A stretch of 64,000 nucleotides of DNA from positions 1-64,000 of IMG/VR virus record IMGVR_UViG_3300035670_000121; one strand, written 5' to 3'. Source of the stretch: a virus. Below the pieces are notes generated by a model, which saw only the letters and a program-made list of their open reading frames with translations, searched no databases and was not told the DNA's origin. The translations under genes and the position numbers were made by a program. How positions within the stretch are numbered: the first letter of the stretch is position 1; each line of letters begins with the position of its first letter. Positions 1-64,000 of the stretch are shown here, in pieces.

Positions 1-720
1 TCTTCTGGAACTTCTGGCGCAAATGGTTCAGCAGGAACTCCCGGAACTCCCGGTTCTTCAGGAACTAGCGGATCTTCAGGAACAAGTGGTTCATCTGGAA
101 CAAGTGGCGCTAATGGTGCTAATGGTGCCAACGGTTCATCAGGAACAAGTGGATCGTCAGGAAGAAACGGATCTTCGGGTACAAGCGGATCTTCTGGAAC
201 AAATGGTTCTAACGGTTCTTCTGGAACTTCTGGCGCAAATGGTTCAGCAGGAACTCCCGGAACTCCCGGTTCTTCAGGAACTAGCGGATCTTCAGGAACA
301 AGTGGTTCATCTGGAACAAGTGGCGCTAATGGTGCTAATGGTGCCAACGGTTCATCAGGAACAAGTGGATCGTCAGGAAGAAACGGATCTTCGGGTACAA
401 GCGGATCTTCTGGAACTTCTGGCGCAAATGGTTCAGCAGGAACTCCCGGAACTCCCGGTTCTTCAGGAACTAGCGGATCTTCAGGAACAAGTGGTTCATC
501 TGGAACAAGTGGCGCTAATGGTGCTAATGGTGCCAACGGTTCATCAGGAACAAGTGGATCGTCAGGAAGAAACGGATCTTCGGGTACAAGCGGATCTTCT
601 GGAACTTCTGGCGCAAATGGTTCAGCAGGAACTCCCGGAACTCCCGGTTCTTCAGGAACTAGCGGATCTTCAGGAACAAGTGGTTCTAACGGTTCTTCTG
701 GAACAAGCGGTAGCAGCGTA
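1..720 (+). repeat. Near-perfect tandem repeat encoding collagen-like triplets
   Basis: A unit beginning at the bases tcttctggaacttctgg recurs at 1, 217, 406 and 595. The spacings are 216, 189 and 189 bp (72, 63 and 63 codons), and the last copy is partial. Copies appear identical at DNA level over nearly their whole length. The first unit carries an extra 27 bp (nine residues, three triplets). All length changes are multiples of 9 bp, so the Gly register is kept. Confidence 0.9.
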
Positions 721-1605
721 ACTGTTTCAGGAACAACAAATTATTTAGTTAAATTTACTTCTGCTTCTACCATCGGTAACTCAGTTGGTTATGATAATGG
801 TACTAATATTGGTATAGGTACAACAAATCCAACACAAAAATTAGATGTTAATACTGGAACAGTTACCGCTGGTTTGGGTGCTAAAATTGGTGAAGCAAGA
901 CTTGGAAGCTGGATAGGGGACGGCAATTATGCTGTTTTTATACATAATAGCATTGGAGCCAGTGCTAATTCTTATGCTTTATTGCAATATTCAGATGGTA
1001 CAACATATTTAAATGCTGCGAGCACTAAAAATCTTTATTTCAGAATAAATAATTCTGATAAAATGATTTTAACATCTGGTGGAAATGTGGGTGTTGGAAC
1101 TACTAGTCCGGGTGGAAAATTTTCAGTTGTTCCAGATGGTAATTTTCCTACAGCAAGAATTAATAATAGCGCATCAGGTTTAGATAATGAAGTATTTCAA
1201 AGATGGGCTTATTTGGATACTTCAGATGCATATTATTTAGATTTGAAACAGACAGTGACAGCAGGAGTTGTGCGATATAATTTTTCGATGGTCAATAACA
1301 GTACAGCATATAATGATGTACTTATATTAGATCGTGGAAACGTTGGTATTGGTTCAACATCTCCTGCTTATAAATTTGATGTAGTTGGAGATGGAAGGTT
1401 TAGTAGTAGTCTTGGCATAGGTGGCGCACCAGCTTCAAGTCGTGTTTTGACTTTAACAAATACTAGTGCAACTGATAGACCAGCTATTAAAATAGTTAAT
1501 CCTAATTTTTATTCTAACACAAGTTCTACAGGAAGAACGTTTTATAGATGGATGCCAATAGACATAGATGGCACTACATATTGGATAGCAATTTATACAG
1601 CATAA
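1..1605 (+). CDS. Collagen-like tail fibre / adhesin, 5' partial
   Basis: The reading frame is open from the first base and has no start, so the gene begins upstream. The first ~240 residues are uninterrupted Gly-X-Y triplets (GTS, GSS, GAN, GTP and similar) as in phage collagen-like fibre shafts. They are followed by ~295 residues typical of tail-fibre tips, with repeated NVGIG/NIGIGTT-type motifs (G-x-G-T-T-x-P-x-x-K-x-D) that recur three times. The protein probably trimerises through the collagen region and displays the C-terminal domain for receptor binding. No C-terminal chaperone motif was recognised. The family assignment comes from composition and repeats; the receptor cannot be told. 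Confidence 0.85.
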   Translation, partial: SSGTSGANGSAGTPGTPGSSGTSGSSGTSGSSGTSGANGANGANGSSGTSGSSGRNGSSGTSGSSGTNGSNGSSGTSGANGSAGTPGTPGSSGTSGSSGTSGSSGTSGANGANGANGSSGTSGSSGRNGSSGTSGSSGTSGANGSAGTPGTPGSSGTSGSSGTSGSSGTSGANGANGANGSSGTSGSSGRNGSSGTSGSSGTSGANGSAGTPGTPGSSGTSGSSGTSGSNGSSGTSGSSVTVSGTTNYLVKFTSASTIGNSVGYDNGTNIGIGTTNPTQKLDVNTGTVTAGLGAKIGEARLGSWIGDGNYAVFIHNSIGASANSYALLQYSDGTTYLNAASTKNLYFRINNSDKMILTSGGNVGVGTTSPGGKFSVVPDGNFPTARINNSASGLDNEVFQRWAYLDTSDAYYLDLKQTVTAGVVRYNFSMVNNSTAYNDVLILDRGNVGIGSTSPAYKFDVVGDGRFSSSLGIGGAPASSRVLTLTNTSATDRPAIKIVNPNFYSNTSSTGRTFYRWMPIDIDGTTYWIAIYTA

Positions 1606-1610
1606 TTTAC

Positions 1611-1871
1611 ATGAATATTATATATACAATAGCTCGTTATGAATTTATTGATAAAGATAGGTTTTTAGTTGGTTTTAATGTTAAAGACGATTTTGAAAAT
1701 AGCGCATATGCAGAACATATTTTATCTTCTTCAGAAATATCTGGTAAAACAACACAAGAAATATGCCAGTTAGCTTATAGTTCTTTAAAAAATAAAATTG
1801 AATCGTTGAAACAAGCTTTTGAACAAAATAATAATTCTAAAATTGGATATCAATTTATACCTGAAGAATGA
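1611..1871 (+). CDS. Small protein downstream of tail fibre, unknown function
   Basis: 86 residues, MNIIYTIARYEF start, not recognised. The ATG at 1611 lies 5 bp after the tail-fibre stop; an upstream in-frame ATG at 1548 would overlap the fibre gene in another frame and is less likely. The second half is helical and charged. Genes directly behind tail fibres often encode fibre assembly factors, but nothing in the sequence proves that here. It overlaps the next glycosyltransferase gene by 4 bp, so the two are probably co-translated. Confidence 0.6.
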   Translation: MNIIYTIARYEFIDKDRFLVGFNVKDDFENSAYAEHILSSSEISGKTTQEICQLAYSSLKNKIESLKQAFEQNNNSKIGYQFIPEE

Positions 1872-2911
1872 AAAAATTAATCTGTCGCGTTCCTTGTTCA
1901 GCTATTTCAGGATATAAAAAATTAATTAACAAAACAGTTGATGTTTTAAAGCAAAACTATGATTTAACTTTATTTCCAATCGAGGGTTTTTTTCAAGAAA
2001 AAACAGATTATCAATTTGGAAAAATAACTAAAGAAAATTTTAAAGCAGATGAATTAATAATTTCTTCTTTGCCTTTAGATAGATATGGATCTTTGATTAA
2101 TGTTTTACCTGATAAAGATAATATATCTTTTATAACAATGTGGGAATCAACTTATTTGCCTCGTTTTTCTGTTGAGGAGTTGAATCATTTTCAAGGAAAA
2201 ATAATGGTTCCTTCTTTGTGGAATATAGATGTTTTTAAATTAAGCGGTGTCAAAAGAGTTAATCATTTACCGTTATTTGTTGATGATTCACTTTTCTTAT
2301 ATAAAGAAAAATCTGATTTGAAAAAATTTACTTTTTGTGCTGGAGCTTGTAGTGCAACGTCTTCGGGGAACGGTAAAAGAAAGAATTTTGAGATTATTCT
2401 TTCAGCATTTAGAAAAGCATTTAAGAATGTTAAAGACGTAGAAATAAAATTTAAATTATCTGTTTGTGATAAGCCAAAATTATCTAATATATTGGATGAT
2501 AGAATTTCTTTTAATTATAAAGATTTGACAGATTTTGAAATTCATGAATATTTAAAAGAATCTGATGTTTTTGTAACAAGCGCAAAAGCTGAAGGTTGGG
2601 GATTTTTTCAAATAGAATCTCTTGCAATTGGTAGACCAGTAATTACGGCAAATTATGGCGGAGTAAAAGATTTTTGTAACAAAGAGAATTCTTTTTTTGT
2701 GGATTATGAAGAACAGTTAGCAATAAACGCTTGGGGAAAAAATGGTGGTTGTTGGGCAGAAGTAAAAGAAGAATCTTTAATAGAACAAATGCGTTATTGT
2801 TATGAAAATAAAGATACTATAAGACATAATTGGCAAAAATATTCTGAAAGTGTTTTACCTAAGTTTAGTTTAAAAAATTATGAATTTAATTTAATAAATT
2901 TATTAAATTAA
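1868..2911 (+). CDS. Glycosyltransferase, GT-B fold (GT4-like)
   Basis: 347 residues. The C-terminal half holds the GT4-type donor site: KAEGWGFFQIESLAIGRPVI near residues 242-261 has the E-x7-E spacing, followed by NYGGVKDFC. The N-terminal half has the alternating strand/helix pattern of a Rossmann acceptor domain, with MKKLICRVPCSAISGY at the start. It probably transfers a nucleotide-sugar-derived residue to a phage or host glycan. It lies between the tail fibre and a second GT-like gene, so decoration of virion protein or of host surface are both possible. Confidence 0.8.
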   Translation: MKKLICRVPCSAISGYKKLINKTVDVLKQNYDLTLFPIEGFFQEKTDYQFGKITKENFKADELIISSLPLDRYGSLINVLPDKDNISFITMWESTYLPRFSVEELNHFQGKIMVPSLWNIDVFKLSGVKRVNHLPLFVDDSLFLYKEKSDLKKFTFCAGACSATSSGNGKRKNFEIILSAFRKAFKNVKDVEIKFKLSVCDKPKLSNILDDRISFNYKDLTDFEIHEYLKESDVFVTSAKAEGWGFFQIESLAIGRPVITANYGGVKDFCNKENSFFVDYEEQLAINAWGKNGGCWAEVKEESLIEQMRYCYENKDTIRHNWQKYSESVLPKFSLKNYEFNLINLLN

Positions 2912-2912
2912 T

Positions 2913-3518
2913 ATGAAAATTTTGATTACTTCTTATATGACTCCTCAAGCGAGTCATAGATTTTCATTTTTTCATAAAGTGACAGGAAATTTTAGTTATT
3001 TTGTCGCTTCTGAATTATGCGAAAATTTTCCTTTTGATTTTAGTGTTGCTCGATTAAAAAATAAATGTATAAAAGCCGCAAAGATAATAAAGCCAGATTG
3101 GCTTATTATTTTATCTGGTATTGATTCAAGTATAATTAAGTTGCCTTCATTTAAAAAACTTGATTCTTGTGCGTTACATTTGGGTTATCGAATGTCTAAA
3201 GAAAATATTCCTGAAAAATGTTCCAATTGGATATTATCAAAAAAAATATATGAAAATTTTCTTCTAGATGAAGAATTTAAATGTTACGGTTGGGAGGATT
3301 TTGATTTTGTTTATAATGTTTGTAAAGATATAAAAAAGCAATCTTGTCGAGATTTTTTAACAGTTGACATTAATGATGATAATGTTAACACGAAACTAAT
3401 AAGCAAAAGTCCTTTCGCTATTGAAAACTGGGAAAGCAATAAAGTAAAATTTTTAAATAAATATATGCGCTTAAATAAATTATCTTTTGACTTTGAGAAA
3501 CATGATTCGTTAAAATAA
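2913..3518 (+). CDS. Putative GT-A type glycosyltransferase
   Basis: 201 residues. The start MKILITSYMTPQASHR and the later motif FKCYGWEDFDF (around residues 121-131) resemble the galactosyltransferase C-terminal motif (GWG-E-D-D/F) found in GT7/GT2-like enzymes, where acidic residues bind metal and acceptor. It follows the preceding glycosyltransferase by one base. The protein is short for the family and no clear DxD is present, so the call is tentative. Confidence 0.5.
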   Translation: MKILITSYMTPQASHRFSFFHKVTGNFSYFVASELCENFPFDFSVARLKNKCIKAAKIIKPDWLIILSGIDSSIIKLPSFKKLDSCALHLGYRMSKENIPEKCSNWILSKKIYENFLLDEEFKCYGWEDFDFVYNVCKDIKKQSCRDFLTVDINDDNVNTKLISKSPFAIENWESNKVKFLNKYMRLNKLSFDFEKHDSLK

Positions 3519-3554
3519 TCTTGATTTTTTCATGTTTGTATATATTATTGTTGT

Positions 3555-3758
3555 ATGGGTGATAACTTAAATGTTCCTGCAACTAACGCAGTTCAAGATC
3601 CCTCAGAGATCTTGACTGTTAATTTCACAAGAGAAGAGTTGTCGGTAATGGTGAATATTCTTGATCTCGCAACAAAATACGAAGGGTTGAGAATAGCGGA
3701 AACTACTCTTTTCCTTTCAAAGAAGATTAGAGAGTCTTTAACACCAAAGACTGTATAA
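3555..3758 (+). CDS. Small conserved-type phage protein, unknown
   Basis: 67 residues, mostly helical after an N-terminal polar stretch (residues 22-60). No domain recognised. It has its own upstream A/T-rich promoter-like stretch (TGTATATATT, 3537-3546) eight bases before the ATG and a strong terminator directly after, so it is likely a monocistronic unit. Confidence 0.55.
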   Translation: MGDNLNVPATNAVQDPSEILTVNFTREELSVMVNILDLATKYEGLRIAETTLFLSKKIRESLTPKTV

Positions 3759-3775
3759 TTAATAATTTAACAAAT

Positions 3776-3807
3776 AGAGCTGTCGATATATCGGCAGCTC
3801 TTTTTTT
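3776..3807 (+). terminator. Rho-independent terminator
   Basis: Inverted repeat with arms AGAGCTG.CGAT and ATCGGCAGCTCT (one mismatch), followed by seven T residues. It ends the 3555-3758 unit and is followed within 20 bp by the next promoter motif. Confidence 0.9.
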
Positions 3808-3824
3808 GTTTTTATATTTAGTTA

Positions 3825-3835
3825 GTGTATATAAT
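3825..3835 (+). promoter_or_regulatory. Late-type promoter motif (GTGTATATAAT)
   Basis: The motif lies 16 nt before the ATG at 3841, right behind a terminator. It matches the GTGTA + A/T-rich motif seen before nrdJ and other structural genes in this window. No -35 TTGACA at normal spacing is present. Confidence 0.6.
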
Positions 3836-3840
3836 ATATA

Positions 3841-4983
3841 ATGTCTTATACAAGAAACAGAGTTATATATGCTGGCAATACGATTTTGATGTCGGAATCT
3901 CCTTCGTGGGAAGATCAAACGGGTGTTGCTTCTTTGAAGTCAATTAGACGTGTTCAGTCAAGCAATATTGAAATATCTACTCCTGTAACTAGGGCGAAGC
4001 AAGTAGGTTCGTCTGATTTTACATTTCAAAGATATTTACAATACCCTAAAATATCTACTTCTTTTAGTTATTATTTAACTGATAATTCTAATGAGTTGAT
4101 AATGGGTTTTATTACAGATGGGGTGACTGGGTGTTTTAAAAATTTTGCTGATTTTGGTAAAGATCAAAATATTTTTTACGTTTTATCAAATACTAATGCG
4201 GAAGACTTTTCAGATGTTGGCAGTTTATCTGGTTATGATGTAATGAGTATAGGGAACTGCTTTTTAACGAGCTATTCGATAAATGCAGCTGTTGGGACTA
4301 TACCAACAGCAAGCGCGTCATATGATTGTTTAAATATATTATTTCAAAATTATACAGGAACTGGAACTTTATTACCGTCAATTGATTTAACAGGAGCCGC
4401 AAGATCAACTGGGACATATGCTTTAACGGCTTTTAATCTAAATCCTCAGAATTATTTTTCTAACCAAGATGATAGACCCGCTGCATTGCGTCCCGGTGAT
4501 ATTGTTTTGCAAATGCAACAGCCTCTGATTGGTGGTATTAGATATACAGGTACTGTTGAGGCAAATATAACTTCAGTCAATGTAGAAATTCCTTTAGATA
4601 GAAGAGATTTAGTGGGGTTTGGTAGTAATTATCCTTATGATAAACGATTATTATTTCCAATTATTGGAACATTATCTTTTGATGGTATTTTTGATAAAGC
4701 AGTAACAGGAGATTTTACGCAAATATTTGATGATGAAAACGAATATGATTTTAGTTTTGTTTTTAAAAATTGCAATGGGGATACAAGTTATACTGTTGGT
4801 GTTTCAAATGCCCGTGTTGAGTCTCAAAATTTTAATTTATCGATAGGAGATAATATGGCTTTTAGTTCTCAGTTCTCATTTAGAATTTCAGAAACAAGTG
4901 GTTTTACTCTTTCAGGAGCAGCAGAATTAATTACTGGAGAACTAATTGATTCTATTAACAATCAAACATTAGTTTTGTTATAA
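3841..4983 (+). CDS. Virion structural protein, tail-tube-like
   Basis: 380 residues, rich in Ser, Thr, Asn, Gly and aromatic beta-strand segments, few Lys, no signal peptide: the usual make-up of a phage tail structural protein. It starts MSYTRNRVIYAG, with an IEISTPVTRAKQVGSSDF stretch near residues 44-61 and repeated beta segments to the C terminus (SQFSFRISETSGF). It has the promoter motif used for other structural genes and sits next to a virion-type protease and the tail fibre. The tail-tube assignment is by composition and context only. Confidence 0.55.
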   Translation: MSYTRNRVIYAGNTILMSESPSWEDQTGVASLKSIRRVQSSNIEISTPVTRAKQVGSSDFTFQRYLQYPKISTSFSYYLTDNSNELIMGFITDGVTGCFKNFADFGKDQNIFYVLSNTNAEDFSDVGSLSGYDVMSIGNCFLTSYSINAAVGTIPTASASYDCLNILFQNYTGTGTLLPSIDLTGAARSTGTYALTAFNLNPQNYFSNQDDRPAALRPGDIVLQMQQPLIGGIRYTGTVEANITSVNVEIPLDRRDLVGFGSNYPYDKRLLFPIIGTLSFDGIFDKAVTGDFTQIFDDENEYDFSFVFKNCNGDTSYTVGVSNARVESQNFNLSIGDNMAFSSQFSFRISETSGFTLSGAAELITGELIDSINNQTLVLL

Positions 4984-5067
4984 TATGAAAGATAGAAATA
5001 TATTTTCATCTAAAAATCCGCCAAGTAGTTGGACTCGAAATCCAAATAGTTTTCTAAAAATATTGAT

Positions 5068-6444
5068 TTGTCTGGTTTTGCTGTTTATGTGGATAATGGT
5101 GAAAATTGGACTAAATCTGCAAAAAGTGGTGTTTTAATTAGTGATAAACATATTTTATTTCCTCAACACTTTATATCTAATCCTTCAACTCCGTTTGATG
5201 TAAAATTTGTTAATAATAATAATGAAGTTTTTACTTATACAGTAACTGCTACAACATGGTTATCTGGAACAGATATATTAATAGGAGTTTTAAATACAAC
5301 AATAGATTCTTCTTTATGTTTTTATAAAATTTTACCTTCTGATTTTCAGGATTATTATTCAATAGTATTAGATCCGAATGGTAGCGGATTAGAAATGCCT
5401 GTTGTATATACTGATCAAGAAAAATTTTTATCTGTTGGGGATGCAAAACTTGATAGAGGAACGTCAAGTCCTTATCCTTGGGTTTGGAAGGTTTATTCAA
5501 GTTTAAATTCTAAAAAATATAGTTATTCTAGAGGTTTAATATCGGGCGATTCTGGTAATCCAATTTTTGTTGTGTTAAATAATGAATTGATTATTTTAGG
5601 TGTTTGGCTTTCAGGAACTGGTACTCGGGATGCTTCTCCTCCGGGTAAAGAATTGGGTGTATTACCGGCTATTCATGAATATCTTTCAAGCATAAATACT
5701 ATTATGACTAATTTAGCGGGTAGTAGTTATTCTTTAACTGAAATCGAAAAAAATTTTAATCAGTTTTTAGGTTTGAAAAAACCAAGTATTTCTGTAGGCA
5801 GTAACATTTACTCGGAATCTGTTTTAAGTTATAATAAATCACCTTCAATTAACGGAATTGGACAATCTGGTAAAACGGTATCTTTAGATGATGATGGCTA
5901 TGTTTATGGACCTTTTAATTTAAATTATGATGTTGGTTTAGGTTATAGTATTAATCCTTCATCTCCTTATTTGGGTTCAGCAATAAATAATTTAACAGTT
6001 GAAATTAATTATGGTGGCAGTGCAGGTTCTTCTTCTGAAATTATTGCTTATAAAGCTTTAGTTATTCCTGCTCCAGTTTTAAATTCTATAAGTAATACAA
6101 ACAATAAAAGACCTATTATTTCAGGAACTTGGACACAAGCTGAATTGCCTAGTTATGCAGAAAACCTTCATGTTGATATTTATGATAATGATACAATTAT
6201 TTCCAGCGAGTATATTTACATTGATGATGTATTAGCTGAAATAATAAGTGATGTTATGCTTAATAATGTAAATGCTAATTTATCTTTCACTTTTGCTTAT
6301 TTGCCAACATCTGATTTATCTGTTGGTTCGCATACAATAAAAGCTAAAGTTTATTATTATAAAAGTTCAAGTCCTGATATAAATAATACAAGTTCTTTTA
6401 GTAATTCAGTGACTTTTGATGTCTTAGATACTGGTGGTTCTTAA
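5068..6444 (+). CDS. Trypsin-like serine protease with Ig-like C-terminal region; apparent frameshift at 5' end
   Basis: 458 residues from the TTG at 5068. Residues 1-210 form an S1-type protease: His34 in ILFPQHF, Asp69 in SGTDILIGV and Ser162 in GDSGNP make the expected triad order. The rest is beta-rich, with repeated Ig-like strands (PVLNSISNTNNKRPIISGTW). No ATG is available in this frame. An ATG at 4985 in the -1-related frame gives MKDRNIFSSKNPPSSWTRNP..NSF and then passes a TTTT run at 5050-5053, where a -1 shift would continue as SKNIDLSGFAVYV. The true product probably begins at 4985. It may process virion proteins or act in host-surface entry. Confidence 0.7.
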   Translation: MSGFAVYVDNGENWTKSAKSGVLISDKHILFPQHFISNPSTPFDVKFVNNNNEVFTYTVTATTWLSGTDILIGVLNTTIDSSLCFYKILPSDFQDYYSIVLDPNGSGLEMPVVYTDQEKFLSVGDAKLDRGTSSPYPWVWKVYSSLNSKKYSYSRGLISGDSGNPIFVVLNNELIILGVWLSGTGTRDASPPGKELGVLPAIHEYLSSINTIMTNLAGSSYSLTEIEKNFNQFLGLKKPSISVGSNIYSESVLSYNKSPSINGIGQSGKTVSLDDDGYVYGPFNLNYDVGLGYSINPSSPYLGSAINNLTVEINYGGSAGSSSEIIAYKALVIPAPVLNSISNTNNKRPIISGTWTQAELPSYAENLHVDIYDNDTIISSEYIYIDDVLAEIISDVMLNNVNANLSFTFAYLPTSDLSVGSHTIKAKVYYYKSSSPDINNTSSFSNSVTFDVLDTGGS

Positions 6445-6837
6445 TTAAAACTCAATTTTTGCATTTTTTGTTTCTATAGTTTTTGGTCTGTCTTTAACAT
6501 GTTTTTTGCCGTTTGTTTTCTTTTTATAATCGTCGAAATACTTGCGCTTAATAGGATCTTCGCCGCCATTCAAGGCTGCCCTTCGGTCTGATAGTTCAGA
6601 AGAATAATCTAATAAATCACCATATCGACCTTTCATATTTTCTGTTTTATTCACGAACCCTTTATTATCAAATGGATCAACTACTTTTGCATTTCCGATA
6701 TTAACTTGTGGCAGATCATAAACTCGCTCCCAAAAATCCTCGTCTCCATTTTCGCCGCAATAATGCTTATATTCTTTCATAGGCATTACTACATCAATAA
6801 TTTTGCCTGTTTTTTTATTTTTGAATTGATAGACCAT
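6445..6837 (-). CDS. Hypothetical protein with zinc-ribbon-like N terminus region
   Basis: 130 residues, basic and polar. The start MVYQFKNKKTGKIIDVVMPM followed by a Tyr/His/Cys stretch (EYKHYCGENGDEDFWERVYD) resembles the short FmdB-like regulatory zinc-ribbon proteins common in phages, but the paired CxxC motifs are absent. The C-terminal half is Lys-rich and probably disordered. Its stop touches the convergent protease gene stop. A CATATAAT run lies just before the ATG. Function unknown. Confidence 0.5.
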   Translation of the reverse strand: MVYQFKNKKTGKIIDVVMPMKEYKHYCGENGDEDFWERVYDLPQVNIGNAKVVDPFDNKGFVNKTENMKGRYGDLLDYSSELSDRRAALNGGEDPIKRKYFDDYKKKTNGKKHVKDRPKTIETKNAKIEF

Positions 6838-6866
6838 AACTATTATATGAAATATATAAAAAATTA

Positions 6867-6896
6867 AAGCGCGGTTTTTAGGCCGCGCTTCTTTTT
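6867..6896. terminator. Bidirectional rho-independent terminator
   Basis: Arms AAGCGCGG and CCGCGCTT with an 8-nt loop. T-rich runs follow on both strands (CTTTTTATT forward, AATTTTTT reverse). It separates the minus-strand genes 6445-6837 and 6895-7194. Confidence 0.85.
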
Positions 6897-7194
6897 ATTC
6901 TATTTGAATTGTTCTAAGCCTTTCTTTCTTCTTGGGCAATTTGACTGACAGTAAGCCGTTAGTCATTTTCGCTGTTACTCTTTCAAAGTCATAATCGTTT
7001 ACATCGTATAAATAATCATCAAAGTCAACGGCAAAGGTTTGCTTATCGTCTATTTTGATATTAAGCGCTTTATTTGAGATAAAGATCTTAACGTTTTCTT
7101 TAGATTTACCAGCTAGTTCAAAATTAAAAACTAGTTCGTTGTCTGTATCGTTATATGTATATTTAAGAGTTTTGTAGTACATAGTAAAATACAT
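6895..7194 (-). CDS. Small heat-shock protein (Hsp20 / alpha-crystallin domain)
   Basis: 99 residues covering essentially one alpha-crystallin domain: beta-strands with ELAGKSKENVKIFISNKALNI (a typical ADLPG-x-x-KE-x-I variant) near residues 27-47 and the conserved end MTNGLLSVKLPKKKE (A-x-x-x-NGVL-x-I-x-PK). Flanking N- and C-terminal arms are nearly absent. Hsp20 genes are known in T4-like cyanophages, where a chaperone role in virion assembly or host stress has been proposed. An alternative start at 7182 (MYYKTLKYTYN) would fit better with the TGTATTTT run three bases ahead of it. Confidence 0.8.
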   Translation of the reverse strand: MYFTMYYKTLKYTYNDTDNELVFNFELAGKSKENVKIFISNKALNIKIDDKQTFAVDFDDYLYDVNDYDFERVTAKMTNGLLSVKLPKKKERLRTIQIE

Positions 7195-7196
7195 AT

Positions 7197-7213
7197 AGCA
7201 AGAATCATGCCAA
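7197..7213 (-). promoter_or_regulatory. Possible sigma-54-like (-24/-12) site
   Basis: On the minus strand TTGGCATG-N4-TTGCT matches the -24/-12 pattern with GG-N10-GC spacing, with one base off the usual TGGCAC. It lies directly ahead of the Hsp20 gene. It is a single occurrence and may be chance. Confidence 0.25.
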
Positions 7214-7258
7214 CTTTTTTAAGCTGAAAAATCATTTACTAGAGTCATTTTGACACTT

Positions 7259-8341
7259 TTAATTCTTTATTGAGCCAAGAAGTGTGTCAGCTGTTGTCTC
7301 ATATGTGAACTTTTCTTGTAGTTTTAGTCCATTTGGATTAGGCTTCTTTGCGTACTCAACAGATTTTAAGATCGCAGCATCCATTTCGTCATCTGAAATA
7401 TCAAAAAACTGACCTTGATTAAAAGCTGAGTTGGGAGTGAAAAAGATTCCATCATAACAGTCTTTTAGCTTTGTTGGTTCAACTAGAATGCAATTGTCTG
7501 CTGTCGCCCAATCTTTGTGAGCTGTTGCGTTCATAACAACGCTCCATTTGCCTAACGCAGTAGAATTGAATGCAGGCAAGTTCCATCCTTCTGCTCCGCT
7601 TAATCCGCTGAGATCAATGTCTATGCTGTTTAAGTAATCATTGACTTCACTATTTGTCTGCATATAAGGAACAAAATTAATATTGTTGTACTGCTTGCCT
7701 TCAAATATCTTAATCATTTCGTCTTGAAATTTAGCTTTGTCTAAGAATGGATTTGTTACAGCACAAGACAGCTGATACTTAGAATTATTACCAAAAAGCT
7801 TGAGCCAAGATTTGATTATTCTAGCAGTGTTTTTTCTCTTTTCGAACTTACCAAGTATTCCAAAATGAATTTTGTCTTCTAAATAAGTTTTTCCAGTTAA
7901 AGAGAAATCTTTATCAAAACCAAGAGGAACAAATTTTACATTAGCAATATCATTCATTTCAAATATTCGTTTTGTATAATTAGAAGTTACGAATACTTGA
8001 TCTTGGCATTTAAGAATATTTTTTTCAATAGCCGTTACTTGAGATACTTCATGAAAAGTTAAAAGAGATTGATTTTTTGTATATCGAGATTCGCTAGAGT
8101 TAATATGCCATAGCTTTAAAGATGGCAAATCCTTATCTATCTTCTCGTATCTAGATGACGCAGCTTTCTTTACATATTCAATAAAATCATTGTCGATCTT
8201 ATCATAAGCGCCAAAATCTAACTTATCTCCAATCGGAAAGAATACCAAATCTATATTTTTCTTATAAAATTCTCTTAAAATGTTTACAGAAACATTTCCA
8301 AAAGATAAAGAGTTAATCGGCGCTGAAACTAGTAATCTCAT
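7259..8341 (-). CDS. Glycosyltransferase, GT-B fold (GT1/GT4-like)
   Basis: 360 residues. The N-terminal MRLLVSAPINSLSFGNVSVNILRE resembles GT4 acceptor domains. The central KIHFGILGKFEKRKN starts the donor domain, and GAEGWNLPAFNSTALGKWSV near residues 237-256 is the E-x7-E type donor-binding region. The gene overlaps the sigma-factor gene by 29 bp and lies in the same minus-strand operon. Acceptor and donor unknown; other glycosyltransferases in the window suggest glycan modification is a major theme. Confidence 0.8.
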   Translation of the reverse strand: MRLLVSAPINSLSFGNVSVNILREFYKKNIDLVFFPIGDKLDFGAYDKIDNDFIEYVKKAASSRYEKIDKDLPSLKLWHINSSESRYTKNQSLLTFHEVSQVTAIEKNILKCQDQVFVTSNYTKRIFEMNDIANVKFVPLGFDKDFSLTGKTYLEDKIHFGILGKFEKRKNTARIIKSWLKLFGNNSKYQLSCAVTNPFLDKAKFQDEMIKIFEGKQYNNINFVPYMQTNSEVNDYLNSIDIDLSGLSGAEGWNLPAFNSTALGKWSVVMNATAHKDWATADNCILVEPTKLKDCYDGIFFTPNSAFNQGQFFDISDDEMDAAILKSVEYAKKPNPNGLKLQEKFTYETTADTLLGSIKN

Positions 8342-8918
8342 ATTTAGATCTTATGTTTTTAGATATAGAATTCAATGCAGCATTATGAATATTAATACAT
8401 CCTTGTATGCTTAATTTCATTTCTTTGCTTATTTTTCTCCAAGGGGTAAGTTTTTTATTGCCTGAATACCTCATGGAGAATATCTTGTGCAATCTTTTGT
8501 CAGGATGATTTTGCAGTTGTACTTTGAAATCTTTTAATACTGAATCTTTAAAGTCTTGTTGAGCTTTATTGCATTCATATTTTATTTTTTCAAAATCATA
8601 AGAATGATCGTTTAGTTCAATATATTTTCTATTTTTGTTAGAAGCATTTAGACACATCCATTTGGCTTCGTTTCCTAAAAATGTAGAAAACTTAGTTCCT
8701 TTATCTTCATCGTATTTCAAGGCAGAATTATATATTGCTAATTCTTTATCGTTTATGATTTCTTCTCTTAAAGTATCGTTATTGCAGTTCTTTAGAAAAG
8801 AATTAACGATATCTAGATAAATTCCAGAATGCCTATCGATTAACTCTGATAAAGATTTATCTACATGTTTATTTCTTTTTATGTTTTTGATTAATTGTAT
8901 ATCACTTAAATTCTCCAT
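8313..8918 (-). CDS. Phage RNA polymerase sigma factor (sigma-70 family, short)
   Basis: 201 residues. Residues ~20-100 look like region 2: a helix pair followed by YDEDKGTKFSTFLGNEAKWM (the conserved D-x-x-x-G-x-K-F-S-T-Y/F element, residues 69-88). Residues ~155-190 look like region 4, with WRKISKEMKLSIQGCINIHN as the helix-turn-helix. Length matches minimal phage sigma factors such as T4 gp55. It probably redirects host core RNA polymerase to late promoters; the GTGTA-type motif found before structural genes is the best candidate target. It overlaps both neighbours in a minus-strand operon. The family call is firm, the promoter link is inferred. Confidence 0.8.
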   Translation of the reverse strand: MENLSDIQLIKNIKRNKHVDKSLSELIDRHSGIYLDIVNSFLKNCNNDTLREEIINDKELAIYNSALKYDEDKGTKFSTFLGNEAKWMCLNASNKNRKYIELNDHSYDFEKIKYECNKAQQDFKDSVLKDFKVQLQNHPDKRLHKIFSMRYSGNKKLTPWRKISKEMKLSIQGCINIHNAALNSISKNIRSKYEITSFSAD

Positions 8919-9531
8919 ATAATGACCATTTATTTTTAAAGAATAAACGATTTATATGCCAATTGCAAGTTTCTTTTTCTTCAGTAAATGTTTTCCATTT
9001 TATCTTATAATCTGCCGCTCGTTTTAATATAGGATCGTTTAGTTTCTCTTGAAAGTTAGCGGGTTTTTGACCCATTCTGCTTAAATGTATAACAAAACCG
9101 CCGTTTTGTTTAATCCATTTAGCTTCGTTTTCATATCTTACATCAGTAATAATCACTATTATTTTATTGTTAATAGACGATTTAACTTTTTTCTCTATTT
9201 TTTTAATCCAGTAATCTTGATCTAGTTTTCGGCAAACATCTGTGCCGTAAGAAACTAGAATAGGTCTTATAACATCTTTTTCAGCATTGTTTTCGGTGAA
9301 AGCTGAAATATTCAGTTTATTTTTCAAAAAATCATCAAGATCATGTTTTAATGCAGAAGCAAACGATATCGTTAAACAAGGAAATCCATTCTTTTGAAGC
9401 TTTTGCATCAAATATTTACCTAACGTATCTTTTCCACATCTAGCAACACCAGCTATTCCAAAAATTAATGGAAGTTGTTTCTGTACAATTTTTTTCCTAC
9501 GTTTAATAATAAAATTATGAGTATTTTGCAT
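8902..9531 (-). CDS. Deoxynucleoside monophosphate kinase-like P-loop protein
   Basis: 209 residues. P-loop GVARCGKDT (about residues 27-35) closely follows the G-x-x-R-x-GKDT form of T4 gp1 dNMP kinase and adenylate-kinase-like enzymes. Further features are an FASALKHDLDDFL stretch, VSYGTDVCRKLDQDYWIKKI and VIITDVRYENEAKWIKQNGG, all typical of the phage dNMP kinase family. It would phosphorylate dNMPs to dNDPs, fitting the ribonucleotide reductase, dCMP deaminase and dUTPase in this window. The N-terminal ~20 basic residues are an extension; the start could be internal. Confidence 0.8.
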   Translation of the reverse strand: MQNTHNFIIKRRKKIVQKQLPLIFGIAGVARCGKDTLGKYLMQKLQKNGFPCLTISFASALKHDLDDFLKNKLNISAFTENNAEKDVIRPILVSYGTDVCRKLDQDYWIKKIEKKVKSSINNKIIVIITDVRYENEAKWIKQNGGFVIHLSRMGQKPANFQEKLNDPILKRAADYKIKWKTFTEEKETCNWHINRLFFKNKWSLYGEFK

Positions 9532-9533
9532 CT

Positions 9534-9562
9534 AAGGTATACCTAAGGTAATTATTAAGGTT
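9534..9562. repeat. Three iterated AAGGTA/T repeats upstream of kinase gene
   Basis: AAGGTA at 9534 and 9545 and AAGGTT at 9557 are spaced 11 and 12 bp apart, about one helical turn. The first lies inside the palindrome AGGTATACCT. They sit just ahead of the minus-strand operon that contains the sigma factor, so an operator role is possible. Confidence 0.35.
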
Positions 9563-9621
9563 ATCCAGAGGGATTTTTTAACGTGACACTATGGAAATTT
9601 GCTGCGGTTGCACTTTGATTA

Positions 9622-9655
9622 ATTAAACTTTCTTCGAAGACTTCGAAAGTTTAAT
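9622..9655 (-). terminator. Hairpin ending the 9651-9956 gene
   Basis: An 11-bp perfect inverted repeat (ATTAAACTTTC / GAAAGTTTAAT, loop 12) that includes the stop codon of the minus-strand gene. The stem is AT-rich and no long T-run follows, so efficiency is uncertain. Confidence 0.5.
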
Positions 9656-9956
9656 GTAAAGTTTCTCCTTTGTCAAGAAAAAAAGAAGAAAGAGAAGATA
9701 AATCTTTAGCTAATTTATAATATCCTAAATCTGTTAATACTTCTGGAACGTGTAAAAATTCAATTTTATCATCCCTGTCATTTACTTTTTTAATATTCAT
9801 TAAAAGTGATAATTTAGCATTTTTGCCTAGCTTTTCTATTACCTCTTTTAAGGCCATAGTAGCAGCTTCAGTATAATTACAACTTAAAATAATACTTTGC
9901 CAATCAGCACATTCAACTAGATAAAAATCTTCTTGACTTTCTTCTGTCTTAAACAT
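9651..9956 (-). CDS. Small protein, unknown function
   Basis: 101 residues from the ATG at 9956 (MFKTEESQEDFYLVECADWQ); a TTG at 9983 is in frame but would overlap the divergent gene at 9978. The fold looks mixed alpha/beta, with a central helix containing EAATMALKEVIEKLGK. No family recognised. Only 21 bp separate its start from the divergent plus-strand cluster, so promoters of the two must overlap or lie within coding sequence. Confidence 0.55.
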   Translation of the reverse strand: MFKTEESQEDFYLVECADWQSIILSCNYTEAATMALKEVIEKLGKNAKLSLLMNIKKVNDRDDKIEFLHVPEVLTDLGYYKLAKDLSSLSSFFLDKGETLH

Positions 9957-9977
9957 AAGATTAGAGTATATTAATAA

Positions 9978-10841
9978 ATGCAAGATGTCAATAAAAAAAT
10001 ACTTTGGCTTGCAGATTTTGATTTAGATCAAGCGGCTGGCGGAGCGCAAAGAAGCGATAAGATTTTAATAGATCATGGTAAATCGTTGGGGTTTGATATT
10101 TTCAAAGTAAATCAATCTAATTTTGGGCCTCATATCAATTTGCACGATTATGATATTTTAATTAGCTCAAACATATGTTCTTTGCATTTCAAAAATAATT
10201 GGCTGTTAGATGAAATATCTAAACATAAGCATCATATTCGCATTGAACATGATTCTAACAACTATCTAACAAACGAACAAAGAAAAAAACTATTTTCTAA
10301 TTGTAAAAAGACATTCTTTTTAACCGAATATCACCATGAATACTTTGTTCAAGATTATGGCGATATATTTCATAACGTAGAAATAGTTCCTGATCCTATC
10401 GATACTGATTTGTTTTGCGATCTAAAAAAAGAAAGAGAAAATAAAATTTTGTATTCTGGTTATATGCATCCTTTAAAAGGAAGCTATGAATTTTTTGATT
10501 TTGTGTTACAGAATACAGATTTAAAGTTTGTTGTATCTGGATGGACTGATTATCCATCTTTAGGCTTTTTATGTAAAAGCGTTCCAAATGTTGAATATAT
10601 TGGAATCACTGATTACTCAAAAATGCCAGAAATTTATAACAAATATTCTCATTTTTACTATAATCCCAATCTAAAAGAACCATTTTGTCGTTCTTTCGCA
10701 GAAGCTTTTTTATGTGGCTGTAAAATAATAAGCAATAAAGTAAATCAAATAGGCAGTTATCAATATTTTGCGAAACACGGAAAAGAAAAATTTATAAACG
10801 ATTGTAAAAACGCACACATAACTTTTTGGAAAAAAATATGA
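9978..10841 (+). CDS. Glycosyltransferase family 1/4-like
   Basis: 287 residues. The N-terminal strand KKILWLADFDLDQAAGGAQR ends in the Gly-Gly-x-x-R loop typical of GT4. EIVPDPIDTDLF (near residue 136) and KILYSGYMHPLKGSYEF begin the donor domain; EPFCRSFAEAFLCGCKII (about 234-251) is the E-x7-E type region. It is the first gene of the plus-strand sugar cluster and overlaps the next gene by 4 bp (ATGA-type coupling). Acceptor unknown. Confidence 0.75.
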   Translation: MQDVNKKILWLADFDLDQAAGGAQRSDKILIDHGKSLGFDIFKVNQSNFGPHINLHDYDILISSNICSLHFKNNWLLDEISKHKHHIRIEHDSNNYLTNEQRKKLFSNCKKTFFLTEYHHEYFVQDYGDIFHNVEIVPDPIDTDLFCDLKKERENKILYSGYMHPLKGSYEFFDFVLQNTDLKFVVSGWTDYPSLGFLCKSVPNVEYIGITDYSKMPEIYNKYSHFYYNPNLKEPFCRSFAEAFLCGCKIISNKVNQIGSYQYFAKHGKEKFINDCKNAHITFWKKI

Positions 10842-11743
10842 AAATAATATTAGTTTGCAACAAAAATTTGCCTCGCGAAAACCTTAACAGAATGGATTCT
10901 GGATACTATAATGTATATATTCCATTAATAGAACTCGGGCATCAAGTTTATTTTTACGATACTATAAATCCAAAAGAAAAAGATTTTTCAAAAGTCGTCG
11001 AGCGATTTCAACCTGATTTAATTTTTTGTTGTTTAACTGGCAATCCTCAAATTACTCCCTATGAACCAATTGAAGAAATTAAACAAATAACTAACTCTGG
11101 TAAAATAAAGACGTTTAATTGGTTTTGCGATGATACTTGGAGGTTCGAAAGTTTTTCTCAGTATTTTTGTCATTATTTCAACGTTTGTTCTACTCCAGAA
11201 TACTCTTATATTCAAAAATTCAAACAATCTGGTTATAGCAATATAATCCTAGGACAATGGCATTGCAATGAAGATTTGTATTTGCTAAATCAAAAAAAAT
11301 ACAATATTGGTTTTTGTGGTGGGTTAAATCAAACAAGGTTAAACTTTTTAAAACAGTTAAATCAACAGGTTTCATATTTTTCAGGATGCTCTTATGAAGA
11401 TATGATCTCATTATATGCATCTTGTAAAATAGTTTTGAATCTTACCATCAATGATAACGATACTCAAAAAAAACGCCAAATGAAATTGCGAATCTTTGAA
11501 GCTACTTGCGCCAACAGTATGTTATTAACTGAAAACGTCGAAAATATAGAAATGTATTATAAACCAAATAATGAAATCATTTGTTTCGAAAATGTCGAAG
11601 AATGTATTGATAGAACTCAATTCTTTTTAAATAATGAAAGCGAAATGCAAAAAATTACCCAAAAAGGAAATGAAAGATTTTTAAAAGAGCATACTTCAAA
11701 AATCAGACTAAACAATCTTCTCAAAGAGATAAATAAAATATGA
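10838..11743 (+). CDS. CgeB-like glycosyltransferase
   Basis: 301 residues from the ATG at 10838 (MKIILVCNKNLPRENLNR). The N-terminal half, with QPDLIFCCLTGNPQITPYE and TFNWFCDDTWRFE, matches the DUF3880-type acceptor domain. KYNIGFCGGLNQTRLNFL begins the donor half, and KLRIFEATCANSMLLTEN is the conserved E-x-x-A-x-G-like region of CgeB/GT1-2 proteins. Overlaps with both neighbours suggest a tightly coupled operon. Substrate unknown. Confidence 0.7.
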   Translation: MKIILVCNKNLPRENLNRMDSGYYNVYIPLIELGHQVYFYDTINPKEKDFSKVVERFQPDLIFCCLTGNPQITPYEPIEEIKQITNSGKIKTFNWFCDDTWRFESFSQYFCHYFNVCSTPEYSYIQKFKQSGYSNIILGQWHCNEDLYLLNQKKYNIGFCGGLNQTRLNFLKQLNQQVSYFSGCSYEDMISLYASCKIVLNLTINDNDTQKKRQMKLRIFEATCANSMLLTENVENIEMYYKPNNEIICFENVEECIDRTQFFLNNESEMQKITQKGNERFLKEHTSKIRLNNLLKEINKI

Positions 11744-12669
11744 AAATTTATATTCAAAGACATTCTGAATTTGCTGGTAAATGGATATATTCTGGATATG
11801 CTCACGCTTGGGCTTATTTAGATCATCAAGTAAAATTTATTTCTCAATTGGAAGAAATTAAAGATGATTCTAGTTATTTATTATTTATTACAGATGGAAT
11901 AGTGACAGAAAATAATCTTAAATATTTAAAAAATAGTCATAAAACTTTTTTGTATGTACAACCCAATGAATTTCCACATCACTGGGGAAAACACCCAAAT
12001 TTTATTTCTGCTTTACAGCCGGACATCGTTAATGAAATTAACGGTCTTAAAAATGTAATAAAATGGTTTTTCGGATATGATACAAAAACATATTTTACAT
12101 TATGGAAAAATGTTGTGTCAATGCCTTTAGCTTATGATAATATAAATTATTTTTCTGATGAAAGTTATAATCATGATTATGATTATGATATTTGTTTTAT
12201 TGGCGGGTTCGCAAACAATGGATTTAATGAAAAAATCACGATAATACAAAACACCCTAAATGCTTTTTTAAAAGCTGGATTTAAATGTGGATTTTCAGTA
12301 GGTCAGAACATATCTCATGAATTAGAAAATTATGTTTTAAATAGATCGAAAGTTGCATTGAACGTACACGATTTATATCAAAGAACGCTAGGGCTAGACA
12401 CAAATGAAAGAACTTTTAAATCGTTAGGATGTAATGGTATTTTAATATCTGATTGCGTTAAACAGTTAGGATTATTATTTCCTCATTGTTATCAATCAAA
12501 TAATCTTGATGAATTAATAGAAAAAACTAAAGAGTTTTGTCAATTGGATCTATATGAATTAAGTTTGCATAAAAAACAAAACAAAAAAATAATAGAAGAA
12601 AAACACACATATATAAAAAGAGTGCAACAATTCTTAAAAATAAATGAAAATTTCCATTATAGTTCCTAA
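11740..12669 (+). CDS. CgeB-like glycosyltransferase
   Basis: 309 residues, related in layout to the preceding gene: YDYDICFIGGFANNGFNEKI (about residues 146-165) opens the donor domain, and TNERTFKSLGCNGILISD matches the E-R-x-F-E-x-x-x-x-G region of CgeB-type GT1 proteins. The N-terminal half carries WIYSGYAHAWAYL. The gene ends inside the next one by 26 bp. Probably adds one sugar of the glycan built by this cluster. Confidence 0.7.
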   Translation: MKIYIQRHSEFAGKWIYSGYAHAWAYLDHQVKFISQLEEIKDDSSYLLFITDGIVTENNLKYLKNSHKTFLYVQPNEFPHHWGKHPNFISALQPDIVNEINGLKNVIKWFFGYDTKTYFTLWKNVVSMPLAYDNINYFSDESYNHDYDYDICFIGGFANNGFNEKITIIQNTLNAFLKAGFKCGFSVGQNISHELENYVLNRSKVALNVHDLYQRTLGLDTNERTFKSLGCNGILISDCVKQLGLLFPHCYQSNNLDELIEKTKEFCQLDLYELSLHKKQNKKIIEEKHTYIKRVQQFLKINENFHYSS

Positions 12670-13366
12670 TTACAATAAAGAAAAATATATTGCAGAATGT
12701 TTAACGTCTTGTTTAAATCAATCATATGAAAATTTACAATTATTAGTTATCGATAACGAAAGTACTGACAACAGCGTAAAAATTATAAAAGAATTTCAAA
12801 ATTCTCACCCTAATAAATTTATATTTGATATTGCAAAAAATATATATCCTCGTTGCTGGGACGAATGTATAGAAAAAGCTTTTGAATACATATCTGGAGA
12901 ATATTATACAATTGTCGCGTCAGATGATTTTATACATAAAGACTATATAAAAAACTGCGTCGAATTCATAAAAATAAAAAACTGTAACTTTTTTCAATCT
13001 TCTTTAAGATGGGTTGATGATAATAAAACTGTCTTAAGAGAGATGGTTCAAAATTATAATGGCGTTGTTGATTTAAAAAATCAATTACTTAAAGGATGTT
13101 TTATAAATTCTCCTACTGTTTTTAGAAAAGTAGGAATAGAAAAGAGTTACAATATAATTGCAAACCCCAAAAAATATTCTGGAGCTGCTGATTATGATTT
13201 ATATTGTCAAATAGTTGATAAAGATTTATATATAGAGAACTGCTTAGAATGGCTTGGTTATTATTACAGGGTTAACGAACTTCAAGCAACATGGTTAATG
13301 CAAAGCGACGAAATTAAATACGATAAACTGATTCAAAAAAAATGGAGAGAAAAATGGATGAATTAA
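12644..13366 (+). CDS. Glycosyltransferase family 2 (GT-A)
   Basis: 240 residues. The N terminus MKISIIVPNYNKEKYIAECL and the motif VIDNESTDNSVKII are the hallmark of GT2, and IVASDDFIHKDYI holds the metal-binding Asp pair. It is an inverting enzyme by family. A retained FINSPTVFRK segment resembles the acceptor region. Overlaps with upstream CgeB-like gene and downstream aminotransferase-fold gene (25 bp each) support a single operon. Confidence 0.85.
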   Translation: MKISIIVPNYNKEKYIAECLTSCLNQSYENLQLLVIDNESTDNSVKIIKEFQNSHPNKFIFDIAKNIYPRCWDECIEKAFEYISGEYYTIVASDDFIHKDYIKNCVEFIKIKNCNFFQSSLRWVDDNKTVLREMVQNYNGVVDLKNQLLKGCFINSPTVFRKVGIEKSYNIIANPKKYSGAADYDLYCQIVDKDLYIENCLEWLGYYYRVNELQATWLMQSDEIKYDKLIQKKWREKWMN

Positions 13367-14667
13367 ATGACATTCTACAGCTGATCAAAAAATATATTGA
13401 TAATAAACAAAAAACTTGGACGCCTGAAAAAGATTGGGTTCAATACGCCGGTCCATATTTTGATTCTGAAGAATATGTCACTTCGATCAAATCTCTTTTA
13501 AATGGCTGGTTAGTGCTTGGTCAAGACGCTATAACTTTTGAAACAAAATTTCCACAACAACTCGGAAAAGAATATGGCATATTAACCAATAGTGGAAGCA
13601 GTTCTAATTTAATTATGATGTCCGCAATGACATCGAAAAGATTATACAATTTCCCTAAAGGAACAAAAGTAATTACTCCAATCGCTGGATTTCCAACTAC
13701 TATTAATCCTATTTTTCAAGTTGGATTTGAACCTATTTTTGTTGATATAGATATAGATACTTTGAATCTGAATTTAGATCAAGTTGAAGAAGCGGCAAAA
13801 AAAGGAGCTAAAATAATCACTTTTGCTCATGTTTTAGGAAACCCTCCAAACATGAATCGATTAATGGAAATCGTAAATCAGCATAATCTTATCTTACTTG
13901 AAGATTGCTGTGATGCTTTGGGTTCTACTTATGACGGAAAACCTCTTGGTAGTTTTGGAGAACTAGCTAGTTGTAGTTTTTATCCTGCACATCACATGAC
14001 TATGGGTGAAGGTGGTTTTGTGGCTTGCAAGACTCAATTACAAGAAATAGTTACTAGAAGCTTCAGAGAATGGGGCCGTGGATGTTATTGCGTTGGAAAG
14101 AAAGCTAATTTATTAAAGAACGGTTCATGCGGTAAACGTTTTTCTAACTGGTTACCAGAACTTCCAGATGAAGAGTTCGATCACAAATATGTTTATGATG
14201 AAATTGGATATAATTTAAAACCAATGGAGCTTCAAGCTTCAATGGGTTTAGCTCAAATGAAAAAACTTCCAGAAATACATGTTTTAAGAAAACGCAATCA
14301 TGCTCTGCTCTGCGAAGCTTTTAGCCAATATGAAGATTATTTTATTATTCCTAAAGCAACTAAATTATCAGACCCAAGCTGGTTTGCATTTGCAATAACT
14401 ATTAAAAATAATGCCCCATTTAAGCGTAAACATATTGTCCAACATTTTGAAAACGCTAAAATTCAAACCCGCCCTTATTTTGCTGGCAACATTATGCTTC
14501 AACCAGCGTATTCAGGTATTATGAATCCCAAAGATGTTATTGAAAAATATCCAATAGCCCGTAAAATCACAACAGATACTTTTTTCTTAGGCACAAGCCC
14601 AGTAATAACTGAGGAACAAATATCTTATATTAAAAAAAACTTAGATTTATTTATTCATAATTTATGA
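13342..14667 (+). CDS. rfbH: RfbH-like 3-dehydratase for 3,6-dideoxyhexose synthesis (DegT/DnrJ family, His instead of Lys)
   Basis: 441 residues, usual length for RfbH (E1). The PMP-binding motif is SFYPAHHMTMGEGG at 212-225, with His where aminotransferases of this fold have the PLP-binding Lys. This is the mark of CDP-6-deoxy-hexulose 3-dehydrase. Cys248, Cys250 and Cys263 lie where E1 binds its [2Fe-2S] cluster, but one of the four expected Cys seems to be missing. GSSSNL and DCCDALGSTY are other conserved fold motifs. It would remove the C3 hydroxyl of a 4-keto-6-deoxy sugar, and needs a reductase partner not seen here. Confidence 0.85.
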   Translation: MERKMDELNDILQLIKKYIDNKQKTWTPEKDWVQYAGPYFDSEEYVTSIKSLLNGWLVLGQDAITFETKFPQQLGKEYGILTNSGSSSNLIMMSAMTSKRLYNFPKGTKVITPIAGFPTTINPIFQVGFEPIFVDIDIDTLNLNLDQVEEAAKKGAKIITFAHVLGNPPNMNRLMEIVNQHNLILLEDCCDALGSTYDGKPLGSFGELASCSFYPAHHMTMGEGGFVACKTQLQEIVTRSFREWGRGCYCVGKKANLLKNGSCGKRFSNWLPELPDEEFDHKYVYDEIGYNLKPMELQASMGLAQMKKLPEIHVLRKRNHALLCEAFSQYEDYFIIPKATKLSDPSWFAFAITIKNNAPFKRKHIVQHFENAKIQTRPYFAGNIMLQPAYSGIMNPKDVIEKYPIARKITTDTFFLGTSPVITEEQISYIKKNLDLFIHNL

Positions 14668-15620
14668 AAATAGTTTATATTACTGGTTGTTTAGGTTTAA
14701 TCGGTTCTCATTTAACAAGACTTTGTTTACAAAAAGGATATTATGTAATCGGACTAGATAAAATAACATATGCGGCAAGACCAGATTTACTAAAAGAATT
14801 TAACAAGTATGAAAAATTTAAATTTGAACAAAAAGATATTTGCGATTTAGATAGACTCGTAGATTGCGATTATTTTATAAACGTAGCCGCCGAAACACAT
14901 GTCGATAATTCAATAAGAAAAAGTGATGATTTCATCAAAACAAATATAGATGGCGTTTATAACATCCTTGAGTTATTAAAAACTTACAAAAGAGAAGGAA
15001 TGATTGTTCCTACTTTTTTACATTTTAGCACAGATGAAGTTTATGGCGATATTTCTAACGGAGAACACATAGAAACAGATATTTTAAAACCAAGCAATCC
15101 ATATTCCGCAACAAAAGCTGCTGCTGATCAATTAATACTTGCTTGGGCTAGAACTTATAAAATAAATTATATTATAATTAGACCTACCAATAATTATGGA
15201 ATTGGGCAGTATGTCGAAAAATTAATTCCAAAAGCTTGTAAATGTTTAACGCTTGGCAAAAAAATACCGCTTCACAACCAAGGCACACCTTTTAGAAATT
15301 GGTTACACGCCAAAGATACAGCTAATGGAGTTGTTAAAATAATTGAAAGCGGAATCAAAAATGAAATATTTAATATTGCAGGAGGATTTGAACAAAGCAA
15401 TATCAAAACAGTCGAAAAAATCATTTCGGAATATTTTGGACATTTACCTTGTAATTACCAAGAAAAGTACTTGGATTTATCTATTTCTAGAGAAGGTCAA
15501 GATGTTAGATATGCCTTAAATGATAATAAATTAAGAAGTTTAGGTTGGATTCCTGAATGCAGTTTCGATCAAGAACTCAAAGAAATAGTTGATTTCTATA
15601 AGAAAAATTTTATATGGTAA
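14664..15620 (+). CDS. NAD-dependent nucleotide-sugar 4,6-dehydratase (RmlB-like)
   Basis: 318 residues, extended SDR. NAD-binding GCLGLIGSH is at residues 8-16, the active-site STDEVYGD near 123-130, the catalytic YSATKAAADQ near 149-158 and RPTNNYGIGQY follows. The TDEVYG form fits dTDP-glucose or related 4,6-dehydratases better than CDP-glucose ones. It is slightly shorter than typical RmlB (about 350). It would supply the 4-keto-6-deoxy intermediate for the neighbouring RfbH-like enzyme. ATGA overlap with the previous gene and 7 bp with the next. Confidence 0.85.
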   Translation: MKIVYITGCLGLIGSHLTRLCLQKGYYVIGLDKITYAARPDLLKEFNKYEKFKFEQKDICDLDRLVDCDYFINVAAETHVDNSIRKSDDFIKTNIDGVYNILELLKTYKREGMIVPTFLHFSTDEVYGDISNGEHIETDILKPSNPYSATKAAADQLILAWARTYKINYIIIRPTNNYGIGQYVEKLIPKACKCLTLGKKIPLHNQGTPFRNWLHAKDTANGVVKIIESGIKNEIFNIAGGFEQSNIKTVEKIISEYFGHLPCNYQEKYLDLSISREGQDVRYALNDNKLRSLGWIPECSFDQELKEIVDFYKKNFIW

Positions 15621-16258
15621 ATAAAAACAATAAAACACTTGTTAAAAGAATACTAGAAATAGCATATAAATATAAACTAAGCCATCTAAGTAGCTATTTT
15701 TCTTCGATAGATATAATAGATAATATTTATAAAAACAAAAACGAAAAAGATATTTTCATTTTATCTAACGGACACGCAGCGTTAGCTTTATACGTCATTA
15801 TAGAAAAATATTTAAAAATAAATGCTGAAGAGCTATTTTTAAAACACGGCGGCCATCCTCATTTAGATCCACTTAACGATATACATTGTTCAACCGGAAG
15901 TTTAGGGATGGGTATCACAGTGGCTGTAGGTCGGGCTTTAGCAAATCAACATAAAAAAATTCATTGTTTAATAAGTGATGGCGAATGTGCCGAAGGTTCA
16001 ATCTGGGAATCTTTAAGAGTCATAAAAGAAAAGAAAATTTCAAATATTGAAGTACATTGCAATTGCAACGGATATGCGGCTTATGACCCTGTAGATGCGG
16101 AATATTTAAAGAATAGATTATTCTCTTTTTTACCCTCAATAAAATTCCATCAAACAAACGGTAATTTTTTTCCTTTTATCAAAGATTTAAACGGTCATTA
16201 TCATATCATGTCTCAAGCTGATTACGAAAAAAGTTTAGAGATACTAGAAACAATATGA
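15614..16258 (+). CDS. Transketolase, N-terminal (ThDP-binding) subunit
   Basis: 214 residues. The pattern matches the pyrophosphate-binding half of split transketolases: SNGHAALALYV, GHPHLDP, STGSLGMGITVAVGRALA and the ThDP/Mg motif SDGECAEGSIWESL (GDGE-type, about residues 120-133). The final Asn of the GDG..N motif appears in NCNGYAA. The downstream gene supplies the pyrimidine-binding half with a 4-bp overlap, so they form one heteromeric enzyme. In sugar clusters such pairs can attach a two-carbon branch; pentose metabolism is the alternative. Confidence 0.85.
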   Translation: MVNKNNKTLVKRILEIAYKYKLSHLSSYFSSIDIIDNIYKNKNEKDIFILSNGHAALALYVIIEKYLKINAEELFLKHGGHPHLDPLNDIHCSTGSLGMGITVAVGRALANQHKKIHCLISDGECAEGSIWESLRVIKEKKISNIEVHCNCNGYAAYDPVDAEYLKNRLFSFLPSIKFHQTNGNFFPFIKDLNGHYHIMSQADYEKSLEILETI

Positions 16259-16728
16259 GAAAAAAATTTAGTCAAATATTACTTAACAAAATGCAAGAAA
16301 ATAATAATATTTATTTTCTAACAGCAGATTTAGGATACGGATTATGGGATGAAGTTAGATCAGCTTTTCCAAATAGAGCTTATAATATTGGATCTTCAGA
16401 ACAATTAATGTTAGGTTGCGCAACAGGATTTGCTTTGGAAAATAAAATTCCAGTCTGTTATTCTATAACTCCATTTATCTTATACAGACCTTTTGAATTC
16501 ATACGAAATTATTTGAACGAAGAAAAAATTCCTGTAAAATTAGTTGGGGGAGGCAGAAATAAAGATTATGGATATCTTGGATTCAGCCACTGGGCAGAAG
16601 ACGATATCAAAATAATGCAATGTTTTAATAATATAAAACTTTTTAAACCTGAAGAAAAAGATCTAGAAACGATTACCGATGAATTTTTATTTAATGAAAT
16701 GCCATCATATTTAAATCTTAAAAAATGA
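16255..16728 (+). CDS. Transketolase, C-terminal (pyrimidine-binding) subunit
   Basis: 157 residues. Pyr domain features: IYFLTADLGYGLWDEVRSAFPNR-type opening (residues 19-41), YNIGSSEQLMLGCATGFA with the conserved catalytic Glu, and SITPFILYRPFEFIRN. Usual partner subunits are about 300 residues because they carry a third domain; this one stops after the Pyr domain. It may therefore be a minimal form or need another subunit. Coupled to the previous gene by overlap. Confidence 0.8.
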   Translation: MRKKFSQILLNKMQENNNIYFLTADLGYGLWDEVRSAFPNRAYNIGSSEQLMLGCATGFALENKIPVCYSITPFILYRPFEFIRNYLNEEKIPVKLVGGGRNKDYGYLGFSHWAEDDIKIMQCFNNIKLFKPEEKDLETITDEFLFNEMPSYLNLKK

Positions 16729-17498
16729 GAATTTTATTAACAGGTTCTAACGGTTATATAGCAAAAAGCTTTCATAAAAGATTTAATAATCAATATAAAA
16801 TAATTTCCCTTAATAGAAATATAATTGATTTAACAGATATAAATAAAGTAGACCAATTTTTTAGCGAGAATGAAAAATTCGATTTTGTTTTGCATACAGC
16901 AATAAAAGGAGGAAACAGACTGATACAAGACAGCAGTGAAATTCTTGATCAAAACATTCAAATTTATTTAAACTTAATCAAAAACAAACAAAGATATAAT
17001 AAATTTATTAATTTAGGATCTGGAGCCGAAATACATCAAAAAGACACATTTTATGGATTAAGTAAAAAAGTCATAAATGAATCATTAAAAGATAAAGTTA
17101 ATTTTTTTAATATTAGGATTTTTGGCGTATTTGACGAAAACGAAGAAAATAGAAGATTCATAAAAAATAATATTATAAACTACATAAACAAAAAAAATCT
17201 AATAATACATCAAGATAAAAAAATGGATTTTTTTTACATGCAGGATTTATTATCACTAATTGATTTTTATATAAATTCTTTAAATCCGCCTAAAGAAATA
17301 GACTGCACTTATGAAAATTCTTATTTTTTATCTGAAATAGCTAATATAATCAATCAATTAGATTTACATAAATCTAATATAATTATTCAAAATAACGATA
17401 ATTCTTCAAACTATATTGGCAAATATCAAAAAACAATAAACTTTATAGGCTTAACAGAAGGCATAAAGAACACCTATAAAAAAATACTATCAACATGA
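16725..17498 (+). CDS. NAD-dependent epimerase/dehydratase (SDR)
   Basis: 257 residues. MRILLTGSNGYIAKSFHKRF is the Gly-rich NAD(P)-binding start; FINLGSGAEI supplies the Ser region and FYGLSKKVINE (Y-x-x-x-K) the catalytic pair. Short for an extended SDR. Likely a 4-reductase or epimerase completing a nucleotide sugar in this operon. It could act on the product of the RfbH or transketolase step; the exact substrate is not visible. Confidence 0.75.
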   Translation: MRILLTGSNGYIAKSFHKRFNNQYKIISLNRNIIDLTDINKVDQFFSENEKFDFVLHTAIKGGNRLIQDSSEILDQNIQIYLNLIKNKQRYNKFINLGSGAEIHQKDTFYGLSKKVINESLKDKVNFFNIRIFGVFDENEENRRFIKNNIINYINKKNLIIHQDKKMDFFYMQDLLSLIDFYINSLNPPKEIDCTYENSYFLSEIANIINQLDLHKSNIIIQNNDNSSNYIGKYQKTINFIGLTEGIKNTYKKILST

Positions 17499-18424
17499 AA
17501 ATAGGTTGTTTGATATATTCTACAACAGGCAGATATGAAATATTTCAAAAATGGGCCACAAATAGTTTTGTTAAACACCACCAAGATATATTATTATTTT
17601 CTCTCAATGAAAAAAGTGATATCATTACAGAAACAAATAAAAAATATCCTCAAATCAATTCCAGCACACCAATCGGAATTTTTAAAATGTATGTAGCAGC
17701 ATTTTTATTTGATACATTCAAGCTAGATAAAATAATTATGCTTGGAGCAGATACTATTACTTGCGACAGGCTTTCAGAATTTGTTGAAGACAATGAGCAT
17801 GATATTCTAACCTCTTTAGATTATCCCTATGTTCTACAAACAAAAAATTTAATTACAAATCAACCGTATATATTATCTTCTTTCACAAAAGAAAATCATG
17901 TGAATGCTGATGTAGTCTGTTTCAACAACATAGATTCAATACATGAAGTTATTGAAAGCTCTTTAAAATTAAAAAGTGAATACCATGAGCAAGCAGGACT
18001 TAATTACGTATGCAATGTATTAAATAAATTTAAAACAAAAATAGTAGACTCTGATTTCGAATCTAGTGAAATTTGTTACAATGTCAGAGCAAAAGGTAAT
18101 TTATGCATAATACCTGTGTTCCTAAATAAAATAATTGTTTTTCAAAACGGACAATTTATATTTAAAGACGAAACATACAAATCAAACCAAGAAGTATATT
18201 TCAAATATATAAAAAATTTTAAAATCAAAAACGATAAACTTTTTACAGGAACCCATAGAAATATCATAAAAGAAAAACAAATCAAAGTTTGGCATTTTTG
18301 TGAAGGTTTCGGATGCTTATCAGACTCAGATTTTTATAAAAAAATTGATAATTGGATTAATCAAGGATTCAATAAAGAAACAAAACAATTTTTTGAAGAG
18401 CAGTGCGACTGCGTTTTTAATTAA
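17495..18424 (+). CDS. Putative GT-A fold nucleotide-sugar transferase
   Basis: 309 residues. The first half resembles GT8-like transferases: FKMYVAAFLFDTFKLDKIIM followed by LGADTITCDRL (a D-x-D-like motif around residues 84-94) and a later VNADVVCFNN. The C-terminal half has GTHRNIIKEKQIKVWHFCEG, reminiscent of the conserved His/Trp acceptor end of GT8. No E. coli-type match recognised. It lies mid-operon between sugar-modifying enzymes. Confidence 0.55.
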   Translation: MKIGCLIYSTTGRYEIFQKWATNSFVKHHQDILLFSLNEKSDIITETNKKYPQINSSTPIGIFKMYVAAFLFDTFKLDKIIMLGADTITCDRLSEFVEDNEHDILTSLDYPYVLQTKNLITNQPYILSSFTKENHVNADVVCFNNIDSIHEVIESSLKLKSEYHEQAGLNYVCNVLNKFKTKIVDSDFESSEICYNVRAKGNLCIIPVFLNKIIVFQNGQFIFKDETYKSNQEVYFKYIKNFKIKNDKLFTGTHRNIIKEKQIKVWHFCEGFGCLSDSDFYKKIDNWINQGFNKETKQFFEEQCDCVFN

Positions 18425-18428
18425 AAAT

Positions 18429-19349
18429 ATGAAAATTTTAATCACAGGCGGTTCTAGCATGGTCGGAAAACACCTACAAAAAATATTTCCAAAAGCTATT
18501 TATTTAACTAGCAAAGATTGCGATTTAACTAATTACAATGAAACCTGCAATATAATTAAAAAAATAAAACCAAATACTGTTATTCATCTTGCCGCAAAAG
18601 TTGGTGGAATTATGGATAACATAAATAAGCCTGTTGATTTTTTTGAGCAAAACATATTAATAAATACAAATACGTTAAAAGCTAGTTATGTAAATGGTAT
18701 TAATAAATTCATTGGAATTTTAAGTACATGCGTTTATCCTGATAAATTAGAAGATAATCAATATCCAATAGAAGAAAAACTATTGCATTTAGGACCGCCA
18801 ACACCAACTAATTTTGCCTACGGATATGCCAAAAGATGTCTCGCAGTACAAATAGATGCATACAATAAACAATACGGGACAAAATATTCTTCATTGATTC
18901 CTTGCAATCTATATTCCGAAAACGATCATTTTACTGGCGACAAAGCTCATTTTTTATCTAGCTTAATATATAAAATACTCAAAGCAAAAAAAGAAAATCA
19001 AAATACAATAGAGCTGTTTGGAACTGGTTCTCCATTAAGACAATTTATGTATGCTGAAGATCTTGCAAAAGCAATTGTTCAAACGCTTGAATTGAATGAA
19101 GCTTTTAACTTTAATATTTGTACTGATGAAAACAAAAGCATTAAAGAAATAGCAGAAATAGCGCTTTTAGCATGTGAAGCTAGCCATTTTGAAATCAAAT
19201 GGAATAAAAATAAACCAGACGGTCAATTCAGAAAAGACGCTTCGTCAAAATTGTTTTTGCAAAAGTTTCCAGAATTTAAGTTCACCTCTTTATTTGAAGG
19301 AATACAAAAAACTTATAATATCATAAAGAATGAAAAGCTGGAAGCTTAA
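18429..19349 (+). CDS. GDP-sugar epimerase/reductase (Fcl / ColC-like)
   Basis: 306 residues from the ATG at 18429. NADP-binding MKILITGGSSMVGKHL, active-site STCVYP (residues ~100-105), YGYAKRCLAVQ (Tyr-x-x-x-Lys) and FGTGSPLRQFMYAEDLA follow GDP-L-fucose synthase closely. The family includes ColC, which does the C5 epimerisation and C4 reduction for GDP-L-colitose. With the ColD-like and Gmd genes just downstream, ColC activity is plausible. Fucose synthesis from Gmd alone is the alternative. Confidence 0.85.
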   Translation: MKILITGGSSMVGKHLQKIFPKAIYLTSKDCDLTNYNETCNIIKKIKPNTVIHLAAKVGGIMDNINKPVDFFEQNILINTNTLKASYVNGINKFIGILSTCVYPDKLEDNQYPIEEKLLHLGPPTPTNFAYGYAKRCLAVQIDAYNKQYGTKYSSLIPCNLYSENDHFTGDKAHFLSSLIYKILKAKKENQNTIELFGTGSPLRQFMYAEDLAKAIVQTLELNEAFNFNICTDENKSIKEIAEIALLACEASHFEIKWNKNKPDGQFRKDASSKLFLQKFPEFKFTSLFEGIQKTYNIIKNEKLEA

Positions 19350-20481
19350 CGATTCAAATTTTACCTTCATAGATAGACTTAAAATATCTGCATTTTTTCT
19401 AAACAACAAAAATTTTTGGACGATGACAGATAAAGTTGCTTGTTTTGAAGAAAAAATAGCTGACTTTACAAATAACAAGTATTCTATTTTTGTTTCAAGC
19501 GGATCAACCGCGAACACGATTTTAGCTTATTATCTAAAAGATAATTTTTATACAGATAAAAGAAACACAATCGTTTTCCCATCAACAACATGGATTACTT
19601 CTGTTTCTCCTTTTATAAGAGAAGGATTTAAGCCAAAATTTATTGATATTACGCTCGATGATTTAGCTATCGATCTGAACAAACTAGAATCTTTTTTAGA
19701 TAAAAACCATGAAGAAGTTTCATGTGTTTTTGTCACCAGTTTATTAGGTATCGTTCCTAATATTGATAAACTGGTAGAAATTAAAAACAAATATAATATC
19801 AACATAATGATGGATAATTGCGAAAATACTTTTGGTAAATTTAATAATAAAAATATCAGTAGTTATTTTACATCTACAACAAGCACATATTTCGGCCATC
19901 AACTACAAAGCGTTGAAGGTGGATTTATATTTACGAATGACGAAAAAGAAAGAGATTTATTTTTAATGTATCGAAATCATGGAATGACACGAAGCATCAA
20001 AAACAATTCTCAAATAAAAAACAACGATGTTGACAGCAGATTTGATTTTTATTTACAAGGTAATAACTTTAGGAATTCAAACATACATGCTTTAATAGGA
20101 CTTTTAGATCTTAATAGAGTTGATAAATATATAAATGATAGGCAAACACTATATAAATACTTTTGCAATAAAGTTAACGATTCTATTTTAAAATATAAAA
20201 ACAATGACAAAAATGAAAATTCTTTATTTTGCATACCTTTAATTTTTAATAATAAAATTAAAAAAGAAAAGACAGAACAATTTTGTCAACAAAACAATAT
20301 CGAATCCAGACCCATCATATCTGGCAATTTATTAAGACAAACATGTTTAAAAAAATATGATGACTATTATAATTTTCCAAATAGCGAATACATTCATCAA
20401 AACGGTTTCTATGTAGGTTTAAATTCAAAAGTGTCTATCAAACAGCTAGATACATTAATTAATTTCATCAATAATATTTAA
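19330..20481 (+). CDS. ColD-like GDP-4-keto-6-deoxymannose 3-dehydratase (DegT family, His active site)
   Basis: 383 residues, close to ColD (388). The active-site segment STYFGHQLQSVEGG has His190 where aminotransferases have Lys; ColD uses His188 in the same way to deoxygenate C3 with PMP and glutamate. FVSSGSTANT and IMMDNCENTFGK are the cofactor phosphate and Asp regions. No Fe-S cysteines, consistent with ColD rather than RfbH. Overlaps the previous gene by 20 bp; Gmd follows by one base. Substrate inferred from neighbours. Confidence 0.8.
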   Translation: MKSWKLNDSNFTFIDRLKISAFFLNNKNFWTMTDKVACFEEKIADFTNNKYSIFVSSGSTANTILAYYLKDNFYTDKRNTIVFPSTTWITSVSPFIREGFKPKFIDITLDDLAIDLNKLESFLDKNHEEVSCVFVTSLLGIVPNIDKLVEIKNKYNINIMMDNCENTFGKFNNKNISSYFTSTTSTYFGHQLQSVEGGFIFTNDEKERDLFLMYRNHGMTRSIKNNSQIKNNDVDSRFDFYLQGNNFRNSNIHALIGLLDLNRVDKYINDRQTLYKYFCNKVNDSILKYKNNDKNENSLFCIPLIFNNKIKKEKTEQFCQQNNIESRPIISGNLLRQTCLKKYDDYYNFPNSEYIHQNGFYVGLNSKVSIKQLDTLINFINNI

Positions 20482-20482
20482 A

Positions 20483-21538
20483 ATGAGTAAAAATATTTTA
20501 ATCACAGGCGTTACTGGACAAGATGGCGCAAACATGGTTGAGTATCTTTTGAAAAATACTAACCATAAAATTTTTGGAATGATACGCAGATCTTCCAATA
20601 TTAATTTATCTAACTGTCAGGTATTTAAAAATGAACCAAGATTTCAGTTTGAATACGGTGATTTATCTGATTCACAAAGCATCAATAATATTATAAGAAA
20701 AGTAGATCCTGATTATTTTATTAATTTTGCAGCGAACAGTTTTGTTGGTTGTAGCTGGCAAATGCCAGAACAAATGTTTGATATAAATAGTTTAGGAGTA
20801 TTAAGGTGTTTAGAAGCAATTAAAAATCTTAAACCTTCTTGTAGATTTTATTCTGCTGGATCTAGCGAAGAGTGGGGAAATGTAGAATATAGCCCTCAAG
20901 ACATGAAGCATCCTTTGAAGCCTAGAAGTCCATATGGAGCAAGCAAAGCTTCAGCAAGGCATATAGTTAAAGTATATAGAGAATCATATAATTTATATGC
21001 TGTACATGGTATTTTATTTAATCATGAAGGAACTAAAAGAGGAGAAGAGTTTGTCACTCGAAAAATAACAAAAGGAGTTGCGAGAATTTATCATGCAATT
21101 AAGAATTCACAAATCTTTCAACCTATTGAATTAGGTAATTTAGACGCTAGAAGAGATTGGAGTGACAGTGAAGATTTTGTTGATGGTGTTTGGAAAATGT
21201 TAAATCAAGAATCGCCAAAAGATTATATATTAGCTAGTGATGAAACCCATTCAATACGAGAGTTTGTTGAGAAAGCTTTTAATTATGCTAATGTTGAAGG
21301 ATATTGGCACGGCAACGGAGTTGATGAAAAATATTATATTCATGATAGATATTTAGAAGATAAACAAGTTGAATCGCCTTGTTTAGTTAAAATAAATCCA
21401 AAATTTTATAGACCCGCTGAAGTTGAATTATTATTAGGAGATTCAAAAATAGCTAGAAAAGAATTAGATTGGGAACCAAAAATTTCATTTGACAAACTGG
21501 TCGAAAAAATGGTACGCTTTGACATAGATAATTTTTAA
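20483..21538 (+). CDS. gmd: GDP-mannose 4,6-dehydratase
   Basis: 351 residues, normal length. NADP-binding GVTGQDGANMVEYLL, the family motif FGMIRRSS, active-site SAGSSEEWG and YGASKASARHI (Y-x-x-x-K), then LFNHEGTKRGEEFVTRKIT and LGNLDARRDWSDSEDFVD, all classic Gmd. It makes GDP-4-keto-6-deoxymannose from GDP-mannose, the substrate for both Fcl/ColC and ColD. It is the last gene of the sugar cassette. Confidence 0.93.
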   Translation: MSKNILITGVTGQDGANMVEYLLKNTNHKIFGMIRRSSNINLSNCQVFKNEPRFQFEYGDLSDSQSINNIIRKVDPDYFINFAANSFVGCSWQMPEQMFDINSLGVLRCLEAIKNLKPSCRFYSAGSSEEWGNVEYSPQDMKHPLKPRSPYGASKASARHIVKVYRESYNLYAVHGILFNHEGTKRGEEFVTRKITKGVARIYHAIKNSQIFQPIELGNLDARRDWSDSEDFVDGVWKMLNQESPKDYILASDETHSIREFVEKAFNYANVEGYWHGNGVDEKYYIHDRYLEDKQVESPCLVKINPKFYRPAEVELLLGDSKIARKELDWEPKISFDKLVEKMVRFDIDNF

Positions 21539-21543
21539 AATTA

Positions 21544-21552
21544 GTGTATAAT
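21544..21552 (+). promoter_or_regulatory. Late-type promoter motif before nrdJ
   Basis: GTGTATAAT 19 nt before the ATG at 21563. A TTGACA at 21515-21521 is 22 bp from TATAAT, too far for a normal sigma-70 site. Matches the GTGTA motif class. Confidence 0.6.
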
Positions 21553-21562
21553 TGTTTTTATC

Positions 21563-23542
21563 ATGAGCGACTTAAACATTCTTTCTGAATCCTTTCTTTC
21601 CAAATATAAAAATAAGCAGCCCAACTGGGGTTTTAATGGTCTTGGTTATATAGTATATAAAAGAACTTATGCTCGATTAAAAGATGATGGCAATACTGAA
21701 GAATGGTGGGAAACAGTCGCTCGCTGTATTAATGGTGCTCAAAAAATCGGCGCTCAATATTCTCAAGAAGAAGCTGAACGTATTTATGATTATGTTTTTA
21801 ATCTAAAGTGTAATTTTGCTGGTAGAATGCTTTGGCAGCTTGGGACATCAACTGTTGATCGATTTGGAGCTAATTCTCTTCTTAATTGCTGGGCAACAGC
21901 AATGCGTGAACCAAAAGCGTTTCTTTTTCTTTTTGAAAATCTAATGCTCGGTGGTGGTGTAGGTTATAGTATTCGTCGCGAAGATGTTCATGAGCTTCCT
22001 AAGATCAAGAAGGGAGTTGTTGTTTCTCATGAAGCTACTAAAGATGCAGATTTTATTGTTCCTGATTCACGAGAGGGTTGGGTTAAGTTGCTAGCTAATG
22101 TTCTTGATGCTTTTTATGTAAATGGAAAGTCTTTTACATATTCTACTATTTTAATTCGTGGTTATGGAGAACTCATCAGAGGATTCGGCGGAAAAGCAAG
22201 TGGACCACAAATTCTCATTGATGGAATTGAAAAGATCACAAAGATTTTCCAGAGTAGAGAAGGTAAAAAACTTCGTTCTATTGATGTACTTGATATTTGC
22301 AATATTATTGGAAGTGTTGTGGTTGCTGGTAATGTAAGACGTTCAGCAGAAATCGCTCTTGGAGATCCTGACGATATTTTATATCTTCGCGCTAAAAACT
22401 GGAGTTCTGGTAACGTTCCAAATTGGAGAGCAATGAGCAACAATACTATCTATGCCGATAATTTCGACCATATCATGGAAGAAGTATGGAAGAATGGATA
22501 TGAAATAAACAAGCAAACAGGATATGCTAATGGTGAGCCTTATGGTTTATTTAATCTTCCTCTTTCTCAAAAATATGGTCGTATTGTTGATGGCCCTATT
22601 AGCGAATCAAAATTGTATCCAACAGATGTAGATAATTGTGAAATGACTAATCCTTGTGCTGAAATTAGTCTTTCAAATTATGAATGTTGTAATCTTTGTG
22701 AATTGTATTTAAATAATATTCAATCAAAAGAAGAACTAATTGACTGCGCAAAACTACTTTATAAAACACAAAAAGCTATCGCTGCACTTCCGTTTATTCA
22801 TGAAGAAACAAATCGTATCGTTCACAAAAACATGCGTCTCGGTCTTGGCGTTACTGGTGTTTGCCAGTCTCTTGATAAGCTCGATTGGCTTAATGATTGT
22901 TATGTTGCTTTGCGTAAGTTTGATAAGCAATGGAGTAAGGAAAGAGGATGGCCCGAAAGCATCAAGCTTACCACAGTTAAGCCCAGCGGAACTTTGAGTT
23001 TGCTTGGTGGAGCTACTCCGGGTGTTCATCCTGCATATAGCCAGTATTATATGCGCACTGTTCGCATGTCTAGCTCTGATGCTCTTGTTCAAATCTGCAA
23101 AGACATGGGATATCATGTTGAGTATTTAATTAATTTTGACGGTACAGAAAACCATGATACCGTTGTTGTTTATTTTCCATGTGAAACTCCAGCAGGATCA
23201 ATTCTTGCAAAAGACATGGATGTAATTAAGCAGCTCGACATGGTTAAGAAGCTTCAAACTGTTTGGTCTGATAACGCCGTATCAGTTACTGCATATTATA
23301 AGGAAGAAGAACTTGCCGCTCTACAAAACTGGCTAAAAGATAACTATGAAAAGAATATCAAGAGCGTTAGTTTCTTATTATTTAAAAATCACGGCTTTAA
23401 GCAAGCTCCATATCAAGAAATTGACGAAAAGTCATATCTAGCCGCTAAAGCTAAAGTTAAGCCATTAAGTGCTTTATCTATCAATTCTAATGAAATGTTA
23501 GATATGGCAGAATGTGCAGCAGGAATATGTCCTATTAGATAA
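21563..23542 (+). CDS. nrdJ: Class II (adenosylcobalamin-dependent) ribonucleotide reductase, monomeric RTPR type
   Basis: 659 residues. Conserved features: FAGRMLWQLGT, NSLLNCWATAM (first active-site Cys), MLGGGVGYSIRRED, GNVRRSAEIALGD, NPCAEISLSNYECCNLCEL (active-site Cys and Glu), VKPSGTLSLLGGATPGVHP, and the C-terminal redox pair in ECAAGICPIR. Length and gene order fit the monomeric ribonucleoside triphosphate reductase family, common in aquatic phages. It needs host or environmental B12 and makes dNTPs without oxygen. No intein interrupts it. Confidence 0.95.
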   Translation: MSDLNILSESFLSKYKNKQPNWGFNGLGYIVYKRTYARLKDDGNTEEWWETVARCINGAQKIGAQYSQEEAERIYDYVFNLKCNFAGRMLWQLGTSTVDRFGANSLLNCWATAMREPKAFLFLFENLMLGGGVGYSIRREDVHELPKIKKGVVVSHEATKDADFIVPDSREGWVKLLANVLDAFYVNGKSFTYSTILIRGYGELIRGFGGKASGPQILIDGIEKITKIFQSREGKKLRSIDVLDICNIIGSVVVAGNVRRSAEIALGDPDDILYLRAKNWSSGNVPNWRAMSNNTIYADNFDHIMEEVWKNGYEINKQTGYANGEPYGLFNLPLSQKYGRIVDGPISESKLYPTDVDNCEMTNPCAEISLSNYECCNLCELYLNNIQSKEELIDCAKLLYKTQKAIAALPFIHEETNRIVHKNMRLGLGVTGVCQSLDKLDWLNDCYVALRKFDKQWSKERGWPESIKLTTVKPSGTLSLLGGATPGVHPAYSQYYMRTVRMSSSDALVQICKDMGYHVEYLINFDGTENHDTVVVYFPCETPAGSILAKDMDVIKQLDMVKKLQTVWSDNAVSVTAYYKEEELAALQNWLKDNYEKNIKSVSFLLFKNHGFKQAPYQEIDEKSYLAAKAKVKPLSALSINSNEMLDMAECAAGICPIR

Positions 23543-23548
23543 CCAAAG

Positions 23549-23576
23549 AGCCGCCGAAAGGCGGCTTTAATTTTTT
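23549..23576 (+). terminator. Rho-independent terminator after nrdJ
   Basis: AGCCGCC-GAAA-GGCGGCT stem with a GNRA-type tetraloop, followed by TTAATTTTTT. Confidence 0.93.
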
Positions 23577-23594
23577 CTAGGTATTGCTATTATA

Positions 23595-23603
23595 GTGTAT
23601 AAA
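23595..23603 (+). promoter_or_regulatory. Late-type promoter motif
   Basis: GTGTATAAA 16 nt before the ATG at 23611, right after the nrdJ terminator. Confidence 0.6.
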
Positions 23604-23610
23604 TCTTTAT

Positions 23611-24084
23611 ATGGATATAGTAGTAGATTTATCTAATTTGATTGCTAAAAAAAGACAAGGGCCTAAAAGCTCTGCTCAAACTCCAGCTAAATCTGAAGAA
23701 AAGAAAAAAGGTTCTAAAATAAATGAACCTGGTTCTGCTGGAACAACTCCTGATGCTAAAGAAAGAGCTAAAGAAGTATTAAAAAGAAAAGATGAGAAAC
23801 AATTAGTAAGCAAAGCTGAAATTACATTTAGTGAAAAAGTAACTAATGCATTAAAAGAAAAAGTTAAAAATCATAATGCTAAACATTCAAAAAAAGTAAC
23901 TTTATCACAGTTAAAAAAAGTTTACAGAAGAGGATTAGGAGCATTTAGTTCTAGTCATCGCCCCGGAAAATCTAGAGCACAATGGGCTATGGCAAGGGTA
24001 AATACGTTTTTAAGAATGCAAGGTGGCGGTAAAGTAAAAGACGCTTATCGTCGCGCAGATCAAGATATCGCAAACAGTAAATAA
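23611..24084 (+). CDS. Conserved phage protein with RGLGAFSSSHRPG domain
   Basis: 157 residues. The N-terminal half is Lys/Pro/Ser-rich and probably disordered. The C-terminal half (about 85-157) holds VYRRGLGAFSSSHRPGKSRA followed by QWAMARVNTFLRM and KVKDAYRRADQDI. I recognise this as a recurrent domain in marine and T4-like phages (DUF5824-like) of unknown function, often near head genes. The late-type promoter supports a virion or assembly role. Confidence 0.6.
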   Translation: MDIVVDLSNLIAKKRQGPKSSAQTPAKSEEKKKGSKINEPGSAGTTPDAKERAKEVLKRKDEKQLVSKAEITFSEKVTNALKEKVKNHNAKHSKKVTLSQLKKVYRRGLGAFSSSHRPGKSRAQWAMARVNTFLRMQGGGKVKDAYRRADQDIANSK

Positions 24085-24087
24085 TTT

Positions 24088-24312
24088 ATGAAATACACAA
24101 CAACAGCAACATCTGGCCCCGGATCAGGACCAACAACCGGACCAGTTAAACCCAAAACCACAACAAAACCTAGTACAACAACAGGTCCCGCAACTGGCCC
24201 CGGATCAGGACCAACAACTGGGCCATCCAAATCCAAAACCACAACAAAACCTAGTACAACAACAGGTCCTGCAACAGGCCCAAATAGTACAACTGGCCCC
24301 AAAAAGAAGTAA
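24088..24312 (+). CDS. Low-complexity Thr/Gly/Pro repeat protein
   Basis: 74 residues consisting of two ~27-residue repeats (GPGSGPTTGP..KTTTKPSTTTGPAT) and a Lys tail. DNA of the two copies is almost identical (81-bp period). A complementary-strand frame stays open through the repeat by composition only. The ATG at 24088 follows the previous stop by three bases. Could be a flexible, possibly glycosylated appendage; no function shown. Confidence 0.5.
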   Translation: MKYTTTATSGPGSGPTTGPVKPKTTTKPSTTTGPATGPGSGPTTGPSKSKTTTKPSTTTGPATGPNSTTGPKKK

Positions 24313-24314
24313 TC

Positions 24315-24452
24315 ATGAATGATAAAGTTGTAGATATTTATCATTTTGATGATTTTGATGAAGAAGATTTTGCGGCAGCTTTTTCTGATTTAAAAGAATT
24401 TGGTGTAAATGATGATGAATTAAATTTAAATTATATAGAAGTAGAGGAATAA
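24315..24452 (+). CDS. Very small acidic protein
   Basis: 45 residues, with about 15 Asp/Glu (HFDDFDEEDF). ATG at 24315 is two bases after the previous stop and its TAA abuts the next ATG (24453), so it is in step with a tight gene chain. No family recognised. Confidence 0.55.
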   Translation: MNDKVVDIYHFDDFDEEDFAAAFSDLKEFGVNDDELNLNYIEVEE

Positions 24453-24818
24453 ATGAATATCGTAACTAAACTTCTAACATATCAAAATCAAGTTAAAATT
24501 TTGCATTGGCAAACAACGTCATACTCTGAACATAAATCATTAGGTGATTTATATGACGGCCTTTCTGAACATATCGATCAATTTGTTGAAGTGTTTATGG
24601 GTAAATATGGTAGAATTGTAAGCCCATCAACATTTCATTTAATTCTCGAAAATTATAAAAATTTAGGTCCAATGTCCCTCATGAATGAGATGGAAACGTA
24701 TTTGGTAAACGATGTGCCAACAATGTTAGACGCTAAGAAAGATACTGACTTGTTAAATATTAGAGATGAAATGTTAGCTGATGTAAATAAAACCAAGTAT
24801 CTATTAACTTTAAAGTAA
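24453..24818 (+). CDS. Ferritin-like / Dps-like helical protein
   Basis: 121 residues, all helical. ILHWQTTSYSEHKSLGDLYDGLSEHID (His/Trp...His...Gly-x-x-Tyr-x-x-x-x-x-x-x-x-Asp spacing, residues ~16-42) mirrors the first-helix ferroxidase region of Dps, then FVEVFMGKYGR. Related small proteins (DUF5856-like) occur in many phages with unknown function. Whether it binds iron is untested; a second set of ligands is not obvious. Head-gene neighbours suggest a structural or DNA-protection role. Confidence 0.6.
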   Translation: MNIVTKLLTYQNQVKILHWQTTSYSEHKSLGDLYDGLSEHIDQFVEVFMGKYGRIVSPSTFHLILENYKNLGPMSLMNEMETYLVNDVPTMLDAKKDTDLLNIRDEMLADVNKTKYLLTLK

Positions 24819-25403
24819 TTTATAATTGGGATATTTCTTAGATAAAGCTTTTGCTAAAATAGCATGATGATTAGAGTTATGTTCTAAAGCTGCATGTCTG
24901 AGTGAGTTATAAACAACTCCATCTATTTCAATTTTTGTACCTCTTGTTTGGCTCATCTTAAGTTTGGTTTCATTTGAATGAGTTAAACCAAACATTGGAC
25001 CATTTGGATATTTTGTTTTGGCATTTTTTCTTCTTTTGTCTTTTAAATTTTTACAACAAGCAGCTTTTCTTGTGTTTTCGAGTTGCTTTTTTCTTATTTG
25101 TTCCTTAAAAGGATGATTAGAAATCATATCTCCACCAGAAGCGTTTTTATTAATATTAAAAGCAGGTTTAAGCGTGTCTAAATAATATTGTTCTTTTTTC
25201 TTAACGTCGTCACATAATTCTATTATTTCTAACCATAAAGTTTCTTCACCATATTTATTGAAATGTTGCTGCAACCAATAGTTTGAATGATTATTGTTTT
25301 TTAATTGAGACAAATGCCTATTCCATCTTTTTTTAATATTGATAGAACTTCCTATATAAAAATCATTATTGATTTTGTTTTTTATTTTATAAACGCCTTT
25401 CAT
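24810..25403 (-). CDS. GIY-YIG homing endonuclease
   Basis: 197 residues. GVYKIKNKINNDFYIGSS (residues 3-20) is the GIY-YIG signature, with catalytic Arg in KKRWNRHLSQL and Glu in NKYGEETLW. The C-terminal part has HSNETKLKMSQTRG-like NUMOD-type DNA-binding repeats and a final helix. It is free-standing on the minus strand, overlaps the end of the Dps-like gene by 9 bp and carries its own GTGTAAAAA promoter-like motif. A selfish element inserted between head-region genes. Confidence 0.9.
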   Translation of the reverse strand: MKGVYKIKNKINNDFYIGSSINIKKRWNRHLSQLKNNNHSNYWLQQHFNKYGEETLWLEIIELCDDVKKKEQYYLDTLKPAFNINKNASGGDMISNHPFKEQIRKKQLENTRKAACCKNLKDKRRKNAKTKYPNGPMFGLTHSNETKLKMSQTRGTKIEIDGVVYNSLRHAALEHNSNHHAILAKALSKKYPNYKLL

Positions 25404-25409
25404 ATTTTA

Positions 25410-25418
25410 TTTTTACAC
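25410..25418 (-). promoter_or_regulatory. Late-type promoter motif for GIY-YIG gene
   Basis: On the minus strand GTGTAAAAA lies 15 nt ahead of the ATG at 25403. Confidence 0.5.
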
Positions 25419-25456
25419 GAAGATGCAAAATATGGGATTTCACTTTTTCAAAAAAA

Positions 25457-25466
25457 GTGTAATAAT
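25457..25466 (+). promoter_or_regulatory. Late-type promoter motif
   Basis: GTGTAATAAT lies 18 nt before the ATG at 25475 (12 nt before an in-frame ATG at 25469). Its spacing in other genes (14-19 nt) favours 25475 as the start. Confidence 0.55.
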
Positions 25467-25474
25467 ATATGTTA

Positions 25475-26338
25475 ATGAATGTATATATTAATTTAAGCTC
25501 TGAAATACAAGGAGCAAAATTAAAAAAAGTATTAAATAAACCTTTTCGTACTCCCAAAGGACCGAAAAAATTTTCTGTTTATGTCAAAAATGACAAAGGA
25601 AATGTTGTTAAAGTAAATTTTGGTGATCCTAATATGGAAATCAAACGCGACGATCCGGCTCGTCGTAAGAGTTTTCGCGCTCGTCATCAATGCGACACAA
25701 ATCCTGGACCTCGATGGAAAGCAAAATACTGGAGCTGTAAATTTTGGCAAAGCAAAAAATCTGTTTCTGATTATCTTTCAAACGGTTGCATCAATGATAT
25801 TATTCATCAATGGGATGGCGAAACATTATGGGATCAAGAAGATTTATTGAAATTGATGCCATCTTTGGCTCAAGCTCCTGAAATAACAGAAGAAATAGAA
25901 GAAAATAATTCTGAATTGATTGAAGAAAGTTATGAAATGGCTTTAGGTCAATTAGCTTATATTTCAGACTATTCAAAAGATTTACTTGAAAAACTCAGAG
26001 CAAATCCATCATATGCTTCTAAATTAGAACCTTGGGTACAAAGCAAAATTACATTAATGGAAGATTATTTATTTGCTGTACATAACTATATAATATATTC
26101 TCAAGAAGGTGGCCCACACGAAAACAAAAACATGCAAGAAGGTATGCGTGTTTTAAATGTTAATGCCAGCTGTAAACATTTTGGCAGTGAAGGCATCATT
26201 AAAGAAATTAAAAACTTAGACAACGACATGGGTCAAGTAATTGCATACGAAGTCACCAACAATGGATCTAATTTTAAAGAAGGTGATATTTTAACAAAAA
26301 CAATCGATCAATTAAATTTATTAGAAGGTACAAAATAA
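25475..26338 (+). CDS. Conserved phage head-associated protein
   Basis: 287 residues. Residues ~30-90 hold KKFSVYVKNDKGNVVKVNFG followed by RRKSFRARHQCDTNPG and KAKYWSCKFW, a Cys-containing domain (DUF5872-like) recurrent in large phages next to capsid or protease genes. A second helical region (about 150-210) has LEPWVQSKITLMEDYLFAVH, also typical of phage head proteins. The end looks like a small beta domain. Likely assembly or scaffold related; enzymatic role not evident. Confidence 0.55.
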   Translation: MNVYINLSSEIQGAKLKKVLNKPFRTPKGPKKFSVYVKNDKGNVVKVNFGDPNMEIKRDDPARRKSFRARHQCDTNPGPRWKAKYWSCKFWQSKKSVSDYLSNGCINDIIHQWDGETLWDQEDLLKLMPSLAQAPEITEEIEENNSELIEESYEMALGQLAYISDYSKDLLEKLRANPSYASKLEPWVQSKITLMEDYLFAVHNYIIYSQEGGPHENKNMQEGMRVLNVNASCKHFGSEGIIKEIKNLDNDMGQVIAYEVTNNGSNFKEGDILTKTIDQLNLLEGTK

Positions 26339-26959
26339 ATGAAAGCAAATTTAAAATTTAACAATAAACAGTTTATCGCAGAAGTTTCACTTTCAAATGT
26401 TTTAGAAACAGATGAAAATGAAATTCATAGTGCATATATGAGCGAATGCATGATGAATGATGCCATGTTTGTTAATACCGCTGGCATGTCAACAAGTGAC
26501 GCTAAATATATGTGTGGTATGTCATACATGAAAAATCGTCCAATGCTGATGGAAGGCGCTGGCGAACTTAGCGAAAAACAAATGACATTACCAACAGCTA
26601 TTAAAAAAGGCATTTTAAAACGTTATGAAAAAGCTGGAACTCTTTCAGAGGAAGGCAAGAAACAATTAATGAGTTTAAGTTCAACAGTTGAAATCGAAGT
26701 TAAAGATGAAGAAGAGAATGAAAATGAATCTGGTGATGAAGGCGAAAATGGCGAAAATGGCGAAAAAGAAGACATGCAAGAAATGCAGGCCGAACCAACC
26801 GCAGTTTTCGTTCAAGATCCTGCTCCAGCAAGCGGTGAAATCACTCCAAAAGCTGCTGAAGAAGGTCTTAAAATAGACGAGAAGCTGCAAAAAGAACAAG
26901 AAGCTGCTGCTCCTAAAAACCCTCAGTTGCAAAGCCCCACATTTAATTCAAAACTTTAA
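26339..26959 (+). CDS. Acidic head-assembly-like protein
   Basis: 206 residues. The N-terminal 80 are Met-rich (SAYMSECMMNDAMFV, DAKYMCGMSYMKNRPMLM). The middle is a strongly acidic Glu/Asn/Gly run (117-142) and the end Pro/Ala/Glu-rich. Such low-complexity acidic proteins are frequent as scaffold or core components. It directly follows the head-associated gene and is closed by a terminator. Function inferred from context only. Confidence 0.5.
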   Translation: MKANLKFNNKQFIAEVSLSNVLETDENEIHSAYMSECMMNDAMFVNTAGMSTSDAKYMCGMSYMKNRPMLMEGAGELSEKQMTLPTAIKKGILKRYEKAGTLSEEGKKQLMSLSSTVEIEVKDEEENENESGDEGENGENGEKEDMQEMQAEPTAVFVQDPAPASGEITPKAAEEGLKIDEKLQKEQEAAAPKNPQLQSPTFNSKL

Positions 26960-26978
26960 TAACAATAAACAACATACA

Positions 26979-27004
26979 ACCGCTGGGAAACCAGCGGTTT
27001 TTTT
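26979..27004 (+). terminator. Rho-independent terminator
   Basis: ACCGCTGG-GAAA-CCAGCGGT stem with a T7 tail; divides the head-gene unit from the recombination unit. Confidence 0.93.
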
Positions 27005-27009
27005 GTATC

Positions 27010-27038
27010 TTGACATCTTTACTGTTCTCTGTTATTGT
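27010..27038 (+). promoter_or_regulatory. Sigma-70 promoter
   Basis: TTGACA (27010-27015), 17-bp spacer, TATTGT (27033-27038). Only seven bases separate the -10 from the ATG at 27045, so that mRNA may be almost leaderless. Confidence 0.7.
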
Positions 27039-27044
27039 TCTGTC

Positions 27045-27365
27045 ATGAATAAAAGACGGTTATTACAAAAACTGTTGTTTGCGCCTAATAAAAAGAATCC
27101 AAAATTCTGGCAGAAACAATATTCTTTATTAAATAAATTACTTAAAGATTTTCCCGATATGAAATTCTGGGAAACTCATGAGTTTGATAAAGTAAATTGT
27201 CTAACTTTATTTCTAGCCGAAAGAAAGTATGAAATAACAGATAAATATAAATGGTTCCTTTTTCAACCTGAATTTAAGAATCCAGAAATAAACATAGGCG
27301 ATAAAACGGGTGATGATTATAATATAGAAAGCAAACCAAAAACAATTAAGCAATTTTTAAAATGA
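27045..27365 (+). CDS. Small protein ahead of recA-like gene, unknown
   Basis: 106 residues, MNKRRLLQKLLFAPNKKN start at 27045 behind a sigma-70 promoter. Basic N-terminal helix, aromatic-rich middle (KFWETHEF, KWFLFQPEF). Overlaps the UvsX-like gene by 4 bp; may act in recombination, but no family recognised. Confidence 0.6.
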   Translation: MNKRRLLQKLLFAPNKKNPKFWQKQYSLLNKLLKDFPDMKFWETHEFDKVNCLTLFLAERKYEITDKYKWFLFQPEFKNPEINIGDKTGDDYNIESKPKTIKQFLK

Positions 27366-28537
27366 GTAGAAAATCAAAAGACGAATCAACTGAAGCAGGA
27401 AGTATATTAACTTCTCAAGAACAGCTTAAAAGCTTTCTTAAGCAGAATAAAGAGTCGCATTATAATTTTGAAGAAACTATAGATTATCGCGTATCTAGCG
27501 GTAGTTTAATTTTTGACTATAAACTAGGTGGCGGTTTAGGCACTGGATTGCATCGTTTTGTAGGTATGAACGAAGGCGGCAAGACTAGTTGCGCTTTACA
27601 ATTCATGAAGAATTTTCTAGATACTCAAAAAGACGGTAAAGGTTTTTATATTAAAGCCGAAGGACGATTGAGTAAGGAAATGATTGAAAGGTCTGGTGTT
27701 AAGTTTGTTTTTTCAGAAGATGAATGGGTAAAAGGTACTTGTTTTGTATTTGAATCTAATATTTATGAAACTGTATTTGATGCGCTCAGACTTCTAGTTG
27801 GTAAAAATGATGAAAAGAATAGGTATTTCTTTTTGTTAGATTCTGTAGATGGTCTTATCAGAAAAGGCGATTTAGATAAGACTTTTGAAGAATCTCAAAA
27901 GGTTGCTGGTGGAGCCGTTATTGCCGCTGACTTAATGAAGCGCATGTCTATTTCGCTTCAAAAGCGTGGGCATATATGCATATTTATTTCACAGGTTCGT
28001 GCAGATATCAAGCTAGATCCATATAGCAAAGCTCCAATTCGTCAAACCAGCGCGACTGGCGGTAATGCACTATTGCATTTTGCGAATTGGATTATTGAAT
28101 TCGAACCTCGTTTTAAAGGCGATCTAATTCTACAAGATGAAAAAGCTAACTATGATGAATATAAGAATCCTTATATTGGTCATGTTGTAAAAATAACAGT
28201 TAAAAAGTCAACTAACGAAAAGACAAATTCTGTTATCAAATATCCAATTAGATACGGTCGCAAAAACGGAACATCAAATTGGATAGAAAAGGAGATATTT
28301 GATTTTCTATTAATGTGGAATTTTGCTGAACAAAAAGGAGCTTGGATAAATTTCGAAGAAGACTTTTTAAACATTCTTAAGGATGCAGGTTTTACAGATT
28401 TTCCTGAAAAGATTCAAGGGTCTGCAAAATTTGAAAATCTAATGAATGATAATGAAGCTTTGAAGAAGTTTTTGTTTAAATATATCAGTGAAAATCTACT
28501 AAGCTTTGGCGATGGAATTTCTGACGCTGACCAATAA
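27362..28537 (+). CDS. uvsX: RecA/UvsX-like recombinase
   Basis: 391 residues. Walker A GMNEGGKT at 68-75, preceded by VSSGSLIFDYKLGGGL as in RecA; YFFLLDSVDGL is Walker B; IFISQVRADI and TSATGGNALLHFAN are the L2 and SQxR regions. Length and divergence are closer to phage UvsX than to bacterial RecA. It would drive homologous recombination and recombination-dependent replication. The gene overlaps both neighbours. Confidence 0.88.
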   Translation: MSRKSKDESTEAGSILTSQEQLKSFLKQNKESHYNFEETIDYRVSSGSLIFDYKLGGGLGTGLHRFVGMNEGGKTSCALQFMKNFLDTQKDGKGFYIKAEGRLSKEMIERSGVKFVFSEDEWVKGTCFVFESNIYETVFDALRLLVGKNDEKNRYFFLLDSVDGLIRKGDLDKTFEESQKVAGGAVIAADLMKRMSISLQKRGHICIFISQVRADIKLDPYSKAPIRQTSATGGNALLHFANWIIEFEPRFKGDLILQDEKANYDEYKNPYIGHVVKITVKKSTNEKTNSVIKYPIRYGRKNGTSNWIEKEIFDFLLMWNFAEQKGAWINFEEDFLNILKDAGFTDFPEKIQGSAKFENLMNDNEALKKFLFKYISENLLSFGDGISDADQ

Positions 28538-28919
28538 AAAGAAACGATGTAAAAATCTTAAACGATATATCATAGATTGGGATATAGATAGCAGAAGTAA
28601 GTTCCAAACCAGTGTTAAAAAGTTTGTTAAAAAATACTGGTTTGGAAATATTGTTTTTGAAGAATTTCCAATTGTTGGTACTCGTTTAACATTAGATTTT
28701 TATAACGCTAATAAAAAAATTGCTATAGAAGTGCAAGGAAGACAACATACACAATATGTTGAGTTCTTTCATCAAGATCGTATTAATTATCTTCATCAAT
28801 TGAAAAGAGACCAGATAAAAGAGCGGTTTTGTGAACTAAATAATATAAAACTTGTAACTATTTACGAAAACGATATAATAAATACGTATCTATTTGAGTC
28901 TCAGGGTGTAATATTATAA
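28512..28919 (+). CDS. PD-(D/E)XK / Vsr-like nuclease
   Basis: 135 residues from the ATG at 28512. LTLDFYNANKKIAIEVQGRQH (D-x(10)-E-x-Q) is the catalytic core of PD-(D/E)XK, Vsr-type enzymes, followed by FHQDRINYLHQLKRDQIKER and a hydrophobic strand KLVTIYENDI. Similar small nucleases occur in phage replication clusters as junction or repair nucleases, and as free homing enzymes. Overlap with uvsX (26 bp) favours a housekeeping phage role. Confidence 0.75.
   Translation: MEFLTLTNKKKRCKNLKRYIIDWDIDSRSKFQTSVKKFVKKYWFGNIVFEEFPIVGTRLTLDFYNANKKIAIEVQGRQHTQYVEFFHQDRINYLHQLKRDQIKERFCELNNIKLVTIYENDIINTYLFESQGVIL
28906..28917 (+). promoter_or_regulatory. Late-type promoter-like motif
   Basis: GTGTAATATTAT lies 19 nt before the ATG at 28925, inside the end of the nuclease gene. 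Confidence 0.4.
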
Positions 28920-28924
28920 TATAA

Positions 28925-29182
28925 ATGAAAAAACAACCGTCAGGTGAAGATTTTAAGAACTTTAAAATTCCAGATAATTATTTTAATAAATTATATGAGT
29001 TCACTGGATCTGATGAATCTTCTAAAGGGTTTATTGTTGCATACGTATCACAAGACGGTTGTCCTATGATTTATACAAAAGTTGCAAGTCCTCTTGTAGA
29101 AATGGGTTTAATTAAGGCTATAGAAAAATATTTAAACGAAATCGATAACGCTGAAGAATCTATTGACATGTCTGGAGATTGA
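28925..29182 (+). CDS. Small protein, unknown
   Basis: 85 residues, alpha/beta, with GFIVAYVSQDGCPMIYTKVA in the middle and an acidic tail. Similar to small conserved proteins seen beside replication genes, but no defined family is recognised. The end of the gene contains the -35 and start of the sigma-70 promoter for the helicase. Confidence 0.55.
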   Translation: MKKQPSGEDFKNFKIPDNYFNKLYEFTGSDESSKGFIVAYVSQDGCPMIYTKVASPLVEMGLIKAIEKYLNEIDNAEESIDMSGD

Positions 29183-29191
29183 GGCTATACT
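29163..29191 (+). promoter_or_regulatory. Strong sigma-70 promoter for helicase gene
   Basis: TTGACA, 17-bp spacer, TATACT: five of six at the -10 and perfect -35. ATG at 29200 follows eight bases after the -10. Confidence 0.8.
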
Positions 29192-29199
29192 GCTTCAAA

Positions 29200-30714
29200 A
29201 TGATATACTCTTACGATTTAGAGACGCAGTTGTTAGCTGGTTTGATTAAATATCCAGATCGATACAGTGAGATAGCTTCATTTATAACAGAAAAAGATTT
29301 TTGGAGTGAGAGTTCTAAAATCAACAGAACTATATTTTTAGTTTTACGCCAAGCAATTGAGAATGGAGAAAAAATTGATGAAGTTGTAATTTCTCAACGT
29401 GTTAAAAACTACGGTATTAGTTTTGAGGATAATATAAATCCCTCTGACTACATTGAGTCTCTATCACTTAAAAAGCTTTCTGCTGATTCTATTATTTCAG
29501 TAGCTAAAGAATTAAAGAAATATACTATTCGTCGAGAAATAGCTTTATGTGGTGCTGAAATAAATAAGAAGATGCGAGCTATATCAACTTCTGCTGATTA
29601 TAGCTCGATCATTGAAGAAGCTGATAAGCTATACAATCAACAAATTAATCTCTACGAAACTGGTACAGATCAGCCAGAAAATATTTTCGATGAGATGGAA
29701 CAATTGGTTGAAGAACGAGGAAACAATCCTGTTACAGAGTTTGGTTTTGCTGGTCCACATCCTAAGCTTCAGGATATGTATGGATCTTTATTGAGGCCCG
29801 GAAATATAACTGTCATAGTTGCTCGTTCTGGTGTTGGTAAAACTCAATTCTGTTTAGATTTTACCACTAAGGTTTCTGAACAATATTCTGTGCCTGTTCT
29901 TCATTTTGATAATGGAGAAATGAGTAAGGAAGAATTAATCTTTAGACAGTGCGCCGCAATGTCTAAGGTTCCGATGTATTTACTTGAAAGTGGAAATTGG
30001 AGAAAAGCTGGAACTGAAGTGGTGGAGAATGTTCGATCTGTCTGGAAAACTCTTAAGAACAGATATAAACATTTATATTACTATAATGTTGGTGGCATGA
30101 CTGTTGACGCTCAAATAAGCGTATTGAAAAGATTTTATTATTCTAAAATCGGTCGCGGTAATCCCATGATTTTTAGTTTCGATTATATTAAAACCACAAC
30201 AGAAGCTAATAGTAACAAAACTGAATGGCAGTTAGTTGGTGAAATGGTTGATAAATATAAAAGAACTATTCAAAGAGATATTAAATCTGACAAAGGTCCA
30301 TGCATTTCAATGATGACTTCTGTTCAGTCTAATCGTGCTGGTATCGTTACAAATAAACAAGCAGCAAATATTACAGATGATGAAAGCATTGTTTCGCTTT
30401 CTGATAGAATCACTCAGTTTTCATCGCACATGTTTATTCTTAGAAACAAAACATTCGATGAGCTACAAAGCGAACCGGGATTTGGAACTCATAAGCTAAT
30501 TAATGTAAAAGCTCGCCATCTAGGAAAAGATATTGCTGGCGCTATCAATCCAGTAAAAATGGCAGATAACACATTAAAAAAGAACTTCGTGAATCTTGAA
30601 ATTGCTAATTTCTGCGTTAACGAAAAAGGCGATTTACGTGACATTGTTGATTCTTTGACTGCAACAGCAACCGTAGCTAAAGATGGAGGTGATGATGTAC
30701 CAGAACTTGACTGA
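29200..30714 (+). CDS. dnaB: Replicative DNA helicase (DnaB/gp41 type)
   Basis: 504 residues from the ATG at 29200. The N-terminal helical domain (DLETQLLAGLIKYPD) matches the DnaB primase-interacting part. Walker A ARSGVGKT is at 208-215, with VLHFDNGEMSKEEL, MIFSFDYIKT (Walker B) and SVQSNRAGI further on. Hexameric 5'-3' helicase that unwinds DNA ahead of the phage polymerase. No intein is inserted. Overlaps the primase gene by 20 bp. Confidence 0.9.
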   Translation: MIYSYDLETQLLAGLIKYPDRYSEIASFITEKDFWSESSKINRTIFLVLRQAIENGEKIDEVVISQRVKNYGISFEDNINPSDYIESLSLKKLSADSIISVAKELKKYTIRREIALCGAEINKKMRAISTSADYSSIIEEADKLYNQQINLYETGTDQPENIFDEMEQLVEERGNNPVTEFGFAGPHPKLQDMYGSLLRPGNITVIVARSGVGKTQFCLDFTTKVSEQYSVPVLHFDNGEMSKEELIFRQCAAMSKVPMYLLESGNWRKAGTEVVENVRSVWKTLKNRYKHLYYYNVGGMTVDAQISVLKRFYYSKIGRGNPMIFSFDYIKTTTEANSNKTEWQLVGEMVDKYKRTIQRDIKSDKGPCISMMTSVQSNRAGIVTNKQAANITDDESIVSLSDRITQFSSHMFILRNKTFDELQSEPGFGTHKLINVKARHLGKDIAGAINPVKMADNTLKKNFVNLEIANFCVNEKGDLRDIVDSLTATATVAKDGGDDVPELD

Positions 30715-31795
30715 AAATTCCGCAGAAAGAATCGAAAAGATTCTTTTAGAACTTGGTTATAATTTAAATGATCGCGGTAAATATTGGCAAACAAATGCTG
30801 TTTATCGTAATGGAGACAATAGAACTGCTTTGCAAATTTGGAAGGATACTGGAATCTGGAAAGATTTTGTAGCTAACACAACTTATCAACCATTTAAAAA
30901 GCTTATTGAATTAAGTTGTCAAGATGACATAAGGCTCAAAGAATTTTTTGAAGTAATCGAAGATAAAAATCATTGTTTTATAGATGTAATAAAAACTCCT
31001 AAAATGGAAGCTGATCAATTTTTCAGTCATGATGAAGTTAAAACCTTACTTCCTCATTATCAATTCTACAATAATAAAAAAATATCTGATGATATATTAA
31101 AAACATATCGATCAGGATTTGCAATGTCAGGTAAAATGAATGGCAGATTTGTTTTTCCTGTTTTTGATGAAAATCAAAAAGTTATTGGATTGAGTGGCAG
31201 ACACATGTTATGGAAAGAAAATTCAGCTTTTCCTAAATGGAAACATCTTGGTCGAAAAGCTAATTGGATATATCCAATAAATTTACCTTCTGATATTTTC
31301 AGTAAAACAATTGAAGAAAAGAAAGAAATAATACTTATTGAAGGTATTGGAGATAGTTTGGCGTTATCGCAACAAGGCTTATATAATCACCTTGTTGTTT
31401 TTGGTCTTGAAATCAGTTCAAAGCAGTTATCTTACTTGATGTCCTTATCATTAAATAAGATATATATATCAACAAACAACGATCAAGATAAAACAGATAA
31501 TCGCGGACTTCTCGCAGCTATTAAGATATATTTAAAACTTATTAAGTACTTTGATATAAATAAAGTTGAGATTAGACTTCCTGTTGTTAAAGACTTTGGC
31601 GAAATGCTTGAAAAAGATATTAGTATCGATAAGTGGATCAACAAGAAAGTAAATAAAATCAGCCAAGTAGAATATATTCTTAAAGAATTGTATAATAATA
31701 AATCTGACAAGAAAATTATTTCATTACTTGAAGATTATCTGGAACAATTAAATGTTGAAAGAAACGCTATCCGCCAGCAAGATCAAGACGCTTAA
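30695..31795 (+). CDS. DNA primase (DnaG-like, TOPRIM)
   Basis: 366 residues from the ATG at 30695, chosen because GGAGGTG lies 5 nt ahead; 30683 is possible. FVFPVFDENQKVIGLSGRHM is the primase catalytic-domain start. IILIEGIGDSLALSQQG is the TOPRIM Glu motif and ISTNNDQDKTDNRG corresponds to the D-x-D metal motif. No N-terminal CHC2 zinc finger is evident. Synthesises RNA primers with the adjacent helicase. The C terminus overlaps the next gene by 44 bp. Confidence 0.85.
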   Translation: MYQNLTENSAERIEKILLELGYNLNDRGKYWQTNAVYRNGDNRTALQIWKDTGIWKDFVANTTYQPFKKLIELSCQDDIRLKEFFEVIEDKNHCFIDVIKTPKMEADQFFSHDEVKTLLPHYQFYNNKKISDDILKTYRSGFAMSGKMNGRFVFPVFDENQKVIGLSGRHMLWKENSAFPKWKHLGRKANWIYPINLPSDIFSKTIEEKKEIILIEGIGDSLALSQQGLYNHLVVFGLEISSKQLSYLMSLSLNKIYISTNNDQDKTDNRGLLAAIKIYLKLIKYFDINKVEIRLPVVKDFGEMLEKDISIDKWINKKVNKISQVEYILKELYNNKSDKKIISLLEDYLEQLNVERNAIRQQDQDA

Positions 31796-32789
31796 ATCTT
31801 GTTCTTGGTTATATTGGTGCAAGTATCCTTTAAAGCTTCCAGATAAAACAAACAGTGGAGCTTTAAAAGGAGAAATTGTGCATTTAGTTTTTGAATGTCT
31901 TGGCATCGATAGACATAAAAAGCATTATGATCTTATTCTAAAAAAGAAAAATCCTTTTGCATCAAAAGCTGTCAAACGTCTTGTTTTAAAACACGTTAAG
32001 AATAAAAATATTTATGAAGACGAGCATGTAGACGATATCAAAGAAATGATATATAAAGGTTTGCTTTATGATTTTTTTGGAAATAAGTTTGGTAAGCCTA
32101 CAGAAGTCATTTCTGAAAAAGACTTTGAAATCGAAGTGAATGAAAATGATATAAAATACAAGATAAAAGGTTTCATCGATAAGCTTTTTATTTATGGTAA
32201 TAACAGTGTTGTTTTAATACGCGATTTTAAAACTAATAAGAAAAAATACGAAGGCAAAGAAGTATCAGATAATTTACAAGATTATATGTATACTCTGGCT
32301 ATTCGAAAGCTTTACCCCAATCTTGAAAATATAAAGATGGAATTTTTGTTTTTAAAACAAGATTTAGATGTTGATGGTGTTATGGAAATGATACCTAAAT
32401 CTAAATACGAACTACTTGGATTTGAACACGAATTAACAGCTTATCAAAAATACGCTGATGGCTTTACTGAAAAAACCGCTATTTCAAATCTTGCATACAA
32501 CCAAGGTATGCCAAAAGATGGCAGCTTTAGCGGTAAATTAATGTGTGGTTTTGCATCTAAGCCTAATGAATTAAAAAAAGATGGCAATCCTAAATGGTAT
32601 TGTACATATAAGTTTCCTTTTCATTACTATAGTATTATTAATTCTGACAACAAAATTATAAAAAGCGCTTTCCAAAAAGAAGATTTGTTACAATATAAAT
32701 TAAAAAACGATGAAAAAATTGTTAAAAAATACTATCAAGGATGCCCAGCATTTAATAAGAAAGACGAATTTGATCTTGACAATTTTTGA
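31752..32789 (+). CDS. PD-(D/E)XK exonuclease, Cas4/RecB-like
   Basis: 345 residues. LSASKIKTLKSCSWLYWCKY (first Cys cluster), GEIVHLVFECL (catalytic His), GFIDKLFIYGNNSVVLIRDF followed by KTNKK (D and D-x-K motif) and LQDYMYTLAI (Q-x-x-x-Y) follow the RecB-family order. A later CTYKFPF and YYQGCPAFNKK give further Cys, so an Fe-S cluster as in Cas4/AddB is possible though incomplete. A recombination or end-processing exonuclease is likely. Confidence 0.8.
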   Translation: MLKETLSASKIKTLKSCSWLYWCKYPLKLPDKTNSGALKGEIVHLVFECLGIDRHKKHYDLILKKKNPFASKAVKRLVLKHVKNKNIYEDEHVDDIKEMIYKGLLYDFFGNKFGKPTEVISEKDFEIEVNENDIKYKIKGFIDKLFIYGNNSVVLIRDFKTNKKKYEGKEVSDNLQDYMYTLAIRKLYPNLENIKMEFLFLKQDLDVDGVMEMIPKSKYELLGFEHELTAYQKYADGFTEKTAISNLAYNQGMPKDGSFSGKLMCGFASKPNELKKDGNPKWYCTYKFPFHYYSIINSDNKIIKSAFQKEDLLQYKLKNDEKIVKKYYQGCPAFNKKDEFDLDNF

Positions 32790-32804
32790 TCGATAACATA
32801 TATT
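32776..32804 (+). promoter_or_regulatory. Strong sigma-70 promoter for DNA polymerase genes
   Basis: TTGACA (32776-32781), 17-bp spacer, TATATT (32799-32804), overlapping the end of the exonuclease gene. The ATG at 32814 is 9 bases after the -10. Confidence 0.8.
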
Positions 32805-32813
32805 CACTTGTAT

Positions 32814-33578
32814 ATGTTAGCTTTATTTAAGAGTTGCTATTCTATTGGTAAATCTATACTTACTTTAGATGATCCAAAGAAAACTTCGCCAGAGGGTTCT
32901 GACAGTATTTTTAAAATTGCATTGGAAAACGATTTAAAAGAGATTATTCTGGTTGAGGATTCGTTGATTGGTTTTTTTGAAGCTTTTAAGAGATCAAAAG
33001 AGCTTAAGCTGAAATTAATATTTGGATTAAGACTGTCGATGCGTAATTCTTCTTTGCCTGAAGACTCAGATAGTCAGCATAAAGTTATTATCTTTGCAAA
33101 AAATAGTGAAGGCTGCAAACTGCTAAATAAAATATATTCTAAAGCTTTTTGTGATTTTAGCGGTTTTTTGAATTATGAATCCCTTAAGGACTTATGGAAT
33201 GACGATGATGTAAAACTTGTTATTCCTTTTTATGATTCGTTTATACATGTTAATTCTTTATCTTTCGCAAATGCGATACCTGATTTCTCATTTACAAAGC
33301 CAACTTTCTTTTTAGAAGATAATGGTTTAGCGTTAGACATGCTTCTTCAAGAAAAGGTTTTAGAGTTTACAAAAAATAATAATTTTGAAACTCAAACGGC
33401 TAAAAGCATTTATTATAAAAATAACGAAGATGTTGACGCTTTCATGACTTACAAGATTATTTGTAACAGAAGTCATGGAAAAGATCGGTCATTAGAAAAG
33501 CCTGAACTCGCTCATTTTTGCAGCGATCAGTTTAGTTTTCAATCTTGGAAAAATAAAATTAATTATGGTCACTCTTAA
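32814..33578 (+). CDS. DNA polymerase III alpha, separate PHP-domain polypeptide (degenerate)
   Basis: 254 residues. The layout FKSCYSIGKSIL followed by IFKIALENDLKEIILVEDS and LIGFFEAFKRSKELKLKLIF mirrors the PHP domain of DnaE (H-x-H-F-S..., LTD-x-x-x-L-x-G, K-P-I-I-G). The metal-binding His pair is replaced (SCYS), so it is probably inactive. It ends before the polymerase palm, which is on other genes, so the protein is a free PHP-type subunit. Overlaps the next gene by 14 bp. Confidence 0.7.
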   Translation: MLALFKSCYSIGKSILTLDDPKKTSPEGSDSIFKIALENDLKEIILVEDSLIGFFEAFKRSKELKLKLIFGLRLSMRNSSLPEDSDSQHKVIIFAKNSEGCKLLNKIYSKAFCDFSGFLNYESLKDLWNDDDVKLVIPFYDSFIHVNSLSFANAIPDFSFTKPTFFLEDNGLALDMLLQEKVLEFTKNNNFETQTAKSIYYKNNEDVDAFMTYKIICNRSHGKDRSLEKPELAHFCSDQFSFQSWKNKINYGHS

Positions 33579-33930
33579 AATTAACAATCAAAAAGAACAA
33601 CTTGTTGCTTCTGAAGATATTAGTTCTGGAACAACTGTATTTGTTTCTAATTGGTTTGATCAGGAAACTAAGAATCCTTTTTATCTTCCTAAGTCAGAAA
33701 TCAAGATACAAGATAAACCTTGTATTAGCACTGATGATCTATTTACTCCTGTATCGTTAACTAGCTTTGGTGAATACATCAAACCAGATGCTCAAAACTA
33801 TAACACAACAGCTTTAATTGATTACAAAAACAAACAGGTTTCTTTTGTTGCGGTTAAAAACATTAAGAAAAACGACGAACTGGTTTATACTTTAAATATT
33901 AATTTTTTCCCTAATGTTACGATTCAATAA
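33565..33930 (+). CDS. SET-domain-like protein
   Basis: 121 residues. EQLVASEDISSGTTVFV resembles the start of a SET domain (G-x-G-V-F-A-x-x-x-I-x-x-G). FGEYIKPDAQNYNT lies where N-H-S-C is expected, and VSFVAVKNIKKNDELVYTLN matches the C-terminal A-x-R-D-I-x-x-G-E-E-L-x-Y. It is shorter than methyltransferase SET domains and lacks a recognisable Cys-rich post-SET. It sits between PHP and exonuclease genes. Lysine methylation of a replisome or host protein is one possibility; the family call itself is tentative. Confidence 0.5.
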   Translation: MVTLKINNQKEQLVASEDISSGTTVFVSNWFDQETKNPFYLPKSEIKIQDKPCISTDDLFTPVSLTSFGEYIKPDAQNYNTTALIDYKNKQVSFVAVKNIKKNDELVYTLNINFFPNVTIQ

Positions 33931-34543
33931 AGATCAAAAATATATTTGCTTTGATTTTGAAACTTGTCATCTCAATTTAGTCAATACAGACAATAAGCCT
34001 TGGCAATTAAGTTATCTTATCGCAAAAGGCAATCAGATTATTAAAGAAGTAGATAATTATATTTATTGGCCTGATCTGAAATTGTCAGAAGGAGCTAAAG
34101 AGGTTACTCATTTTGACGAAAGGCGGTATCATTCATTAGCTGCCGATCCCAAAGACATACTTTCTTCTTTTGAAGATTATATTTATGATAGCGACTATCT
34201 AATAGTAGGACAAAATCTTCTTGGTTTTGACGTATACATACATAATATATACCGAAAACTTCTAGGTAAGTCGCCTGATTTTTCTTATGTTAAACGCATT
34301 CTCGATACAAATTGCATCGCTAAAGCGATTAAAAAGAATATTAAACCACAAAAGGATTTAGACTTTACTTGTTGGCAGTATAGATTAAATGATTTCCGAG
34401 AAAAAGGATTAAAAACAAGCATAAAAGCTCAATTAAAAGATTATAAGATTGATTTTGATGAGAGCATGTTGCATAATTCTATGTACGACGTTCAGATGAA
34501 CTTCAAAATCTTTCAGAAGCAGCTTTGGCAAATCGAAATATGA
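33914..34543 (+). CDS. DnaQ-like 3'-5' exonuclease (proofreading)
   Basis: 209 residues, DEDDh family. Exo I YICFDFETCH (residues ~10-19), Exo II LIVGQNLLGFDVYIHN and Exo III HNSMYDVQMNF. It provides proofreading for the phage polymerase whose PHP appears inactive. Placed directly ahead of the polymerase core, overlapping it by 4 bp (ATGA). Confidence 0.88.
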   Translation: MLRFNKDQKYICFDFETCHLNLVNTDNKPWQLSYLIAKGNQIIKEVDNYIYWPDLKLSEGAKEVTHFDERRYHSLAADPKDILSSFEDYIYDSDYLIVGQNLLGFDVYIHNIYRKLLGKSPDFSYVKRILDTNCIAKAIKKNIKPQKDLDFTCWQYRLNDFREKGLKTSIKAQLKDYKIDFDESMLHNSMYDVQMNFKIFQKQLWQIEI

Positions 34544-36300
34544 ATTTTTTACAAGATATTCAGAGTTATGACGACGCAATGTTGCCGGGTGTAAGATTGC
34601 CTCAAATATCAATCGATAGTAAATATTATGATTTACTGAAGATTCCAACGTCTTCAGATAATTTTACTTTTCTTAAAACTTTATGCTATCGCAGTTTAGA
34701 GAATAAGAATCTAAATAAGAAAGAGTATGTAGATAGATTAGAGATGGAGTTGCAGATTTTTCATGAACTTGATTTCGTTGATTATGTGTTACTGAATTGG
34801 GACATTCTTAATTTCTGTCACGAAAATAATATTCCAACTGGTCCCGGTCGAGGTAGCGCTGCGGGTTCATTGGTTTTGTTTTTGGTTGATGTCACTAAAG
34901 TAGATCCAATTCGATATGGACTTTTCTTTGAGCGATTTGTGAGTAAGTCTCGCGCAAAGAAGATTATCAAAAACGATATTACATATCTTGATGGCTCGCT
35001 ATTGCCAGACGTAGATAACGACATTAGTTATGATCGCAGAAGTGAGGTTATTAAATATATTGAAAACAAGCATTTTGGTAAAACTTCAAAAATCTTAACT
35101 CTTAATACTTTATCTAGTAAACTTTGTATCAAAGAGTGCGGTAAAATTGTTGGCGGTTATTCTGAAACGGAAGTAAACGAAATTAGCGATCTAATTCCAA
35201 AACAATTCGGTCGCGTTTTTGGCTTAGAAGAAGCCGCTAAGGAAAACGATAAGTTTAAAAAGTGGTGCGACGATAATCCTAAGCTATTTAAAATAGCTAA
35301 GAAAATTGAAGGCTTAAACAAGAATACTGGTGTTCATCCTTCTGGTATTGCTATTTCTTATTACAAGATAGATGAAGTTTGTCCTGTTCAGAAAACTTCA
35401 GATGGAGATTTAGTTAGCGGATATGATATGAATTATGTCGCTGAACTAATGGTAAAATTTGATGTTCTTGGATTAAGAACTTTAACTGTTGTTAATGAAG
35501 TATGCAAAATGTTGAACATGGATATGACAAGTATCGATCCTGAAGATCCATTTATATATGAAAATTTGCAAAATCTAAAGACTCCTCAAGGTTTATTCCA
35601 AATTGAAGCTGATACTAACTTTAAAGTCTGTAAAAAAGTTAGACCAAAGTCGCTTGAACAATTAAGCGCTGTTATTGCTATTGCTAGGCCGGGTGCATTA
35701 GATTTTGCTGATCAATACGCCACTTATTCGGCGTCTACAATAGCGCAAGTAGTTCATGATTTTTTTCAAGAAGAATTATTATACACTGGTGGTATTCCTC
35801 TGTATCAAGAACAGTTAATGAAAATGGCTGTACGCTTAGGATTTACTCTGGATGAAGCTGAACAATTAAGACGTATTGTCGGCAAGAAGAAGGTAGACCA
35901 AATGCCTCAATGGCAAGGAAAAATTCGTCAAAAAGTCATTGAACAGAATCTTGATCCTGCTATTGGTGATGTATTATGGAAAGTTGCAGAAGATTCTGCC
36001 AATTATAGTTTTAATAAATGTTTATTACCTGAAACCCTGGTTGAAACGAAATCTGGATTTAAATGTTTAAATGATGTCAAAAAAGGAGAAATGGTTTTAG
36101 CGTATGATGTTGATAATGATAAAGATCATTATGTAGAAGTTGTAAACATTCATCAAAATGAAGTTGAAGTTTACGAAGTAGAAATGGAAGACGGAACAAA
36201 AATATCATGTTCTATGGATCATAAGTTTCTATGTCAAGACAGAAAAATGCACACTCTTAGAGAAATAATTTCCCATAATTTAGAAATTATGTGTAAATAA
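34540..36300 (+). CDS. dnaE: DNA polymerase III alpha core, N-extein with N-terminal split intein
   Basis: 586 residues from the ATG at 34540. Polymerase motifs: GPGRGSAAGSLVLF, LPDVDNDISYDRR (catalytic Asp pair), HPSGIAIS, KFDVLGLRTLT (third Asp), QLRRIVGKKK and a final ANYSFNK. Then an abrupt switch at Cys (36019) to CLLPETLVETKSGFKC, an intein N-terminus of 93 residues with block B DHKFLCQD and stop at 36300. PHP and OB/tau regions are on other polypeptides. The product must be spliced to the 37234 gene product to be active. Confidence 0.9.
   Translation: MNFLQDIQSYDDAMLPGVRLPQISIDSKYYDLLKIPTSSDNFTFLKTLCYRSLENKNLNKKEYVDRLEMELQIFHELDFVDYVLLNWDILNFCHENNIPTGPGRGSAAGSLVLFLVDVTKVDPIRYGLFFERFVSKSRAKKIIKNDITYLDGSLLPDVDNDISYDRRSEVIKYIENKHFGKTSKILTLNTLSSKLCIKECGKIVGGYSETEVNEISDLIPKQFGRVFGLEEAAKENDKFKKWCDDNPKLFKIAKKIEGLNKNTGVHPSGIAISYYKIDEVCPVQKTSDGDLVSGYDMNYVAELMVKFDVLGLRTLTVVNEVCKMLNMDMTSIDPEDPFIYENLQNLKTPQGLFQIEADTNFKVCKKVRPKSLEQLSAVIAIARPGALDFADQYATYSASTIAQVVHDFFQEELLYTGGIPLYQEQLMKMAVRLGFTLDEAEQLRRIVGKKKVDQMPQWQGKIRQKVIEQNLDPAIGDVLWKVAEDSANYSFNKCLLPETLVETKSGFKCLNDVKKGEMVLAYDVDNDKDHYVEVVNIHQNEVEVYEVEMEDGTKISCSMDHKFLCQDRKMHTLREIISHNLEIMCK
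36019..36297 (+). other. Split intein N fragment (IntN)
   Basis: 93 codons from Cys1 (CLLPETLV block A) through block B (EVEMEDGTKISCSMDHKF) to a stop. The flanking extein ends FNK. Closely parallels cyanobacterial DnaE IntN in size and block layout. Confidence 0.88.
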
Positions 36301-36304
36301 TAGT

Positions 36305-37252
36305 ATGAACAATGTTAAATATAATGATTCAATAAAATTCATATCTATTAATTATTTCGATATATGTCAGCTTGATGGAAAATCAAAAAAAGAAATAATT
36401 AATTTATTTCCTAAAAGGCAAGATGGTGCTTATTATTTGAATAAATTTATTAATTATATCGAAAAATATTATAAAATTTCAATTCAAGAATATGTATTTA
36501 AATATTTAAATATTAAATGGCCTACATGCCCAGTTTCAAAAGAAAAAGTTGGTTTTCGAGTTAACGGAAAAGGAATTTTCTTTTCAAAATTTAAAAAGGG
36601 TAAAGTTTGTAAAAAATATTCTACAGCTTTTCAAAAAGCTTGCGAAAAATTTTCTCAAAATAGAAAAGGTAAAAACAATCCAATGTTCGGAAAAAAATCT
36701 TGGAATTCGGGTTTATCAAAAGACTCTGACGCGAGAATAAAAAAAATATCCGACGAACGAAAAGGAATTGTTTTTAAGCAAACACATAAAAATAAACTCA
36801 AAGAAGCTAGAGCAAATCATCCGTTAAAAGCTCGGCACGTCACTAAACATACTGATGAGTCTAAGAAAAAAATGAGAGAAGCCACTATTAATAGATGGCA
36901 AAAAGGTGATTTTAATTTTAAAAAAACAAGTATAGAAAAAAAAGTTGAACAATGGTTGTTAGATAATAAGATCGATTTTCAATTTCAATATAATGTTGAT
37001 TATTTTATAGCTGATTTTGCTTGTTTGAATGAAAAAATCTTGATAGAATGCCAAGGTGATTTTTTTCATTGTAACCCTCATTTTGAAAAATATAAAAATC
37101 CAAAATATGAAGTTCAAAAGAGAAATGTTTTTCGAGATAAAATAAAAAAACAAAAATACAAGCAATTAGGTTGGAAACTTATAGAATTATGGGAATCAGA
37201 TATTAATTCTGGCGAATTTAAAAATATACTAAAATGCGAACTCAAAAAATAA
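36305..37252 (+). CDS. Homing endonuclease of the Vsr-like EDxHD type, inside the split dnaE
   Basis: 315 residues. NUMOD3-type motif KGKNNPMFGKK near 118-128, then basic DNA-binding helices, and a C-terminal PD-(D/E)XK Vsr-like domain: FQYNVDYFIADFACL with ILIECQGDFFHCNPHF, KYEVQKRNVFRDKIKK and GWKLIELWESDI. That order (D, E-x-Q-G-D, H/N, ...W-E) is the EDxHD family, known from 'fractured genes' with split inteins in environmental phages. It overlaps the IntC gene by 19 bp. It probably moves the whole intein/endonuclease unit. Confidence 0.85.
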   Translation: MNNVKYNDSIKFISINYFDICQLDGKSKKEIINLFPKRQDGAYYLNKFINYIEKYYKISIQEYVFKYLNIKWPTCPVSKEKVGFRVNGKGIFFSKFKKGKVCKKYSTAFQKACEKFSQNRKGKNNPMFGKKSWNSGLSKDSDARIKKISDERKGIVFKQTHKNKLKEARANHPLKARHVTKHTDESKKKMREATINRWQKGDFNFKKTSIEKKVEQWLLDNKIDFQFQYNVDYFIADFACLNEKILIECQGDFFHCNPHFEKYKNPKYEVQKRNVFRDKIKKQKYKQLGWKLIELWESDINSGEFKNILKCELKK

Positions 37253-37347
37253 TTTCAATTAAATCTTTAGGAAAAAGAAAAACTTTAGATTTAGAAGTAA
37301 ATCATAAAGATCATAATTTTTATGCTGAAGGTCTTGTTTCGTCAAAT
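37234..37347 (+). other. Split intein C fragment (IntC)
   Basis: 38 codons. Block F is DHNFYAEGLV and block G ends SSN, with Ser rather than His before Asn, as in cyanobacterial DnaE IntC. The +1 extein residue is Ser (37348). Confidence 0.88.
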
Positions 37348-38421
37348 TCACATTCCATAAGCTATGCTATTCTTGCGGCTTGGACGACTTACTTGAAGTT
37401 TAAACATCCAAAAGAATTTTTTCTAGCTTTATTGAAGCTTTCTAAGTTTGAGCCTGATTCTCATAAAGAAATTAATAAAATATCAAAAGAGTTAATGTTT
37501 TTTGATATTGAATTGCTTCCTCCTGACTTAGCTAAATCTGCAATCGATTTTAATATTGAAGATAAGAATATTCGATTTGGATTAAATTCTATCAAAGGTG
37601 TTTCAGAAAAGACGCTTGAATCACTTCAGCAATTTAGAGAAACCAATACTCCTAATAAGTTCGATATCTTTATTACAGCTAAACAAGCTGGAATCAATAT
37701 TGGCTTATTGTCTTCTCTGATTCAAGCTGGAACATTAAGCTCTTATACTCATCGTAGATCAAGATTGGTTCTCGAAGCTCAAACGTTTAATCTACTTACA
37801 GACAAAGAAAAGAAGTACGCTTATTCTATTGGAGATAAATATAATTACGATATTCTCACAATCGTTAGCGAATGTGCTTTTAAGAATAAGAATATAAATC
37901 AAGATGGTAAGCCATTCATGTCAGATAAAAGAAAGGCGACCTTCAAGAAAAAGTACGATGAGTATAAGAAAATATATGATCAAAACAAGAATCATGAAAA
38001 ATTTGCTAATTGGGTATTCGAAAACAAACTGCTTGGTTATACTCCATCTATTAAACTGAAAACTGTTTTTGAACAACCTGAAGCTACTTTTACTGATACT
38101 TTAGAATTTCAATCTACTTTAAAGAATGATTTAGTTAAAATTGTTGGAGTTGTAGATGATGTTTATAAAGGAAAGAGTAAAAAGAGTAATAATCAATTCT
38201 TTAGAATTGCTTTGAAAGATGAAGTTGGAACCGTGATGGGTTTATTTATGGATGGTGGAAAAAAAGCTCGTTTATCAGAGTATTTAGAAGATGGCTTAAA
38301 GATTCCAGAAAAAGAAAACATTGTAGTTTTTACTGGACGAAAAGGTGATGATGTGTTATGGATAGAGAACATTGCAATACTTGATGATAAAATCTATATG
38401 AAGCTATCTGACGTAGAATGA
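37234..38421 (+). CDS. dnaE: DNA polymerase III alpha, IntC plus C-extein
   Basis: 395 residues. Residues 1-38 (MRTQKIISIKSLGKRKT...HKDHNFYAEGLVSSN) are the intein C fragment with block F and terminal Asn. The extein begins at Ser in SHSISYAILAAWTTYL, so joining gives FNK-SHS, the invariant DnaE helix motif. It continues through the fingers, helix-hairpin-helix region (IRFGLNSIKGVSEKTLESL) and OB-fold (VKIVGVVDDVYKGKSKKSN). No clear tau-binding tail. Overlaps the Clp gene by 4 bp. Confidence 0.9.
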   Translation: MRTQKIISIKSLGKRKTLDLEVNHKDHNFYAEGLVSSNSHSISYAILAAWTTYLKFKHPKEFFLALLKLSKFEPDSHKEINKISKELMFFDIELLPPDLAKSAIDFNIEDKNIRFGLNSIKGVSEKTLESLQQFRETNTPNKFDIFITAKQAGINIGLLSSLIQAGTLSSYTHRRSRLVLEAQTFNLLTDKEKKYAYSIGDKYNYDILTIVSECAFKNKNINQDGKPFMSDKRKATFKKKYDEYKKIYDQNKNHEKFANWVFENKLLGYTPSIKLKTVFEQPEATFTDTLEFQSTLKNDLVKIVGVVDDVYKGKSKKSNNQFFRIALKDEVGTVMGLFMDGGKKARLSEYLEDGLKIPEKENIVVFTGRKGDDVLWIENIAILDDKIYMKLSDVE

Positions 38422-40826
38422 AAAATTTAAATCTTACACCAAGAGCGCAAAAGCTTATCAAAGAAGCCTTGAAAGTGGCTTTAGCGCATAGAAACATTAG
38501 AATCACGCATCTTCATTTATTTAATGCGTTTCTAAATCTTAGCAATAATCAAATAGAAGAAGCTTTTCTGCAATTTGAATTAGATGTAGTTAAGATAAAA
38601 GAAAAATGCTCAAAGTTTATAGATGACAACTATTCTGTAACAAATAAAAAGAACAATAAGCCTTCTTTAGCTGATGCAGCTAAATCCATTTTTACTTGCG
38701 CCAAAGAAATATCAGCAAAATTTGATCATAAATACATTGGACTTGAACATATTTTTCTAGCTATGTTTGAGGTTCAATATGATTTATTTCAATTGTTTTT
38801 ATCTAGTATAGATTTTAATTTCGAAAATATTGTAGACTATATCGAAAGCAAATTAGAAGAAGATGATTTGATGTCTATTAAAGAAGACATCTCAAAACCA
38901 GAACAAAAGATGTCAGAATCTTTTGATGCTAGAAAATATAAAACACTTAATACATATGCTTCCAGTCTCAATGCACAAGTAATTTCTGGTAAGATTAATA
39001 ATCTTCATATTAATGAAGAATTAATTAAAAAGATATCTGAAGTTCTTTGTAGAAAGACAAAGAATAATCCTTTGATTGTGGGTGAAGCTGGTGTCGGAAA
39101 AACGGCTTTAGTCGAATCGCTAGCTCAAGCTATTGTAAATAATCAATGCTCTGATCTATTAGGATTGAAGCAGATTTATACATTGGATATACCAATGATG
39201 ATTGCAGGTTGTAAATATAGAGGAGAATTCGAAGAAAAGATCAAGAACTTATTAAAAGAAATAGTAAATGATCCTTATATCATCTTATTCATCGATGAAA
39301 TCCATACAATCATTGGCGCTGGAAATCCAGAAAATGGGCATGATGTCGCTAATATATTAAAGCCTTATTTAGCTAGAGGAGAAATCAGTTGTATTGGCGC
39401 GACTACTTTTGATGAATATCGTAAAACAATAGCTGATGATCCTGCATTAAGTCGGCGTTTTCAAATGATCAAGATCGAAGAACCGACAAAAGAGCAGACT
39501 TTCGACTTGATTAAAAATATTAAGAAAGATTATGAAACTTATCACATTATTGAGTTTACAGATGATATATTAAAATTTATTATTAATACTGCTGAAAAAT
39601 ACATTGAAGGTAGATTTCCAGATAAAGCTTTAGACATTATTGATCAAGTAGGATCTAAAGCTAAGTTAAAGAATTTTACTAAAACGCCAGAAATGATTAA
39701 GATCGAAAGTAAAATCATGAAGGCTGCTAAAAAAGATAAAATTGCAAGTGAAAATCAATTTACTCCAAATATCCAATCTCTTTTATCAAAATATCAAGGA
39801 GTTGTTGAAAAATTGGTTAACAAATTAAAGAGTAAAAAATATAAGATTACCGAGGATGATGTTTTACAAGTCGTATCTGATAAAACTAATATTCCTTTTA
39901 ATGATTTAAAAAAGCAAGATTTTGAAAAAGTTCAACAAGTCAAAAAAGAACTTCAAGATAATGTTGTAGGTCAAAGTGAACAAATAGATCAAATATATAA
40001 ATGTTTGATACGCGCTAAAGCTGGTTTTCGCAATCAGAATAAGCCGATATGTTCAATGTTGTTTGCGGGGTCAACTGGAATCGGTAAAACGATGACAGCC
40101 AAACTTCTGGCAACTAATCTTTTTGTTAATAAAAACAATTTCATCTTTATCGATATGTCAGAATATGCTGATAAAACAGCTGTAAATAAACTAATTGGTT
40201 CTAATCCAGGTTATATTGGTTTTGATAAAGGTGGTGTTTTAACAGAAAAAGTCAGAAAGAATCCATATTCTTTAATTTTATTTGATGAAATCCAAAAAGC
40301 AGATGAAGAAGTTTTATTCTTATTATTACAAATACTAGAAGAAGGAAAATTATCTGACTCCTCTGGAAAGATAATTGATTTCTCTAATAGCATTATTGTA
40401 ATGACCACTAATGTTGGCGCTCAAGCGGTAAATAATAATTCTATTGGATTTGTTACTGCTAAAAATTCTATAAAAACTGATATTTTAAGTTCAGTAAAAA
40501 AATATTTTCCTCCTGACTTATTAAATAGGTTAGACGAAATAGTTGTATTTAATCCATTACAAGAGTCTCAAATCAAAGTTATCATCGAAAAAGAAATGAA
40601 TCAGTTCAAAAAAGAACTGAGCGCTAAAAATATTGACATTGATTATTCAGAAGAAGTTATAATGTATGTATTCAAGAAAATTCAGTTTGATAATTTTGGC
40701 GCTAGACAAGTAATTAAAACTATTCAGCGCGAAATTCAAACTTTAATTGCAGAAAAAATATTAGAGAATAAAGAAATTTCTAATATAAAAATTACTGTAA
40801 AAGATAATAATATTTGTGTAACATAA
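38418..40826 (+). CDS. ClpA/ClpC-type AAA+ unfoldase
   Basis: 802 residues. N domain (two Clp-N repeats, residues 1-150), D1 with Walker A GEAGVGKT (222-229), [13 protein letters not shown] and sensor region [22 protein letters not shown], a short linker without a long ClpB M-domain, and D2 with [19 protein letters not shown] and NRLDEIVVF. The D2 loop contains SIGF where ClpA/ClpX carry the ClpP-binding IGL/IGF loop. So it may hand substrates to a ClpP of the host or of the phage. Length is typical of ClpA/C. Confidence 0.88.
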
Positions 40827-40830
40827 ATAT

Positions 40831-41034
40831 ATGCCACTTCCCAAAGTTCGTAAGAAAGAGACAGAACAAGAATTTGTAAGTCGTTGCATGGGTGACGACA
40901 TGATGAATAAGGACTTTAAAGATCAAAAGCAACGAGCTGCCGTTTGTTATTCTCAATTTAAAGTTAGAGAGCGTATGAAAGGCGAAGCTAGTTGGGACGA
41001 TGTTAGAATGGGTGATAGTTTAAATCTTTTATAA
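40831..41034 (+). CDS. Small conserved phage protein (head-associated motif)
   Basis: 67 residues with [40 protein letters not shown]. This P-x-P-K-x-x-x-x-E-x-x-x-x-F-x-x-R-C-M...DQ-x-Q-R-x-A-V-C-Y-x-Q pattern recurs as a short domain or stand-alone protein near portal or prohead-protease genes in tailed phages. Function unknown. One base separates its stop from the FtsZ-like gene. Confidence 0.6.
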
Positions 41035-41035
41035 T

Positions 41036-42184
41036 ATGAGCGAATATAATCCTCTTTACAATGTCAACGCAAACAATGATGGCAAAAACGATACATTCGA
41101 TTTTGCTATGCCTGACATTCCAGATCCAGTAGAACCAGCACAAGTCGAATTAAAAGATAAAGACGCTGTAGGTTTTAAGTTTGGTTTTATTGGAGCTGGT
41201 CAAGGAGGAAGTAAACTAGCAGAAACCTTTTCTCAAATTGGTTATGCTAGAGTTGGCGTAATTAATACTGCTGATCAAGATTTAGCAACTATCAATGTTA
41301 AAAACAAGTTGAAGTTTGGCGAGCAACAAGGCGCTGGCAAAAATAGAGAGTTCGCCAAACAAGCATTTATTAATCACAAAGAAGATGTAGTTGATTTTAT
41401 TAAACAGTCTGTTGGAACTGATATAGATCGTGTGTTTGCTGTTGTTGGAGCTGGCGGTGGCACTGGAGCTGGTGTTTGTTCAGAATTAGTTAAAACTCTT
41501 AAAGAATATCAAACAACAGTCAAAGCTACATCTCCATACGTTGGATTGATATTGGCGTTACCTAAGCTATCTGAAGGTAAGAAGGTAAGTGAAAACGCTT
41601 ATGCTACACTAAAAGAAGCTTGTAAATTAGTTGAAGATAAAATCGTTTCTCCATTAATTATTCTAGATAATGAAAAGATTAATAACTTATATCCTAAATT
41701 ATCTGTAAATAAGTTCTGGCAAGTAGCAAATGCTAATATTTGTGCGTTATTTCATTTATTTAATAATATTATAACTAAAAATAGTCAATATAGTACATTT
41801 GATACAAATGATTTTCGTACTGTTTTAGATTCTGGTATTATGGTGTTTGGCGCAGCTAATATCACTGAATTTAAAAATGAAGCTGAAATTTCTAAAGCTG
41901 TTAGAGAAAATCTAAAGCGTAACGTTCTCTGTGGTGAATTAGATCTAGCTACTGGCAGTGTTGCTGCCGCTGTAGCAATCGGTGATGAAAAAACTCTAGA
42001 TAGTATTCCTCAAGAATATCTAGATAACGCTTTCAATCAATTAAATAGAACTCTAAAAACTAATAGCACAGTTCATCAAGGCATTTATAAAGGCGTTAAA
42101 GATGGTTTATCTATATTTACTGCTATTGGTGGTATATCAACTCCAAATGGTAAATTAGAAGCGCTTCTAAAAGCTAGTCAATAA
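41036..42184 (+). CDS. FtsZ/tubulin-like GTPase
   Basis: 382 residues. FGFIGAGQGGSKLAETF opens the nucleotide-binding domain, GAGGGTGAG at 138-146 is the tubulin/FtsZ signature, and TNDFRTVLD at 257-265 aligns with the catalytic T7 loop (N-x-D-F). An acidic, Pro-rich ~40-residue N-terminal extension precedes the domain. It could form filaments that centre or transport phage DNA or capsids, as PhuZ does in jumbo phages. The sequence resembles FtsZ more than PhuZ in the loops I can judge. Assembly is not shown. Confidence 0.85.
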   Translation: MSEYNPLYNVNANNDGKNDTFDFAMPDIPDPVEPAQVELKDKDAVGFKFGFIGAGQGGSKLAETFSQIGYARVGVINTADQDLATINVKNKLKFGEQQGAGKNREFAKQAFINHKEDVVDFIKQSVGTDIDRVFAVVGAGGGTGAGVCSELVKTLKEYQTTVKATSPYVGLILALPKLSEGKKVSENAYATLKEACKLVEDKIVSPLIILDNEKINNLYPKLSVNKFWQVANANICALFHLFNNIITKNSQYSTFDTNDFRTVLDSGIMVFGAANITEFKNEAEISKAVRENLKRNVLCGELDLATGSVAAAVAIGDEKTLDSIPQEYLDNAFNQLNRTLKTNSTVHQGIYKGVKDGLSIFTAIGGISTPNGKLEALLKASQ

Positions 42185-42193
42185 GTGTAATAT
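42185..42193 (+). promoter_or_regulatory. Late-type promoter motif
   Basis: GTGTAATAT directly after the FtsZ-like stop, 17 nt before the ATG at 42202. Confidence 0.55.
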
Positions 42194-42201
42194 TAAACAT
42201 A

Positions 42202-42426
42202 ATGAATAATAATTTCGTCCCATTTTGTACTTTTAATACTGGAACTACTATTAGTTGCCCAAGCGAAAGAAGCATATATGTCACTGCTGCTTTAGGTAGT
42301 ATTAGCGGTAGTGCTGGTGTTGTTTCAGTCGGTGCTAATCAAGTTCTTCAGCCTTCTGTGCCTGTTAAATTTGATTCAAATATTAGTGGCGCTGCTCGTA
42401 CAATTTTCTATTATATTGCTGATTAA
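42202..42426 (+). CDS. Small structural-like protein, unknown
   Basis: 74 residues, Ser/Gly/Ala-rich and beta-prone (FVPFCTFNTGTTISC, ALGSISGSAGVVSVGANQVL). Its own late-type promoter suggests high expression; size and composition fit a capsid decoration or other virion protein. No family recognised. Confidence 0.55.
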   Translation: MNNNFVPFCTFNTGTTISCPSERSIYVTAALGSISGSAGVVSVGANQVLQPSVPVKFDSNISGAARTIFYYIAD

Positions 42427-42444
42427 TTGGTAGAAATTTTGCTT

Positions 42445-42465
42445 CGCAAGACTTATCATCTTGCG
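42445..42465 (+). promoter_or_regulatory. Hairpin immediately before SSB-like start codon
   Basis: CGCAAGA-cttatca-TCTTGCG, a 7-bp perfect stem with 7-nt loop whose last base is directly followed by the ATG at 42466. No T-run follows, so it is not a terminator. A translational operator is likely. Confidence 0.6.
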
Positions 42466-43035
42466 ATGAATCTACAAATTTATAAGCCTAATTCGAAGAA
42501 TACCGGCTGCGCTATTAGTTTTCAAATTTCCCAAAAGAACGATCAAGAGCCTCAGTTCTACGTAAATTGTATTGCACAACATTCTTGGGACGAACAAAAG
42601 AAAACAGGTTCTTTTGCAGAGAGCAGGAATAATCCCGCAAAGACTATCGCCATCAAGTTCAATGAATTTGAACTTGGTGAAATAATTAACGCTTTTCAAA
42701 CAAAAGCTAATTATTCTGCTTTTCATTCAAGCGAGTCAAACAAGACTCAAATTAAGTTTGGTCCATATGAAAAGAAGAAGGGTACTGGCGAATATACTGT
42801 GACTTATACAGCTTATGGATTATCATTTATCAGAAATGGAGCTGATACGTTTAAGGTTCCACTTGAACCTGGCGAAATGGTTCGATTAGTAGCTTTCATC
42901 AATAAGTTTTATTCATTGCTAGACGATACTCGAAAGATAGCTCCAAAGGGGGATTATAAGAATCAAGCTTCAAAAGCTCAAGCTCCAGCGCCAGCGAAGA
43001 CCAATAAAGTTGAAACTGAAGATTCTGAATTCTAA
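42466..43035 (+). CDS. Single-stranded DNA-binding protein (PC4-like phage SSB family)
   Basis: 189 residues from the ATG at 42466. MNLQIYKPNSKNTGCAISFQ, FNEFELGEIINAF, YSAFHSSESNKTQIKFGPYE and the central YGLSFIRNGADTF follow the conserved order of a phage ssDNA-binding family with PC4/whirly-like fold. The end is a Pro/Ala linker and acidic tip (VETEDSEF), as in SSB and T4 gp32, which bind partners that way. It would coat ssDNA at the fork. The hairpin at the start codon hints at self-regulation. Confidence 0.75.
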   Translation: MNLQIYKPNSKNTGCAISFQISQKNDQEPQFYVNCIAQHSWDEQKKTGSFAESRNNPAKTIAIKFNEFELGEIINAFQTKANYSAFHSSESNKTQIKFGPYEKKKGTGEYTVTYTAYGLSFIRNGADTFKVPLEPGEMVRLVAFINKFYSLLDDTRKIAPKGDYKNQASKAQAPAPAKTNKVETEDSEF

Positions 43036-44921
43036 TGCGTAAAAAAAGAATTCTTATTCATAGTAATCATTGCAAAATGTTTACCGGATTCGGTAAGCAT
43101 AAGAAAAATTTGTTAAAATATTTGCACAACACAGGTAAATACGAAATCATTGAATTCAGTAATGGTTATCCGTGGTCTTCTGATGAGTTGCAGTATACTC
43201 CTTGGAAAAGCTATGGATCTTTACCTGATGATCCTGAACATCAAAAAGAAATAGCTAACGACGAAAGAAAAAAATCAACTGCTGGTTATGGCGGTGAAAT
43301 GATTGATCGGGCTATTTATGAATTAAAACCTGGTATTTATTTAGGAATAGAAGATATTTGGGGATTTAATGGATTTTTTGAAAAGCCTTGGTGGAACAAG
43401 ATTCATTGTATTATACATACAACACTAGATAGTTTGCCTATTTTGCCAGACGCTGTAAATGTCGCGTCTAAAATAAAAAATTATTTTGTATGGGCAAGTT
43501 TTGCAGAAAAAGCTTTACACAAATTAGGTCATACACATGTTAAAACAGTACATGGAACGTTAGATGTTAATAATTTCTATAGACTTCCAGACGATGCTCG
43601 TTCAAGACTTAGAAAACATTTTAATCTAGAAAAAAGTTTTATAATTGGATTTGTATTTAGAAATCAACTAAGAAAATCAGTCCCTAATTTGCTTGATGGA
43701 TTCAAAATGTTTGATGAAGCAAATCCATCTGCTAACGCTAAATTATTATTGCATACATTTTGGAACGAAGGTTGGGATATTCATAGATTATTAAAAGAAA
43801 AGGACATTCCTCTTAATAAAGTACTTACAACTTATTATTGTAAAAACTGTTACAATTATCATATCAAGCCATTTCAAGGGCAGATTTTAAAATGCGATTA
43901 TTGTCAACATCCTAATTCATGCGAAACAACAAATATTAAAAGTGGCGTAAATGAACAACAGTTGAATGAGATTTATAATTTAATGGATGTTTATTGCCAT
44001 CCTTTTACAAGCGGTGGACAAGAAATACCTATTCAAGAAGCAAAACTTACTGAACTGATAACATTAGTAACTAATTATAGTTGTGGTGAAGATTCTTGTA
44101 GCTCTGAAAGCGGCGGCTTCCCTTTAGACTGGGCTGAATACCGAGAACCCGGTACTCAATTTATTAAAGCTTCAACACTACCTACAAGCATTAATGAAAA
44201 ATTAAAAATGGTATACGAAATGGCTTTTGATGAAAAAGTATTACTTGGTAAAAAATCACGTAACTATGTAATCAATAAATATAGTATTGAAATCGTAGGA
44301 AAATATTTTGAAGATTTATTTGATTCATTTCCTGAAGTCGAATTTGATTATGAGAAAGTGGATATGACTCCAAATGCATATTTTGAACCCAACAATTCTT
44401 TAAATGATAAAGAATGGATTGAGTCATTGTATGAAAATCTTTTAAAACGAAAAGATTCGTCTGGCGTTATTCATTGGTTGCAACGCTTGAAGACTGATTT
44501 AAAAAGACAAGATGTATTAACTTATTTTAGAAAAGTTGCGCTATCAGAAATACAAAAAGCTGAATTTGAGAAAATGCTCAAAATTCTAAATGAAGATAAA
44601 AGTCTTAAGAAAATCGCTTATATTCAACCTGATGGAGCTGAAGAAGTTTTGATCGCTACATCAATTCTTCCTTCTATTCAAAAAGTTTATCCTGACCATA
44701 AAATTTATTTCTTTACAAAAAGCGAGAATTTCGATTTAATAAATTCACATCCAAATGTTTATAAAACATTATCGTATTTTAATAAATTAGATGATCCTCT
44801 TTACCTAGAAGGAAAAGGCAATTTAAATAAATATTTTGATATTGTATTTGCTCCGTATTTATCAATTAGAAACAATTATTTTAGAAACGCTCAAGATATT
44901 TTAGAGTATCAAACAACATGA
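43035..44921 (+). CDS. Large glycosyltransferase with zinc-ribbon insert and DUF4214-like region
   Basis: 628 residues. GT-B start MRKKRILIHSNHCKMFTGFG, donor domain from FIIGFVFRNQLRKSVPNLLD, and VYCHPFTSGGQEIPIQEAKL as the E-x-x-x-x-x-x-E region. Inserted at ~275-300 are two Cys pairs (YYCKNCYN, LKCDYCQH), a zinc-ribbon not usual in this fold. EWIESLYENLLKRKDSSGVI (about 468-487) resembles a DUF4214 repeat, and the C terminus (IAYIQPDGAEEVLIATSILP) looks like the start of a GT9-type domain that continues in the next gene. Confidence 0.7.
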   Translation: MRKKRILIHSNHCKMFTGFGKHKKNLLKYLHNTGKYEIIEFSNGYPWSSDELQYTPWKSYGSLPDDPEHQKEIANDERKKSTAGYGGEMIDRAIYELKPGIYLGIEDIWGFNGFFEKPWWNKIHCIIHTTLDSLPILPDAVNVASKIKNYFVWASFAEKALHKLGHTHVKTVHGTLDVNNFYRLPDDARSRLRKHFNLEKSFIIGFVFRNQLRKSVPNLLDGFKMFDEANPSANAKLLLHTFWNEGWDIHRLLKEKDIPLNKVLTTYYCKNCYNYHIKPFQGQILKCDYCQHPNSCETTNIKSGVNEQQLNEIYNLMDVYCHPFTSGGQEIPIQEAKLTELITLVTNYSCGEDSCSSESGGFPLDWAEYREPGTQFIKASTLPTSINEKLKMVYEMAFDEKVLLGKKSRNYVINKYSIEIVGKYFEDLFDSFPEVEFDYEKVDMTPNAYFEPNNSLNDKEWIESLYENLLKRKDSSGVIHWLQRLKTDLKRQDVLTYFRKVALSEIQKAEFEKMLKILNEDKSLKKIAYIQPDGAEEVLIATSILPSIQKVYPDHKIYFFTKSENFDLINSHPNVYKTLSYFNKLDDPLYLEGKGNLNKYFDIVFAPYLSIRNNYFRNAQDILEYQTT

Positions 44922-46111
44922 ATTTAGTAGATAAAATAGCTTTAGATTGTGGAGTTAAAGTTGGAAAACCTTATATAGATAGGCTATTCATGCCTTTGAA
45001 AAATCATGACTTTATAATTTTTGATACAAGAAGTAAATATTCTCATGGCACATATGATTATTTTGGCGATGTATATGATATTATTCGCGCATATTTAAAA
45101 CAAAATAATATTGAAACATTTCAAATAGCAAATGAAAACTCTCCTCGTTTGCCTTGCGATAAATGTTTTGTAACAATAAATAAGAAGCAAGAAGCTTATC
45201 TAATATCAAAAGCTAAGTTAATTATTTCTAACGAAAATTATAGTTTATATTTCGCTTCAATACTAAATACTAAATCAATAGGATTATATTCTATTAATAA
45301 TCCTAAAAACACTCAACCTATCTGGAACAGAGATTCGCAAATCGTTTTAGAATCTTCAAGAGATGATAATTTACCCAGTTATGGTCAATTAGCAGAAAGC
45401 CCCAAAACAGTTAATCTAATCGATCCATATCAAATTGCTAGAAATATTTTAAACTCACTAAATATAAAAAATGATTTAAATAAATTTGAATTAGTTCATC
45501 TAGGAAAAAATTTTAATCAAAGAATTATCGAAGTAATACCAGATTTCACAGCTTCCGCAGAAGTATTAAAAGGAGCTTCAATCAATTTAAGATTAGATTA
45601 CATAGACGATTTAAATCAAAATGTATTTTATTATTGGTTAAGCAACAGAAAAGTAAATATTTTAACAAATAAAAATTTAAATATTAAATCTCTATTGCCA
45701 TTTAAAAATAATATTATTATGATAACAGTTATCATGTCAGATAATATTGATGAGACATTTTTAAAACAGTGCAAACAAAATGGTTTTCGCGTCAGACTTC
45801 ATTGTCGAGAACCTGAAAAGATCAAAGATTATCAATATAAATTTTTTGATTGGAATATCGAAAAAGATTTTAAAACAGAATTAAAACTTAAAGGCTTTTC
45901 AAATATAAATGAAAAATCTTTTTTTATTAGTTCAAAAGTATTAATTTCAAAAGGTAAACAATTTTCTTGTCGAGCTAATCAATTGCAAAACAAATTTCTT
46001 GACAAAACCCAAGAAACTGTTATCTTCTCTGAAACGTTTGAAGAAGAGTTAGATTATTTTAAAATATACAATGAAAGAGAAGAATCAAGTTTCAATTCCT
46101 CAACAGCGTAA
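44918..46111 (+). CDS. GT9/heptosyltransferase-like protein
   Basis: 397 residues. FIIFDTRSKYSHGTYDYFGD and later AKLIISNENYSLYFASILNT followed by KSIGLYSINNPKNTQPIW resemble the donor half of heptosyltransferase-like GT9 proteins (acceptor half apparently at the end of the previous gene). The last ~170 residues are unassigned. The ATGA overlap with the previous gene suggests two parts of one enzyme system. No catalytic certainty. Confidence 0.5.
   Translation: MNLVDKIALDCGVKVGKPYIDRLFMPLKNHDFIIFDTRSKYSHGTYDYFGDVYDIIRAYLKQNNIETFQIANENSPRLPCDKCFVTINKKQEAYLISKAKLIISNENYSLYFASILNTKSIGLYSINNPKNTQPIWNRDSQIVLESSRDDNLPSYGQLAESPKTVNLIDPYQIARNILNSLNIKNDLNKFELVHLGKNFNQRIIEVIPDFTASAEVLKGASINLRLDYIDDLNQNVFYYWLSNRKVNILTNKNLNIKSLLPFKNNIIMITVIMSDNIDETFLKQCKQNGFRVRLHCREPEKIKDYQYKFFDWNIEKDFKTELKLKGFSNINEKSFFISSKVLISKGKQFSCRANQLQNKFLDKTQETVIFSETFEEELDYFKIYNEREESSFNSSTA
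45999..46026 (+). promoter_or_regulatory. Sigma-70-like promoter
   Basis: TTGACA, 16-bp spacer, TATCTT inside the end of the previous gene, 45 bp before the ATG at 46071. Confidence 0.5.
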
Positions 46112-46820
46112 TGCTTGGGGATTAATTGAAGGCATTAATTATATTAATAATGAAGATGGCTCTATTAACTGGAGAGCCATGGTTAAGCCTGATCATTTAT
46201 TCCCTAATAAAGGATGGTTTGAAACAAGAAAGCAAGTAGTACCAAATAACATTGAAGGATTAGGCGATCATCAACTCTTAATCAAGTTGGCTGGAATTAA
46301 AGAAGTAGCAAAGCTTCGTGGTTACAAATCAGTTAAGTACGATATTATTAAGTGTGAATCTAGTTATGTTGCAGTAAAATGCGGTATAACTTGGATTCCA
46401 AATTATGAAAGTCAATATGAAAGTTATTATGAAGATGTGGCAAACGCTACGGTCAATAACACTACGGATTTTGCTGTCAAATTTTTGGAGACGATTGCAG
46501 CTAATCGCGCATTCATTAGGGCTGTAAGAAACTTTCTTAACATTCATATTGTCGGCAGCGACGAAATTGATTCATCTAAAAAAGGAACTCCAGCCTTATT
46601 TGAAGAAGAAGCTGAAACTGCTTTACCCTCGTCTCAAAACATGCTAGAAAAAACAGCAAAAGCTCATGGTCTATCTAGCTTTGAAGAGTTTCAGGATTAT
46701 TTAAGAAAAGCTTGGAAGATGAATGTTTATCGTAATGAAGAAACAAAAGTTTGGACTTCATACAGCGATATTCCTGCAAAAGAAGCTAGAATTTTAATGT
46801 CTATTATTAAAGATAAATAA
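46071..46820 (+). CDS. Conserved phage protein, possibly Rad52-like annealing protein
   Basis: 249 residues. NAWGLIEGINYINNEDGSIN, GLGDHQLLIKLAGIKEVAKL and FLETIAANRAFIRAVRNFLN are well-structured motifs I associate with a conserved phage protein of recombination regions. The NRAFIRAVRNFL helix recalls the K-x-A-x-x-R-A-x-R-x-F helix of Rad52/Sak annealing proteins, but other Rad52 motifs are not clear. A C-terminal helical domain follows (FEEFQDYLRKAWKM). Overlaps the preceding gene by 41 bp. Confidence 0.45.
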   Translation: MKEKNQVSIPQQRNAWGLIEGINYINNEDGSINWRAMVKPDHLFPNKGWFETRKQVVPNNIEGLGDHQLLIKLAGIKEVAKLRGYKSVKYDIIKCESSYVAVKCGITWIPNYESQYESYYEDVANATVNNTTDFAVKFLETIAANRAFIRAVRNFLNIHIVGSDEIDSSKKGTPALFEEEAETALPSSQNMLEKTAKAHGLSSFEEFQDYLRKAWKMNVYRNEETKVWTSYSDIPAKEARILMSIIKDK

Positions 46821-46826
46821 TATAAA

Positions 46827-47267
46827 ATGCATAAGCAATATATTTCAATTCCTATTAAGAAGCTTTCTGACAAAGCTACTATTCCTAGTCAAGGCAGTAC
46901 TGAAGCTGCTGGATATGATCTTTATGCAGCTGAAAACGTAGTTGTTTATAGCTTGAGCCGAGCATTAATTAAGACAAATATTTCAATTGCAATCCCTGAA
47001 GGTTATTATGGACGAATTGCCCCACGATCAGGGCTAGCTTATAAAAATGGAATTGATGTTTTAGCTGGTGTTATTGATTCAGATTATCGTGGCGATATAG
47101 GTGTTATTTTATTTAATACGAGCACAACAAATGAGTTTCAAGTAAAAGCAGGCGATAGAATAGCTCAAATCATTATAGAAAAATGCCATAATGTTCATTG
47201 GGATTTAGAAGAAAATCTAGATCAGACTAAAAGAGAACAGAAAGGATTCGGTAGTACCGGAGTATGA
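46827..47267 (+). CDS. dut: dUTP diphosphatase
   Basis: 146 residues, trimeric dUTPase with all five motifs: AAGYDLYAA, APRSGLA, GVIDSDYRGDIGV, RIAQIIIEK, and the C-terminal GFGSTG arm. It hydrolyses dUTP to dUMP and PPi, lowering uracil incorporation and feeding dTMP synthesis. It works with the dCMP deaminase and RNR in this window. Confidence 0.97.
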   Translation: MHKQYISIPIKKLSDKATIPSQGSTEAAGYDLYAAENVVVYSLSRALIKTNISIAIPEGYYGRIAPRSGLAYKNGIDVLAGVIDSDYRGDIGVILFNTSTTNEFQVKAGDRIAQIIIEKCHNVHWDLEENLDQTKREQKGFGSTGV

Positions 47268-47542
47268 ACTTAAAACATATTAAAAAAATTATAGACAAGC
47301 AATTTAAGATTGCTGGTATTGATTTAAAGTATGAAGATGTTTGTAATAACCAGATACCTGAATGGTATAGAAAATTAACTTGTACTCAAGAGCAGAACGA
47401 AAAATGGAAGAATTGGACTCTTAAGTATATGAAAGATAAGCTTAAACTTACAAAAGATAAAGCTTATATTGAAACCTCATGGTTAAATTTAAATTACGGA
47501 CTAAAAGTAAAAAATAAAAAGAATGAAAATTCTAAAAAGTAA
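47264..47542 (+). CDS. Small basic protein, unknown
   Basis: 92 residues, Lys-rich, with Trp-containing segment PEWYRKLTCTQEQNEKWKNW and WLNLNYGLKVKNKK at the C terminus. Conserved-looking phage small protein without known family. It overlaps dut by 4 bp and the IMPDH-like gene by 20 bp. Confidence 0.55.
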   Translation: MNLKHIKKIIDKQFKIAGIDLKYEDVCNNQIPEWYRKLTCTQEQNEKWKNWTLKYMKDKLKLTKDKAYIETSWLNLNYGLKVKNKKNENSKK

Positions 47543-48485
47543 ATCCGTTTATTATGATGATGTAAATTTAATTGCGCAGCCATCAGAAATAATATCTAGA
47601 TCGCACATTGAACGTGAACTTCACAGAATTATTGTTTCGCCAATGCAAGCTGTTGTTGGAAAAACATTTGCTCGAACTGCTTATAATTATGGCGTTTCTG
47701 TTGCGCTTCATAGATTCTGCAAAATTAACGAATTAATTGAAACATTCAAATATGTCAATGAGAGCAATGATATAAGTAAAGGCAATAAAATTTGGTGTTC
47801 TATTGCTTTGAATGATTATTCTTCTTTTGAAGCTTTATATGATAATGGCGCTAGAAATTTCATTATTGATATTGCTAATGGATATTTGAGTTCTGTTGAT
47901 TCTATGATTAAGTGTTTGAATTATGATTATAAAGGCTCTGAAACTTCAATAATGGTAGGTAACGTTCATACTGAACAAGGTCTTAATTTATATAAAAATT
48001 ATGATAATGTTTGGGTAAGAGTTGGAATTGGTCAAGGATCAGGTTGCACGACTAAAGATCAAACAGGCTACACAAGAGGTCAAATTACTGAAATTAGTGA
48101 ATGTTATAATGATAGAGTTAATTCTAATAATATAATTGCAGATGGCGGAATTAAAAATGGTGGCGACGCAGCTAAAGCTTTTGGTGCGGGTGCTGACTAT
48201 GTTATGATGGGTGGTTATTTCGCTAAAACAAATGAAGCACAAAATGTAATTGATGGTGTTTATCAATTTTGGGGTTCAGCGAGTAAAAAACAATTAGAGT
48301 TAAGCGGTAAGAAAAGAGATCACGCTGAAGGCAGAACTTACGATATTGATCAAACACAAATTGAACCCTTAAAGAATAAAATTGATGAATTATGGAGTGC
48401 TATTTCTTCTGCTGTTTCTTATTCAGGTTATAATAGTTTAAGTGAATTTATAGGAAGAGGGGTTTATGAAATCAAAGAAAGATAA
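47523..48485 (+). CDS. IMP dehydrogenase / GMP reductase family
   Basis: 320 residues, TIM barrel. VYYDDVNLIAQPSE is the typical IMPDH/GMPR start, VRVGIGQGSGCTTKDQTGYT carries the catalytic Cys loop (G-S-x-C-T-T), IIADGGIKNGGDAAKAFGAG binds the phosphate, and YVMMGGYFA the GG site. No CBS pair is present. The length and GYT loop favour a GMP-reductase-like enzyme, though IMPDH activity cannot be excluded. It would adjust purine pools. Uninterrupted by intein. Confidence 0.85.
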   Translation: MKILKSKSVYYDDVNLIAQPSEIISRSHIERELHRIIVSPMQAVVGKTFARTAYNYGVSVALHRFCKINELIETFKYVNESNDISKGNKIWCSIALNDYSSFEALYDNGARNFIIDIANGYLSSVDSMIKCLNYDYKGSETSIMVGNVHTEQGLNLYKNYDNVWVRVGIGQGSGCTTKDQTGYTRGQITEISECYNDRVNSNNIIADGGIKNGGDAAKAFGAGADYVMMGGYFAKTNEAQNVIDGVYQFWGSASKKQLELSGKKRDHAEGRTYDIDQTQIEPLKNKIDELWSAISSAVSYSGYNSLSEFIGRGVYEIKER

Positions 48486-48747
48486 TCTCCTTTTTAATGC
48501 ATGTAAAATACTTGATACTGATTATGTAGATTATGGCGGCAAAATAACTCGTTGGGCCGATCCAGATAATAATTATTTAGATTGCAGTTGTGGTTGTAAA
48601 TTTTTCAATCCATTATATAATAATAGGTATGATGGAGCTGATATGGATTTTGGCGTTTGTTTAAATCCAAAAAGTAAAAGATATGGCTTGTTGACATTTG
48701 AGCATCAAGCAGGTTTTGGATGTTTCGAAATAGAAAAAATTAAATAA
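48466..48747 (+). CDS. Small Cys-containing protein, unknown
   Basis: 93 residues. YLDCSCGCKFFNPLY with later FGVCLNPKSKR and GFGCFEIE suggests a small metal-binding domain (Cys at about 40, 42, 44, 65 and 86). Overlaps the IMPDH-like gene by 20 bp; a GAGGGG run lies ahead of its ATG. No family recognised. Confidence 0.55.
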   Translation: MKSKKDNLLFNACKILDTDYVDYGGKITRWADPDNNYLDCSCGCKFFNPLYNNRYDGADMDFGVCLNPKSKRYGLLTFEHQAGFGCFEIEKIK

Positions 48748-48748
48748 C

Positions 48749-48823
48749 TGAGGCGTCGTATAACGGCTATTACTTCTGGTTTTGGCCCAGAAAATGGAGG
48801 TTCGATCCCTTCCGCCTCAGCCA
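48749..48823 (+). tRNA. tRNA-Gln (anticodon UUG)
   Basis: The cloverleaf folds: acceptor TGAGGCG / CGCCTCA, three-pair D stem GTA/TAC, anticodon stem TCTGG/CCAGA with 7-nt loop TTTTGGC (UUG at 34-36), T arm GGAGG-TTCGATC-CCTTC, discriminator G and encoded CCA. It would read CAA and CAG. It lies between two protein genes with 1 bp and 6 bp gaps, so the mRNA must be cut to release it. Confidence 0.92.
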
Positions 48824-48829
48824 CTCTCA

Positions 48830-49033
48830 ATGCAAAATAAATTAGAAGAAATTAAAAAAATCGTTCAAGAACTATCTGACAATATCTATAATGTAAATAC
48901 AGATCAAAAAACTGCATTCATTATTAAAGAAATCGATAAGCTTGTTCAAAAATGTTATACTGAAATATATAATGTTACTGATACAAAATACCAATTAAAT
49001 AGTGTAAGTGATAAACATGGACACTGCTGCTAA
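48830..49033 (+). CDS. Small coiled-coil protein, unknown
   Basis: 67 residues from the ATG at 48830, 6 bp after the tRNA; an upstream frame extension runs through the tRNA and is rejected. Amphipathic helices (LEEIKKIVQELSDNI, FIIKEIDKLVQKCYTEI) and a Cys-His end (HGHCC). Confidence 0.55.
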   Translation: MQNKLEEIKKIVQELSDNIYNVNTDQKTAFIIKEIDKLVQKCYTEIYNVTDTKYQLNSVSDKHGHCC

Positions 49034-49190
49034 AATAACGACTCCATGTATTAGAGTTTGTAAATTATTAAATGACGTTTGTTATGCTTGTCAAAGGACA
49101 AGACAAGAAATAACGAACTGGTCTTTCTATTCTGAAGATAAAAGAAAAGAAATAATGGAGGAATTAAATGAGCGCAGGAAAAGGAAGTAA
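49017..49190 (+). CDS. DUF1289-family small zinc-binding-like protein
   Basis: 57 residues from the ATG at 49017. TPCIRVCKLLNDVCYACQRT and ITNWSFYSEDKRKEI match DUF1289 (S-P-C-x-x-V-C-x-x-x...C-x-x-C-x-R-T-x-x-E-I-x-x-W). The family is common in Proteobacteria and some phages and function is unknown. A GTGTAAGTGAT stretch lies 15 nt upstream. Four Cys could bind metal. Confidence 0.75.
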   Translation: MDTAAKITTPCIRVCKLLNDVCYACQRTRQEITNWSFYSEDKRKEIMEELNERRKRK

Positions 49191-49317
49191 ACCCAGAAAC
49201 TGTTTCAGTAAAGATTTTAAAAATAATTACGATTCAATTGATTGGAAAAACAAGGACAAACAATGCCCTACGAATACAAAGCAAAATTCAAAAAAGTCAT
49301 CGATGGAGACACTTTAA
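49168..49317 (+). CDS. Small 'MSAGKGSKPR' phage protein
   Basis: 49 residues in a frame overlapping both neighbours. It has one of the few strong ribosome-binding sites here (GGAGG, six bases before ATG). MSAGKGSKPRNCFSKDFKNN then NYDSIDW fits a short, widely seen phage protein type (GKG-x-x-x-R...F-x-x-N-Y-x-x-I-x-W) of unknown function. The last ~20 residues overlap the nuclease gene and look non-conserved. Confidence 0.6.
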   Translation: MSAGKGSKPRNCFSKDFKNNYDSIDWKNKDKQCPTNTKQNSKKSSMETL

Positions 49318-49715
49318 TATTAGATATTGATTTGGGTTTCAATATTGTATTATCTAATCAAACTGTAAGATTGATTGGTATCGATACTCCAGAAAGCCGT
49401 TCTAAAGACAAGATAGAAAAAATCTTTGGAATTCTTAGTAAAAAAGCTGTCGAAGAATTCATGAAAGCGGAAGATAAATTAATTATTCAAACTGTTTTTA
49501 ATGACGACAATGAAGATAAATTTGGTAGAATACTTGGTAAAATAATTACTTCTAGCAAAGTATGCTTGAATGATTGGTTGATTGATCATAATTATGCTGT
49601 TCTATACAAAGGCGAAAATAAAGAATTAGTTAAACAAGCTCATTTAAAAAATAGAAAAACTTTAATAGATAATAAGATAGTACAAATATCATATGCTGAA
49701 GCTGGAATAATTTAG
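49263..49715 (+). CDS. Thermonuclease-like (staphylococcal nuclease fold) protein
   Basis: 150 residues. VIDGDTLILDIDLGFNIVLS and QTVRLIGIDTPESRSK are the SNase Asp and Arg-containing motifs, FGRILGKI the second Arg region. No signal peptide, so it acts inside the cell, unlike secreted nucleases. Could degrade host DNA/RNA or serve in DNA processing. ATG at 49263; a leading TTG at 49242 is unlikely. Confidence 0.85.
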   Translation: MPYEYKAKFKKVIDGDTLILDIDLGFNIVLSNQTVRLIGIDTPESRSKDKIEKIFGILSKKAVEEFMKAEDKLIIQTVFNDDNEDKFGRILGKIITSSKVCLNDWLIDHNYAVLYKGENKELVKQAHLKNRKTLIDNKIVQISYAEAGII

Positions 49716-49746
49716 TTTATAAATATATAATAAGCGTGAAGAAACG

Positions 49747-49775
49747 AAGACAAGATTAATTTCTTGTCTTTTTTT
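49747..49775 (+). terminator. Rho-independent terminator
   Basis: AAGACAAGA / TCTTGTCTT 9-bp stem, 6-nt loop, then TTTTT. Ends the nuclease unit before the virion gene. Confidence 0.88.
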
Positions 49776-49783
49776 ATTTTAAA

Positions 49784-49795
49784 GTGTAAATAAAT
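49784..49795 (+). promoter_or_regulatory. Late-type promoter motif
   Basis: GTGTAAATAAAT 14 nt before the ATG at 49798, right after a terminator. Confidence 0.6.
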
Positions 49796-49797
49796 TT

Positions 49798-51087
49798 ATG
49801 GCTGAATTATTCGCAACTCAAGCGCCTCAAAATGTAAATTGTACTCTTATTTACGATAAAACAAGAGAATTTTATCGACCTTTTACGAATTTTGATTTTG
49901 CTGGTGGACAAGCTGGTGTTGATGCTTTCGGTAGACAAAGAGTATCAAATCCAGAAATGATATTTAACACTAAACAGATATTTGATAATCAGCCTTTATA
50001 TTTTGATGATATTCAAGAAAGTGGCTCTGGCACGACTTCAACATATGATAAAAATAGAGCATCAAGCACATTAGCCGTATCAGCTAATACAACTGGTAAA
50101 AGAACGCGACAAACATTTATGCGTTTTAATTATCAGTCAGGTAAAGCGCAATTAATTTTTATAACTGGTATTTTAAAAAAATCAGGTGGCGGTACAGGAA
50201 TAACTACTAGGATGGGTTATTTCGATGATCAAAACGGTATATTTTTACAAAGATCTGGTTCAACCGTTGGTATTGTTTTAAGATCTTATATAGATGGTTC
50301 TGTTTCTGATACGATTGTCACACAGTCTAATTGGAATATAGATCAAATGCAAGGTAATGGACCAAGCGGCGTAGAATTAGATTTCAGTAAAACTCAAATT
50401 TTAGTTATAGATTTTGAATGGTTAGGAGTTGGCAGAGTTAGAATTGGTTTTAATGTAGACGGGGTTACATATTATTGCCATGAATTTTTAAATGCTAATA
50501 ATAAAACAGGAGTTTATATGTCAACTCCTAATTTGCCTGTTAGATATCAAATTGAGAATAACGGTTCTGGTGTTGCTTCATCTATTGAATGTATTTGTTG
50601 TGCTGTTATTAGTGAAGGTGGACGCGAAGAAGTTGCAACAAATGGATATATATCAACAAATGGAACTTCAGTAGAAGCTACAAAAACATATTTAAATGCG
50701 ATTTTAGCGATTAGATTAAAAACTGGTTATGTTGGCACTACAGTTGATATTCTAGATTTAAGTTTAATTACAACAAGTAATGACAATTATGAATGGAAAT
50801 TAGTTTTAAATCCATCAGGCATAAATGGTTTAAACTATTCTAGTATCGACAACAGTAGTTTGGAATATGCTATTGCGCCTAATCAAACTCATATATCAGG
50901 AGGTTATGCTATGGCTGGTGGTTACGCTCAAGCTAAAACTGATATTCAAGCCGATTCACTCAAATCTTTATTAAAATTAGGTTCATCAATTACGGGATTA
51001 AGAGATCAATTAGTTTTAGCTTGTTATCCTCTCGGGTCTTCTAATTCTGTAGTTTATGGAGGTTTAAATTATAGAGAATTTAATTAA
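49798..51087 (+). CDS. Virion structural / adhesin protein
   Basis: 429 residues. The conserved opening FGRQRVSNPEMIFNTKQIFD, with QPLYFDDIQESGSGTTSTYD and RQTFMRFNYQSGKAQLIFIT, is a domain I recognise from structural proteins of marine podo- and myophages. The rest is beta-rich. It is a monocistronic unit between terminators with a late-type promoter, which fits strong late expression. Exact virion position unknown. Confidence 0.7.
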   Translation: MAELFATQAPQNVNCTLIYDKTREFYRPFTNFDFAGGQAGVDAFGRQRVSNPEMIFNTKQIFDNQPLYFDDIQESGSGTTSTYDKNRASSTLAVSANTTGKRTRQTFMRFNYQSGKAQLIFITGILKKSGGGTGITTRMGYFDDQNGIFLQRSGSTVGIVLRSYIDGSVSDTIVTQSNWNIDQMQGNGPSGVELDFSKTQILVIDFEWLGVGRVRIGFNVDGVTYYCHEFLNANNKTGVYMSTPNLPVRYQIENNGSGVASSIECICCAVISEGGREEVATNGYISTNGTSVEATKTYLNAILAIRLKTGYVGTTVDILDLSLITTSNDNYEWKLVLNPSGINGLNYSSIDNSSLEYAIAPNQTHISGGYAMAGGYAQAKTDIQADSLKSLLKLGSSITGLRDQLVLACYPLGSSNSVVYGGLNYREFN

Positions 51088-51106
51088 TCTATTTGATTAA
51101 TTTTTT
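51082..51106 (+). terminator. Rho-independent terminator
   Basis: AATTAATC-tattt-GATTAATT hairpin, overlapping the stop codon, followed by TTTTTT (loop 5 nt). Confidence 0.75.
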
Positions 51107-51120
51107 GTGTAAAAGTTTGT

Positions 51121-52077
51121 GTGCATAGGTATCTTTATATAGCTTTAAGCTGTATTATTTTAAGCGGATGCGCCGTACTTCGCGGCACTAAAGCTAATAC
51201 AGCCAGTCAAACAGCTATTATCAAAGAAGAGAAAAAAGCTTTAGATATCGATAAAGCTATTCAAAATAATTCCAATGAACAGTTAAAACAAACCGCTGCT
51301 TATGCATACGGAGTAGGCTACTCATTAAATCAAGTCCAGAATCCTTCTGTTGAAGTTATAACAGCAGGCAGAATGAACGACAGAGTAGTTGCAATAGTCG
51401 GCGCTCCAAATTTAAAAGAAAGTGAAAGAATCCGCAAATTAGTCGATTATTTAAATTCCGAAATAGACAACGAACGATCTAAAGGAGAAAAAATACTAAT
51501 AGAAAAAGATAAAGAAATAACCGGGCTTCAAACACAAAAAAATGAATTAGAAAAAAATTACGATGCGCAAATAGAAAAATTAATCGCACAATCCAAAGAA
51601 GTAGCTAAAAAATCAGACGAAAAACAAACCACTCTAGATTCGATGAGTGGTCTTATGGGTTTAAATGCTGTATTTTGGGGACTTAAAAAATTTTTTTTTA
51701 CAACATTAACTTGGATAGTTATATTTGCAATTATATTCTTAATTTTAAGAATCGCTTCAGCAACCAATCCGATAGCTGCTGCTGCATTTTCCATTTTTAA
51801 TATTATAGGTTCATTTATAATTAATTTATTCAAAACACTCACGCCTCAAGCTTTTGGTCTATGTAATCTTGTTAAAAGTAATGACATGGTTAAATATAAA
51901 ATCACATTAACTAAAATAGTTGATGTGATTCAAGAATTTAAAACGAAAGAAGATCAGAAAGATGGCGACGAGTTCAGCTTGAATGAATTTTTAACAAAAT
52001 TATCAATTGATATGGATCAATCTGATAAAAACACTGTAAATGAAATTTTAATAGAAGAAAAGTGGAAAAAATCTTAA
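51121..52077 (+). CDS. Membrane lipoprotein with coiled coil and two TM segments
   Basis: 318 residues from GTG 51121; no in-frame ATG is near. The N-terminal signal ends in LSGC, a lipobox, so Cys17 would be lipidated. A helical coiled coil spans about 110-175, followed by two hydrophobic stretches (LTWIVIFAIIFLILRI and AAAAFSIFNIIGSFIINLF) and a charged tail. The architecture could suit a spanin-like, exclusion or envelope-remodelling role. Unknown function. Confidence 0.6.
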   Translation: MHRYLYIALSCIILSGCAVLRGTKANTASQTAIIKEEKKALDIDKAIQNNSNEQLKQTAAYAYGVGYSLNQVQNPSVEVITAGRMNDRVVAIVGAPNLKESERIRKLVDYLNSEIDNERSKGEKILIEKDKEITGLQTQKNELEKNYDAQIEKLIAQSKEVAKKSDEKQTTLDSMSGLMGLNAVFWGLKKFFFTTLTWIVIFAIIFLILRIASATNPIAAAAFSIFNIIGSFIINLFKTLTPQAFGLCNLVKSNDMVKYKITLTKIVDVIQEFKTKEDQKDGDEFSLNEFLTKLSIDMDQSDKNTVNEILIEEKWKKS

Positions 52078-52086
52078 TATTTTAAA

Positions 52087-52689
52087 ATGAGTGGTTTATC
52101 TTTTTTATATAATCATTTAGGCGATATTGCCAGTTTTTTAACTTCAACAGGTATGATTTATCTTTTTATATGTAAAGCTATGAAAAGATTGCAACCATAT
52201 ACCGATCTAACCGATCATGTTGATAGTATAAATTCAGAAATCAAAGATATTAAAAAAGAATTAACAAATAATTCTGGAACTTCATTAAAAGATTTAGTTA
52301 GCAATATAAGAGTAGATGTTAAATCCAACACTGAATTAACAACTACTATTTTAAATAGACAAAGATGGATGTTAGATAATCGCTCAGAACCAATTTTTGA
52401 AACAAATAAAGAAGGTAAATTCACTTGGGTTAATGATTCTTTTATTAGATTAACAGATCGTGGATTTAAAGATTTAAAAGATAATAACTGGATAAATATT
52501 TTACACGAAGATGTTAGAAGCGATGTGACTAAAGATTGGTATTTAGCTTTACAAACAGCAAGAAATTTCGAACACACAGTAAAAATTACAGATGGTAAAA
52601 ATAATTGTTTTCAAGCTAAAATAATAGCTCATAGACAAGAAGATGGAAATTATATTGGCACATTAAATAATATAGTTAAAAATAATTAA
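52087..52689 (+). CDS. Membrane protein with PAS domain
   Basis: 200 residues. One TM segment at about 10-28 (LGDIASFLTSTGMIYLFICK), a coiled region to ~95, then a PAS fold: SEPIFETNKEGKFTWVNDSF followed by LKDNNWINILHEDV and a C-terminal beta segment (GTLNNIVKN). No kinase or output domain follows. It lies 9 bp after the lipoprotein gene and may pair with it. PAS proteins sense light, redox or small ligands by family; the ligand here is unknown. Confidence 0.65.
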   Translation: MSGLSFLYNHLGDIASFLTSTGMIYLFICKAMKRLQPYTDLTDHVDSINSEIKDIKKELTNNSGTSLKDLVSNIRVDVKSNTELTTTILNRQRWMLDNRSEPIFETNKEGKFTWVNDSFIRLTDRGFKDLKDNNWINILHEDVRSDVTKDWYLALQTARNFEHTVKITDGKNNCFQAKIIAHRQEDGNYIGTLNNIVKNN

Positions 52690-52697
52690 GAAAATTA

Positions 52698-52725
52698 TTG
52701 CAATCCTCATCGATTCTGATAACAT
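52698..52725 (+). promoter_or_regulatory. Sigma-70-like promoter
   Basis: TTGCAA, 16-bp spacer, TAACAT, six bases before the ATG at 52732. Confidence 0.5.
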
Positions 52726-52731
52726 GCAGTC

Positions 52732-53325
52732 ATGTCGGGTTATGCTAATCAGATAACCACTTTATTATTAGATAATTCTTTTTTACCTTATTCGTTCTTA
52801 ACAGGGCGAGCAGCATTCATTCATTTAATTAAAAATAATATTAAATGTTTTGATGCTTCAGAAAATATCGTAGATAATAATTTTGAATGGTTTAGAAACG
52901 AAGGGCTTTCATTCTATGAAGATCAGCCTTTTTTAACTTCGAAAGATAAGATTTGGTTCATTCCCACCATTGCAGTTATCAAGAAAAGTTTTTTCTATAA
53001 TAGAAAAAGAATGCCGCGCACTCTCAACATTCAAAAATTATGTTTGATTTTTGATTATACTTGTCAAATTTGTTATGAAAGATTTGATAAAAGCCAGCTA
53101 ACAATCGAACATCTATTTCCTAAAAGCAAAGGCGGAACAAAAGAATTAGAAAACATTACTTTAACTTGTCATAAATGCAATCAGATTAAAAAAGATATAT
53201 ATCCTTTCTTGAATGTTAAGAATGAATCTATATCATCTGTACCAATGCCTATACCAGTTCTTCCTACTAAACCTACTAAAATAAGAGAAGAATGGCGCAA
53301 ATACTTTCTATATAAGAAATTATAG
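52732..53325 (+). CDS. HNH endonuclease
   Basis: 197 residues. The C-terminal HNH is complete: YTCQICYERFDKSQLTIEHL (Cys pair and His), FPKSKGGTKELENITLTCHK (Asn) and CNQIKKD (Cys pair). The N-terminal ~90 residues are a separate domain of unknown fold (FIPTIAVIKKSFFYNRKRMP). Resembles RACo/HNH nucleases found in T4-like phages. Could be homing or DNA processing; no intron or intein is seen beside it. Confidence 0.85.
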   Translation: MSGYANQITTLLLDNSFLPYSFLTGRAAFIHLIKNNIKCFDASENIVDNNFEWFRNEGLSFYEDQPFLTSKDKIWFIPTIAVIKKSFFYNRKRMPRTLNIQKLCLIFDYTCQICYERFDKSQLTIEHLFPKSKGGTKELENITLTCHKCNQIKKDIYPFLNVKNESISSVPMPIPVLPTKPTKIREEWRKYFLYKKL

Positions 53326-53326
53326 T

Positions 53327-53512
53327 ATGAACGTTTCAGAATTCGAAAGAACAAAACCAACAATCACATTAAAGAAAATTAATAATTTAATTTCTTTGAT
53401 TGATGATGAAAGAGAAAAAACAGAAAATCTCTATAAAGACAGAGTTAAAAGCTTAGAAAAAATTAATGATATGCTTAAAGATTTGAAGAATAGTTTCAAA
53501 AAGGGTGAATAA
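53327..53512 (+). CDS. Small coiled-coil protein, unknown
   Basis: 61 residues, ISLIDDEREKTENLYKDRVK then SLEKINDMLKDLKNSF: one long amphipathic helix. One base after the HNH gene, and its TAA overlaps the next ATG (53512). Confidence 0.5.
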   Translation: MNVSEFERTKPTITLKKINNLISLIDDEREKTENLYKDRVKSLEKINDMLKDLKNSFKKGE

Positions 53513-54165
53513 TGAGCTATCTTCAAGCAAATATACCAATACAATCAGCTTATCTTGATAAATCTTTTTTGAAAAATGAAGAAGCTGGTACGATTGATGA
53601 ATATTTGCCTGTAGAAATATTTTCTATCACTTCTATTCCAAGAAGGTGTTTATTATTTAATGTAATGAGTGAATACGGCGCTCAATTTACAAGAGTGCCA
53701 ATTCAATATTTAAAAAATAAACTGAATTGCGCAACTATTTATCCATTGGATTGGATACAATTATGGGATAGTTTCAGTTATTATTTCAATATAATAAGAT
53801 TTGACTATTTGAAAAACAGCAATGCTTATATAATTCTTAAAAATAAAGAAAAGATTGTAGGCAAATATGTTTTTACTATTGATTGGTGCAATAGCGAAGA
53901 ATACAATTTAGGTTATTCAGAAGTTCAAGGTGGTCATAAATTAGCTCATGTATTTTGGGGCGAAAATGGACAAATGTTCGCTCAACCTAGCAATAGATGT
54001 TTATTCAGAGATTCTGGCGCTTGGATTTCTAAAAAGTTGCCTGATGATTTTAAAACATGGAAAGTTTTCTCAAAAGAATTTACTTGTGAAGGTAATGCAT
54101 ATAAATGGACTGCTGGTGATGATGAATTAATGTTTTATGAATTTGACAGAGACAAGATTAACTAA
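53512..54165 (+). CDS. Conserved phage protein, unknown
   Basis: 217 residues. Cys- and Trp-containing, with CLLFNVMSEYGAQFTRVPIQ, LDWIQLWDSFSYYFNIIRF and the segment WISKKLPDDFKTWKVFSKEF. I recognise the pattern from hypothetical proteins of T4-like phages but no function. Overlaps dCMP deaminase by 29 bp. Confidence 0.55.
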   Translation: MSYLQANIPIQSAYLDKSFLKNEEAGTIDEYLPVEIFSITSIPRRCLLFNVMSEYGAQFTRVPIQYLKNKLNCATIYPLDWIQLWDSFSYYFNIIRFDYLKNSNAYIILKNKEKIVGKYVFTIDWCNSEEYNLGYSEVQGGHKLAHVFWGENGQMFAQPSNRCLFRDSGAWISKKLPDDFKTWKVFSKEFTCEGNAYKWTAGDDELMFYEFDRDKIN

Positions 54166-54640
54166 ATCAGAATATGGTTGTTATCTAGCTTTAGCTGCTA
54201 GATCAAGATCAGAAGATCCACATACGCAAGTTGGAACAGTGCTTTTTGATGAAGACTGGCGAACTGTTTCAACTGGTTTCAATGGTTTTGCTCCTCAATT
54301 AATACCGCATGATGATATAATTCAAAACAGACCATTAAAGTCCGATTTAATTAATCACGCTGAAATAAATGCTATTTTATACTCCTCTCGCCAACCGTAT
54401 TACGCTTGTATGGTTTATAGCCCATGTATTCACTGCGCCAAAACAATCGCGGCTTCTAAAATAAAAGAAATTTATTTTCTTAAGCAATACAGGAAGTCCA
54501 ATAGTGAAACACTTGATGTCAAATATATGGATATTTTTAATTTTTCAGGAATAAAATACAATCAACTATCTATTGATAGTTTAAACAAGATTTTATTTTG
54601 GATAGATAAGGATAAAGAATTTATCAAATCTTTAATATGA
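54137..54640 (+). CDS. dCMP/cytidine deaminase family protein
   Basis: 167 residues. Zinc-binding and catalytic residues are His74 and Glu76 in HAEINAI and Cys97/Cys100 in SPCIHCAK. The N-terminal ARSRSEDPHTQVGTVLFD is typical of dCMP deaminases. It makes dUMP from dCMP for thymidylate synthesis, with dUTPase nearby; no thymidylate synthase is present in this window. Overlaps both neighbours. Confidence 0.88.
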   Translation: MNLTETRLTKSEYGCYLALAARSRSEDPHTQVGTVLFDEDWRTVSTGFNGFAPQLIPHDDIIQNRPLKSDLINHAEINAILYSSRQPYYACMVYSPCIHCAKTIAASKIKEIYFLKQYRKSNSETLDVKYMDIFNFSGIKYNQLSIDSLNKILFWIDKDKEFIKSLI

Positions 54641-54828
54641 CGGCCAAAAATTTATATTTAAAAACAGGAAAATTTTTAAAAGATGAATCGAATAAAATAA
54701 TGCGTAAACTTATTCATTCAAAAGATAAAAAAACTTTAAATCAAGCTAGAAAAGAATTAGCCGCAATACGACGACGAATAGCTATCGAAATCGAATTACT
54801 AGAGAAGTTTAGTGAAGAAAATGATTGA
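54637..54828 (+). CDS. Small basic helical protein, unknown
   Basis: 63 residues, Lys/Arg-rich helices (LIHSKDKKTLNQARKELAAI). Overlaps the deaminase by 4 bp. Its end holds the -35 of the next promoter. Unknown. Confidence 0.5.
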   Translation: MTAKNLYLKTGKFLKDESNKIMRKLIHSKDKKTLNQARKELAAIRRRIAIEIELLEKFSEEND

Positions 54829-54852
54829 CACGACATGGGTTTCTGATATTAT
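54825..54852 (+). promoter_or_regulatory. Strong sigma-70 promoter
   Basis: TTGACA (54825-54830), 16-bp spacer, TATTAT (54847-54852), then a 33-nt leader to the ATG at 54886. Confidence 0.8.
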
Positions 54853-54885
54853 TGGCCTCGTTAGCGTTACAACTATATAAATACT

Positions 54886-55209
54886 ATGAATAATAATGAA
54901 AAGCAGAGTGACTGGAAGAAAAGAGAAAAAGGCGCTTTTTGGAAAAAAACAAAAGGAAGCACCACTTATTTGACAGGTTATCTTTCAGTAACCGATCCTT
55001 TTGGAAATGTAATTAAAGAGCGTGTGATTATGTTTTCAAACAAAACAAAGACTAATGAAAACGCTCCTGATTTTATTCTATATAAATCTGAAGATCAAAA
55101 TACAGAAAATGAGCCAAAGGCTGTCGCTGCAAAGCCAAAGCCTGTAAAGAAGGAGGTTAAGCAGCCGGAACCATCAAATGACGATGAGATTCCTGAAATC
55201 ACAGATTAA
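54886..55209 (+). CDS. Conserved phage protein (DWKKRE-type)
   Basis: 107 residues. SDWKKREKGAFWKKTKGSTT then YLTGYLSVTDPFGNVIKER and VIMFSNKTKTNENAPDFILY match a short domain seen in many phages, sometimes linked to ssDNA metabolism (DUF736-like). The tail is Pro/Lys/Glu disordered. Driven by its own strong promoter and closed by a terminator. Confidence 0.65.
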   Translation: MNNNEKQSDWKKREKGAFWKKTKGSTTYLTGYLSVTDPFGNVIKERVIMFSNKTKTNENAPDFILYKSEDQNTENEPKAVAAKPKPVKKEVKQPEPSNDDEIPEITD

Positions 55210-55217
55210 GTAGTTAG

Positions 55218-55239
55218 CCCCCAGAAATGGGGGTTTTTT
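55218..55239 (+). terminator. Rho-independent terminator abutting next ATG
   Basis: CCCCC-agaaat-GGGGG then TTTTTT. The following ATG begins at 55240, the base after the T-run and an A. Confidence 0.85.
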
Positions 55240-55710
55240 ATGATCAAAATCGAAAATTATAAATTGTTTGTTAACTCGAAAGATTTTGAATATTTAGTAA
55301 AAAAAGCAGAAATAGAATTAGCAGGTAGTAAATTACCATATTCAGAATCTTTAAAAAAATATCTTAAAAAATGTATAAATGATGAATCAATATTAGTATT
55401 ATATGAAAATGAGTTGCCTATTGGTTTTTATATCATATATATTAACAATAGAAGAGTTGAATTAAGTTTTACTTATATAGTATCTCAATACAGGAATAAA
55501 GGTTACAGCCATGAATTACGAATAGCTGCAATCGAAAAGTTCAAAGACAAATACGATAAAATTGAAACTTATATATTAAAAAACAATATAGCATCGCTAA
55601 AAGGACTAGAAAAACTTTTAGAAATATATAAACCTCAATATGAAAAAAAACAAATTGTTGATCAATTCGGGAACCAATCATATCACTTTATCATACAAGG
55701 ATTTAAATAA
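55240..55710 (+). CDS. GNAT acetyltransferase
   Basis: 156 residues. Strands ILVLYENELPIGFYIIYINN and VELSFTYIVSQYRNKGYSHE with the acetyl-CoA loop motif R-N-K-G-Y-S, then LKNNIASLKGLEKLLEIY, match the GNAT order. Substrate unknown. The next gene, a citrate-synthase-like protein, starts inside it, so the pair may act together on CoA esters. Confidence 0.75.
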   Translation: MIKIENYKLFVNSKDFEYLVKKAEIELAGSKLPYSESLKKYLKKCINDESILVLYENELPIGFYIIYINNRRVELSFTYIVSQYRNKGYSHELRIAAIEKFKDKYDKIETYILKNNIASLKGLEKLLEIYKPQYEKKQIVDQFGNQSYHFIIQGFK

Positions 55711-56332
55711 ATCGTTTAATGATTTTGCAATAGATAAATTAAGCAGTAAAAAGTTAACAAAAAACGAGAAAAAACTATTGAATTTTATTTTAAATATTTT
55801 GCATACATATGATATAAACGAATTGATGCCAGCTAGTTCAATGATCGCTTTTATGATGGGAGGTTGCGGTTTAGATTATCCACAGGTATTATCTTCAGCT
55901 ATAAATTCTTTTGGCGGTAATCATTTTTGTTTTACAAAGATGGCCGAATTCATGATTAATAATTTTACTACTCATGAGGATTATTATCCAGGTTTTGGAC
56001 ATCCAATATTTAAAGATAAAGATCCAAGAGTAGAAGCTATTTTGCAAAAAATGAAATCATTAAATATTAAAAGTCCAACAGTGAATAAGTGTTTAAATTT
56101 TTCAAAACAAAAAAAATTAATTTTAAATATAGGCGGTGTTTCTGTTGCTATATTATTAGATCTAGGTTTCGATAAATATACGGTGAATTATTTTCCTATT
56201 ATTTCTAGAATGCTGGGAATAACTCTTATTTATAAAAAAATAAAGCAAAACAAATTAAGATTTGCTACGTCTTTAGATAATATAGACAAATATAAAAATT
56301 TATTTCAGCATTCAAGCCTTGACAATGTTTAA
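55640..56332 (+). CDS. Citrate-synthase-like protein (short, altered active site)
   Basis: 230 residues. TNHITLSYKDLN resembles the citrate synthase N-terminal strand; SFGGNHFCFTKMAEFM lies where H-G-G-A-N-E is found; GFGHPIFKDKDPRVEAI is a close match to G-[FY]-G-H-R-V-[YF]-K-x-x-D-P-R. The second His (GFGH) is kept, the first is replaced by Phe and the C-terminal Asp (VDFYSG) by LNIGG. So it is not a standard citrate synthase; citryl-CoA lyase or a CoA-binding role is possible. It overlaps the GNAT gene by 71 bp. Confidence 0.65.
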   Translation: MKKNKLLINSGTNHITLSYKDLNKSFNDFAIDKLSSKKLTKNEKKLLNFILNILHTYDINELMPASSMIAFMMGGCGLDYPQVLSSAINSFGGNHFCFTKMAEFMINNFTTHEDYYPGFGHPIFKDKDPRVEAILQKMKSLNIKSPTVNKCLNFSKQKKLILNIGGVSVAILLDLGFDKYTVNYFPIISRMLGITLIYKKIKQNKLRFATSLDNIDKYKNLFQHSSLDNV

Positions 56333-56347
56333 CTTTCTTGATAAGGT
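56319..56347 (+). promoter_or_regulatory. Sigma-70 promoter before UV endonuclease gene
   Basis: TTGACA, 17-bp spacer, TAAGGT, with ATG 56356 eight bases later. Confidence 0.65.
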
Positions 56348-56355
56348 TCATACCT

Positions 56356-57306
56356 ATGAAGCTTGGACTAGTTTGTATCTCTGAACTTTTGCGTGAAAAA
56401 TCTCCCGAGTTGAAGTTCAAAACCATGACTCGCACTCAGTTCCTTAAGAAAGATAGAGAAGAGTCTATACAAGAACTTTCGCGTAGAATTTCGCATAATC
56501 TAACTGTTACAATTGAAACAATCAAACACTGCAAAGAGATAGGAATTAAACACTATCGCATTTCTTGTAAGTTGTTTCCTCTTATAACCGATCCAACTCT
56601 TAAACTCGACCTAAGTCTTTTTCCTTATTTCAATGTAATTGAGCAAAAGTTAATTGAAATTGGCAGAACCGCCAAGGAATTAAATATATCCGTTTCAGTT
56701 CATCCTGATCAGTTTGTTGTGCTTGGTTCTGAATCAGATGATATTTGCGCTAATTCCATACGTGAATTAAATTTTCATGCTTGGGTGTTAGATATGATGC
56801 GTATGCCACAGGATTTTACTTGTCCGATTAATATTCATCCTAGTTTGTCAAATTTTTCTAGCGCTGAGAATTTTGTTAAGAAATTTATTCTTAACTTTTT
56901 TCAATGCGATATTGGTGTTAGAAACCGTTTGGTATTAGAAAATGAAGATAAAGGATTTTGGAATTGTTCTAATCTTTATGAATATTTTCATTTATTCATG
57001 AAGGCTTCGTATACATTTCATATTCCATTGACTTTGGATAATTTGCATGATGAGTGCAATCCTAGTTATGATGTAGAAGGTAAGGTTATTCCTTATCAGA
57101 AACACTATATGAAATTTTATCAAACTTGGCCTGTTCCTCCTGTATTTCATTGGAGCGAAGGGATTAATGGAACACTTAAACATGCAGATAAACTAACGAT
57201 TCCTCCTCCAGACATGGGATTAGATTGCACTTATGAAATTGAAGTAAAAAAGAAAGATAAAGGGTTCTTACAATTTCTTCCAAAAAAATCAGCTATTGCT
57301 ATTTAA
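56356..57306 (+). CDS. uvsE: UV damage endonuclease (UvdE/UVDE)
   Basis: 316 residues from the ATG at 56356; an in-frame TTG at 56338 lies inside the promoter and is rejected. TIM-barrel motifs: HYRISCKLFPLITDP, ISVSVHPDQFVVLGSESDD, HAWVLDMMRM, LVLENEDKGFWN and LTLDNLHDECN, with the conserved metal-binding His, Glu and Asp. It cuts 5' of UV photoproducts. A repair enzyme for a phage exposed to sunlight. Single-gene unit with a sigma-70 promoter. Confidence 0.93.
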   Translation: MKLGLVCISELLREKSPELKFKTMTRTQFLKKDREESIQELSRRISHNLTVTIETIKHCKEIGIKHYRISCKLFPLITDPTLKLDLSLFPYFNVIEQKLIEIGRTAKELNISVSVHPDQFVVLGSESDDICANSIRELNFHAWVLDMMRMPQDFTCPINIHPSLSNFSSAENFVKKFILNFFQCDIGVRNRLVLENEDKGFWNCSNLYEYFHLFMKASYTFHIPLTLDNLHDECNPSYDVEGKVIPYQKHYMKFYQTWPVPPVFHWSEGINGTLKHADKLTIPPPDMGLDCTYEIEVKKKDKGFLQFLPKKSAIAI

Positions 57307-57335
57307 AATGTTTAACATTTATATATTATTATATA

Positions 57336-57515
57336 ATGAAAAGCGTTACAATTAAGATTGGTGATGATGATTTGACTGATTTAGCTAATATTTTTAAAAA
57401 TGAGGCTTCATTTAAGCCTATGGCTAAAGAAGATCGTTTGATTATTCAAATTCTAAAACAAGTTTTAGACAATCCTAAAAATGAGATTATCGAGGCACAA
57501 GTTATCGATTCATGA
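57336..57515 (+). CDS. Small protein, unknown
   Basis: 59 residues, MKSVTIKIGDDDLTDLANIF start, then LIIQILKQVLDNPKNEIIEA. ATG 57336 follows an A/T-rich run (TATATTATTATATA). Its TGA overlaps the next ATG (57512) by 4 bp, supporting coding. Helical; no family. Confidence 0.6.
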   Translation: MKSVTIKIGDDDLTDLANIFKNEASFKPMAKEDRLIIQILKQVLDNPKNEIIEAQVIDS

Positions 57516-57790
57516 AGGCTAAATTAAATATAGTCGGCTCAAATGAAGGCGGATCTTTTTTAAAAGAATATCAAGATCAAATTGTTAACATTGAGAGTTT
57601 ATATAAAAATATTGAAGCTAACGCTCCACCACTTGGAATACTCAGAACAGAAAATAATAAACAATTAAGCATTCAATTAATAGATATTAGATTTATCCAA
57701 GAATCTATTTATATACAATGCTTTGTTATGAAAGAAGATGATAGCAAAGGCGGTAAAGTTCTGATTCAATTAAAACCTATCGGTGAATAA
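57512..57790 (+). CDS. Small protein, unknown
   Basis: 92 residues, alpha/beta, with NKQLSIQLIDIRFIQESIYI. Coupled to both neighbours (ATGA upstream, stop then ATG downstream). No family recognised. Confidence 0.5.
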   Translation: MKAKLNIVGSNEGGSFLKEYQDQIVNIESLYKNIEANAPPLGILRTENNKQLSIQLIDIRFIQESIYIQCFVMKEDDSKGGKVLIQLKPIGE

Positions 57791-58090
57791 ATGTTTCCAG
57801 AAATCAAGAGTATTTTTGAGAAATATGATGATCATGTTTTTATAGTATCTGTTAAAATTGACGATATAAAAGCTTATGACAGTTTAGACTGTTTAAAAAA
57901 TATAATGTTTCTTGATATTATATCAGAATTATTATCAAACGATGAAATTAAATATATTTTAAATGATGATTTCAAATACGAAGTCGCAAAACAACTAATT
58001 TTAGAGAATTTACGATTCTATAAATTACAAGAATATATAATTTTAGTTCTTAAAATAAATAAACTCCCCGAAATAACAGAAAACTCTTGA
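57791..58090 (+). CDS. Small protein, unknown
   Basis: 99 residues, acidic, hydrophobic helices (LKNIMFLDIISELLSNDEIK). The end of the gene carries the -35 of the next promoter. No family recognised. Confidence 0.5.
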   Translation: MFPEIKSIFEKYDDHVFIVSVKIDDIKAYDSLDCLKNIMFLDIISELLSNDEIKYILNDDFKYEVAKQLILENLRFYKLQEYIILVLKINKLPEITENS

Positions 58091-58115
58091 CTTTTACATA
58101 AACATACAATATACT
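58087..58115 (+). promoter_or_regulatory. Sigma-70 promoter
   Basis: TTGACT, 17-bp spacer, TATACT. Followed by the palindrome TTGTAC-N4-GTACAA at about +6 to +21. Confidence 0.75.
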
Positions 58116-58126
58116 TTACCCGAATT

Positions 58127-58142
58127 TTGTACGATTGTACAA
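58127..58142. promoter_or_regulatory. Palindromic operator-like site
   Basis: Perfect inverted repeat TTGTAC-GATT-GTACAA just downstream of the -10 (58110-58115). The size and place fit a dimeric repressor site. Confidence 0.5.
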
Positions 58143-58161
58143 ATACATAAAAACTAAATAT

Positions 58162-58422
58162 ATGAATGAGACTGCTACTATTACTCAACCTGTTGTCTTG
58201 TTGAATGCTATCACCAAGGCGACGCCTGAACAAATCGACACGCTGTGGTCGATTCTAAAGTATAAGGAGATCGGCATCTATCGAAAGATCAAGTGTATGA
58301 GTTCTGTGCTTGGTTTGAATTTTGATTCAGTGGTTACTGATCTTCCAAAAGATGAAAATGGCAGAATTCTAGATTTTAAGACTCGCCATTTGATTCATGA
58401 TGTTCTAATCAAGAATTCCTAA
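58162..58422 (+). CDS. Small protein, unknown
   Basis: 86 residues from the ATG at 58162. LLNAITKATPEQIDTLWSIL and IYRKIKCMSSVLGLNFDSVV are helical. It follows a sigma-70 promoter and palindromic site, so may be controlled by a repressor. No family recognised; RNA- or DNA-binding not shown. Confidence 0.55.
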   Translation: MNETATITQPVVLLNAITKATPEQIDTLWSILKYKEIGIYRKIKCMSSVLGLNFDSVVTDLPKDENGRILDFKTRHLIHDVLIKNS

Positions 58423-58424
58423 TA

Positions 58425-58616
58425 ATGAATAAAAGATATATTGTTCGTGATAAGGACGGCGCATATCAGTCTGCTTATAATCTATCCTTTGGTAAGGATA
58501 AGGCTTATGATTGGGCTTTGCAATGTGCTAAGTCTATTAATGGAATAATTTATTATTCAGAAGGAGAAAATACAAAAGAACAAGAGGTGTATAGGGCACC
58601 TGATCCTAAAAAGTAG
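58425..58616 (+). CDS. Small protein, unknown
   Basis: 63 residues, with YIVRDKDGAYQSAYNLSFGK then AYDWALQCAKSINGIIYYSE. The N-terminal strand pattern resembles small phage beta-sheet proteins. Two bases after the preceding stop. Unknown. Confidence 0.5.
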   Translation: MNKRYIVRDKDGAYQSAYNLSFGKDKAYDWALQCAKSINGIIYYSEGENTKEQEVYRAPDPKK

Positions 58617-58636
58617 AAGTAGGACTAGGAAGGTTT

Positions 58637-58665
58637 GCGGTCATCCTTAAAACCGCTTTTGTTTT
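58637..58665 (+). terminator. Rho-independent terminator
   Basis: GCGGT / ACCGC with a 10-nt loop, then TTTTGTTTT. Short stem; moderate strength. Confidence 0.6.
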
Positions 58666-58671
58666 ATTCAA

Positions 58672-58818
58672 ATGAAGAAGTGTGATATCTGTCGTAAAGA
58701 GACGACTTTATTAGAGGATCTTGATTATTGTTCTGTTTGCACAGATTGTTTAATAGAAATTGAAGATACAAATAAGCAAGACGATTTATTCAAAGATATA
58801 CAAATAAATGAAGAATAA
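58672..58818 (+). CDS. Tiny zinc-ribbon protein
   Basis: 48 residues, MKKCDICRKETTLLEDLDYC and VCTDCLIEIED: CxxC near residues 4-7 and CxxC near 22-25, with an extra Cys at 19. Such phage zinc ribbons may bind RNA polymerase or nucleic acid; not tested. It lies between two terminators. Confidence 0.6.
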   Translation: MKKCDICRKETTLLEDLDYCSVCTDCLIEIEDTNKQDDLFKDIQINEE

Positions 58819-58848
58819 AAAACCCCGCAATCGCGGGGTTTTGTTTTT
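58819..58848. terminator. Bidirectional rho-independent terminator
   Basis: AAAACCCCGC-AATC-GCGGGGTTTT with T/A runs on both sides. It ends both the plus-strand zinc-ribbon gene and the minus-strand gene 58851-59042. Confidence 0.93.
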
Positions 58849-58850
58849 TC

Positions 58851-59042
58851 TTATTTGTGATTTTCTTTTTTTGGATGATCTTGGCGATCTGGATGTACTT
58901 TTCTAGGACCATGACGCTTTTTGCGTTTTCCTTCTTGTTTTTGTTCTTTGTTTGGTTTTTTATGTTCTTGATTTTGTTTAGGTTCGTCAGCGAATAAATT
59001 TGCTGAAAATAATAAAGCGATTATAAATATGATGTATTTCAT
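58851..59042 (-). CDS. Small exported Lys/His-rich peptide
   Basis: 63 residues. The Sec signal MKYIIFIIALLFSANLFA is followed by a ~44-residue mature part of Lys, His, Arg, Gln and Pro only (KRKKRHGPRKVHPDRQDHPK). TGTATAAT lies eight bases before the ATG, so it is a lone late-type unit between terminators. Could bind LPS or nucleic acid, or chelate metal; unknown. Confidence 0.65.
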   Translation of the reverse strand: MKYIIFIIALLFSANLFADEPKQNQEHKKPNKEQKQEGKRKKRHGPRKVHPDRQDHPKKENHK

Positions 59043-59049
59043 ATAATAT

Positions 59050-59058
59050 ATTATACAT
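59050..59058 (-). promoter_or_regulatory. Late-type promoter motif
   Basis: On the minus strand ATGTATAAT lies 16 nt before the ATG at 59042 (A in place of the first G of the motif). Confidence 0.5.
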
Positions 59059-59107
59059 AGTTATTTTATAAAAAGAAAAACTTTTACAATTCCTTTACAA
59101 AAAATAT

Positions 59108-59686
59108 ATGAATGATGTATTTACAGATATTTATCTGAAAAAAGAATGGCAACAAATAATAGGAACTTTTTCTGGTCCCGGCGCTTCATTAGAATGCTCA
59201 AGTCCATATTTAGATTTTTTGCAAAATTTTATTAAAGATAATAATATTAAATCTATCTTAGATATCGGATGTGGCGATTTTAATTTGATGCAACATCTAA
59301 ATTTTGAAAATTTAAATTATAAAGGCGTTGATGTCGTTCAATTTTTAGTGGAAGAAAATAATAAAAAATATTCAAAATCAAATATAAAATTTGAGCATAA
59401 AGATTTAACTACACAAAAAGAGACAGAAATTTATGATCTGATTTTAATTAAAGATGTATTTCAGCATCTTTCGTTCAAAAATATTTTTCTTATATTAGAA
59501 AACATTAAAGGTAAAAATATATTGATTTCTAATGATTATTACAAGAATTATAATTTAGATATAGATGATGGCGGTTGGAGATATGTTGATATGTCATATC
59601 AACCTTTTAATTTGAAAGGTGACTATATTTTTCAGTGGCCTGTTTTAAGCACTACTAAAAAAGTATTTCATTATAAAAATGAATAA
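59108..59686 (+). CDS. SAM-dependent methyltransferase
   Basis: 192 residues, class I fold. SILDIGCGDFNLMQHL is motif I, YKGVDVVQFLVEEN is the acidic end of strand 2, and LILIKDVFQHLSFKNIFLIL the motif IV/V region. Small-molecule or sugar methyltransferase is more likely than DNA type, because no DPPY/NPPY motif is seen. Overlaps the beta-helix gene by 8 bp, so it may modify the same surface glycan. Confidence 0.8.
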   Translation: MNDVFTDIYLKKEWQQIIGTFSGPGASLECSSPYLDFLQNFIKDNNIKSILDIGCGDFNLMQHLNFENLNYKGVDVVQFLVEENNKKYSKSNIKFEHKDLTTQKETEIYDLILIKDVFQHLSFKNIFLILENIKGKNILISNDYYKNYNLDIDDGGWRYVDMSYQPFNLKGDYIFQWPVLSTTKKVFHYKNE

Positions 59687-60938
59687 AAACACTCCAGAAT
59701 ACTACGGTTATACTATAGGTCAAAATATAGTACCATATATTAATAAATGTATCGATGAAAATGGCGAATGTTATGTTTCAGAAGGTGAACATGTTTTTGG
59801 TCGCAATGATGAAGAATGGCATAAAGGTCATGTTTGGTCTGATAGTTGTATAACATGGGGTTGGAATAGGCATCATAATATTAAGTTAATTGGTGCTGGT
59901 CATGGTAAAACAATTTTCAAATTAATAGATAAAGTAAATAGTAGAAATTTATTTGGAACACCTGATCCAATTATTCACATGTTATCAACAAATTATGACG
60001 TTAGTTGCGATAATAATTTAATAGAAGGTATAACATTTGATGGCAATTACCAAAACAATCATGATATTAGTACTGTTTGCGCGATGAGGATTCGCGGTTC
60101 TAATAATACAGTAAAAAATTGTCGATTTATCAATTTTGGTGTTGGCGATAAATCAGATCATGAATGTTTTCAAGTCTTTTGTGTAGGATATGGTAAATTA
60201 GACGAAGGTTCTAAAATATTAAATAACATATTTGAATCTGTCGGCAAAAAGAAAAATAGCAAACAAGGGCATTGTCCCGAAAATACATTTGTTGCAGTTG
60301 GCGGCAAAGCGCCACAAATAAAATATAATACATTTAAAAACTGCGAATTTGATACAGTAAATCAACAAAGTCCATTACATGCGATTACAATTGCTGATTC
60401 TTTAAATGCAGAAATAACAGATAATATATTTGAAAACTTTCAAGGTAATTGCATTTACATAGATAGTTGGAAAAATAAAAATGCTGTAATAGTGAACAAC
60501 CGTGGTACAAATATATGGATTTTTATAGCTCTTACGTGTCAGTATTGGCAAAATCAAGATCAAATTAGTTACAGTGAAGATTTTTGCATAGAAAACAATG
60601 AAGTTGTTTTAAGCAATGGGGATGTATATTATCAATGGGACCGGCAACCAATTGCGTCTGTGTTTTTTGCTTATAACCATGACCCTCAATTAAATATTAA
60701 TATACATACAGGATTCAAAAATGTTATTGCAAAAGATAATAAAATCACTTTAGGCCATCGAATAATTAATGGCACTGTTGAAGCAAGCAATGTTTTGAAA
60801 TGTTATTGGGGATATATGGCAAGTACTGATAAAATCCTATTGACAAACAATCAAATTTTCAGTAATATACCTAAACCAATTGAGAAGCTATCTATCTTTA
60901 GAAGATTTATTAATTGGTTATTAAATATATTCAAATAA
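59679..60938 (+). CDS. Right-handed beta-helix protein (pectate-lyase-like)
   Basis: 419 residues of repeated beta-strand turns: NIKLIGAGHGKTIFKL, NNLIEGITFDGNYQ, NTVKNCRFINFG, KILNNIFESVG, PQIKYNTFKNCEF and AEITDNIFENF. This N-x-I-x-x-N-x-F repetition is the parallel beta-helix fold of polysaccharide lyases and tailspikes. No signal peptide. The basic, aromatic C-terminal tail (FRRFINWLLNIF) could anchor it. Likely a depolymerase or receptor-binding virion protein; catalytic residues not identified. Confidence 0.75.
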   Translation: MNKNTPEYYGYTIGQNIVPYINKCIDENGECYVSEGEHVFGRNDEEWHKGHVWSDSCITWGWNRHHNIKLIGAGHGKTIFKLIDKVNSRNLFGTPDPIIHMLSTNYDVSCDNNLIEGITFDGNYQNNHDISTVCAMRIRGSNNTVKNCRFINFGVGDKSDHECFQVFCVGYGKLDEGSKILNNIFESVGKKKNSKQGHCPENTFVAVGGKAPQIKYNTFKNCEFDTVNQQSPLHAITIADSLNAEITDNIFENFQGNCIYIDSWKNKNAVIVNNRGTNIWIFIALTCQYWQNQDQISYSEDFCIENNEVVLSNGDVYYQWDRQPIASVFFAYNHDPQLNINIHTGFKNVIAKDNKITLGHRIINGTVEASNVLKCYWGYMASTDKILLTNNQIFSNIPKPIEKLSIFRRFINWLLNIFK

Positions 60939-60940
60939 TT

Positions 60941-61414
60941 ATGAAGAGACTAATCGCACTACTATCTATTATTACTGCACTCACGGCCAACGCTTTGGAT
61001 TTCTCCATTGTTGGAAGTGGAAACACTCAAACTCAAGGACCAACTACGCCAACACAGTTTGCTACTGGTCTTCGTTTCGAAACTTTTGTTACTGATGCTA
61101 TTAGCATTGGCGCTGTTCAATCGTTTGGATTGACTGCTGTTGATAATGTATTGTTTAATACTGAAGTATTTACTGCTTACAATATTAACTATACAATTTT
61201 TGGAATGAAGAATACTGTATTCGCTGGCGGCGATGTTAATCTAGCTTATGGCGATGGAACTCAAAGCGCGTGGAAAGCTGGACCAATTCTAGGCAATCGA
61301 TTTTTCCTAACTGATAATACTTATATTCTCGCCCAAGCTGCTTACGATGTAGCTTTGAATGGCGTATCGAATAATCAGGTTCGATATACGTTAGGTTTGG
61401 CTTTTAGATTTTAA
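60941..61414 (+). CDS. Small outer-membrane beta-barrel-like protein
   Basis: 157 residues from the ATG at 60941. Signal peptide MKRLIALLSIITALTANA, then alternating polar/hydrophobic strands (ATGLRFETFVTDAISIGAVQ, TVFAGGDVNLAYGDGT) and a final strand ending in Phe (YTLGLAFRF), the usual C-terminal BAM signal. It would insert in the host outer membrane. Superinfection exclusion is a known role for such phage proteins. Confidence 0.65.
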   Translation: MKRLIALLSIITALTANALDFSIVGSGNTQTQGPTTPTQFATGLRFETFVTDAISIGAVQSFGLTAVDNVLFNTEVFTAYNINYTIFGMKNTVFAGGDVNLAYGDGTQSAWKAGPILGNRFFLTDNTYILAQAAYDVALNGVSNNQVRYTLGLAFRF

Positions 61415-61442
61415 TTAGAATAATCTAAAAAATTTGTGTATT

Positions 61443-61477
61443 ATCCAGTAGGGGCCAAACCCTACTGGATTTTTATT
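61443..61477 (+). terminator. Strong rho-independent terminator
   Basis: ATCCAGTAGGG / CCCTACTGGAT 11-bp stem, 6-nt loop, then TTTTATTT. The T-run leads directly to the ATG at 61479. A TGTATTAT lies at 61437-61444 partly inside the stem. Confidence 0.9.
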
Positions 61478-61478
61478 T

Positions 61479-64000
61479 ATGAAATGGGTTAAATTCCTGA
61501 TAGTTAGTTTATTTCTTGTTTTTAATTTATATTCGCAAGTCATAACAAATACTGCTACATTATATTCTAACGTTACTCAAGCAGATAATAGTGTTATAAC
61601 AGTTCCTATTCCTATAACTATTGTTAGAACTAATGGAAGAATTGCCGAATTGTCATTAAATATTAGTAACGTTTCTCAAAATGCAAAACAAATCAATTTA
61701 AGAGTATATGAATTAATTTATACCACAAATGTTGTTGAGACACCGCTAACAAATTCTACTACTACTGGAGATACAACAGGTGGAAGTACTGGAGACACAA
61801 CAGGTGGTACAGGCAGCACAGATGGTGGAACAACAAGTGGAGATACTGGAGGTACAACAGGTGGAACTACAGGAGGTACAACTGGAGGATCAACAACTGG
61901 TTCTACTGGCGGAAGCACAGGCGGCACAACTGGAGGAGGAACAACATCAACAAATTATGTATATGTAACAAATAGTGTTACATTAAACGTAACTTTACAA
62001 ACTCAAACTGGGACAACAAATGACGTACAGATACCCGCTCAAACTGTTTGGCATAATGATCAATTAGAAAATATATTATTTGATATAACGAGCCTTCCAC
62101 CTGATGCAATTATATTGAGATTTAGAATATTAGATTATATTTATGATGAAAACGGTAATCTAGTAGGACCACAAGGATCAGGTACAAATAGCGGAGGAAG
62201 TGGAACTGGAGGATCTGGAACTGGTACAGGTGGAAGTGATACTGGATCTGGAGATTCAGGAACTGGCGGTGCGGATTCTGGGGGCGGATCGACAAGTCCA
62301 CCATCAGCAGATACTATACAATTTCCAGTAGAAGTACTTGGTGCTGATCAACACACAGAAGAATTTAAATTAGTTCTTAATGATAATTTAAATGATATCT
62401 ACGGCGCAAGATTCACTATACACGGTTTAGGATTTACAAATAAAGCTTCGGTTAGTATTAATGGATCACAATGGATTCCATTAAATAACAGAACGGTTAT
62501 ATTTCCAAGAAAATTTGAAAGAATATGGGTCGGAATTGGCGGTTTTCAAAACACATTAACAATGGTATTACCATTTGCCAGTAACAACATTATTCCTAGC
62601 GTAACTAATACGATTAAATTTAAGTTTAATGATATCACAAAACAAACCGTTGGATATAGAGTATTAAATGCTGATATTGTAAGAAGACAGGATACCGCTG
62701 AAAAAGAATATACATTTGGACATCTTACAGGCAGGTTTTATACAAATACAGTTTATAACTACACGCCTACAACACTTGCTACAACCAAGGTTATTGATGA
62801 TCCTAAAAATTGGACACCAGCATCAAGTGATCCTGTTGTGATTAATCAAGGAAAAGATTTATGGTTTAACGGTGATATTTCAGAGCGAGGAGTTGCTTTA
62901 AATGCTAAGTGTGGTGATTGTCATTTTACAGACGGATATGATTTGAAGTATTTCAATTATAGTGATAAATCAATTATAGCACGAAGTAAATATCATGGTT
63001 TGAGCGAGCAACAAGGTTTAGCATTAGCATCTTATATTCGTAGTTTGGATGTGCCATATCAAGAAAAAGGCAGACCTTGGAATCCACTTTATCAACCCGG
63101 ACCCGGCATGAGTACTGTGCCAATTGACAATTGGGCTGCTGGTGCAGGCATGGATTGGGTATTAGATGATGATATAAAATCATTTAATTATATTTTTCCT
63201 AACGGAACACAAGATGGAATTGTATACAATGGTGTAGTTCAACCAATAGACATAAACAAAGCATACAACATTCATGAAATACCAATTGCAATGCAACTGC
63301 CAGATTGGAATCATTGGTTGCCTAAAGTTCATTTGAAAGATAGTGCGCCTGAAATCTGGGATTGGAGTTTGACGAAAGATGGTGGCAGTGGTCGTAGATT
63401 CTTTGATTGGTTTATGGGTAGTATACCAAAAGATCAAGGAATGAAAGGTCTTGTTCAAATAATGAGATCATATGGAGAAAATACTGGTTATCAGTTGGTT
63501 CACATGGATCAATTCTTTCAGAAGAAATATTTTGATGCTGGAAAACGAATTCAATACATGAATGACATAAGAATGGCGTATCGTCATTGGGTAACCGTAA
63601 GAACATTAGAAATCATGCAAAAATGGAAGATGCAAGATTTGGGTCATGATATTCTTGAAGATAATGCTAATACAAGAGATCAATGGGGAGAAAGAGGAGC
63701 AAGATCATATATTGATTTAGGTAAGTTAGATAAAATCAAAGCACAATTTGGTAACAGTTATACGAATGTATTCAATGATAGAAGATGGTTTGCGAACAGT
63801 TTGCCTTTCCATCTAGCTCCACACATTGGAAATCTTGTAGCAGTGACGGATCAAAACGATCCTAATTTCACTTATGAACCTTATGGTGATCAGTCTCCAC
63901 AATGGTATCAACTACAAATGTATCTTGATGATAGCAATAGAATGCCAGAATATAACATAATTGATTGGGGATATTTACATAACTTCTTGTGGGGAGCAAC
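61479..64000 (+). CDS. Large exported protein with c-type cytochrome domain, 3' partial
   Basis: At least 840 residues, running off the window. Sec signal MKWVKFLIVSLFLVFNLYSQ; an N-terminal beta domain; a Thr/Gly linker (about 90-160); a second beta domain with the same VTL..QT pattern; a Gly/Ser/Thr linker (about 233-275); an Ig-like domain; then from ~465 a cytochrome c module with Cys478, Cys481 and His482 (CGDCH), followed by SKYHGLSEQQGLALASYIRS. The C-terminal part holds aromatic, Asp-rich segments. The export signal is what haem attachment needs. This is a rare content for a phage; the alternative is host DNA next to the phage, but no boundary is seen. Confidence 0.8.
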   Translation, partial: MKWVKFLIVSLFLVFNLYSQVITNTATLYSNVTQADNSVITVPIPITIVRTNGRIAELSLNISNVSQNAKQINLRVYELIYTTNVVETPLTNSTTTGDTTGGSTGDTTGGTGSTDGGTTSGDTGGTTGGTTGGTTGGSTTGSTGGSTGGTTGGGTTSTNYVYVTNSVTLNVTLQTQTGTTNDVQIPAQTVWHNDQLENILFDITSLPPDAIILRFRILDYIYDENGNLVGPQGSGTNSGGSGTGGSGTGTGGSDTGSGDSGTGGADSGGGSTSPPSADTIQFPVEVLGADQHTEEFKLVLNDNLNDIYGARFTIHGLGFTNKASVSINGSQWIPLNNRTVIFPRKFERIWVGIGGFQNTLTMVLPFASNNIIPSVTNTIKFKFNDITKQTVGYRVLNADIVRRQDTAEKEYTFGHLTGRFYTNTVYNYTPTTLATTKVIDDPKNWTPASSDPVVINQGKDLWFNGDISERGVALNAKCGDCHFTDGYDLKYFNYSDKSIIARSKYHGLSEQQGLALASYIRSLDVPYQEKGRPWNPLYQPGPGMSTVPIDNWAAGAGMDWVLDDDIKSFNYIFPNGTQDGIVYNGVVQPIDINKAYNIHEIPIAMQLPDWNHWLPKVHLKDSAPEIWDWSLTKDGGSGRRFFDWFMGSIPKDQGMKGLVQIMRSYGENTGYQLVHMDQFFQKKYFDAGKRIQYMNDIRMAYRHWVTVRTLEIMQKWKMQDLGHDILEDNANTRDQWGERGARSYIDLGKLDKIKAQFGNSYTNVFNDRRWFANSLPFHLAPHIGNLVAVTDQNDPNFTYEPYGDQSPQWYQLQMYLDDSNRMPEYNIIDWGYLHNFLWGA
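61758..61950 (+). repeat. Low-complexity Gly/Thr-coding repeat
   Basis: Degenerate repeats of ACA-ACA/GGT-GGA-type codons encode (T/S)TGGTT linkers. Composition alone keeps the opposite strand open as a Pro/Val frame; that is a shadow. Confidence 0.7.

What the first reader, a model, noticed from the sequence alone, without database searches (positions are those of the whole stretch)
18429..21538. Complete Gmd-ColD-ColC type route to GDP-colitose on a phage
Seen: Gmd (20483), a DegT-family protein with His190 in place of PLP-Lys (as in ColD), and an Fcl/ColC-like epimerase/reductase (18429), contiguous and overlapping. Established: these three steps convert GDP-mannose to GDP-L-colitose in O-antigen gene sets. 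Inference: the phage supplies a 3,6-dideoxyhexose for its own particles or to remodel the host surface during infection, perhaps blocking superinfection.
Basis: partly seen in the sequence, partly recalled or inferred. Interest (0 to 1): 0.75.

Follow-up and report, generated by a model that had tools for sequence, protein, structure and literature searches.

The report
Phage genes for two dideoxy sugars

Summary
Three intact, tightly packed genes lie at 18429-21538: an Fcl/ColC-like epimerase/reductase, a DegT-family protein whose His190 aligns with catalytic His188 of E. coli ColD, and a Gmd. The DegT protein's best solved relative is ColD (E 6e-47) and its 12 best fold matches are all ColD. 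The catalytic residues checked are kept. GDP-L-colitose is the best-supported product but is not shown: the ColC-like and ColD-like proteins fall outside the clades of the E. coli enzymes, and Gmd and ColC score below curated cut-offs. It is not unique. Cyanophages ACG-2014f and S-CAM7 carry the same contiguous trio, and 42 of 80 fetched viral loci have all three genes within 6 kb. The larger find is next door at 13342-17498: a second, E1/RfbH-type 3-dehydrase (over its family cut-off), a 4,6-dehydratase, a split transketolase and an SDR. In 27 of 28 assessable viral RfbH loci the gene is accompanied by a thiamine-diphosphate carboligase of one of three types, the same three classes that a review links to branched-chain sugars. 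So the phage probably makes colitose plus a yersiniose-type branched sugar. What they decorate, host or virion, is unknown.

The parts
18429..19349 (+). ColC/Fcl-like GDP-4-keto-sugar 5-epimerase/4-reductase (306 aa); Cys101, Tyr131, Lys135 and His174 correspond to Cys109, Tyr136, Lys140 and His179 of E. coli Fcl
   Evidence: Pfam Epimerase 9.5e-47; NCBIfam Fcl 190 bits, below its 500 cut-off; best solved relatives GDP-fucose synthases; residue mapping
19330..20481 (+). ColD-like GDP-4-keto-6-deoxymannose 3-dehydrase (383 aa), catalytic His190 at 19897-19899 in place of the aminotransferase Lys
   Evidence: phmmer ColD 2gms 6e-47, E1 2e-18; AF2 model pLDDT 88, top 12 PDB fold matches all ColD, TM 0.88; residue mapping
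20483..21538 (+). Gmd, GDP-mannose 4,6-dehydratase (351 aa), 41% identical to E. coli Gmd; Ser127, Glu129, Tyr151, Lys155 at catalytic positions
   Evidence: Pfam 4.9e-108; TIGR01472 356 bits, cut-off 415; alignment
17495..18424 (+). probable GT-A (GT8-like) glycosyltransferase, upstream neighbour of colC also in L008, L009, L011; candidate transferase for one of the two sugars
   Evidence: no Pfam/NCBIfam match; AF2 model pLDDT 66, Foldseek prob 1.0 to glycogenin and LgtC, low TM 0.3-0.55; synteny
16725..17498 (+). SDR-family oxidoreductase (257 aa), putative reductase of the branched sugar
   Evidence: Pfam Epimerase 7.8e-15; relatives in 20 of the 34 viral RfbH loci
16255..16728 (+). transketolase pyrimidine-binding half (157 aa), without the Transketolase_C domain; putative catalytic Glu in NIGSSEQLMLG
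   Evidence: Pfam Transket_pyr 3.2e-12, no PF02780; sequence
15614..16258 (+). transketolase ThDP-binding half (214 aa): SNGHAALALY, STGSLGMG, SDGECAEGSIWE motifs
   Evidence: Pfam Transketolase_N 1.8e-8; NCBIfam transketolase 2.2e-25
14664..15620 (+). NDP-glucose 4,6-dehydratase (318 aa), RmlB-like
   Evidence: TIGR01181 300 bits, cut-off 365; CDP-glucose model only 74 bits
13342..14667 (+). E1/RfbH-type [2Fe-2S] 3-dehydrase (441 aa): FYPAHHMTMGEGG, His217, Cys190, Cys248, Cys250, Cys263
   Evidence: NCBIfam RfbH 462.9 bits, over the 423 cut-off; PDB E1 3bcx 1.7e-99; residue mapping
12644..13366 (+). GT2-family glycosyltransferase
   Evidence: Pfam 5.1e-23
11740..12669 (+). Glyco_trans_1_2-family glycosyltransferase
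   Evidence: Pfam 6.8e-10
10826..11743 (+). Glyco_trans_1_2-family glycosyltransferase
   Evidence: Pfam 4e-23
9978..10841 (+). GT-B glycosyltransferase (Glycos_transf_1)
   Evidence: Pfam 1.8e-6

Best explanation
The trio makes GDP-L-colitose. Gmd (20483) turns host GDP-mannose into GDP-4-keto-6-deoxymannose. The ColD-like enzyme (19330) uses PMP and His190 to remove the C3 hydroxyl. The Fcl/ColC-like enzyme (18429) epimerises C5 and reduces C4. Colitose is 3-deoxy-L-fucose, so an Fcl-family enzyme acting on the ColD product with its usual stereochemistry gives GDP-colitose, whether or not it descends from a ColC. Shown: genes, folds, catalytic residues, synteny. Inferred: activities, product, acceptor. 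In the same operon-like run (13342-17498) the phage probably makes a second, branched 3,6-dideoxy sugar: dehydratase, RfbH-type 3-dehydrase, split transketolase adding a two-carbon unit to the 4-keto group, then an SDR reductase. That second route is inferred from gene content and from the swapping of carboligase types among related viruses. The local glycosyltransferases presumably attach both sugars to a surface glycan or a virion protein during infection.
For: Intact contiguous trio. ColD is the best solved relative by sequence (164 bits against 70 for E1) and by predicted fold. ColD positions His188, Asp159, Trp88, Ser183 and His215 are kept as His190, Asp162, Trp88, Ser185 and His217. Fcl/ColC residues Cys101, Tyr131, Lys135, His174 kept. 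Gmd catalytic positions kept. Order ColC-ColD-Gmd kept in related viruses L008, L009 and L011 at 58-98% identity. Cyanophages ACG-2014f and S-CAM7 have gmd-colC-colD contiguous. Of 80 viral ColD-like loci, 42 have both partners within 6 kb and 70 have at least one; the printed motif shows His at the active position in 78, and for the other two an upstream EGG was printed instead. Canonical bacterial ColD loci: 46 of 58 with Gmd, 51 of 58 with ColC/Fcl. Pathway chemistry: PMC8987622. Branched-sugar half: and PMC12247030.
Against: No biochemistry is known to me for any member of this viral lineage. The ColC tree puts the phage enzyme apart from E. coli ColC, nearest human GDP-fucose synthase. 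The DegT tree puts it with cyanophage and other His-type proteins, outside the canonical ColD clade. In the bacterial part of that wider clade only 5 of 17 loci have Gmd nearby, so some members may use other substrates. Gmd and ColC score under curated equivalog cut-offs. Ser187 of ColD is Gly189 here. The contig is incomplete, and no colitosyltransferase was identified. E1-type dehydrases need a reductase (E3 or ferredoxin) that I did not find in the window.
Confidence: 0.72

Rival explanations
1. The trio makes a different GDP-3,6-dideoxyhexose: ColD works as stated but the reductase does not invert C5, giving for instance a tyvelose-configured or 4-epimeric D-sugar.
For: The phage reductase lies on its own branch, far from both E. 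coli ColC and E. coli Fcl; no stereochemistry is known for it.
Against: The epimerisation residues Cys109 and His179 of Fcl are both kept (Cys101, His174), and the nearest characterised row in the tree is human GDP-fucose synthase, an epimerising enzyme.
Confidence: 0.1
2. Gmd and the Fcl-like enzyme make GDP-L-fucose, and the ColD-like enzyme sends only part of the Gmd product to a 3-deoxy sugar; fucose is the main product.
For: The phage ColC-like enzyme is nearer to human GDP-fucose synthase than to ColC. Cyanophages S-SCSM1 and DSL-LC03 carry gmd plus fcl without an annotated ColD neighbour (PMC9602691).
Against: colC overlaps colD by 20 bases and the order is kept in three related viruses; most bacterial ColC-like genes in canonical colitose loci sit directly upstream of colD.
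Confidence: 0.1
3. The 3-deoxy-4-keto product of ColD is the acceptor of the transketolase pair, so the whole cluster is one GDP-linked branched-sugar pathway.
For: Two bacterial loci have a ColD-like His protein near a transketolase pair without RfbH in the stretch held (L067, L111).
Against: In the viral loci fetched with RfbH the carboligase tracks RfbH plus the 4,6-dehydratase, mostly without ColD in the stretch held. Many viruses carry ColD with Gmd and ColC but no carboligase matched within 6 kb.
Confidence: 0.05
4. The DegT protein is an ordinary sugar aminotransferase (perosamine-synthase type).
For: Same DegT superfamily.
Against: No Schiff-base Lys; His190 invariant in 22 aligned relatives; perosamine synthase scores 62 bits against 164 for ColD. 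The literature ties Lys-to-His to 3-dehydration (PMC8987622).
Confidence: 0.02

Closest known systems
Gmd-ColD-ColC GDP-colitose pathway of E. coli O55 / Yersinia O antigens
   Same: Same three enzyme families, His in place of Lys in the dehydrase, overlapping colC-colD order, Gmd usually adjacent in bacteria
   Different: 30-41% identity to the E. coli proteins; ColC and ColD outside the clades holding the E. coli enzymes; gmd lies downstream of colD; on a virus
gmd-colC-colD trio of cyanophages ACG-2014f and S-CAM7
   Same: Contiguous trio on a phage, His in the DegT protein, glycosyltransferases next to it
   Different: Different gene order (gmd first), about 33-43% identity, much larger cyanophage genomes; annotated there only as 'hypothetical protein', 'aminotransferase' or 'putative CDP-4-keto-6-deoxy-D-glucose-3-dehydrase'
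Yersiniose A pathway (E1/RfbH, YerE, reductase)
   Same: 4,6-dehydratase + [2Fe-2S] E1-type 3-dehydrase + ThDP carboligase + SDR
   Different: The carboligase here is a split transketolase without its C-terminal domain; the dehydratase is RmlB-like rather than CDP-glucose type; no E3 reductase found
Split transketolases proposed for miharamycin/amipurimycin
   Same: Two-gene transketolase next to a keto-sugar pathway, proposed to add a hydroxyacetyl unit
   Different: The review says the 13 putative cases found by genome mining all come from Streptomycetes (PMC12247030); these are in viruses beside an E1-type dehydrase

Membership tests
ColD (GDP-4-keto-6-deoxymannose 3-dehydrase) | DegT/aminotransferase fold | tested here: met
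   PF01041 9.7e-45; AF2 model, top 12 PDB matches ColD at TM about 0.88
ColD (GDP-4-keto-6-deoxymannose 3-dehydrase) | His in place of the PLP-binding Lys | tested here: met
   His190 aligns with ColD His188, invariant in A5
ColD (GDP-4-keto-6-deoxymannose 3-dehydrase) | no [2Fe-2S] cluster, unlike E1/SpnQ | tested here: met
   no CYC...C cluster motif in the sequence; far closer to ColD than E1
ColD (GDP-4-keto-6-deoxymannose 3-dehydrase) | falls in the clade of the characterised ColD | tested here: not met
   sits in a separate clade of His-type dehydrases with cyanophage ColD-like proteins; quick tree, long branch
ColD (GDP-4-keto-6-deoxymannose 3-dehydrase) | removes the C3 hydroxyl of GDP-4-keto-6-deoxymannose | not testable with these tools
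   needs enzyme assay
ColC (GDP-colitose synthase) | Fcl-family SDR with catalytic Cys, Tyr, Lys, His | tested here: met
   Cys101, Tyr131, Lys135, His174
ColC (GDP-colitose synthase) | next to a ColD gene | tested here: met
   overlaps it by 20 bases; same in L008, neighbours in L009 and L011
ColC (GDP-colitose synthase) | orthologous to E. coli ColC | tested here: not met
   separate 99* clade, nearest human GDP-fucose synthase
Gmd (GDP-mannose 4,6-dehydratase) | curated equivalog score | tested here: not met
   356 bits, cut-off 415
Gmd (GDP-mannose 4,6-dehydratase) | TGVTGQDG motif, FNHE..RG..FVTRKI motif and catalytic residues | tested here: met
   alignment with E. coli Gmd, 41% identity
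E1/RfbH 3-dehydrase | curated equivalog score | tested here: met
   462.9 bits over 423
E1/RfbH 3-dehydrase | catalytic His and four [2Fe-2S] cysteines | tested here: met
   His217, Cys190, Cys248, Cys250, Cys263
E1/RfbH 3-dehydrase | partner reductase E3 | tested here: inconclusive
   none recognised among the window proteins searched, but not every window or genome protein was searched and the host may supply one
Yersiniose-type branched-sugar pathway | ThDP carboligase with the E1-type dehydrase | tested here: met
   transketolase pair; 27 of 28 assessable viral RfbH loci have one of three ThDP types
Yersiniose-type branched-sugar pathway | carboligase is YerE-like | tested here: not met
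   transketolase type here; YerE/AHAS-like in 20 relatives

The most novel reading that the evidence does not exclude
Phages carry a modular pathway for branched 3,6-dideoxy sugars: a conserved RfbH-dehydratase core, usually with an SDR, plus an exchangeable ThDP carboligase (YerE-like, E1-dehydrogenase-like or a minimal split transketolase acting on a ketone). Some pair it with a colitose route, so that related viruses differ in the exact sugar they put on the host surface or virion.
Probability: 0.5. Interest if true: 0.75.

Novelty: new variant of a known kind. Interest (0 to 1): 0.55.

Why it matters
3,6-Dideoxy sugars are classically known as immunodominant tips of enterobacterial O antigens. 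Finding a full route on many uncultivated phages suggests that viruses themselves choose unusual surface sugars during infection. The swapping of three types of thiamine enzyme at one step suggests selection for changing the sugar, and gives candidates for testing whether a transketolase can use a ketone sugar as acceptor, which a 2025 review (PMC12247030) lists as untested in vitro.

Tried and rejected
I first thought the residue in the Fcl motif GPHDNF was the catalytic His179 and that its loss marked ColC. Numbering the E. coli protein showed that this residue is His170. His179 is in NSHVIPALL and is kept here, so the idea was dropped. A viral search with the transketolase half as single query found nothing; transketolase relatives came in only through the RfbH and ColD searches. 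A follow-up transketolase alignment failed twice on wrong coordinates and was not pursued. A genome search for E. coli Fcl through L007 was not possible; E. coli strain ER1709 was used instead. Paper searches for phages with colitose, dideoxyhexoses or branched-chain sugars gave no paper on the subject; most papers of subscription journals are not held.
Full report
What is there. The window is the first 64 kb of an 85,615-base virus record, about 31% G+C, with DNA polymerase, primase, helicase, a Lon-like protease and a virion protein related to those of Puniceispirillum phage HMO-2011 and cyanophages. A + strand run from 9978 to 21538 holds glycan genes and ends just before a class II ribonucleotide reductase. 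The three genes of the finding are at its 3' end. They are intact and packed tightly: 18429-19349, 19330-20481, 20483-21538.

The trio. The DegT-family protein is the most telling. Its best solved relative is E. coli ColD (164 bits; E1 dehydrase 70, perosamine synthase 62). The catalytic His188 of ColD aligns with His190. A predicted structure (mean pLDDT 88) has ColD entries in all 12 first places of a PDB fold search, TM about 0.88. According to the review PMC8987622, the Lys-to-His exchange is the most important difference between 3-dehydratases and aminotransferases, and ColD, unlike E1, has no iron-sulfur cluster. The upstream protein is an Fcl-family SDR that keeps Cys101, Tyr131, Lys135 and His174, the equivalents of Cys109, Tyr136, Lys140 and His179 of E. 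coli Fcl (that these are the catalytic residues is from general knowledge). The downstream protein is a Gmd with the TGVTGQDG and FNHE..RG..FVTRKI motifs and Ser/Glu/Tyr/Lys at the catalytic positions. It is diverged: 356 bits against a cut-off of 415.

Is it a member of the colitose family? In function, probably; in descent, not in the narrow sense. A quick tree of His-type DegT proteins puts the four phage proteins (window, L008, L009, L011) on a long branch with cyanophage ColD-like proteins and some bacterial ones, apart from the clade of E. coli ColD. A tree of ColC/Fcl proteins puts the phage enzyme on its own, nearest human GDP-fucose synthase. Canonical bacterial ColD loci are strongly linked to Gmd (46 of 58) and ColC/Fcl (51 of 58). 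In the bacterial part of the wider clade this is weaker (5 and 10 of 17), so a His-type DegT protein of that clade does not by itself prove a GDP-linked substrate. In the phages the trio itself supplies that link. Colitose is 3-deoxy-L-fucose, so an Fcl-type enzyme acting on the ColD product with its usual stereochemistry gives GDP-colitose whatever its ancestry (inference from known chemistry).

Not unique to this phage. Synechococcus phages ACG-2014f and S-CAM7 carry gmd, an Fcl-like gene and the His-type DegT gene side by side. Their records call the last one 'hypothetical protein', 'aminotransferase' or 'putative CDP-4-keto-6-deoxy-D-glucose-3-dehydrase'. A scan of IMG/VR with a ColD alignment gave 434 related stretches, of which 80 were fetched. 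Of these 80, 42 have both Gmd and ColC/Fcl within 6 kb and 70 have at least one. The printed motif shows His at the active position in 78; for the other two (L228, L230) the script printed an upstream EGG instead of the active-site motif. Many of the loci are near-copies, so these counts are not independent events.

The second pathway. It is followed by an RmlB-like 4,6-dehydratase (14664), the two halves of a small transketolase (15614, 16255) and an SDR (16725). Relatives of the RfbH protein brought in 34 viral loci. Leaving out loci whose contig ends before the neighbourhood is complete (L018, L019, L022, L027, L028, L042), 27 of the remaining 28 have a thiamine-diphosphate enzyme in the same neighbourhood; L025 does not. 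It is of three types, confirmed by Pfam on examples: acetolactate-synthase/YerE-like, single or split (20 loci); dehydrogenase-E1-like pair (4); split transketolase (3, plus the window and, from the ColD scan, L176). Several loci are near-copies (for example L012/L013, L021/L024, L035/L036/L037/L041, L038/L039). The review PMC12247030 names decarboxylase/YerE, alpha-keto-acid-dehydrogenase and transketolase types as the ThDP enzymes that branch keto sugars, and says that the transketolase cases, split genes from Streptomycetes, are still untested in vitro. I therefore read 13342-17498 as a yersiniose-type branched-sugar cassette with a transketolase in the carboligase slot. This is inference. 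The phage transketolase lacks the C-terminal domain, which the bacterial pair of L067 has, and no reductase partner for the E1-type enzyme was recognised.

Other parts. The protein at 17495 has no family match; its model (pLDDT 66) matches glycogenin and LgtC folds at low TM, so it is probably a GT-A transferase. It precedes colC in L008, L009 and L011 too, which makes it a candidate for transferring one of the two sugars. Four more glycosyltransferases lie at 9978-13366.

Role. Whether the sugars go to the host surface, to block superinfection or change recognition, or to virion proteins cannot be decided from sequence. Papers found speak of LPS-modifying genes in cyanophages in general, and of GDP-fucose genes in S-SCSM1 (PMC9602691). 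I found none on phage colitose or phage branched sugars in the library held.

Verdict. As a phage trait it is a further, diverged member of something already present in cyanophages. The neighbouring cassette with its exchangeable carboligase is the more surprising part, and is why the whole is rated a new variant of a known kind.

Noticed in passing
window 13342-17498: Second 3-dehydrase (E1/RfbH type) with 4,6-dehydratase, split transketolase and SDR: probable branched 3,6-dideoxy sugar cassette.
   Followed up: yes
L009-L042 (viral RfbH loci): The thiamine-enzyme slot near RfbH is filled by YerE-like, E1-dehydrogenase-like or transketolase-like genes in related viruses.
   Followed up: partly
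window 16255-16728: Transketolase pyrimidine half of only 157 aa without the C-terminal domain, nearly the same length in L009 and L176; the bacterial pair in L067 is full length.
   Followed up: partly
window 41036-42184: Tubulin/FtsZ-family protein (TIGR00065 70 bits, Pfam Tubulin 8e-11) on a phage record of about 86 kb.
   Followed up: no
window 43035-44921: 628-aa protein with a phage glycosyltransferase match (phrog_2170) and a DUF4214 domain.
   Followed up: no
window 24088-24312: Short ORF of GPTTGP-type repeats that is open on both strands.
   Followed up: no
L067 10720-12437 and L111 5513-7299: Full-length split transketolase pairs near His-type ColD-like genes in a Pelagibacteraceae genome and an unnamed bacterium.
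   Followed up: partly
L153 (Synechococcus phage S-H68) 9007-10302: RfbH-like gene annotated as CDP-4-dehydro-6-deoxy-D-glucose 3-dehydratase with motif HHICTIEGG; no thiamine enzyme is annotated within 9 kb.
   Followed up: partly
window 56338-57306: UvdE-family UV endonuclease (Pfam 5e-41).
   Followed up: no
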